A stretch of DNA of 32,789 bases from an uncultured Blautia sp. (GTDB lineage Bacteria > Bacillota > Clostridia > Lachnospirales > Lachnospiraceae), in assembly GCA_946626695.1 (NCBI GenBank), contig CAMOUV010000004.1:1-32789 (forward strand). Reading direction: 5' to 3'. Shown piece by piece: positions 1-32,789 of the stretch. Within the stretch, counting starts at the first letter, position 1; every line of letters starts with the position of its first letter. The position numbers were made by a program, and so were the translations under genes. The notes under the pieces are model-generated. The model saw only the letters and a program-made list of their open reading frames with translations, was not told the DNA's origin and did not search any database.

Positions 1-136
1 CTCCTTTGTAGAGGCCGGAATACCCTCCCAGCGTAAGGAACAGCTAGTACATTAATAGGAATATTGTAAAGTATTTTGCTCCACCTTCGAGCTTCTGTAC
101 AGCAAGTATAAAATCAGAATATTCTGAAAGTAAGGT

Positions 137-165
137 CAAGTCAAGGAACCTGTCCCTGTGACTCC
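137..165. repeat. Degenerate copy (copy 1) of an intergenic palindromic element: caagtcaagg-AACCTGTCC-ctgtgactcc
   Basis: 9-nt loop AACCTGTCC identical to copies 2 and 3; stems degraded. Preceded by gaatattctgaaag (117-130) plus a 6-nt spacer, as in copy 2. Confidence 0.75.
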
Positions 166-227
166 CAGGGCTGCTCCGCCAGGAGCAATTTCCTATTCGA
201 CAAAAAAGCCCCTCGTGAAAGGAGCTT

Positions 228-1079
228 TCAATAATTCCCTTGTTTTTCCATCGCAATATTATAAAGCACGATCGAGCCGACCACAATCACTGCCCCGACA
301 CAGGAAAGAGGCGAGATCATTTCGCCAAAGAAAACAGCCACCCATACCGGATTCATGATCGGTTCCATTCCCGTGATCAGGCTGGCCGTCACGGGCGGTG
401 TTTTCTTGATCCCTTCCGAAAAGAGAATATACGCTCCGCCCACCTGGATGATGCCGAGCGCCAGTACGGCTGCCACAACAGGAGCGGAAAAATCACTTTC
501 CACCGTGACCAGGGGACTGAACAGGATCCCCGCCGTCAGCTGTCCCAGGAAGCTCGAAGACAGCGCGTCCGCCTGTTTTCCCGTGTTCATCATGAACACA
601 CCGGCATAACAGATTCCGGAGAGGACCGCTGTGAGATTTCCCAGCCAGTTTCCCGCCTGGATCCCGTCTATGAAGAACAGGCATACCCCTGCCAGAACCG
701 CGATACAGGTGATCATGTCCGTTTTTTTCGGTTTCGATCCGTACAGGAGGGCCATCAGAAGGATCACGAACACCGGCGCCGTAAACTGCAGAACAATGGC
801 GTTCGCCGCCGTTGTCAGCTTGTTGGAGATCGCAAAAAGCGTCGTCACACCGATCATGGACAGAGCGCCGACAAACACCTGCCGGCTGAAAACCAGTCTG
901 TGATGCGTCACCAGAAGATAGATTCCGATGACCGCAGCACCGATCAGGTTTCTCGCCCCGTTGATTGCCAGGGCGTTCCACGGGATCATCTTGATAAAAA
1001 GACCTCCTGTGCTGAAACACAGGGAAGCCAGAAATACGCATAACACCGAGCTCCAGTTGTTGTTTTTTCCCTTATTCAT
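228..1079 (-). CDS. EamA/DMT-family (RhaT-like) permease
   Basis: 283-aa hydrophobic ORF with repeated EamA halves (FSTGGLFIKMIPWNALAINGARNLIGA... and GAYILFSEGIKKTPPVTASLITGMEPIMNPVWVAVFFGE). Confidence 0.9.
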   Translation of the reverse strand: MNKGKNNNWSSVLCVFLASLCFSTGGLFIKMIPWNALAINGARNLIGAAVIGIYLLVTHHRLVFSRQVFVGALSMIGVTTLFAISNKLTTAANAIVLQFTAPVFVILLMALLYGSKPKKTDMITCIAVLAGVCLFFIDGIQAGNWLGNLTAVLSGICYAGVFMMNTGKQADALSSSFLGQLTAGILFSPLVTVESDFSAPVVAAVLALGIIQVGGAYILFSEGIKKTPPVTASLITGMEPIMNPVWVAVFFGEMISPLSCVGAVIVVGSIVLYNIAMEKQGNY

Positions 1080-1204
1080 GTCATCATTCCCTGCAGATTA
1101 TAGAAAGCGAGGAAAGCAATTGCGGTTTGAGCCTGCGCAAAACAGCAATTATTCTCCGCGTAACTCACCCGGCCTTACAGAAATCATCTTCCAAAGAACA
1201 CCCG

Positions 1205-2041
1205 CTACCGGTTTTTGATCTCGATCCGGTCCAGAATCCCCTGCACACCGACGTTCTGGTGGGTCAGGTACATTCGTGCCACATCCTCCACGAACCCTGC
1301 ATCCGCGCCGGTTTTCCGGCTGATCTTATCGAGCCCGACACCCTTGTCGATGTACTTCATGATTTTCATCACAAGCGCATGCGGCTCCTTGTCATATCCC
1401 GACGGGACAGTCTGTTTTTGGAAAACCTTGTCCTCTTCCGGCCGAGCCGTCTCTCTTTTCAGTTCAGCCGGACGGGCATGGCCGTAAAACACTTTTCGAG
1501 GTTTACGGGTCAAAAGAACGTCCCAGCTTTCCGCGATCCGGGTCCCTTTGTGAAGCTCCAGCTCATAGAGCGGATTCAGATCCCCTACGAACAGCGTGCC
1601 GTCATCAAGACAAAGAGACAGACTGTCGTCACTGTGCCCGGGAGTATGAAGAATTTCCCCTTCGATTCCAAGCGTTTTCAGAAAATCCCTGCTTCCCGGC
1701 GATGAAATGATCTTCAGCCTGTCATCATGGATCGGAATAAACCGGCTCTTTTTGTCTCTGCGCAGGATATCATCGGACGCATGCACAAAAGGCAGCTGGA
1801 AATCCATCACCACAATGCGCGGTCCCAGATCGGCAATCTCCTGGGCAATCCCCATATGATCCGGATGAAAATGGGAAATCAGAATAAAATCCACCGTCTG
1901 CACCGGGATCTTCAGAGCCCCCATGGCAGCGAAAAAAGCCGGCAGCGTCCCTGCCCATCCGGTATCGAACAACAGCAGACCGTTGTCCCCTTCGATCAGA
2001 TATGTGTTTGTCGAGGAGTAATGTAATTCGTTGATCTTCAT
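1205..2041 (-). CDS. MBL-fold metallo-hydrolase
   Basis: HFHPDHMG metal-binding motif, HTPGHSDDS and FVGDL motifs. Start chosen at MKINELHYSSTN; the listed ORF extends further upstream. Confidence 0.9.
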   Translation of the reverse strand: MKINELHYSSTNTYLIEGDNGLLLFDTGWAGTLPAFFAAMGALKIPVQTVDFILISHFHPDHMGIAQEIADLGPRIVVMDFQLPFVHASDDILRRDKKSRFIPIHDDRLKIISSPGSRDFLKTLGIEGEILHTPGHSDDSLSLCLDDGTLFVGDLNPLYELELHKGTRIAESWDVLLTRKPRKVFYGHARPAELKRETARPEEDKVFQKQTVPSGYDKEPHALVMKIMKYIDKGVGLDKISRKTGADAGFVEDVARMYLTHQNVGVQGILDRIEIKNR

Positions 2042-2154
2042 CGGATGCCTCCCACTCCTGCCTGAATCACCCTTTGCCATTAAAAACACACACTTCCGTT
2101 TCCACACCAGTATACTACATCACCGCATCCGGATGGAATCTGTTTTCAGAAGAA

Positions 2155-2187
2155 AATGAGACGCAGAACCGGATTCTGCGTCTCATT
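2155..2187 (-). terminator. Intrinsic terminator of the ytfQ-like operon (minus-strand transcription)
   Basis: Perfect 14-bp inverted repeat AATGAGACGCAGAA-ccgga-TTCTGCGTCTCATT; on the minus strand followed by the T-rich ATTTTCTTCTG. Lies just 3' of the minus-strand CDS ending at 2241. Confidence 0.75.
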
Positions 2188-2214
2188 CATGTCTGAATAT
2201 TCTGAAAGGTTGGA

Positions 2215-2243
2215 TGAGTCACGGAACCTGTCCCCGTGACTCA
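2215..2243. repeat. Copy 2 of the palindromic element: TGAGTCACGG-AACCTGTCC-CCGTGACTCA
   Basis: Perfect 10-bp arms around the 9-nt loop; terminal TCA (2241-2243) is the TGA stop of the minus-strand CDS. Confidence 0.9.
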
Positions 2244-3305
2244 GTCCAGGATGGTCACCGGATAAACGGTTCCCATGATCTCGATCTCTTTTACGGTATC
2301 ATCCACCGCAAAGATTTCTTCCTCTGTGTAGGAGATTTTTTCCGGGGTGCCGCCTTGTTCCAGCGTATGGATAATATCGGAAACCAAAGCTCCCTGTTCA
2401 GGATTGCACTGCGCGATGCAGGCGATCTTCCCTTGCCGGACGCAGTCCAGGGCTGCTTCATTCACTCCGTCAAAGGAGATGATCATGATCTCTCCTGCCG
2501 TCAGATCCAGCCCCGGTGTCTTCCCGGCCGCTTCGATGGCCTCAATCGCACCCAGGGCTTCATTGTCGTTCTCGCAGTAGACCACATTGATATTCTCATA
2601 CTGCCGGAGAAGGGAAGCCATGACCTCCCGACCCTTGGCCTGGGTAAAATCTCCCGTCACCTCAGCCAGAAGATCCCACCCATTCTGTTTTGCCGCATCC
2701 GCCAGACCTTTCGTCCGTCCGATCTGGGCCGACGCGCCGATGGTTCCCTGGATGTTGACGATATGCAGGTCTTCGGGCCCGATCCCCTTTGCTTCGGTGT
2801 AACTTCTGAGCCATTCTGCGGCTTTTCGGCCTTCCAGCTCAAAATCCGAGCCCACCCGGCAGGTAAACAGGCTGTCATCCTGCACATCGACCTTCCGGTC
2901 CATGATGATCACCGGGATCCTGGCGTCCTTCGCCTCCTGCAGGACGGTATCCCAGCCCGTCTCCGTGACCGGAGCCAGCACGATATACTCCACCTCCCGC
3001 TGGATGAAAGTACGGATCGCCTTGATCTGGTTCGCCTGCTTCTGCTGCCCGTCCTCAAAAATCAGTTCATATCCGTTCGCCGGTGTAAAGGTCTCCTTCA
3101 TGGATGCCGTGTTCGCACTGCGCCAGTCCGACTCAGCACCCAGCTGTGAAAATCCCACCTTGATCCGGCTGTCTTCCTCGGCAGTCTCTTCCTGATCGGA
3201 GGCTTTTCCGCCGCAGCCGCCCGTCACGATGCAGAGCAGAACCAGAAGGAAAAGAATTATCCGTACGGTAAAACGCTCTTGAGTTTTACAGGTTGTCATC
3301 TCCAC
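2241..3305 (-). CDS. ytfQ: Sugar ABC transporter substrate-binding lipoprotein, YtfQ-like (PF13407-type)
   Basis: VGFSQLGAESDWRSAN...DGQQKQANQIKAIRTFI...APVTETGWDTVLQEAKDARIPVIIMDRKVDV...IQGTIGASAQIGRTKG resembles E. coli YtfQ as remembered; N-terminal hydrophobic segment followed by GGC. Confidence 0.9.
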   Translation of the reverse strand: MEMTTCKTQERFTVRIILFLLVLLCIVTGGCGGKASDQEETAEEDSRIKVGFSQLGAESDWRSANTASMKETFTPANGYELIFEDGQQKQANQIKAIRTFIQREVEYIVLAPVTETGWDTVLQEAKDARIPVIIMDRKVDVQDDSLFTCRVGSDFELEGRKAAEWLRSYTEAKGIGPEDLHIVNIQGTIGASAQIGRTKGLADAAKQNGWDLLAEVTGDFTQAKGREVMASLLRQYENINVVYCENDNEALGAIEAIEAAGKTPGLDLTAGEIMIISFDGVNEAALDCVRQGKIACIAQCNPEQGALVSDIIHTLEQGGTPEKISYTEEEIFAVDDTVKEIEIMGTVYPVTILD

Positions 3306-4347
3306 CGCTCATCGCTTTCTTTTTCCATGACATCAGAACGCTCTGGATCACAAGGAAAATACAGAGCATTCCGGCTACCGTTATTCCCGTCCACCAGGCT
3401 TTGTCAAACCCTGCGGAGGTAACTATGTTCTGAATCGTCGAAAGGGAAAGAACACCGAAAAGTGTACCGATCACGTTTCCCACGCCGCCGGTCAGCATGG
3501 TTCCTCCGATAATGGAAGAAGCGATGGCATTCATCTCCATGCCCTGTGCATGGGAGGCCGAACCGCTTCCCACATGCATGAAATAGACAAATCCTCCGAT
3601 CCCCGCCAGGATACTGCAGATCAGGTGGGAATAAAACCGGGTCCTTTTGACATTGATTCCCAGCATCAGTGCACTCTGCCGGGAACCGCCCACTGCGTAG
3701 AAGTTTCTTCCCTGTTTTGTCCATCGCAGCACGATGAAGAAAATCAGAACCACCAGCAGGGCAACGACAACACCGATCTCCACATAGGCATTGACAAAAA
3801 CGCCCTTTTTGTTGACGGAACCCAGGCCCGGGATCCGGATCCGGGTTTCCTTCACGGCTTTGAAGCCCTCGTGAGCCACATTAAAGGGCTTGGTATTGAC
3901 GATGGTCGTCATGCCTCTGGCAAAGAACATTCCCGCCAGGGACACGATAAAGGGCTGGATATCCAGATAGGCCACGAGAAGTCCCTGAATCACTCCGAAA
4001 GCCAGACCGATACCCAAAGCGATCAGTACGGCGGTAAAGACATTTCCATTCTGATAATCCAGATGTACGGCGCAGCACATGCTGACAAGTGCCGCCACAC
4101 CGCCTACCGAAATATCAATCCCGCCGGTGATCATGACAATACTCATGCCGCAGGCCGAGATGATCAGAGCCGCATTGTTATTCAGGATATTGCAGAAGGT
4201 CTGCGGTTTCAGGAAACCGGCCCCCTGGAACACCATGGCGCAGATGTACATCACAAAAAACACGATTATCGTGATCGTCAGCAGAAGGTTGGTATCCGAC
4301 ATTTTGCGGATCCGGTCACCCAGACCACCGTTTTTCTTTTTGGACAT
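3286..4347 (-). CDS. yjfF: Sugar ABC transporter permease (YjfF-like)
   Basis: BPD_transp_2-type permease: ISACGMSIVMITGGIDISVGGVAAL...; start chosen at MSKKKNGGLGD, immediately after the upstream permease stop at 4349. Confidence 0.88.
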   Translation of the reverse strand: MSKKKNGGLGDRIRKMSDTNLLLTITIIVFFVMYICAMVFQGAGFLKPQTFCNILNNNAALIISACGMSIVMITGGIDISVGGVAALVSMCCAVHLDYQNGNVFTAVLIALGIGLAFGVIQGLLVAYLDIQPFIVSLAGMFFARGMTTIVNTKPFNVAHEGFKAVKETRIRIPGLGSVNKKGVFVNAYVEIGVVVALLVVLIFFIVLRWTKQGRNFYAVGGSRQSALMLGINVKRTRFYSHLICSILAGIGGFVYFMHVGSGSASHAQGMEMNAIASSIIGGTMLTGGVGNVIGTLFGVLSLSTIQNIVTSAGFDKAWWTGITVAGMLCIFLVIQSVLMSWKKKAMSGGDDNL

Positions 4348-4348
4348 A

Positions 4349-5431
4349 TTATGCGGCCTCCCTTCTGGAAGATCTGGTTTTCCTGCCCATCTTTGAGAAG
4401 AATTCCCGCACCGTCGGGGCAGAAAGCACCACCAGGACAATGACGACCACCGCTTTATAAGCCGGAAGCGCGTCGGCCGGAACCTTCATGCGGTACAGCG
4501 TCGTGGTCAGATACTGGATCACGTATGCGCCGAGGATCGACGCAGCCATGTTGAATTTTCCTCCGGAAAGTGCATTTCCTCCCAGGGCAACCGCCAGGAT
4601 CGCATCCATCTCGATATCCTTTGCGATGACCGAATAGTTGATGGAAGAGATCCGGCTGACCTTGATCAGGCCGCACACGGCGACGCAGACACCCAGAATG
4701 ACAAAGGTCAGAAACTTGATCAATACCGGGTTCAGACCGATCAGCCTGGCAGCGTTTTCGTTGATGCCGACAGACTGGGTATAGAGACCCAGATTGGTGA
4801 ACTTCATGACCAGGAAAATGATCGCCACGCAGACCACAGCGATCAGGAAAGGCGTCGGTACGGCAATTCCCGGGATAAAGCCGCCGAAATAACCGAACTC
4901 CGCATCCTTGATGATGGGAAGCTCGTTGTTGTTGATCCAGGCGGCGATGGAACGGCCCGCCGTAAACAGGATCAGCGTTGCCACCATGGGCTGAATCCGA
5001 AAATAAGCCACCAGAATTCCGTTAAAAGCACCGCAGAGCATGGCGGCGATCACACCGACGAAAAAAGCCGCGATGATGGGCGCCTGCATGGTCTCCGGAT
5101 GGGGATCGCTTCCGCAGAGGATCTTCAGGATCGCGGAACCGGCAATAGCGATGGTCGCGCCGACGCTGATATCCTGTCCGCCGGAGGCTGCCGTAACCAG
5201 CGTCATGCCGATGGCCAGAATCGCCAGCTCCGAGCCGTTATCCAGAATGGTGATCAGGTTTCCTGACAGGACCGCATTGCCCAGATTGTTGTGATCCAGA
5301 CGGATATTGAAGAAGGAGGGGCCGATGATCAGATTGAAGATGGTAAGAATCAGGATCGCGATGACCGGGATCATCAGCTGGCTTCGAAACAGATCCGAAA
5401 TCTGAAATTGTTTCTTTGAAGTGTTCGTCAT
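4349..5431 (-). CDS. ytfT: Sugar ABC transporter permease (YtfT-like)
   Basis: ELAILAIGMTLVTAASGGQDISVGATIAIAG; overlaps the ATPase gene stop by 4 nt. Confidence 0.9.
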   Translation of the reverse strand: MTNTSKKQFQISDLFRSQLMIPVIAILILTIFNLIIGPSFFNIRLDHNNLGNAVLSGNLITILDNGSELAILAIGMTLVTAASGGQDISVGATIAIAGSAILKILCGSDPHPETMQAPIIAAFFVGVIAAMLCGAFNGILVAYFRIQPMVATLILFTAGRSIAAWINNNELPIIKDAEFGYFGGFIPGIAVPTPFLIAVVCVAIIFLVMKFTNLGLYTQSVGINENAARLIGLNPVLIKFLTFVILGVCVAVCGLIKVSRISSINYSVIAKDIEMDAILAVALGGNALSGGKFNMAASILGAYVIQYLTTTLYRMKVPADALPAYKAVVVIVLVVLSAPTVREFFSKMGRKTRSSRREAA

Positions 5432-6972
5432 GATTTCGCCTCCCCTCCCGCAATCGTGCTCATGATTTTATTCTGTGTCAGGTCCTCTCCGGAAAGCTCC
5501 CCGACGACCTGCCGGTCACGCATGACCACCAGCCGCGAACAGGTACGCAGCATCTCATCGGTCTCCGAAGAGATAAAGGTCACGCTCTTTCCCTCCGAAG
5601 CCAGCTTCAGCACCAGCTTCTGGATATCGACCTTGGTTCCCACGTCGATTCCCCGTGTCGGCTCATCCAGGATCAGGTAATCCGGATTGGCCAGAAGCCA
5701 CCGGGCAACGATCACCTTCTGCTGATTTCCTCCGGACAGAGACTTGATCGGTGTGTCTGCCGAGGCCGTCTTGATATCCAGCAGCCGGATATATTCCTCC
5801 GCGAACCGATAGGTCTGGGCCTTGCTGAAGGGTTTGAAGAAGCCTTTCAGGTTCTGAAGCGCCAGGATGATGTTTTCGCGGACAGACAGGTCACCGATGA
5901 TCCCGTCCCGTTTCCGGTCCTCCGGAAGGTAGGCGATACCATTCTTCATGGCATCGATCGGTTTATGGATCTTTACTTCCTTCCCGTTCTTCTTCACCTT
6001 GCCGCGCAGAACCCGGTCTGCTCCGAAGATCGCACGCACGCACTCACTCCGCCCGGAGCCCAGAAGACCGGTAAACCCGTTGACCTCCCCTTTTCTGATA
6101 TGGAAGTTGAAAGGCTTGATGCCTGCATTGGACTGCAGCCCCTCCGCCTCATAAACGTTTTCAGCGGAAGAAGCATCGGAAGAGCCGTTCTCTCCCTTGA
6201 TATCCGAAAGATCATCCATCTCCTTGCCAAGCATTTTTGCCACAAGCTGCACTCTGGGAAGATCTTTGATCGCGTACTCGCCGACCAGTTTTCCGTCCCG
6301 GAGCACCGTGATCTTGTCACAGACCTCATAAACCTGATCCAGGAAATGGGTGACAAAAATAATCCCTACTCCCTTCTGTTTCAGATCCCGCATCAGCCGG
6401 AACAGCTTCTGTACCTCCTGTTCATCCAGGGAAGAGGTGGGCTCATCCAGGATGAGGACCTTACATTCCATGTCTACAGCCCTGGCGATGGCGATCATCT
6501 GCTGCACGGCCAGGGAACAGCTTCCCAGCTGCTGGGCTGCCTTGGCAGGTATATCGAGAGACTGCAGGATACGGTCCGTATCCGCATTCATTTTTTTCCA
6601 GTTCAGACCGGCGCCTTGTCCGCGGCCGATAAACATGTTTTCTGCCACGGAAAGATTCGGGCAGAGGGTGATTTCCTGATACACAGTACTGATGCCCAGC
6701 CTCTGTGCATCCTGCGGAGAATGGATCGCGACAGGCCCCTGATGACCCGCCAGATACACTTCTCCCTCGTCTTTTTCATATACACCGGTAATAACCTTGA
6801 TCAGCGTTGATTTTCCGGCTCCGTTCTCTCCCATCAGAGCATGGATCTCGCCTTCACACAGGCAGAAATCCACAGCCTGAAGAGCCCGCACTCCCGGAAA
6901 GCTTTTATGGATGTTTTTCATTTCAAGTACGGCATGTTCTTTCACCTGGGCAGCACCTCTTTCATCTTTCAT
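5428..6972 (-). CDS. ytfR: Sugar ABC transporter ATP-binding protein, two fused nucleotide-binding domains (YtfR/MglA-like)
   Basis: Walker A GENGAGKSTLIK; ILDEPTSSLDEQE; second domain GLLGSGRSE, LSGGNQQKVIVARWL, LILDEPTRGIDVG. Confidence 0.95.
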   Translation of the reverse strand: MKDERGAAQVKEHAVLEMKNIHKSFPGVRALQAVDFCLCEGEIHALMGENGAGKSTLIKVITGVYEKDEGEVYLAGHQGPVAIHSPQDAQRLGISTVYQEITLCPNLSVAENMFIGRGQGAGLNWKKMNADTDRILQSLDIPAKAAQQLGSCSLAVQQMIAIARAVDMECKVLILDEPTSSLDEQEVQKLFRLMRDLKQKGVGIIFVTHFLDQVYEVCDKITVLRDGKLVGEYAIKDLPRVQLVAKMLGKEMDDLSDIKGENGSSDASSAENVYEAEGLQSNAGIKPFNFHIRKGEVNGFTGLLGSGRSECVRAIFGADRVLRGKVKKNGKEVKIHKPIDAMKNGIAYLPEDRKRDGIIGDLSVRENIILALQNLKGFFKPFSKAQTYRFAEEYIRLLDIKTASADTPIKSLSGGNQQKVIVARWLLANPDYLILDEPTRGIDVGTKVDIQKLVLKLASEGKSVTFISSETDEMLRTCSRLVVMRDRQVVGELSGEDLTQNKIMSTIAGGEAKS

Positions 6973-6982
6973 CCTTCACCAG

Positions 6983-7026
6983 AAAAGCGCAGCACAGGCG
7001 TAATTTCTACGCTGCACTGCGCTTTT
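6983..7026 (-). terminator. Hairpin between the first substrate-binding protein gene and the ATPase gene (attenuator/processing-type terminator)
   Basis: aaaagcgcag (6983-6992) ... ctgcgctttt (7017-7026), with inner gcgta/tacgc pairing. Lies between CDS 7062-8021 and CDS 5428-6972. Confidence 0.65.
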
Positions 7027-7061
7027 TTTCAGTTAACTATTGCATTTTGATGACAGCAGGA

Positions 7062-8021
7062 TCAGATTCCGTATGTGTCTACATCTTCCTGGGTGATCTG
7101 GGTTGCGTCAAAGCCCTTCTCTTCCATGATGACAACCTTCTCATCGATCTCTTCGCCGGCTTCAAGCTTTTTGATGATCTCGTCAATGTAGGAAGCCTGG
7201 AACGGGTTGCACTGTCCGTCGTAGTTCCAGTTGCCTGCCAGCAGCTCTTCCAGAGCCCACTTGTTGCAGTCAAAGCCCATTACGATGACATCGCCGTCTA
7301 CGCCGTGGCTGATGTTTGCCTTGTCAAGAGCCGCTACGGCACCCTTTGCCATATCGTCGTTCTCTGCGTAGATTACGTTGAAGGATTCGCCGGAGTCAAT
7401 CACAGACTGTACGATCTGCTGTGCCTTCTCTGCATTCCACTCTGCGGTCTGCTGGGTGACAATGTTGACGTTCTCTTCTTCTGCGAAACTGTCAACCGCC
7501 GCGGTACGTCCCTGCTGTGCAGCGGAGCCCATAACGCCCTGGATGTGAATGATGTTGTATTCATCAAGTCCCTGAGAGGACAGCCAGTCAATGGCTGTGG
7601 TGCCTTCCAGTGCCATGTCGGAAACGATGGAAGCCACATACAGATCTTCCGGAGCGTCGATGGTACGGTCGAACAGAATTACGGAAACGCCTGCATCCTG
7701 TGCATCCTGCAGAACACCTTCCCAGCCGGCTGTATCTGCCGCGGAAAGAAGAAGATAATCAACCTCATCCTGGATGAACTTCTGGGCTGCTGCGATCTGC
7801 TCGTCGTTCTTCAGGCTGTATGCAAATTCTGCATCATAACCGTTTTCTTCGCAGAACATCTTCTGAAGGTCTGCATCATTTGCGGTACGGTAACCGGATT
7901 CATTCGGGTCGTTGTTGATAATGCCAACCTTGATCAGGCCGTCTTCTGCGTTGACCATGACTGTGCTGCAGGCAGCAAGAACAGCTGCGGACATGAGAGT
8001 TGCCAGTACTTTCTTATTCAT
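7062..8021 (-). CDS. Sugar ABC transporter substrate-binding lipoprotein (second, divergent PF13407-type paralog)
   Basis: MNKKVLATLMSAAVLAACSTVMVNAEDGLIKVGIINND...; LAAC lipobox; FIQDEVDYLLLSAADTAGWEGVLQDAQDAGVSVILFDRTID. Confidence 0.9.
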   Translation of the reverse strand: MNKKVLATLMSAAVLAACSTVMVNAEDGLIKVGIINNDPNESGYRTANDADLQKMFCEENGYDAEFAYSLKNDEQIAAAQKFIQDEVDYLLLSAADTAGWEGVLQDAQDAGVSVILFDRTIDAPEDLYVASIVSDMALEGTTAIDWLSSQGLDEYNIIHIQGVMGSAAQQGRTAAVDSFAEEENVNIVTQQTAEWNAEKAQQIVQSVIDSGESFNVIYAENDDMAKGAVAALDKANISHGVDGDVIVMGFDCNKWALEELLAGNWNYDGQCNPFQASYIDEIIKKLEAGEEIDEKVVIMEEKGFDATQITQEDVDTYGI

Positions 8022-8180
8022 TTTCTTTCCTCCTTGCAAAAAACAAGTTTACTTGATGGTCTTATTGTATCGGACCGAAAAAGAAAAATCCATCCAGATC
8101 ATTCTTCAAACGGTTGAATTTTCTTTGTAATTCAGCCGTCCGGGAAAGCCGGGTGGATTATTTTCCGAAAAAGGTTGATT

Positions 8181-9689
8181 TTATTCTGTTTGTTCCCTGT
8201 CTGTATCTTCCGACTGCTTCCCCGCAGTCTTCGGAAGCCGTACCGTCACCCTGGTTCCCTCTCTGTCACGGCTTTCAACAGAGATTCCGGCCGTCTCACC
8301 GAAATTCAGGCGAAGGCGTTCATTGACGTTGTAAAGACCATAGATCTCCGTCCCGGCAGGTTCCTTTTTACGGATTCCCTCCCGTACCTGTGTCAGGCGT
8401 TCCTCCGACATTCCGATTCCGTCATCCTCCACTTCGATCCGGAAAAACGGTCCTTCCGGAATCCCGCGGATACGGATATGCCCTACTCCGCGCTTGTTTT
8501 TCACTCCGTGATACAGCGCATTTTCCACCAGAGGCTGTATCGTGATCTTCGGGATCTGATATTCATACAGCTCTTCCGGCACATCGATCTCATATTCCAT
8601 GATGTCCTGATACCGGATCTGCTGTATTTCCAGATAGCTTCTGACATGGATGATCTCTTCCCGCAGAGACACGATATCCTTACCCTGATTCAGGGAAGAA
8701 CGGAAAAACTCCGAAAGACTCCCCACCATCCGCACGACGGTCTCCCGGTCTCCGGATTCCGCAAGCCATACGATGGCATCCAGCGTATTATAGAGGAAAT
8801 GCGGATTGATCTGCGACTGCAGAAGCTGGAACTCCGCCTTTCTCAGGCGTACCTGCTCTGTTGTCACCTGCTCCAGAAGATCATTGATCTTGTCGATCAT
8901 CACATTCATGGAATCGCTCAGATTCCCGACCTCGTCGGCCGTATCCACCTGGGAGCGGACCGAAAAATCCCCTTTTGCAACCTGCTCTGTCACCTTTTCC
9001 AGCTGTCGGAGAGGACTGGTGATACTGCGCGGGATCACAAAGGACAAAAGGAGCAGCAGGGCAGACAGCACCGCAAATACGATCAGGGAGCCCCAGACCA
9101 GCTTCAGGAATGTTTCCTGATAACGGGTCCTGGCTTCCTGCAGATCCCGCAGTTCATAATAAATGTACTCAAAGACCGATTCCTTTACCAGGGAAGTCAC
9201 GATCTGCACATCATTTTCCCAGATTTCGATATTTTCCTCGTAACGATCGCCCAGAGCAAGGTTTTCTTTGATCCTCTCGGTATAGGTGGCAAGGTTGGTC
9301 AGATATTTCTTGACGCTGTTCAGACGGTCCCGGTTCTCTCTGGAATCCGTGACGGAATCCAGCCGTTCAACCACCCGGTTCGCCGCGCCGAGCATGGCAG
9401 ACAGCCGGGATTCTTCCATGGTCTTGTTTCCTACGATCAAAAGATAGGTCTCGTAGTCAAAATCATCCTGAAAATCCAGGCTGAACTCGCTTGCCGATAC
9501 CACCGAATCGACCATTCCCTCATACTGCCGGTTGCTGATCCACAGATTGTACAATACAAAAGTCAGAAACAACAGCAGCGGGATCAGGAGAAGCAGATAC
9601 GAATAACGGATCTTGGTCGCCAGCGAAGAGCCGCGGTAGATGTCTCTCACCTTTCGACGTATGGAATTCGATGCTCTCTGATTTTCCAT
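8181..9689 (-). CDS. Sensor histidine kinase, YesM/LytS-type (two TM segments, HAMP, His_kinase, HATPase_c)
   Basis: QSQINPHFLYNTLDAIVWLAE, NALYHGVKNKRG, DDGIGM motifs; HAMP region following SITSPLRQLEKVTEQVAKGDFSV. Confidence 0.93.
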   Translation of the reverse strand: MENQRASNSIRRKVRDIYRGSSLATKIRYSYLLLLIPLLLFLTFVLYNLWISNRQYEGMVDSVVSASEFSLDFQDDFDYETYLLIVGNKTMEESRLSAMLGAANRVVERLDSVTDSRENRDRLNSVKKYLTNLATYTERIKENLALGDRYEENIEIWENDVQIVTSLVKESVFEYIYYELRDLQEARTRYQETFLKLVWGSLIVFAVLSALLLLLSFVIPRSITSPLRQLEKVTEQVAKGDFSVRSQVDTADEVGNLSDSMNVMIDKINDLLEQVTTEQVRLRKAEFQLLQSQINPHFLYNTLDAIVWLAESGDRETVVRMVGSLSEFFRSSLNQGKDIVSLREEIIHVRSYLEIQQIRYQDIMEYEIDVPEELYEYQIPKITIQPLVENALYHGVKNKRGVGHIRIRGIPEGPFFRIEVEDDGIGMSEERLTQVREGIRKKEPAGTEIYGLYNVNERLRLNFGETAGISVESRDREGTRVTVRLPKTAGKQSEDTDREQTE

Positions 9690-9720
9690 TCTGTCTTTCC
9701 TTTCAGAACCGGCATCCCGG

Positions 9721-11349
9721 TCATGCCAGGCCTTCCGGCCGGCTCTCGCTGCTGCGGTACTGCGTCGGTGTCATCCCCTGTGTCTTCTTGAAAAGATACG
9801 AAAAATAGTGGGAATCCTTGTATCCGACCTCGGCACTGATCTCACTGCTCTTTTTGCTGGTACACCGGAGCAGTTCTTTCGCCTTGCTCATACGGTAATC
9901 CGTCAGATAACGTATGAAGGTCTTCCCGGTCTGCTGGGAGAAGATCATGCTGAAATGGTTGGGCGAAAAATTGACATGAGACGCCAGCATGTTCAGGGTC
10001 AGTTCCTCATTGGCATAATGTTCCGCAATATAGGCGATGGAAGCCTCCACCACATTCCTGTATTTGTTTCCCGACACCTGCTCCCGCCGGCGGACAGCTT
10101 CCTCCATGATCCGGATCACATAGCGCATCGCCAGATCCTCGTTCTGAAAAACTTCGGGATTGACATCCGGCGTCTCCACGATTTCTCTGGAGCACTGGAG
10201 CTCCTCCACAAAATCCGCCGTGCAGAAATACGCATCCATCACAATATACTGACGGAACAGACTGGAGCGCATGGCAGAGGCGTTGAGCCCGTGGAAAAAC
10301 TCTTCCACAAAAAAGCCCACCTCCCGGATCTCTCCTACCCGAAGGAAGTTGCGGATCCCCGTCCGGTCGATCCCCAGTGTACTGATGCGGCTGAGATCAA
10401 CCTCCTCCCCGGTCAGTCCGACCCGCTCCGGCAAGAGACGGTCGCTGTCAACGATCATACTCTCCTTCACAAAAAACCGATGGGCAAATCCCTTCCCGGC
10501 TTTGGCGAAGGACTCGGGCAATGCGCTGATCCGGTTCACGGGCTTTCCGATCCCTCCAAAATAGCGGATCTGCGGGTACTGCCCGATCACATCCGTAAAA
10601 ACCTGCAGCGTCTTTTCCTGTTTTTCTCTCAGTTCTTCCTCCGAATCGGCCTGCAGAAGCAGTGCTTTTCCTTCCAGACCTCTGTCAAAGACGATGCATT
10701 CCGATGCATCGATCCGTTCCAGGAGCATCTTCTCCACCTCCACCACGCTGGGCGAATACTCCGAGTCCGCATGATGGATCGAGCTTGTCCGCAGCAGAAC
10801 GATATTATACCAGGCGGAGGACAAGGGAAGCATAAGGCTGTCTGCCTTCTCCAGAAGCTCCTGCACGGAGCCGTTCCCGGTCACCAGATCCTGGAACAGA
10901 CGATTCTTCTCCCGGATGGCCGTCTCCTCCTGCTCCTTCCGGTACTGCTCCATCAAAAGAGACAATTCCTGTTCTTCCCGGATCTGGGCCGTAACTCTGT
11001 GGATCGCTTCCAGAAGCTGGGAGGAATTGATCGGCTTCAGAAGATAGTCTGTCACGCCAAGCTGGAGCGCAGTCTTTGCATAATCAAATTCATTATATCC
11101 GGACAAAATGATGATCTTGATCCTGGGAAATTCTTTTTTCACAAGCCGTGAAAGCTCCAGTCCATCCATAAAAGGCATCCGGATATCCGTAATCAGAATA
11201 TCCGGTTTTTCCTTACGGATCAGAGGATACGCCACTTCGCCGTCACTGGCTTCTCCTACCAGCTGAAGTCCTTCCTGTTCCCAGGGAATGCTGTTCGCGA
11301 TTCCCTTCCGGATCACGACCTCGTCTTCCACGAGAAAAATCCTGTACAT
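9721..11349 (-). CDS. Response regulator with C-terminal AraC-type HTH (YesN-like)
   Basis: MYRIFLVEDEVVIRKGI...DILITDIRMPFMDG...LKPI receiver motifs; C-terminal LNMLASHVNFSPNHFSMIFSQQTGKTFIRYLTDYRMSKAKELL...VGYKDSHYFSYLFKKTQGMTPTQYR. Confidence 0.95.
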   Translation of the reverse strand: MYRIFLVEDEVVIRKGIANSIPWEQEGLQLVGEASDGEVAYPLIRKEKPDILITDIRMPFMDGLELSRLVKKEFPRIKIIILSGYNEFDYAKTALQLGVTDYLLKPINSSQLLEAIHRVTAQIREEQELSLLMEQYRKEQEETAIREKNRLFQDLVTGNGSVQELLEKADSLMLPLSSAWYNIVLLRTSSIHHADSEYSPSVVEVEKMLLERIDASECIVFDRGLEGKALLLQADSEEELREKQEKTLQVFTDVIGQYPQIRYFGGIGKPVNRISALPESFAKAGKGFAHRFFVKESMIVDSDRLLPERVGLTGEEVDLSRISTLGIDRTGIRNFLRVGEIREVGFFVEEFFHGLNASAMRSSLFRQYIVMDAYFCTADFVEELQCSREIVETPDVNPEVFQNEDLAMRYVIRIMEEAVRRREQVSGNKYRNVVEASIAYIAEHYANEELTLNMLASHVNFSPNHFSMIFSQQTGKTFIRYLTDYRMSKAKELLRCTSKKSSEISAEVGYKDSHYFSYLFKKTQGMTPTQYRSSESRPEGLA

Positions 11350-11374
11350 CTTGATGCTCCTCCTAAAATACCGG

Positions 11375-11403
11375 TTGGATTTCGTCCTCAGAACTGCTAT
11401 ACT
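11375..11403 (+). promoter_or_regulatory. Putative sigma-A-type promoter for the uridine-kinase-like gene
   Basis: TTGGAT (11375-11380), 17-nt spacer, TATACT (11398-11403), 35 nt upstream of the ATG at 11438. Confidence 0.6.
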
Positions 11404-11437
11404 TTAAGAAAAAGCAGTCCAGTCTGGAGGTATATGT

Positions 11438-12058
11438 ATGTTTATCATTGGTTTATGCGGCGGAAGCTCTTCCGGAAAATCCACCGCCATCGATTATCTT
11501 CTCAAACAATTTGGAGATAAAACAGCCCTGGTCGCCTTTGACAGCTATTATATCTCCCGTCCGGATCTGGTCTTCGAAGAACGTCGGATGATCAACGTGG
11601 ATGTCCCCGAAGCCATCGACCGGGAAGAAATCTATCGGAACATCCTGCTTCTGAAGGAAGGAAAAACCATCCAGCAGCCTGTTTACTCCTTTGAGACCTT
11701 CCTTCGGGAATCTGTGACCCAGGAAACGGCTCCGGCTCCGATCCTTCTGGTAGACGGGATCTTCAGCTTCTATTTTGAAGAGATCCGCAATCTTTTCGAC
11801 CTGAAGGTGTATATCGATGCCGATGTGGATGTCCGTCTCTCCCGAAGGATCCTGCGGGACATGAATGTGCGCCACCGTCCTCTGGAATACATTATCGACC
11901 AGTATTTCACGAAGGTAAAGCCCATGCACGAGGTATATGTGGAGCCCTACAAAAAATACGCCGACATCATTATCCCCCACAACCGGAATGATGAAAATGA
12001 CTTCCGGATTCTGGGAAATCTGGTAAAAACCTTCCTTCATGAAGAACAGACCCGATGA
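11438..12058 (+). CDS. Uridine kinase-family P-loop kinase
   Basis: GLCGGSSSGKSTAIDYLL Walker A; DSYYISRPD; ILLVDGIFSFY; RRILRDMNVRHRPLEYIIDQY. Confidence 0.85.
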   Translation: MFIIGLCGGSSSGKSTAIDYLLKQFGDKTALVAFDSYYISRPDLVFEERRMINVDVPEAIDREEIYRNILLLKEGKTIQQPVYSFETFLRESVTQETAPAPILLVDGIFSFYFEEIRNLFDLKVYIDADVDVRLSRRILRDMNVRHRPLEYIIDQYFTKVKPMHEVYVEPYKKYADIIIPHNRNDENDFRILGNLVKTFLHEEQTR

Positions 12059-12074
12059 CAGAGCCGATTCTGAC

Positions 12075-12113
12075 AGAGAACGGGAACAGCGCATCCACGC
12101 TTTCCCGTTCTCT
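12075..12113 (+). terminator. Intrinsic terminator after the uridine-kinase-like gene
   Basis: AGAGAACGGGAA (12075-12086) ... TTCCCGTTCTCT (12102-12113) followed by TTTT. Confidence 0.8.
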
Positions 12114-12115
12114 TT

Positions 12116-13354
12116 TTATATCTCCACTTTCTTTTTCTCCGGATCCACGGACTTTTTCCGGCTGTACACAAAAACCTTGTCCCCTTCCGCCAGGATCATA
12201 TCCTCCTTCGGCACGATGGTATCGTTTTTCCGCCTGACCAGAACCACGAAGCTCTGGCGGGAAATATCCAGATCCCGGATGGCGGAGCCGTTCCACGGAT
12301 GATCTCTTTTCAGGAGAATCTCCTTGAGATCGACAGGCTGTTCATCCGGCTGGGCTTCCGTACAGATCACCAGCCGGTCTCCCGGAAGCAGCCTGGTACT
12401 GCCCTCCGGCACCAGAGTCTCCCGTCCCCTCTGGATCATGGCGATCAACATCCCGCGGGGGAGCCTCAGATCCTTGAGGGCCTTGTTGCTCCAGCTGTCC
12501 CGGTTCTTCAGCACGACCCGGATAAAACGGAGCTCCTTCTCCACGGCCACATTCCCGATGTTCTTGAGCCGCTGATACTGCTCCACAAAGCCTGCCGAAA
12601 TAATACCGGTCGGGATCGCCACCATCCCCACTCCCAGGAAGGTGATAAAAATGCTGAACACCCGTCCCAGAGGAGTGATGGCGTAGATATCTCCGTACCC
12701 CACCGTCAGAAGGGTCGAGACCGACCACCAGATGCCGGAAAAGGCATTCTCGAACACCTCCGGCTGGGCTTCATGCTCCAGGCTGTACATACAGAGGCTG
12801 GAAGCCACCATCAGCACCAGGATAATGAAGACCGAGGAAAGCAGCTGTTGTTTCTTGCTGACAATGACCTCGGTGATCACGTTCAGCGAATCGTAGTAGG
12901 CGTTGATCCGGAACAGCCGCATGATCCGGATCACGCGGAACATCCGGAAGGCAGCTGCTCCCGCCGGAAAGAACACCGGCAGATAATACGGCAGGAACGA
13001 CAGAAGATCGATCACACCGGCAAAGGAGAGCATGTATTTCCGGATCGCCCTGCTTTCCGGCACATTCGGATACAGACAGCGGGACGAGATCAGCCGCAGC
13101 ACATAATCCACCGCAAAGAAGGCGATGGTCACCGCTTCGATGGCCGACAGGATATCTCCATACCGCGCGTGCAGATTGTCGAAGGTATTCATGATCGCGA
13201 CGGTCAGATTCACCACCAGGGCTCCGGTGCTCAGCACATCATAGAACTGATTGATCCGTACATCGATAATGCCCACGGAGACCATCCGGAAGATTCTCTC
13301 CTGAAGAGCCCTGAAGCCCGCATTTTCTGTTTTTTTCTGCGCATCCACAGGCAT
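12116..13354 (-). CDS. Voltage-gated-type K+ channel with C-terminal TrkA_C/RCK_C-like domains
   Basis: S4-like FRMFRVIRIMRLFRI with Arg every third residue; selectivity filter TLLTVGYGD; C-terminal TLVPEGSTRLLPGDRLVICTEA and TIVPKEDMILAEGDKVFVYSRK RCK_C-like repeats. Confidence 0.88.
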   Translation of the reverse strand: MPVDAQKKTENAGFRALQERIFRMVSVGIIDVRINQFYDVLSTGALVVNLTVAIMNTFDNLHARYGDILSAIEAVTIAFFAVDYVLRLISSRCLYPNVPESRAIRKYMLSFAGVIDLLSFLPYYLPVFFPAGAAAFRMFRVIRIMRLFRINAYYDSLNVITEVIVSKKQQLLSSVFIILVLMVASSLCMYSLEHEAQPEVFENAFSGIWWSVSTLLTVGYGDIYAITPLGRVFSIFITFLGVGMVAIPTGIISAGFVEQYQRLKNIGNVAVEKELRFIRVVLKNRDSWSNKALKDLRLPRGMLIAMIQRGRETLVPEGSTRLLPGDRLVICTEAQPDEQPVDLKEILLKRDHPWNGSAIRDLDISRQSFVVLVRRKNDTIVPKEDMILAEGDKVFVYSRKKSVDPEKKKVEI

Positions 13355-13425
13355 CCCCTCCGTCCCTGTACAACCTTGTCCCCGAAAAACCGCCGTTCCG
13401 GGAGGGTTTGCATCCCTTCCGGGCT

Positions 13426-13677
13426 TTACTGATCCTGCAGCTTCAGGACCCTGGCCTTCGCCTTTTTGATCTTCTGCTGCTGTTTCATGATCTTTTTCTC
13501 CTGTTTATGGATCTTCCGGCTCTTTTTATCCCTTTTCCCGAAGATGTACCGGTACAGGAACCATTTTCCGAAGGCCATGGACCCTTTTTGAATTCCCCGG
13601 CCGATCTCTTTGAAGATCAGGCCCAGGAGCCGGAAAGGCGCAAGAAGGACTTTTTTCACTTTCTCAGGCATAGGCAC
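13426..13677 (-). CDS. Small highly basic protein of unknown function
   Basis: 83 aa; start overlaps the stop of the upstream gene (13664-13677); 25 Lys/Arg against 5 Asp/Glu. Confidence 0.6.
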   Translation of the reverse strand: MPMPEKVKKVLLAPFRLLGLIFKEIGRGIQKGSMAFGKWFLYRYIFGKRDKKSRKIHKQEKKIMKQQQKIKKAKARVLKLQDQ

Positions 13678-14863
13678 CTCCTACCTGCAGCTCATCAAAG
13701 CAGTACCGCCAGACCGCGTCTTCGTCATTCTCGGTGAACCAGGCGGTGAAGGACATATCCGGCGAATATTTTTCCTCGGCAGGGTCGTAGACCATGATAT
13801 CTCCCGTGACCTTCAGCCGTCCGCCGTCCATCTCCGCCTTCCGGTCGGTTCTGAAAAAGAAGTAGCCTGCATCTCCGAAATCACCGGTGGCTCCCACCTT
13901 GCAGAAACCGTCTTCATCCACTTCTTCCACATACTGCTCATAAAATGCATTGCGGTCGCCCACGGTGGCGGTGCTGAACATTTCGATCATGATCTTCCGC
14001 AGAAGGCCGTCCGACAGCCGGTTATACTCTCCGTATTCCCCGTCCGGCTCGATCCGGGGATCCTCCATACAATACTGATACCAGTAAAGCAGAAAAGCTT
14101 TATCCTCCGAAGTCAGATCCGAAAGAAGAATGGTTTCCTCCTGAGGCTCCTTCAGAGTCATATGTTTCCACCGGTAGATCCACCCGGCAAAGGAAGTCAG
14201 ATCCAGTGCGGTTTCATCCGCTTCTCCGGTATCCGGCGCGTATCCGGTGCCGCCGATCTCGGAAGCCCCGTTGGAAAACCCCTCATCGGCAGGGATTTCC
14301 CCGGATGCGTTGTATCCGTCCAGCGCATCGTCATACTCCATCCGGAGCTCGCTGATGCAGGTATCGGTGTATTTCCATCCGGCCCGCACATCCAGGATCT
14401 TCACCCGCAGCGTCCCGTCGCAGAAGATGGGCTCCGGCAGGGTAAAATGCACTCCCTTGTAATCGGGCGAGTAAGAAGCCGTCCCTTCGGAGGTGTCGAC
14501 CTCGTAAATCTGGGATCCGGACTGGACCTGGATCCGGCTGACCGCACCGTTTTTCTCAAAAATATCCTGATTCTTGTAATATCCCGGGTAGATGGTTCCT
14601 CCGGTGATCACGGTCCCGGCCGGGAAGAACAGGTCCACAAACTCTCCGATCCCGTTTCCGGAAGCCCCTTCCACCCAGGCTGTGGTAAGATCGTAGTCAT
14701 TCAGCTTCGAGACATCATGGCTGTACACATCCCCGGACAATGTGGAAGAAGCCGCCATCCTGGCAGGGTTTAAAACCATCACCTCCGCCGGAACAGGGCT
14801 GCTGCCGGCGATCATAAAAGCAGCTGCACAGAAAGCCGCACAGAATACACTCTTCTTTCTCAT
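13664..14863 (-). CDS. Secreted protein with discoidin/NADase-type glycan-binding domain
   Basis: Signal peptide MRKKSVFCAAFCAAAFMIAGSSPVPAEV; ASSTLSGDVYSHDVSKLNDYDLTTAWVEGASGNGIGEFVDLFFPAGTVITGGTIYPGYYKNQDIFEKNGAVSRIQVQSG is typical of this domain. Confidence 0.75.
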   Translation of the reverse strand: MRKKSVFCAAFCAAAFMIAGSSPVPAEVMVLNPARMAASSTLSGDVYSHDVSKLNDYDLTTAWVEGASGNGIGEFVDLFFPAGTVITGGTIYPGYYKNQDIFEKNGAVSRIQVQSGSQIYEVDTSEGTASYSPDYKGVHFTLPEPIFCDGTLRVKILDVRAGWKYTDTCISELRMEYDDALDGYNASGEIPADEGFSNGASEIGGTGYAPDTGEADETALDLTSFAGWIYRWKHMTLKEPQEETILLSDLTSEDKAFLLYWYQYCMEDPRIEPDGEYGEYNRLSDGLLRKIMIEMFSTATVGDRNAFYEQYVEEVDEDGFCKVGATGDFGDAGYFFFRTDRKAEMDGGRLKVTGDIMVYDPAEEKYSPDMSFTAWFTENDEDAVWRYCFDELQVGGAYA

Positions 14864-15018
14864 AAGAAACCTCCTTCCCGGTCCACGATCGGTTTTCTTT
14901 ACTTATCTATTATAACAAACTTGCCGAGGGTCCGCAATCCATGGAAAAAAAGCTTGTGTTCTCCGCAGTTATGTGTTAAAGTGTTAAAGTGATTTTACAG
15001 TGAAGGAAGGGAAAGAAT

Positions 15019-16509
15019 ATGAGTCAGTTCCTGAATACCATTGAAAACGTGAACGGCGCCGTAAACGGATTCGTGTGGGGGCTCCCCATGCTGATCCTGC
15101 TGGTGGGCACCGGCATCCTGATGACCATTCTCACCAAGGTGTTCCAGATCACCCATATCGGTCACTGGATCAAGAGCACCGTCGGCGGAATCTTCACGGA
15201 CAAGCATGTCACCCGGCACACCGAAAAACATGACAAACAGATCAGCCAGTTCCAGAGTCTCTGCACGGCCCTCGCGGCCACCATCGGAACCGGCAATATC
15301 GCCGGTGTGGCAGCCGCCATCGTGTCCGGCGGTCCCGGAGCCATCTTCTGGATGTGGATCGTCGCCTTCTTCGGCATGATGACCAACTATGCGGAAAATG
15401 TCCTGGGTATCTACTACCGCCGCAAGAACATGCACGGCGAATGGTCCGGCGGAGCCATGTACTACCTGCGGGACGGTCTGGGCGCCAAACCCGGCTGCAA
15501 ACAGATCGGCGCGGTCCTGGCCGTTCTCTTCAGCATCTTCTGCGTCATCGCCTCCTTCGGGATCGGCAACATGAGCCAGATCAACTCCATCGCCACCAAC
15601 CTGAACAGCGTATTCAAAATCCCGCCGCTGGCGGTCGGTATCGTCCTGATGCTTCTGGCCGGTCTGGTCATTGTCGGCGGCCTGAAGAGGATCGCCTCCG
15701 TCACCGAAAAGCTGGTGCCTTTCATGGCTGTGGCGTACATAATCGGTGCACTGGTCATCGTGTTTGCCAACATCGGACAGGCCGGTGCGGTCTTTGCCTC
15801 CATCTTTAAAGGCGCCTTCGGTATGAAGGCCGTAGGCGGCGGTATCGTGGGAAGCGGCGTAAGCATGGCCATCCAGTGGGGCATGAAGCGGGGCGTCTTC
15901 TCCAACGAAGCCGGTCTCGGTTCTTCGGTCATGGTCCACTCCAGCTCCAACGTCAAAGAGCCCGTCGTTCAGGGTATGTGGGGTATCTTCGAAGTCTTTG
16001 CAGACACCATCATCGTCTGTTCCCTGACCGCCTTTACGATCCTTTCCAGCGGTCTGGTGGATCTGAACACCGGTGCCGTCATCTCCAAGGCAGAATCCAC
16101 CGCCCTGGTGTCCGAGGCATTCTCCAGCGTATTCGGAAAAGCCGGAGCCGCCTTCATCGCCATCGCGATCCTTCTGTTCGCCTTCTCCACCGTCCTCGGC
16201 TGGAGTCAGTACGGCAGCAAGGGCTTTGAGTATCTCTTCGGAACCAAGGCCGTAAAAGGATATCAGGTCGTTTTCGTCCTCTTTATCCTGGTCGGCGCCA
16301 CCATGAACCTGAGCCTGGCCTGGGATCTCTCCGATACCTTCAACGGTATGATGGCGATCCCCAACCTGATCGGTGTCCTCTCGCTTTCCGGCACCGTCAT
16401 GGCCATCACCCGGAACTACACCGACCGGAAGTTCCACAACAAAAAAATAAAGCCGATGTACTCGGCCTTCGAGGATATTCAGATCATGCAGGAACAGAGT
16501 GAAAAGTAA
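15019..16509 (+). CDS. Sodium:alanine (AGCS-family) symporter
   Basis: ALAATIGTGNIAGVAAAIVSGGPGAIFWMWIVAFFGMMTNYAENVLGIYYR and RGVFSNEAGLGSSVMVHSSSNVKEPVVQGMWGIFEVFADTI. Confidence 0.95.
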   Translation: MSQFLNTIENVNGAVNGFVWGLPMLILLVGTGILMTILTKVFQITHIGHWIKSTVGGIFTDKHVTRHTEKHDKQISQFQSLCTALAATIGTGNIAGVAAAIVSGGPGAIFWMWIVAFFGMMTNYAENVLGIYYRRKNMHGEWSGGAMYYLRDGLGAKPGCKQIGAVLAVLFSIFCVIASFGIGNMSQINSIATNLNSVFKIPPLAVGIVLMLLAGLVIVGGLKRIASVTEKLVPFMAVAYIIGALVIVFANIGQAGAVFASIFKGAFGMKAVGGGIVGSGVSMAIQWGMKRGVFSNEAGLGSSVMVHSSSNVKEPVVQGMWGIFEVFADTIIVCSLTAFTILSSGLVDLNTGAVISKAESTALVSEAFSSVFGKAGAAFIAIAILLFAFSTVLGWSQYGSKGFEYLFGTKAVKGYQVVFVLFILVGATMNLSLAWDLSDTFNGMMAIPNLIGVLSLSGTVMAITRNYTDRKFHNKKIKPMYSAFEDIQIMQEQSEK

Positions 16510-16548
16510 CCGGATCCTCTGCCTGCACAATCGAATCCGCAGATCATA

Positions 16549-16588
16549 AACGCCGGACAGCAGTTCCATGCAGCTGCTGTCCGGCGTT
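16549..16588 (+). terminator. Intrinsic terminator after the AGCS symporter gene
   Basis: AACGCCGGACAGCAG (16549-16563) ... CTGCTGTCCGGCGTT (16574-16588) followed by TT. Confidence 0.8.
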
Positions 16589-16608
16589 TTCCGTTCCGTT
16601 ATGGTTTT

Positions 16609-18060
16609 TCAGTCTTCGATTCTTTCCGCTTTCAGAAGCGCAGGCTTCCTTTCCAGCTGCCGGGCCAGATATCCGCAGACCTCCGACTCCAGCTCGCCCT
16701 GCTGGCTGTCGTAGGGATCCAGGGGCCAGAAGGTCTTCGGCCGGGTAAAGGGATGCTGGAAGGCGTTGTTGGCCGGCATCCGGAAGGGATCCAGATTGCC
16801 GAAATAGAAGCGTCTTCTCTCCTCGTCCCCGTCCCGGAAGGCGGAGCCTCCGAAGGACAGATCCGCGAACAGCCATCCATAGGGCTCCGCATAGAACAGG
16901 GCCCAGTCGTGGGAACCGCAGTACATCGGATGGGCATACAGTCCGGACTGCCACCGCGCCGGGACGCCTGCCGCCCTGCACAGGGTGATGAACAAAAGCG
17001 CCTGCACGCCGCAGTCTCCACGCAGGTTCCGGGCACAGTACTGGGGGATGTCCTCGATGATCATATATTCCCGCATAAAGGAATAATGCACGTCCTTCGT
17101 CACATAATCGTAGATCCGGCGGGCTTTTTCAAGCGGATTTTTCTCCTCTCCGACGATTTCCGCAGCCAGAGCTTTGATATACGGGGAGAAACGGATATGG
17201 GGATACTGCTCCTTCAGACATTCTGCCGCTTCCTCCGGCAGCTCACAGGACATGCTTACAGAAGACTCTGTGCAGTCCGTACACGCTTCTCCTTTGCATT
17301 CCGCAGAGGCTTCTTCTTTTCCTGCCTGCCCCCACAGATCATGGTACACCGCGCAGATCTCGTACTCATATTCCACGAAGAATTCCCGGTTCTCTTCCAG
17401 GGTGTCCTCAAAACAGATGGTCCTGCGAAGAGCATCCTCCGGATCGATCGCCTTCATGGCCTTGTCATAATCCAGAATCTCCACCCGCGTGACCTGGAAA
17501 AGCTTCGCCGGGATGGGCATATGCACCTTCACACGCATGCCCGGAACAAATTCTTCCTCCTTCAGACGGATCGTCGCGCGGATCCGGTATTTCCATCTTG
17601 CGCTGCCCTTCTCTTTCATCCGGGCGATCTCATCCTTCAGGATCTCCTTTTCCCTGATATCCTCCTCCGGGATCCCCAGGGCTTTCACGGTCTCGGGATC
17701 CTCATTGACGATATTCCGCACGATATTGTGGATATAGTGCTTTTCTCCCTCGATCCAGATCCATTCGGCATAACCGGTTCTGTCCAGCCTCTCCAGATCC
17801 TTCTCCGAAAACGAAGGAAGCTTCTCCTGCATGCTCTGTACCACTTCCGCAGCCGTGAAGGGGAACTGCTCCGGCAGGATCGTGAGAAACTTCTTTTCCA
17901 CCCGCAGCCGGGTCTTCAGCTCCTCCGCGACGGGCTGCGTGAGCCACCGGTCGATGGCCGCATCGGCCTCTGCCAGATTTCCGCTCATTTTGTATCGAAG
18001 TATCTCCTCCGGCAGCTCACAGGCCAGAGACTCCAGGTCCTCAAATCTGAATTGTTCCAT
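16609..18060 (-). CDS. Transglutaminase-like domain protein without signal peptide
   Basis: Candidate Cys-His-Asp core: LRGDCGVQALLFITLCRAAGVPARWQSG, GSHDWALFY, GWLFADLSFGG. Start chosen at MEQFRFEDLE. Confidence 0.85.
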   Translation of the reverse strand: MEQFRFEDLESLACELPEEILRYKMSGNLAEADAAIDRWLTQPVAEELKTRLRVEKKFLTILPEQFPFTAAEVVQSMQEKLPSFSEKDLERLDRTGYAEWIWIEGEKHYIHNIVRNIVNEDPETVKALGIPEEDIREKEILKDEIARMKEKGSARWKYRIRATIRLKEEEFVPGMRVKVHMPIPAKLFQVTRVEILDYDKAMKAIDPEDALRRTICFEDTLEENREFFVEYEYEICAVYHDLWGQAGKEEASAECKGEACTDCTESSVSMSCELPEEAAECLKEQYPHIRFSPYIKALAAEIVGEEKNPLEKARRIYDYVTKDVHYSFMREYMIIEDIPQYCARNLRGDCGVQALLFITLCRAAGVPARWQSGLYAHPMYCGSHDWALFYAEPYGWLFADLSFGGSAFRDGDEERRRFYFGNLDPFRMPANNAFQHPFTRPKTFWPLDPYDSQQGELESEVCGYLARQLERKPALLKAERIED

Positions 18061-18087
18061 AGGTTGTTTCCTCCTGCATAGTACGGG

Positions 18088-18116
18088 TGAGTCACGGGGA
18101 CAGGTTCCTTGACTCA
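18088..18116. repeat. Copy 3 of the palindromic element (inverted orientation): TGAGTCACGG-GGACAGGTT-CCTTGACTCA
   Basis: 9 of 10 bp in the arms; same 9-nt loop as copies 1 and 2 on the other strand; 7 nt from the stop of the NlpC/P60 gene. Confidence 0.88.
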
Positions 18117-18123
18117 CCTGGTT

Positions 18124-19056
18124 TTAAAAGATGGATCCGTATCCCGTGATCTTCCCTTCCAGATCCTTCCGGTACCGTTCGTTGGCCGGATCCAGACTGT
18201 TGACGGTGACACAGCCATCCCCGATATGGGCGGTGGAATGAATGTACCGGCCCTCTCCCATATAGATGGTCACATGGCCAGGGAAGAAGATCACGTCGCC
18301 TTTTTTCAGTTCCTCTTCTGTGATTTCATGCATGGGATATTCCTCCGGCATGCCGACGTCCCGGTGCAGCAGGATCCCCTGCTCCAGATAGCTCATGAAC
18401 ACCAGACCGGAGCAGTCCAGCCCCTGGGAGGATTTGCCTCCCCAGCGGTACTGGGTGCCCAGATAGCGTTCTGCACTCTGTATCACTGCATTCCGGATCG
18501 CTTCTTCATCCCCGTTCAAGATCGCTTCCTGATACGCAAAGAAACGTTTTTTATGCGGATCCTCCGCCTTCGTATCCAGAAAATAGCGGTCGTTGTCCCG
18601 CCGCTCTTCCAGATACCAGGAACGTGTATAGCCTTCCCTTCCTGCGGCGGTTCTCACCCGGACCCAGCCATCCTCCAGATCCTTTTCGAGGCGTTCCACA
18701 AGGGAGCCCTTGATCATCAGCTCCAGAGGAAGCCCCTGCACCTTCGGCTCGGACAGAAGATCGGCTTCTCCGATTCCGATCCGGAAAAAGCGCTCCTTGT
18801 CCTGGCGCCGTTTCAGTTCCTCCTCATCACAACAACAGACTGCACGTTCCGGGATATAGCCTTCGTATCCATAATGGGTCTCAACCCGGATCCATCCATT
18901 GACCGCATTCTCATCCAGCGTACGGACCGCCCAGCCCGCAAAAATCTCGTCCTCGACACCGTTCCTGTTTCGTTCCGGATCCTCACCCGGTCCGCTGTGC
19001 AGATAACAGTGCTCTGTACATATGACTCCAGTCTTCATGGCAGCTTCCTCATCCAT
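18124..19056 (-). CDS. NlpC/P60 cysteine peptidase with bacterial SH3 domains (YkfC-like)
   Basis: YLGTQYRWGGKSSQGLDCSGLVFMSYLEQGILLHRD...LKKGDVIFFPGHVTIYMGEGRYIHST; upstream SH3-like NGWIRVETHYGYEGYIPE and DGWVRVRTAAGREGYT; no signal peptide. Confidence 0.88.
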   Translation of the reverse strand: MDEEAAMKTGVICTEHCYLHSGPGEDPERNRNGVEDEIFAGWAVRTLDENAVNGWIRVETHYGYEGYIPERAVCCCDEEELKRRQDKERFFRIGIGEADLLSEPKVQGLPLELMIKGSLVERLEKDLEDGWVRVRTAAGREGYTRSWYLEERRDNDRYFLDTKAEDPHKKRFFAYQEAILNGDEEAIRNAVIQSAERYLGTQYRWGGKSSQGLDCSGLVFMSYLEQGILLHRDVGMPEEYPMHEITEEELKKGDVIFFPGHVTIYMGEGRYIHSTAHIGDGCVTVNSLDPANERYRKDLEGKITGYGSIF

Positions 19057-19092
19057 CGGGCACTAAAAACACTTCGCTACATTGCTGAAATC

Positions 19093-19121
19093 ATAGTACC
19101 ACACAGCAACGGCACAGTCAA
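19093..19121 (-). promoter_or_regulatory. Putative sigma-A-type promoter for the NlpC/P60 gene
   Basis: Minus strand reads TTGACT - 17 nt - TACTAT just upstream of the CDS start at 19056. Confidence 0.65.
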
Positions 19122-19193
19122 ATACTCCGCGGGAATCCGCTCCCCATTGGGACACGGGCAATGGATTGTGCATGTCTGTTCTGCCTGACTGAA

Positions 19194-19238
19194 AATAAGG
19201 AAGGGACGCAGAGCCTGTCCCTGCGTCCCTTCCTTATT
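19194..19238 (-). terminator. Terminator-like variant (copy 4) of the palindromic element
   Basis: Perfect 18-bp arms AATAAGGAAGGGACGCAG / CTGCGTCCCTTCCTTATT around the 9-nt loop AGCCTGTCC; minus strand continues TTTTC. Contains the TAA stop (19234-19236) of the FGGY kinase. Confidence 0.85.
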
Positions 19239-20721
19239 CATGCAGCAATACTTGTTTAACGGCGTTCTTCCAGCCGCGGTATTTCTCTTCCCGGATCTCT
19301 CCCGTCATTCGAGGTTCATACTCTGTATAGGCGATGGAATCGAAGATCCGCTGCGGATCATAGATTCCCGTCGAGATCCCGGCCATGTAGGCGGCGCCCA
19401 TTCCGGACAGTTCCTGCAGCTGCGGGATCTGCACCTTGCAGTCCGCCATATCGCTCTGGAACTGCATCAGGTACTCGTTTGCCGTCGGTCCGCCGTCGAC
19501 ACGGATGACCGGCACGGAAAGCTCCGTGTCCTTTCTCATCAGATCGATCAGGTCCGTGATCTGATAGGCGATGCATTCCACACACGCCTTGACCATCTCG
19601 TTGCGTCCCGTGGTCCGGGTGATGCCGGTAAACATGCCGGTGGCGTCCGGATCCCAGTAGGGAGACCCCAGGCCGGTGAAGGCCGGTACAAAATAGGTCC
19701 GGTCCTCTTTCCTCGCCTTTTCCGCCAGGGCAGCTGTCTCGCCGGGGTTTTCGATCAGTCCAAGCTCCTCCTTCAGCCAGGTGATGACGGCCCCGGTATA
19801 ATTGAGGTTTCCCTCAAAGACGTACTCAACCTTCCCGTCCCTTCCCCAGGCCAGGGAAGTAACCAGTCCGCTTTCGGAAAGCTTCGGTTCGGTTCCGATG
19901 TTCATCATCACAGAGGATCCGGTACCGTATGTGGCTTTCAGCTGGCCGGGATAGCGGCAGTTCTGGCCGAACAAGGCTCCATGGCTGTCCCCCAGCACGC
20001 CGCAGATGGGAATCTCCCGGGGAAGCAGTCCCTCCAGATCCGTATAGCCAAAGACCGAATCCGACATGCAGACCTCCGGCAGGGCCTCCGCCGGGATGCC
20101 AAAGGCCGCAAGCAGTTCTTCATCCCACCGCAGCGTATGAATGTTAAAGAGCTGGGTGCGGGAAGCATTGGAATAATCGGTCCGGAAAGCATGATCCTTC
20201 GTCAGATTCCAGATGAGCCAGACATCCATGGTCCCCACACAAAGCTTTCCCTCTTTTGCCAGTTCTCCCGCCTCCGGAACATTCTCCATGATCCACTGCA
20301 GCTTGGAGGCCGGGAAATAGGGAGAAAGAGTCATGCCGGTTTTCTGCCGGATCTCTTCCGCTTCCGCCTGGTGCCGCTCGCAGATTCCGGCTGCCCGGGC
20401 ACACTGCCAGACAATGGCATTCATCACCGGCTCCCCGGTCTCCCGGTTCCAGGCTCCGGTGGTCTCCCTCTGGTTGGAAATCCCCATCGCGGCGATCGCC
20501 TCTGCCGCGATCCCTGATTTCCGGATCACATCCCCGCAGACAGCCACCGTATTGGCAAGAATCTCCTTCAGATCGTGTTCCACATATCCCTTTTCATCGA
20601 TGATCTGGCGGTGCGGCCGGTCAGCCCGGGCGATCAGCTTCCCTTCCGCGTCAAAGATCATTCCCTTGGTCCCCTGGGTACTCTGATCCACGGCCAGAAT
20701 ATAGGTTTCTCTTTTCTTCAC
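19234..20721 (-). CDS. FGGY-family carbohydrate kinase, glycerol-kinase-like
   Basis: YILAVDQSTQGTKGMIFD; SNQRETTGAW; GDSHGALFGQ; ATYGTGSSVMMNIG; VDGGPTANEYLMQFQSDM. GTG start at 20721 (VKKRETY) chosen. Confidence 0.9.
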   Translation of the reverse strand: MKKRETYILAVDQSTQGTKGMIFDAEGKLIARADRPHRQIIDEKGYVEHDLKEILANTVAVCGDVIRKSGIAAEAIAAMGISNQRETTGAWNRETGEPVMNAIVWQCARAAGICERHQAEAEEIRQKTGMTLSPYFPASKLQWIMENVPEAGELAKEGKLCVGTMDVWLIWNLTKDHAFRTDYSNASRTQLFNIHTLRWDEELLAAFGIPAEALPEVCMSDSVFGYTDLEGLLPREIPICGVLGDSHGALFGQNCRYPGQLKATYGTGSSVMMNIGTEPKLSESGLVTSLAWGRDGKVEYVFEGNLNYTGAVITWLKEELGLIENPGETAALAEKARKEDRTYFVPAFTGLGSPYWDPDATGMFTGITRTTGRNEMVKACVECIAYQITDLIDLMRKDTELSVPVIRVDGGPTANEYLMQFQSDMADCKVQIPQLQELSGMGAAYMAGISTGIYDPQRIFDSIAYTEYEPRMTGEIREEKYRGWKNAVKQVLLHE

Positions 20722-20737
20722 TGTCTGTTCCTCCGCT

Positions 20738-21673
20738 TCAGCCGATCGCTTCCAGGACCTTCTTCGCAATGCCTTCGCCGGTCATCCCATAATACTCGAA
20801 GACTTCACCGGAGGTTCCGGTCACCACCGGAGCATCCGGAAGCGCAATGTTCACGACCTTCTTCGGGCAGTTTGCGCTCACCACCTGGGCCACCATGGAG
20901 CCCAGTCCGCCAAAGGGAGAATGCTCTTCTACCGTAATAACGGCTTTCGCATTCTGCGCAGCCTTGATGACTGCGGCCTCATCCAGCGGCTTGACACAGT
21001 ACATATCCAGCACGGTCGCATGAATGCCTTTCTCTTCCAGAAGTGCAGCCGCATCCAGCGCCGGACGGACCATCTCGCCGCAGGCTATGATCGCCGCGTC
21101 CGTGCCTTCGGTGAGAACCGTCGCATGGTTCATCTCGAAGGGACAGTTTTCCTCTGTATAAACATCCTCCACCGGATTTCTGCCGGTACGGATATAGGCG
21201 CATTTTTCATCCTTCAGCAGGGCTTCCATCAGATGCCGGGTCTGATGCCGGTCACTGGGAAGATAGACCCGCATGTTCGGAATGGCGCTCATGGCCGCGA
21301 TATCCTGGGCGGAATGGTGGCTCATCCCCAGGGCTCCGTAGCTCACACCTCCGCTGATGCCGATCAGCTTCACATTGGTATCGGAATAGGCGCAGTCCAC
21401 CTTGCACTGCTCGTAGCTTCTCGTGGTGATGAAGCTGGCCGGAGAGGCTGCGTAGGGCTTCATGCCCGCCTTTGCCAGGCCGGCAGCGATCCCCACCAGA
21501 TCCTGTTCCGCGATTCCCACCTCCACCGCCTGCTCCGGAAAACTATCAAAAAACGGCGTCAACGAAGCAGAACCTCTGGAATCCGAGCACAGGACCATGA
21601 TGTCCTTGTCTTCCTTCGCATGCTCCATCAGAACATCGCAGATTACTTTTCGATTCGGTATTGTGTTCTTCAT
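20738..21673 (-). CDS. Transketolase, C-terminal subunit (split type)
   Basis: SFPEQAVEVGIAEQDLVGIAAGLAKAGMKPYAASPASFITTRSYEQCKVD; ALGMSHHSAQDIAAMSAIPNMRVYLPSD; C-terminal EEHSPFGGLGSMVAQ. Start MKNTIPNRK overlaps the upstream stop (ATGA). Confidence 0.93.
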   Translation of the reverse strand: MKNTIPNRKVICDVLMEHAKEDKDIMVLCSDSRGSASLTPFFDSFPEQAVEVGIAEQDLVGIAAGLAKAGMKPYAASPASFITTRSYEQCKVDCAYSDTNVKLIGISGGVSYGALGMSHHSAQDIAAMSAIPNMRVYLPSDRHQTRHLMEALLKDEKCAYIRTGRNPVEDVYTEENCPFEMNHATVLTEGTDAAIIACGEMVRPALDAAALLEEKGIHATVLDMYCVKPLDEAAVIKAAQNAKAVITVEEHSPFGGLGSMVAQVVSANCPKKVVNIALPDAPVVTGTSGEVFEYYGMTGEGIAKKVLEAIG

Positions 21674-22500
21674 GCCAGCGCCGCCTTTCTCTCTTCCAGA
21701 TCCTTCATGATCTCCTGGTACTGCTCCGCAGAGGGAACCTTGTGATGCCATCCCGCCTTATTTTCCATAACAGGAGATCCTTTCCCCTTCACGGTATTCG
21801 CAATGATGCAGGTGGGTCTGTCCTTCACGGTCTTCGCCTGTTCGAAGGCGGCATCGAGCTCATCCAGATCGTTGCCGTCCTGCAGGGAGATCACGTTCCA
21901 GCCAAAGGCAGCGATCTTTGCTTTCAGGTCATCCAGAGCCATCACGTCTTCGGTACTGCCGGAGATCTGCAGACGGTTCCGGTCAATGATGCAGCACAGG
22001 TTGTCCAGTCCGAACATGGCGCCGGACATGAAGCCTTCCCAGTTGGAGCCTTCCGCCAGTTCCCCGTCGCCGGTCACCACATAGACCCGGTTCGGCTTTC
22101 CTCTTCTCTTCGCTGCCAGAGCCAGTCCCACCGCCACCGGCAGGCCATGTCCCAGGGAACCGGAATTCATCTCGATCCCCGGAAGGGTATTGTGAGGATG
22201 TCCGATGTACGGAGAATCAAATTTCGAAAAACGTGCCTTCACATCCTCCAGATCCAGAAAGCCTCTTTCGCAGAGGACTGCGTAATAGGCCTCCATGGAA
22301 TGGCCCTTGCTCAGGATAAAGTAATCCCGGTCCGGATCCTCCGGATTTTCCGGAGCGACCTTCAGCTGCCGGAAATACAGATCCGTCAGGATTTCCATCA
22401 CACTCATGTCGCCGCCGATATGTCCGCCGCCTCCGGCCATGATGATATCGATCGTATCCATTCTCAGTTTCCAGGCCAATGCCTTCAGATTCTCACTCAT
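21670..22500 (-). CDS. Transketolase, N-terminal (TPP-binding) subunit (split type)
   Basis: GGGGHIGGDMSVMEIL; ILSKGHSMEAYYAVL; GSLGHGLPVAVGLALAAK; VTGDGELAEGSNWEGFMSG TPP motif. Confidence 0.93.
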   Translation of the reverse strand: MSENLKALAWKLRMDTIDIIMAGGGGHIGGDMSVMEILTDLYFRQLKVAPENPEDPDRDYFILSKGHSMEAYYAVLCERGFLDLEDVKARFSKFDSPYIGHPHNTLPGIEMNSGSLGHGLPVAVGLALAAKRRGKPNRVYVVTGDGELAEGSNWEGFMSGAMFGLDNLCCIIDRNRLQISGSTEDVMALDDLKAKIAAFGWNVISLQDGNDLDELDAAFEQAKTVKDRPTCIIANTVKGKGSPVMENKAGWHHKVPSAEQYQEIMKDLEERKAALA

Positions 22501-22562
22501 CGATTGTCTCCTCACCTTTGATTCTGCTGTAAATACAGCTTATTCTATTGGATATTCTGTTC

Positions 22563-23990
22563 TCAGACCTCGTCAAATACCACATCTTCACCGTGCAGAT
22601 AGGCCTGTACCTTCTCCTCGATGGGATCATACAGATCCGGTTTCACGCCGATGTATTTGCAGGCCTCGTACACCACCGGAACCACATCGCCATGGATCGC
22701 AGCCACATGATGGATATACGGTCCTTCCACCACCTTGGCCTCCAGCCGTTTCAGGTTGGCCACCTCGACCCAGACATAGGTACCCCGGGTCCAGGGTCCG
22801 TCAATGCCCCTGGCGTGGCCCAGAAGGATGGAATACTCCCCGTCATCGCCGTCGAAACGCACCAGGCTCATGGGGCCGTGCTTGGCTTCGGCCGATACCG
22901 CTCCGTTCTGCGGGAAGGCCACCGGAACACAGATGGTCGGTTTTTCCTTCGCCACGGAGATGGGCCACGGACCGCAGTGCTGCAACAGCTCCCCGTTGTC
23001 ATTGTCCGGATGACGAACCGTCCAGTCGGAGAACATGACCCGCCGTTCGTTCATAGAAGCGGCTTCCGCGATCAGCTGGGAGATGGCACCGTGAATGTCC
23101 GTCTCACAGACCACCGGGATGCCTTCCTCGTTCAGCAGGGCGTTGGCCGCACAAGGCATGATGTTGATCTCATCCTGCAAAGCGTTCCAGCACTGGATGG
23201 CGATGGCGTTGCAGCCGTATTTTTCCGCCAGGGCCTTCATGGCCACCTTGAGACAGGCTACATTCTCCAGATACTTGTCCTCGATATCGCAGGTCATATT
23301 CTCTTTGCAGTACCCGATGACCTCAGCAACCTCTGTTTTCTCTTCCTTCCATCTGCGCATCTCGGCGTACAGCTCCGGAAGGGGGATCGGGGACAGCTGA
23401 ATGTTGAATTTTTCCAGAAGCTCCCCCTCGTTGCACATGGTGCTCCAGAAATCAAAAGGACGCGGCCCGATCTGCAGGATACGGGTATGCCGGAAGGTCC
23501 GCACCACATTGCAGACAGCCAGGAAGTCTTTGATTCCACGCTCAAATTCCGGATCTGTCAGATTGCAGTTGTTCATGTAGGTGAAGGGCACTTTGAAACG
23601 GCGCAGCACCTTGCCGGTGGCGAACAGGCCGCACTGGGAATCACGGAGACGCATGCCGTTCTCATCCGGCCGCTCATCCCTGGGGCCCCACAGAAGCACC
23701 GGAACCCCCAGCGCCTTTGCAAGACGGGCGCATTCGTATTCCGTACCGAAATTGGCATGGGGGATAAAAAGGCCGTCCACCTTCTCCGCCGTAAATTTCG
23801 CGATGATCTTCTCCAGTCCGGCATCATCGAACAGAAGCCCTTCCTCGTTGACATCGGTGATATCCACAAAATCGATCTCCAGCTCACGGAGCCGGTCCGC
23901 GATCCGCCCTCTGAAATCCAGTGCCGCCGGCGCGCTGAAAATACTTCTTCTGGTAGGTGCATATCCGATCTTTATTTTTGCTCTTGCCAT
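22563..23990 (-). CDS. L-fucose/L-arabinose isomerase-family protein
   Basis: MARAKIKIGYAPTRRSIFSAP...; VDGLFIPHANFGTEYECARLAKALGVPVLLWGPRDER; NAIAIQCWNALQDEINIMPCAANALLNEEGIPVVCETDIHGAIS is typical of the FucI/AraA fold group. Confidence 0.87.
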   Translation of the reverse strand: MARAKIKIGYAPTRRSIFSAPAALDFRGRIADRLRELEIDFVDITDVNEEGLLFDDAGLEKIIAKFTAEKVDGLFIPHANFGTEYECARLAKALGVPVLLWGPRDERPDENGMRLRDSQCGLFATGKVLRRFKVPFTYMNNCNLTDPEFERGIKDFLAVCNVVRTFRHTRILQIGPRPFDFWSTMCNEGELLEKFNIQLSPIPLPELYAEMRRWKEEKTEVAEVIGYCKENMTCDIEDKYLENVACLKVAMKALAEKYGCNAIAIQCWNALQDEINIMPCAANALLNEEGIPVVCETDIHGAISQLIAEAASMNERRVMFSDWTVRHPDNDNGELLQHCGPWPISVAKEKPTICVPVAFPQNGAVSAEAKHGPMSLVRFDGDDGEYSILLGHARGIDGPWTRGTYVWVEVANLKRLEAKVVEGPYIHHVAAIHGDVVPVVYEACKYIGVKPDLYDPIEEKVQAYLHGEDVVFDEV

Positions 23991-24070
23991 GGTCTTTCTC
24001 CTTTTTTTCAATCTCTGCATCCTGCAGCGGATGGTCTGTTGACGAAACTTTGGTTTCTGATTATGGTTCC

Positions 24071-24099
24071 ATCATAGTGTATTCTTCACTGAATTTCAC
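24071..24099 (-). promoter_or_regulatory. Putative promoter of the isomerase-transketolase-kinase operon
   Basis: Minus strand GTGAAA - 17 nt - TATGAT; the -35 overlaps an inverted repeat (24089-24111). Confidence 0.45.
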
Positions 24100-24111
24100 T
24101 TTATAATTCAG
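24089..24111. promoter_or_regulatory. Candidate operator: CTGAATT-N9-AATTCAG inverted repeat in the divergent intergenic region
   Basis: Perfect 7-bp arms; overlaps the putative -35 of the minus-strand operon, next to a divergent LacI regulator gene. Confidence 0.4.
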
Positions 24112-24139
24112 AATAATTTACTTAATTTCGGACTTAATA

Positions 24140-24168
24140 TTGACTTTCTTTCTTTTACATCGTATCCT
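24140..24168 (+). promoter_or_regulatory. Putative sigma-A-type promoter for the LacI-family gene
   Basis: TTGACT (24140-24145), 17-nt spacer, TATCCT (24163-24168). Confidence 0.5.
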
Positions 24169-24219
24169 TGGATCAGCATACAAACCGTAAACCGTGTTAT
24201 GATTTCAGAGGAAAAGACC

Positions 24220-25218
24220 ATGAGCATATCCGCAAAGGAACTGGCCAGACAGCTGAATCTCAGTGCCGCCGCTGTTTCCATGGCACTGAACGACAAGCCC
24301 GGTGTCAGCCAGGAAACAAGAAAAAGAATCAAGGTTGCAGCAGAAAAGGCCGGCTATGATTTCAGCCGTATTCAGTCCAGAAAGAAAAAGACCGGAACCG
24401 TCGATTTTATCGTCTACAAAAAAAGCGGCGCCATCGTGGACGACACCCCCTTCTTCTCCAAGGTTTCCGAAGGCATTCAGACCTCCTGCACCGAACAGGG
24501 CTTCCGCCTCCGGACCCAGTATATCTATGAATCGGATTTCTCCCGGAAGGATCTGGAGGAGATCCAGTACTCCGACTGCGCCGGGATCGTCCTCCTGGGC
24601 ACCGAGATGGTGACGGAGGATCTGCGTCCTTTTCTGTCCCTGCCGATCCCGCTGGTCCTTCTGGACAGCTACTTCGAAACCTTCTCCTGCGACACGGTCC
24701 TGATCAACAATGAACAGGGAGCTTATGTGGCTGCCCGCCATCTCATCCGCAGCCACAAATGCCAGCCGGGCTATCTGAAATCCTCCTATCCCATCAACAA
24801 CTTTCTGGAAAGAGCGGACGGATTCAAAAAGGCGGTCCGCTCCCACGGCATGTCCTTCTCCCAGTCCATCGTTCACGAGCTCACTCCCTCCATGAGCGGC
24901 GCCTATGCGGACATGCGCGAGATTCTCTCCCGCGGGGAAAAGCTGGCCCGCGGATATTTTGCCGACAACGACCTGATTGCAGCCGGCGCCATCAAGGCCC
25001 TGCGGGAGGCAGGAAAAAAGGTGCCGGAAGACGTGGCGGTCGTCGGCTTTGACAACATCCCCATGAGCCAGATCCTGGATCTGACCACCGTCAATGTCCC
25101 CAAGGAATACCTCGGCCGGCTTGCTGCCAGCCGCCTGTTTGAACGGATCCGGGACCCCAGAATACCGGCCGTCAAGCTGTGCGTGGAAACCCAGCTCATC
25201 GACCGTTATTCCTGCTGA
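24220..25218 (+). CDS. LacI-family transcriptional regulator
   Basis: MSISAKELARQLNLSAAAVSMALNDKPGVSQETRKRIKVAAEKAGYDFSRIQ HTH; C-terminal VAVVGFDNIPMSQILDLTTVNVPKEYLGRLAASRL. Start could also be 24199. Confidence 0.93.
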   Translation: MSISAKELARQLNLSAAAVSMALNDKPGVSQETRKRIKVAAEKAGYDFSRIQSRKKKTGTVDFIVYKKSGAIVDDTPFFSKVSEGIQTSCTEQGFRLRTQYIYESDFSRKDLEEIQYSDCAGIVLLGTEMVTEDLRPFLSLPIPLVLLDSYFETFSCDTVLINNEQGAYVAARHLIRSHKCQPGYLKSSYPINNFLERADGFKKAVRSHGMSFSQSIVHELTPSMSGAYADMREILSRGEKLARGYFADNDLIAAGAIKALREAGKKVPEDVAVVGFDNIPMSQILDLTTVNVPKEYLGRLAASRLFERIRDPRIPAVKLCVETQLIDRYSC

Positions 25219-25270
25219 CAGAAAAAGCCCGGCTGCCACCAGATGTTGGTGTAAGCCAGGCTTTTTCTGT
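25218..25270. terminator. Bidirectional terminator between convergent LacI and dipeptide epimerase genes
   Basis: ACAGAAAAAGCC (25218-25229) ... GGCTTTTTCTGT (25259-25270), A/T tracts on both sides. Confidence 0.75.
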
Positions 25271-25273
25271 CTG

Positions 25274-26380
25274 TTATACTTCTTCAAATGCGGCAGGTAC
25301 CTCGGTGATCCCGATCCCCGGGGTCTCCGGAAGCAGGATCTTTGCGCCGACATAATCCGGTCCGCCCGTATACGGATCCTCTTTGCAGAGGGAAGGACCG
25401 TCCAGATCCGCCATGGTGATGCATCCTCTGGCAGCGCCGAGATGAGCTCCGGCGCTGACCGAAACCTTGCTTTCCAGCATGCATCCGATCATACACTGCA
25501 CATCGTTTTTATCCGCGGCATCACAGATCCGCACAGCCTCATGGATGCCGCCCGTTTTCATCAGCTTGATATTGATCAGATCAGCGGCGTGCTCCTCCAT
25601 GATCCGCAGGGCATCCTCATAAGAAAAGACGCTCTCATCTGCCAGGATCGGCGTGTCCACATGGGCCGTTACGTACTGCAGGCCTTTAAAATCATGATAG
25701 TTGACCGGCTGTTCCACCAGTTCGATGATCAGGCTGGCATCCTCCATAGCCTGAATGGTGCGGACTGCTTCTGCCGTGGTCCATCCCTGGTTGGCGTCGA
25801 TCCGCAGGATCGGGTCGTTTCCGATAGCTTTCCGGATTTCTCTGACCCGCTCTACATCCTTTTCGCCGCCCTTTCCTACCTTCACCTTCAGGATCCGGAA
25901 GCCGTTTTCTACCGCCCGGATGCTGTCCCGGACCATCTCCTCTGTTTCATTGACACTAATGGTGATATCCGTTTCCAGTTCCGTTTCGATCTTCTCCGGC
26001 GCCTTCTGTCCCAGCAGCCGGAACAAGGGCAGTCCCTTTGTCTTTGCGTACAGGTCATACAGGGCGATGTCCACGGCGGCCTTCGCCGAGGTGTTCTTTG
26101 CGATGGCCTTTTCCATGGCTGCCATCACATCCTCCAGCGGCTCGAGCTCCATGCCCCGGATGGCCGGGGCGATATAGTACCGGATCGCTGCCTCGATGGA
26201 TTCCTTGGTGTCCCCGGTGATCACGGCCGTGGGCGGTGCTTCGCCGATGCCGAAGGTTCCATCCTCCGCCGTAACCTTTACCAGAAGGTCATTGACCGTG
26301 CTGACCGTGCGCAGCGCTGTTTTAAAGGGGGTCACAAGGGGAATATCTATATAACCGATTTCTATTTTCGTTATTTTCAT
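25274..26380 (-). CDS. Dipeptide (L-Ala-D/L-Glu type) epimerase, enolase superfamily
   Basis: LKVKVGKGGEKDVERVREIRKAIGNDPILRIDANQGWTTAEAV; LVEQPV; ILADESVF; INIKLMKTGGI; DLDGPSL. Confidence 0.9.
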   Translation of the reverse strand: MKITKIEIGYIDIPLVTPFKTALRTVSTVNDLLVKVTAEDGTFGIGEAPPTAVITGDTKESIEAAIRYYIAPAIRGMELEPLEDVMAAMEKAIAKNTSAKAAVDIALYDLYAKTKGLPLFRLLGQKAPEKIETELETDITISVNETEEMVRDSIRAVENGFRILKVKVGKGGEKDVERVREIRKAIGNDPILRIDANQGWTTAEAVRTIQAMEDASLIIELVEQPVNYHDFKGLQYVTAHVDTPILADESVFSYEDALRIMEEHAADLINIKLMKTGGIHEAVRICDAADKNDVQCMIGCMLESKVSVSAGAHLGAARGCITMADLDGPSLCKEDPYTGGPDYVGAKILLPETPGIGITEVPAAFEEV

Positions 26381-26393
26381 TCTCATTCTCCAA

Positions 26394-26425
26394 AAAGAGC
26401 CTGCCCGCTGCCGGGCAGGCTCTTT
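26394..26425 (-). terminator. Intrinsic terminator between oppA-like and epimerase genes
   Basis: AAAGAGCCTGCCCG-ctgc-CGGGCAGGCTCTTT perfect 14-bp stem; minus strand continues TT then GGAG. Confidence 0.8.
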
Positions 26426-26442
26426 CTCCGTGTATCTGTTGA

Positions 26443-28008
26443 TCAGTTGTTCGGGGTAATGTAGGTAAAGATGAAGTTTCCGCAGGAATAAACAAGTCCG
26501 CTGTAGTTATAGTCGTCATACAGGTAGGAGCTCATGGAGTGCAGGATCACCGTGATCGGGAGATCTTCTGCCAGGACAGCCTCACATTTCGCATAGTTAT
26601 CCCACTGCTCTTTCTGATCGACCGTGCTGGTAGCCGCATCGTAAGCTGCCTGATATTCATCGCTGTACCAGAAGCAGTTTGCATTTCCCATGCTGTTCAT
26701 GGAGCCGAACATGTTGGAAAGATCGGTGTAGTCCATAAACCATCCATAGTAAGCCAGGTCATAGTCGCCGGCGGTTCTGGTTGCGAAGAAGTTTTCTACC
26801 TTCTGCACCCAGCCGTTGGTGTCGATGCCAAGAACCTCTTTCCAGTCGTTGCAGACCGCCTCGGCGATCTCTCTTCGGCTGTCGTTGTTTACGATGTAGG
26901 TAAGAGCCGGGAAGCCTTCGCCGTTCTCATAGCCTGCCTCTGCAAGGAGTGCTTTGGCTTCTTCGCAGTTTGCTTCGTAATCAGAAAGGTCAAACCAGGG
27001 CTGTGCATACTCGGTAAAGTCAACGCCTTCATCATTGGTATAGCCGCTGCAGGCCAGCATCAGACCAGGCTCATCATTCATGTCACGGATCGCCATGATA
27101 CGGTCTCTGTCGATAGCCAGAGCCAGTGCCTTACGTACACGCACATCCTTCAGGACATCGTTGCCCTTCTCGCCCTGGTTGTACATGACGCAGTAGTTGT
27201 TGTTGCCGGCGGTGTAGAACAGGCCGTTTCCGTCCATTCTCGGTTTTTCTTCATCCGGGCACAGATCGGAGTAAACCAGCTCGCCGCTCTCGAAGGATGC
27301 CAGTGCGCTGCCTTCGTCCGTGGTCAGGATCCAGTGAATGGTTCCCACGGAGATGTTGGCTGCATCGTAGTAATCGTCACGAAGCTGCATGGTGACCTCT
27401 GCTTCATGGGTCCAGTCGGTCACTGTGAACGGGCCGTTGTAAACATTCTTTTCCGGATCGGTCGCAAAGCCTTCACCGTACTCTTCCACATAGTCGGCAC
27501 GTACCGGATAGGTGGACGGGAAAGCCAGAACGGAGGGAAGATAGCCGCAGGGGAACTTCAGGTTGATCACTACGGTCTTTTCATCCGGTGCTTCATAGGA
27601 TTCGGCGATATCGGAAAGAATGGTGGAATAATCCTCTGCGGTCTCCTCCAGGAACTTGAAACCGTAGATGAAATCATCCGCCTTGACAGGCTCTCCGTCG
27701 GACCAGGTGATATCGTCACGCAGGGTAAAGGTCCAGGTCTTCATATCCTCGCTGACGTCAACGGATTCCGCCTGACCGAGAACCGTATCTCCTTCCGGTC
27801 CGATCTTGTAGAGTCCTTCATACACATGACGGCAGGCCGAAATACCATTCAGCGCACCGACCACTGCGGTGTTCAGCTCCATGGAGTCTTCTCCGCCGCC
27901 GGTGATGGAGATTTCGATTTTGTCTCCCTCTGCAAAAACGCCTGCGGAAAGAGAAGCAGCTGCCATCGCGCCAACCAGGACTGCAGAGACAATCTTTTTC
28001 ATCTTCAT
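26443..28008 (-). CDS. oppA: Oligopeptide ABC transporter substrate-binding protein (OppA-like)
   Basis: SBP_bac_5-type: HVYEGLYKIGPEGDTVLGQAESVDVSEDMKTWTFTLRDDITWSDGEPVKADDFIYGFKFL; signal peptide MKMKKIVSAVLVGAMAAASLSAGVFAEG. Confidence 0.93.
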   Translation of the reverse strand: MKMKKIVSAVLVGAMAAASLSAGVFAEGDKIEISITGGGEDSMELNTAVVGALNGISACRHVYEGLYKIGPEGDTVLGQAESVDVSEDMKTWTFTLRDDITWSDGEPVKADDFIYGFKFLEETAEDYSTILSDIAESYEAPDEKTVVINLKFPCGYLPSVLAFPSTYPVRADYVEEYGEGFATDPEKNVYNGPFTVTDWTHEAEVTMQLRDDYYDAANISVGTIHWILTTDEGSALASFESGELVYSDLCPDEEKPRMDGNGLFYTAGNNNYCVMYNQGEKGNDVLKDVRVRKALALAIDRDRIMAIRDMNDEPGLMLACSGYTNDEGVDFTEYAQPWFDLSDYEANCEEAKALLAEAGYENGEGFPALTYIVNNDSRREIAEAVCNDWKEVLGIDTNGWVQKVENFFATRTAGDYDLAYYGWFMDYTDLSNMFGSMNSMGNANCFWYSDEYQAAYDAATSTVDQKEQWDNYAKCEAVLAEDLPITVILHSMSSYLYDDYNYSGLVYSCGNFIFTYITPNN

Positions 28009-28062
28009 GTTACATCCTCCTCGTAAAAAATTTATAACATCCCCTGAGGGGAGAGTTACCGC

Positions 28063-29073
28063 TTATTTCTTCATCTTCGGATCCAGGGCATCCCGCAGTC
28101 CGTCTCCGAACAGGTTGAAGGACAGAATGATCAGACTGATCAGCGCCGCCGGGAAAATGACTCTGTAGGGATAGGAGGTGACACCGTTCAGTGCCTCCGA
28201 AGTCAGGGACCCCAGACTCGCCATCGGCGCCGATACACCGATGCCCAGATAGCTCAGGAAGGCCTCCGTGAAGATTGCAGAAGGAATCTGCAGCATCACG
28301 GTCGCCACCAGCTGCCCGATACAGTTCGGGAGCAGATGCTGCCGGATCATCCGGGAGCTGTTGCATCCCAGAGCGCGGGAGGCTGTGACAAACTCCAGAT
28401 TCTTCAGCTGCAGGATCTGTCCGCGGACGATCCGGGCCATGCCGACCCAGTACAGCAGGCCATATACAATAAAGATGGCGATCAGACCGGACCCGATGCT
28501 CTGCAGGCCATGGAAAAACGGAACCTTCTGGATCAGATTGTCCAGCGGCTCGCTGATCACCATTTTGATGACCACGATCAGAAGGATCTCGGGAACCGAA
28601 TAAATGATATCCACGATACGCATCATCACGATATCCACCTTGCCGCCGATCAGACCGGAGATCGCTCCGTAGATGCTTCCCACGATCATGACGACCACCG
28701 CCGATACCAGACCGACGATCATGGAGATCCGGGTTCCGATCATGCAGCGGACCAGGATATCCCTCCCCAGACGGTCCGTCCCGAAGGGATGGGAAAGGCA
28801 AGGCCACAGGGCCTCATCTCCCCGGACCTGCTGGTCATAGGTATAGGGCGAAAGCATCGGCCCGATAAAGGCAAATACCGCCAGGATCCCGATGATGATC
28901 AGCGCCACCATGGCGATCCGGTTTGCCCTGAGCCTCTGCCAGCTGGCCTTCCAGTAGCCGATCTCCTCGGTCTCCAGGTTTTCCTCCGCAAAATATCCTT
29001 CTCCCAGAGGCGTGAAATCCTCCGGTTTTATTTTGCTCTGCAAACTCAGTACATTTACTTTCATCTCTACCAT
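28063..29073 (-). CDS. oppC: Oligopeptide ABC transporter permease (OppC-like)
   Basis: HPFGTDRLGRDILVRCMIGTRISMIVGLVSAVVVMIVG; ASRALGCNSSRMIRQHLLPNC. Confidence 0.93.
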   Translation of the reverse strand: MVEMKVNVLSLQSKIKPEDFTPLGEGYFAEENLETEEIGYWKASWQRLRANRIAMVALIIIGILAVFAFIGPMLSPYTYDQQVRGDEALWPCLSHPFGTDRLGRDILVRCMIGTRISMIVGLVSAVVVMIVGSIYGAISGLIGGKVDIVMMRIVDIIYSVPEILLIVVIKMVISEPLDNLIQKVPFFHGLQSIGSGLIAIFIVYGLLYWVGMARIVRGQILQLKNLEFVTASRALGCNSSRMIRQHLLPNCIGQLVATVMLQIPSAIFTEAFLSYLGIGVSAPMASLGSLTSEALNGVTSYPYRVIFPAALISLIILSFNLFGDGLRDALDPKMKK

Positions 29074-29076
29074 TCC

Positions 29077-29997
29077 TTATTCCAGAGTGATGCGCGGATC
29101 CACGATCTTGTACAGGATATCGCAGACCAGGTTCATCATGACGATCAGTGCGGAATAAAAGATCGTGACGCCCATGATCATCGTGTAGTCACGGCTGCTG
29201 ATCGAGCTGACGAAATACCGGCCCAGTCCCGGAACATTGAAAACGCTCTCCGCCACGAAACCGCCCGTAAGGATCGACGCGGTAAGCGGACCCAGATAGG
29301 TGATGACCGGGATCAGGGAATTCTTCAGGGCATGCACAAAAACAACCACAAACTCCGACATGCCCTTGGCCCGTTCCGTCAGCAGATAGTCCTGGTTCAT
29401 CACCTCCAGGATGCTGGCGCGGGTAAGTCTCGTCAGATAGGAAGCCGGATAGGTCGCAAGGACGATGGTGGGCATGATCCAGCCCCCCGGCCGGTTGTAG
29501 TTGATGGGCAGGATCCCCAGCCTCACGCCCAGGATGATCATCAGCCCCGCCGCGATCACATAGCCCGGCATGGATATGCCCATGGAGGACAGAACCCGTA
29601 TGATCCCGTCCGGCAGCTTATCCTTGCACAGACCGGAAACACAGCCGAAAACGATTCCGATGACCACCGCGATCAGCAGGGCCCGGAGACCCAGGCTCAT
29701 GGAAACCTTGAAGGATTCGGAAATGATCTCCGTCACGGTACGTCCCTTCTGAAGAACGTAGCTGGTCCCCATGTCTCCCTTTGCCAGATTGGCAAGGTAT
29801 TTTCCGTACTGCACATAGACCGGCTTGTCCAGACCGTATTTTGCGATCAGGATCGCACGGTTCTCCTCCGTGGCCTTTTCGGACATGAAGGGATCCCCCG
29901 GCATCAGGTTCATCAGAAAAAAGGTCAGGGTTATGATGGCAAACAGGCTGACTGCCGCCAGAATGATACGTTTGATGATATATCTTGAACTCTGCAT
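29077..29997 (-). CDS. oppB: Oligopeptide ABC transporter permease (OppB-like)
   Basis: MQSSRYIIKRIILAAVSLFAIITLTFFLMNLMPGDPF; LLTERAKGMSEFVVVFVHALKNSLIPVITYLG; ESVFNVPGLGRYFVSSISSRDY. Confidence 0.93.
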   Translation of the reverse strand: MQSSRYIIKRIILAAVSLFAIITLTFFLMNLMPGDPFMSEKATEENRAILIAKYGLDKPVYVQYGKYLANLAKGDMGTSYVLQKGRTVTEIISESFKVSMSLGLRALLIAVVIGIVFGCVSGLCKDKLPDGIIRVLSSMGISMPGYVIAAGLMIILGVRLGILPINYNRPGGWIMPTIVLATYPASYLTRLTRASILEVMNQDYLLTERAKGMSEFVVVFVHALKNSLIPVITYLGPLTASILTGGFVAESVFNVPGLGRYFVSSISSRDYTMIMGVTIFYSALIVMMNLVCDILYKIVDPRITLE

Positions 29998-30013
29998 TTG
30001 ATTCCTCCAGGGA

Positions 30014-30997
30014 TCACAACATATGACAGGCCGCAAAATGGCCCGGTGCGCTCTCCACAAGCTCCGGCATCCTCTCCGCACAGCACGCCTGCGCTTTCGG
30101 ACAGCGGGTACGGAACGGACAGCCCGAAGGCGGATTCAGAGGGCTGGGGATTTCTCCCTTCAGCAGGATCCTCTGCCGGCTTTCGCTGCGGTCCGGGTCC
30201 GCGATGGGGATCGCCGAGAGCAGCATCTGCGTATACGGGTGAAGCGGATTCCGGTAAAGCTCCGCACTGGTGGTCAGCTCCACCATATGTCCCAGGTACA
30301 TGACGCCGATCCGCTGGCTGATATGCTTTACGACAGCCAGATCATGGGCGATGAACAGATACGTAAGACCTCTCTCCGCCTGCAGCTCCTCCAGCATGTT
30401 GATGATCTGGGCCTGGATCGAAACGTCCAGGGCCGAGACCGGCTCATCACAGACGATGAACTGCGGGTTCACGGCCAGCGCGCGGGCTATGCCGATCCTC
30501 TGCCGCTGTCCGCCGGAAAACTCATGGGGAAAACGGTTGTAGAATTCCGCATTCAGCCCCACCAGCTTCATCAGCTCCAGGATTTTTTCCCTGCGCTCGT
30601 TTTTGTCGGAATAAAGCTGATGGATGTCCATGGCCTCCCCGATGATATCGGAGACGGTCTTTCTGGGATCCAGTGACGCATAGGGATCCTGAAAAACGAT
30701 CTGCATATGCTTGCGGTATTCCTTCATATCCTTGCCGACGATGTTTTCTCCGTTAAAGAGGATCTCGCCGGAGGTGGGCTCTTCCAGCCGCAGGATCGTC
30801 CGGCCGAGAGTGGTTTTTCCGCAGCCGCTCTCCCCGACGATGCCCAGGGTCTCTCCCTTCCGGATAAAGAAGCTGACATCATCCACTGCTTTCAGGTCCG
30901 TTTTTCTGACGAAGCCCGTCCGAACCTGGAAATATTTCTTCAGATTTCTGACCTCCAGCAGGTTCTCCTGCTGCGAAGTGTTGTTCGTGTTCTGCAT
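30014..30997 (-). CDS. oppF: Oligopeptide ABC transporter ATPase (OppF-like)
   Basis: [66 protein letters not shown]. Confidence 0.95.
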
Positions 30998-31044
30998 ATC
31001 GATTCCTCTACAGTCAGAGTTTTTGTCCCGGTCTGTCCGGGTGC

Positions 31045-32052
31045 TCATGCCTTTTCCTGCCGGCGGTCCTTCAGAAGAGACCAGCAGGCAGCGGCATGCT
31101 CTCCCTCGATTCCGATCAGCGGCGGATCCTCCCGGACGCAGACCTGCATCGCGTATTTACACCGCGGAGCAAAGGCACAGCCGGGCTTGACACAGCTCAT
31201 GTCAGGGGGATTTCCCTTGATGGGCACCAGCTTCTCCGCCACGTCCAGATCGATGTCCGGAACCGACGCCAGCAAGCCTTCGGTATACGGATGCCTGTGG
31301 CGGTAAAAGATATCTCTCTTGTTTCCGGTCTCCACGATCTTGCCCGCGTACATGACGATGATGTTGTCGCAGATATCCGAAACCACACCCAGATCATGGG
31401 TGATAAAGATGATCGCCATGCCGAGGCGGTCCTTCAGTTCCTTTAACAGATCGATGATCTGCGCCTGAATGGTCACATCCAGAGCTGTCGTCGGTTCATC
31501 CGCGATCAGAAGCTCCGGATCGCAGGACAGCGCCATCGCGATCATGACTCTCTGCCGCATGCCGCCGGAAAACTCATAGGGATACTGTTTTGCCCTGCGT
31601 TCCGGCTGATTGATGCCTACCAGCTCAAGCAGCTCGATCACTCTCTTTTTCCGGGAGGCCGCATCCAGAGTGGTATGTTTTTTCAACGATTCGTTGATCT
31701 GATATTCCACCGTGAACAAAGGATCCAGTGAGGTCATGGGATCCTGGAAGATCATGGCGATCCGGTTGCCCCGCAAAGCCTGGATCTCTTTCCGGTTCAT
31801 TTTCAGGATATCCTTGCCGTCGAACAGGATCTCCCCGCTTTTTACCTTTCCGCTGGGGGGTGTAAGCCGCAGGATCGCATGGCTGGAAACGGACTTTCCG
31901 CTGCCGGACTCTCCCACTATGCCCAGAACCTCTCCTCTTTTCAGTGTATAATCGATCCCGCGGACCGCCTGTACTTCTCCTGACTTATTAAAAAAAGATA
32001 TCGCCAGATCCTTGACTTCAATCAAGGTTCCGCTCTGTTTTTGTTCAGCCAT
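31045..32052 (-). CDS. oppD: Oligopeptide ABC transporter ATPase (OppD-like)
   Basis: [73 protein letters not shown]; start MAEQKQSG with upstream GGGAG. Confidence 0.95.
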
Positions 32053-32137
32053 CTTCTTCTCCCACAAATAAGGTAAGGATGCACAGATACACGCATAACC
32101 GTATATTCCGCGCATCCTTCTCACTTTCATGCTTTAA

Positions 32138-32166
32138 ATTATAGTCGTATTCAAGTATACTGTCAA
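32138..32166 (-). promoter_or_regulatory. Perfect consensus sigma-A-type promoter for the opp operon
   Basis: Minus strand reads TTGACA - GTATACTTGAATACGAC (17) - TATAAT. Confidence 0.9.
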
Positions 32167-32196
32167 GTTACTTTTGGCAATCAACGTTTTACTTCA

Positions 32197-32562
32197 TCAA
32201 AGCAGTTTCTTCAACCATTCTTCCCATCGCATGCGTTCCTTACTTCGGAAGCGGATTCCAGCCTCTGCAGAAGAGCGGGCTCCGTAAATTTGATCAGGCA
32301 TTTTACGCGCAGGAAGAGGGGCCCGAGAGAGATGGCTGTCCCATTCCTTCAGGGAATGAATTCGGGAGGCAGGCACATACGAAATCAAGCACTCTATAAT
32401 TATGCATATGCGTTTTCCTTGCATTTCAGAAGGAGAATGATCCATAAATGCATACGCATCCGATCCTTCACCTGACATGCGGATGTATTTCATCTCTGCA
32501 GGATAGAATTGCAGCAAGAAAATACACCCGCAATTTGATATTTTCTTAGCTTGTGTATGCAC
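32197..32562 (-). CDS. Hypothetical short ORF, possibly not coding
   Basis: 121-aa ORF with no recognised motif and no clear Shine-Dalgarno; an internal start (MKYIRMSGEG) is possible. Confidence 0.25.
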   Translation of the reverse strand: MHTQAKKISNCGCIFLLQFYPAEMKYIRMSGEGSDAYAFMDHSPSEMQGKRICIIIECLISYVPASRIHSLKEWDSHLSRAPLPARKMPDQIYGARSSAEAGIRFRSKERMRWEEWLKKLL

Positions 32563-32789
32563 AGGGTGTCGCAGGATTCATTGTATCCGACCAGCACACA
32601 ATCTGATATCGCTTCAACATATGTATGAAAACAGATTTCTCCTTCCTGAATTCCTTCCGGAGTAAGGAACAGCTGTCAGCAAAGTAAATCTGCAGCATGC
32701 AGAAGACAGCTTGCGGGGAGAGCCCCTCCGGACGGGGACAGGCCGACACCCGGGGAGATTGTGAATTCTTTTCATCCGCGTTTCCGGGC

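Follow-up and report, generated by a model that had tools for sequence, protein, structure and literature searches.

A Blautia gene that resembles glycerol kinase very likely encodes a D-apulose kinase in a D-apiose operon

The chemistry of D-apiose catabolism was reportedly set out by Carter et al. in 2018. In the form that we propose for the locus described here, apiosidases would release D-apiose from plant pectin or glycosides, an enzyme resembling L-arabinose isomerase would convert D-apiose to D-apulose, and a kinase would use ATP to turn D-apulose into D-apulose 4-phosphate. A split transketolase would then pass the two-carbon unit of D-apulose 4-phosphate to glyceraldehyde 3-phosphate, yielding xylulose 5-phosphate and dihydroxyacetone phosphate. 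Growth on D-apiose is reported for strains that carry the type of gene cluster seen in E. coli SE15 (PMC13001218); in Escherichia apsI is replaced by two oxidoreductases, and growth of the strains on D-apiose has been demonstrated (PMC13001218). The other point of reference is the glycerol kinase GlpK, whose signature residues are Arg83, Glu84, Tyr135, Asp245, and Phe270 (PMC3245297). In a crystal structure of GlpK with glycerol, the equivalents of Gln246 and Phe270 touch the substrate (PMC2680290).

We analyzed a stretch of 32,789 nucleotides from an uncultured Blautia sp. (contig CAMOUV010000004.1), referred to here in its entirety as the window. Our observations cover sequence, clade, gene linkage, co-occurrence across genomes, and the fold class of the isomerase. 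As far as sequence can tell, a kinase gene in this window very likely encodes a D-apulose kinase of the AplK type, as part of a four-gene D-apiose operon with a divergent LacI regulator. The features of the locus are as follows.

19234-20721, minus strand: FGGY kinase, proposed D-apulose kinase (AplK type), from profiles, alignment, trees, and predicted structure
19963-19992, minus strand: GDSHGALFGQ segment of the kinase, residues 244-253, catalytic Asp kept and the Gln246 of GlpK changed to Ser
20738-21676, minus strand: transketolase C-terminal half (AptB-like), with Pfam Transket_pyr and Transketolase_C, 35% identical to E. coli AptB
21670-22515, minus strand: transketolase N-terminal, ThDP-binding half (AptA-like), with Pfam Transketolase_N, 47% identical to E. 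coli AptA
22563-24020, minus strand: aldose-ketose isomerase of the L-fucose/L-arabinose isomerase type, proposed D-apiose isomerase (ApsI type)
24199-25218, plus strand: divergent LacI-family regulator of the operon, from profile hits

The kinase reading frame extends from a GTG start at position 20721 to a TAA stop and encodes 495 amino acids, with both the N- and C-terminal FGGY domains present (Pfam PF00370 and PF02782). An initial annotation had described a glycerol kinase-like protein that keeps NQRETT and PYF but has GDSHGALFGQ in place of GDQQAALFGQ. Position and alignment bear out each of these residues, with NQRETT at 83-88 and PYF at 134-136. Aligned to E. coli GlpK, the kinase retains the glycerol contacts Arg83, Glu84, Trp103, Tyr135, and Asp245, but has Ser at both Gln246 and Phe270 (YGTGSS, versus YGTGCF in E. 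coli GlpK). Thus, two of seven substrate contacts are replaced, and four of the five GlpK signature residues are present, with Phe270 being Ser.

Judged by alignment, the change at Phe270, which the initial annotation overlooked, is a more telling difference in the pocket than GDSHGALFGQ alone. Ser246 and Ser270 occur in every transketolase-linked relative examined and Gln and Phe in every GlpK examined, from several phyla, indicating that the pocket change is not due to chance. Ser246, Ser270, and Lys17 are invariant among the relatives of the kinase, and position 17 of GlpK is mostly Arg. The His and Gly of 'SHG' vary, with GDSHA, GDSHS, GDSQ, and ADSE also found. The idea of an altered pocket motif therefore stands with respect to the retained Asp and the Gln-to-Ser change, but the emphasis placed on 'SHG' does not: in these alignments, His and Gly are not diagnostic, and it is Ser246 together with Ser270 that matters.

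The predicted structure of the kinase has a TM score of about 0.9 to FGGY kinases, with GlpK crystal structures as the best matches. From the alignment and this fold (TM about 0.9 to GlpK) we infer a pocket mechanism; the substrate and the carbon that is phosphorylated are inferred as well. As in GlpK, a terminal CH2OH would be held and activated by Arg83, Glu84, Trp103, Tyr135, and Asp245, and the change of Gln246 and the bulky Phe270 to Ser would remove two contacts to glycerol and make room for a larger, branched ketose.

The initial annotation had also anticipated that automated pipelines would call this protein GlpK, and indeed they would: it passes the NCBIfam model PRK00047, 'glycerol kinase GlpK' (576.3 bits, cut-off 498), and 'glycerol kinase' is the product name given to its relatives in Monoglobus and Listeria. 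The equivalog model TIGR01311 is narrowly missed (569.5 bits versus a cut-off of 590.35). Enterobacterial AplK scores under both cut-offs, which fits its product name in E. coli SE15, 'FGGY family carbohydrate kinase', and means that misnaming as GlpK is limited to part of the clade. The PRK00047 score, the closeness of the predicted structure to GlpK crystal structures, and the four signature residues could all be read as marks of a second, diverged glycerol kinase of broadened specificity. We consider this highly improbable given the TIGR01311 score, the loss of Phe270 and Gln246, the placement of the kinase with AplK in trees, and the tie of its gene to isomerase and transketolase genes. 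In addition, the same genome holds a separate, typical GlpK (G000:C19:21142-22599) with GDQQAALFGQ, which is 63% identical to E. coli GlpK and, at 820 bits to PRK00047, scores far over both GlpK cut-offs.

For the apulose kinase assignment, we surveyed 150 genomes of the same family, including the source genome itself. Close homologs of the kinase were found in 22 of the 150, with a gap in identity separating a group at 49-61% from GlpK at 45-47%; all members of the former group have Ser246 and Ser270. In a maximum-likelihood tree of 67 sequences, all Ser246/Ser270 kinases examined, those of Firmicutes together with enterobacterial AplK, fell into a single clade separate from GlpK (support 89/100). 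The union of AplK with the Firmicutes kinases persisted when the pocket columns were removed (99 SH-aLRT), so the grouping is not driven by the motif. With or without those columns, the Blautia kinase fell outside the GlpK sequences. Clustering with GlpK enzymes that bear GDSHGAL, which the initial annotation had named as the outcome that would count against its proposal, was not seen; none of the GlpK enzymes examined carries that motif, and the kinase instead groups with AplK. Over its full length the kinase is more similar to GlpK (43-46% identical) than to enterobacterial AplK (38%), yet in the tree it falls with the latter. Position 135 is Leu or Met in enterobacterial AplK and Tyr or Phe in the Firmicutes clade; the two pockets are therefore not identical, and the two lineages may hold their substrate differently. 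One further Ser/Ser kinase gene, with a GDSQ motif (locus L203, genome G315), adjoins a LacI regulator and has no transketolase or isomerase neighbors.

Gene linkage separates the two kinds of kinase as well. Both transketolase halves lie near the kinase gene in 24/24 of the family's Ser/Ser loci versus 0/6 GlpK loci, and the kinase and a close homolog of the isomerase are present in the same 22 of 150 genomes. LacI homologs adjoin the isomerase gene in many related loci. In a transketolase tree, the operon copies are set apart from general split transketolases, of which the source genome has its own (G000:C23), separate from the operon pair; the tree does not clearly unite the operon copies with enterobacterial AptA. 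In a search for a shared operator of the regulator upstream of the isomerase gene, positions 24132-24145 nearly matched a ACTTAATATTAAGT-like site, but the consensus comes from a single locus and its enrichment is weak, so we claim no operator there.

The predicted structure of the isomerase (mean pLDDT 69) has a TM score of about 0.75 to L-arabinose isomerases, with L-fucose isomerases matching more weakly, and searching PDB sequences with phmmer found nothing similar to it. Its only NCBIfam match is the sulfoquinovose isomerase SftI (E 4e-30), which would point to the breakdown of a sulfosugar by the operon, through a transketolase route. We rejected this reading and assign it next to no probability: the SftI score is 105 bits versus a cut-off of 700, and the glycosidase genes linked to related operons are apiosidase- and rhamnosidase-like, not sulfoquinovosidases. 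To our knowledge, the sulfoglycolytic transketolase route also uses no sugar kinase.

Homologs of the isomerase with 26-29% identity adjoin aplK in Kosakonia, Leclercia, Phytobacter, Citrobacter, and other enterobacterial apiose clusters, in the place where apsI would be expected. In E. coli and Klebsiella, the clusters contain two SDR oxidoreductases in place of the isomerase, which fits the reported replacement of apsI (PMC13001218), and one Klebsiella pneumoniae plasmid record carries the isomerase form of the cluster. In the window and its relatives, too, the isomerase is encoded together with an aplK-type kinase and an aptAB-type pair. These aplK-adjacent homologs suggest an ApsI-type assignment for the window isomerase.

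A further line of evidence comes from apiosidases. In Listeria (L190) and in Monoglobus (L189), the operon has beside it a gene whose product contains the Pfam domain Apiosidase (PF13204). Genes similar to these adjoin the operon in three loci of the family (L044, L048, and L062) and in L202, and an isolated isomerase gene in L204; two enterobacterial loci (L092 and L093) also contain an apiosidase-domain gene. Among the 150 genomes, PF13204 was found in 13/22 kinase carriers versus 8/128 others (p about 3e-8, ignoring kinship), and strong matches (E below 1e-60) in 9/22 versus 1/128. This enrichment may come in part from degraders of plant polysaccharides in general. The source genome has a single apiosidase-domain match, a weak one on contig C77, and within the window neither an apiosidase gene nor a dedicated transporter adjoins the operon. 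At L052, L058, and L060, large genes resembling rhamnosidases, putatively of the GH78 family, lie directly 3' of the kinase gene, in keeping with the use of plant glycosides or pectin.

Could the kinase instead act on a different ketose that the isomerase produces, for example D-xylulose, D-ribulose, an erythrulose, or some other branched ketose, which the transketolase then cleaves? Enzymes with the L-arabinose/L-fucose isomerase fold use several aldoses, many related operons contain genes for a ribose-type transporter, RbsD, and ribokinase, and position 135 is unlike that of enterobacterial AplK. Nevertheless, the kinase lies in the AplK clade, apiosidase-domain genes adjoin the operon in Firmicutes and enterobacteria alike, and xylulokinase-type kinases are found elsewhere in the source genome; moreover, a plain pentulose 5-phosphate would need no dedicated transketolase pair in each operon. 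We regard another ketose as unlikely. Apulose, one of the candidate substrates listed in the initial annotation, now appears the best supported. The broader proposal made there, a kinase for a ketose or polyol other than glycerol, holds for the ketose; a polyol is improbable as a direct substrate, since what the operon generates is a ketose.

Some loci have the kinase and transketolase pair in a different setting. At L040, L049, L050, and L059, the pair has as neighbors a zinc polyol dehydrogenase gene and genes for another kind of sugar ABC transporter, with no isomerase gene nearby. The one such kinase detected in genome G084 has this dehydrogenase setting, and the isomerase gene is on another contig (C11; L204:6445-12999), where it adjoins an apiosidase-domain gene, a set of ABC-type transporter genes, and a LacI-like fragment, and where no kinase or transketolase gene is nearby. 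Such an arrangement hints that one ketose is reached from two feeders. It is possible, though we put it forward only tentatively, that the kinase and transketolase form a shared hub in the gut Firmicutes of this clade, fed either by D-apiose isomerase or by a polyol dehydrogenase, perhaps for apiitol. If so, the dehydrogenase would be a second entry into apulose catabolism, of which we know of no description.

Elsewhere in the window, positions 2241-11349 encode a sugar ABC transporter (binding protein, two permeases, and ATPase), a second binding protein, a histidine kinase, and an AraC-type response regulator; this transporter could be the supplier of the operon's sugar. On either side of the operon are a gene for an NlpC/P60 protein (18124-19056) and genes for an enolase resembling L-Ala-D/L-Glu epimerase and an oligopeptide ABC transporter (25274-32130), which look like a set for recycling murein peptides that the operon has split.

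The apiose pathway itself is already known, and the kinase would be a new, misannotated member of it; the finding is thus of value for setting right a systematic misannotation and for the testable predictions that follow. Standard annotation names a clade of probable apulose kinases, from gut Firmicutes and Listeria, as glycerol kinases, and metabolic reconstructions built on such names would credit these bacteria with glycerol use and miss apiose use. The two kinds of enzyme can be told apart by Ser246 and Ser270 together with transketolase linkage, and this combination could act as an annotation rule. A direct prediction is that apiose obtained from plant glycosides or pectin supports the growth of these bacteria.

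Compared with known systems, the kinase shares its clade and Ser246, Ser270, and Lys17 with AplK of E. coli SE15 (ECSF_RS02700), which carries the same Ser/Ser pair within GDSHAALFG and YGTGSS and whose gene is likewise linked to a split transketolase, aptA/aptB. The two proteins are 38% identical, and AplK has Leu135 where the window kinase has Tyr135. The SE15 cluster also differs in having two SDR oxidoreductases instead of an isomerase, its own ABC transporter, and a regulator of a different family. Closer to the window is Monoglobus pectinilyticus, whose 'glycerol kinase' UL127_RS03650 is 54% identical and has GDSHGALFG. Its genes come in the same order as in the window, from LacI through the isomerase and the transketolase halves to the kinase, but, unlike in the window, an apiosidase-domain gene directly follows the kinase gene and a sugar ABC transporter lies upstream.

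The lmo1034-type 'glycerol kinase' of Listeria monocytogenes (EL207_RS12280) is 37% identical and keeps Ser246 and Ser270, with ADSEAALYG where the window kinase has GDSHGALFG. Its operon (L190:4004-13086) has the order of the window, with LacI regulator, isomerase, transketolase halves, and 'glycerol kinase', followed by a PTS transporter and an apiosidase-domain gene, and the published cluster lmo1030-1036 agrees with this layout (PMC2996996). In the literature, we found no statement linking lmo1034 to glycerol or apiose; the Listeria operon is likely an unrecognized apiose operon. GlpK, both from E. coli and from the source genome, shares with the window kinase the FGGY fold and Arg83, Glu84, Trp103, Tyr135, and Asp245, but has Gln246 and Phe270 where the kinase has Ser, forms a separate clade, and lacks linkage to transketolase or isomerase genes.
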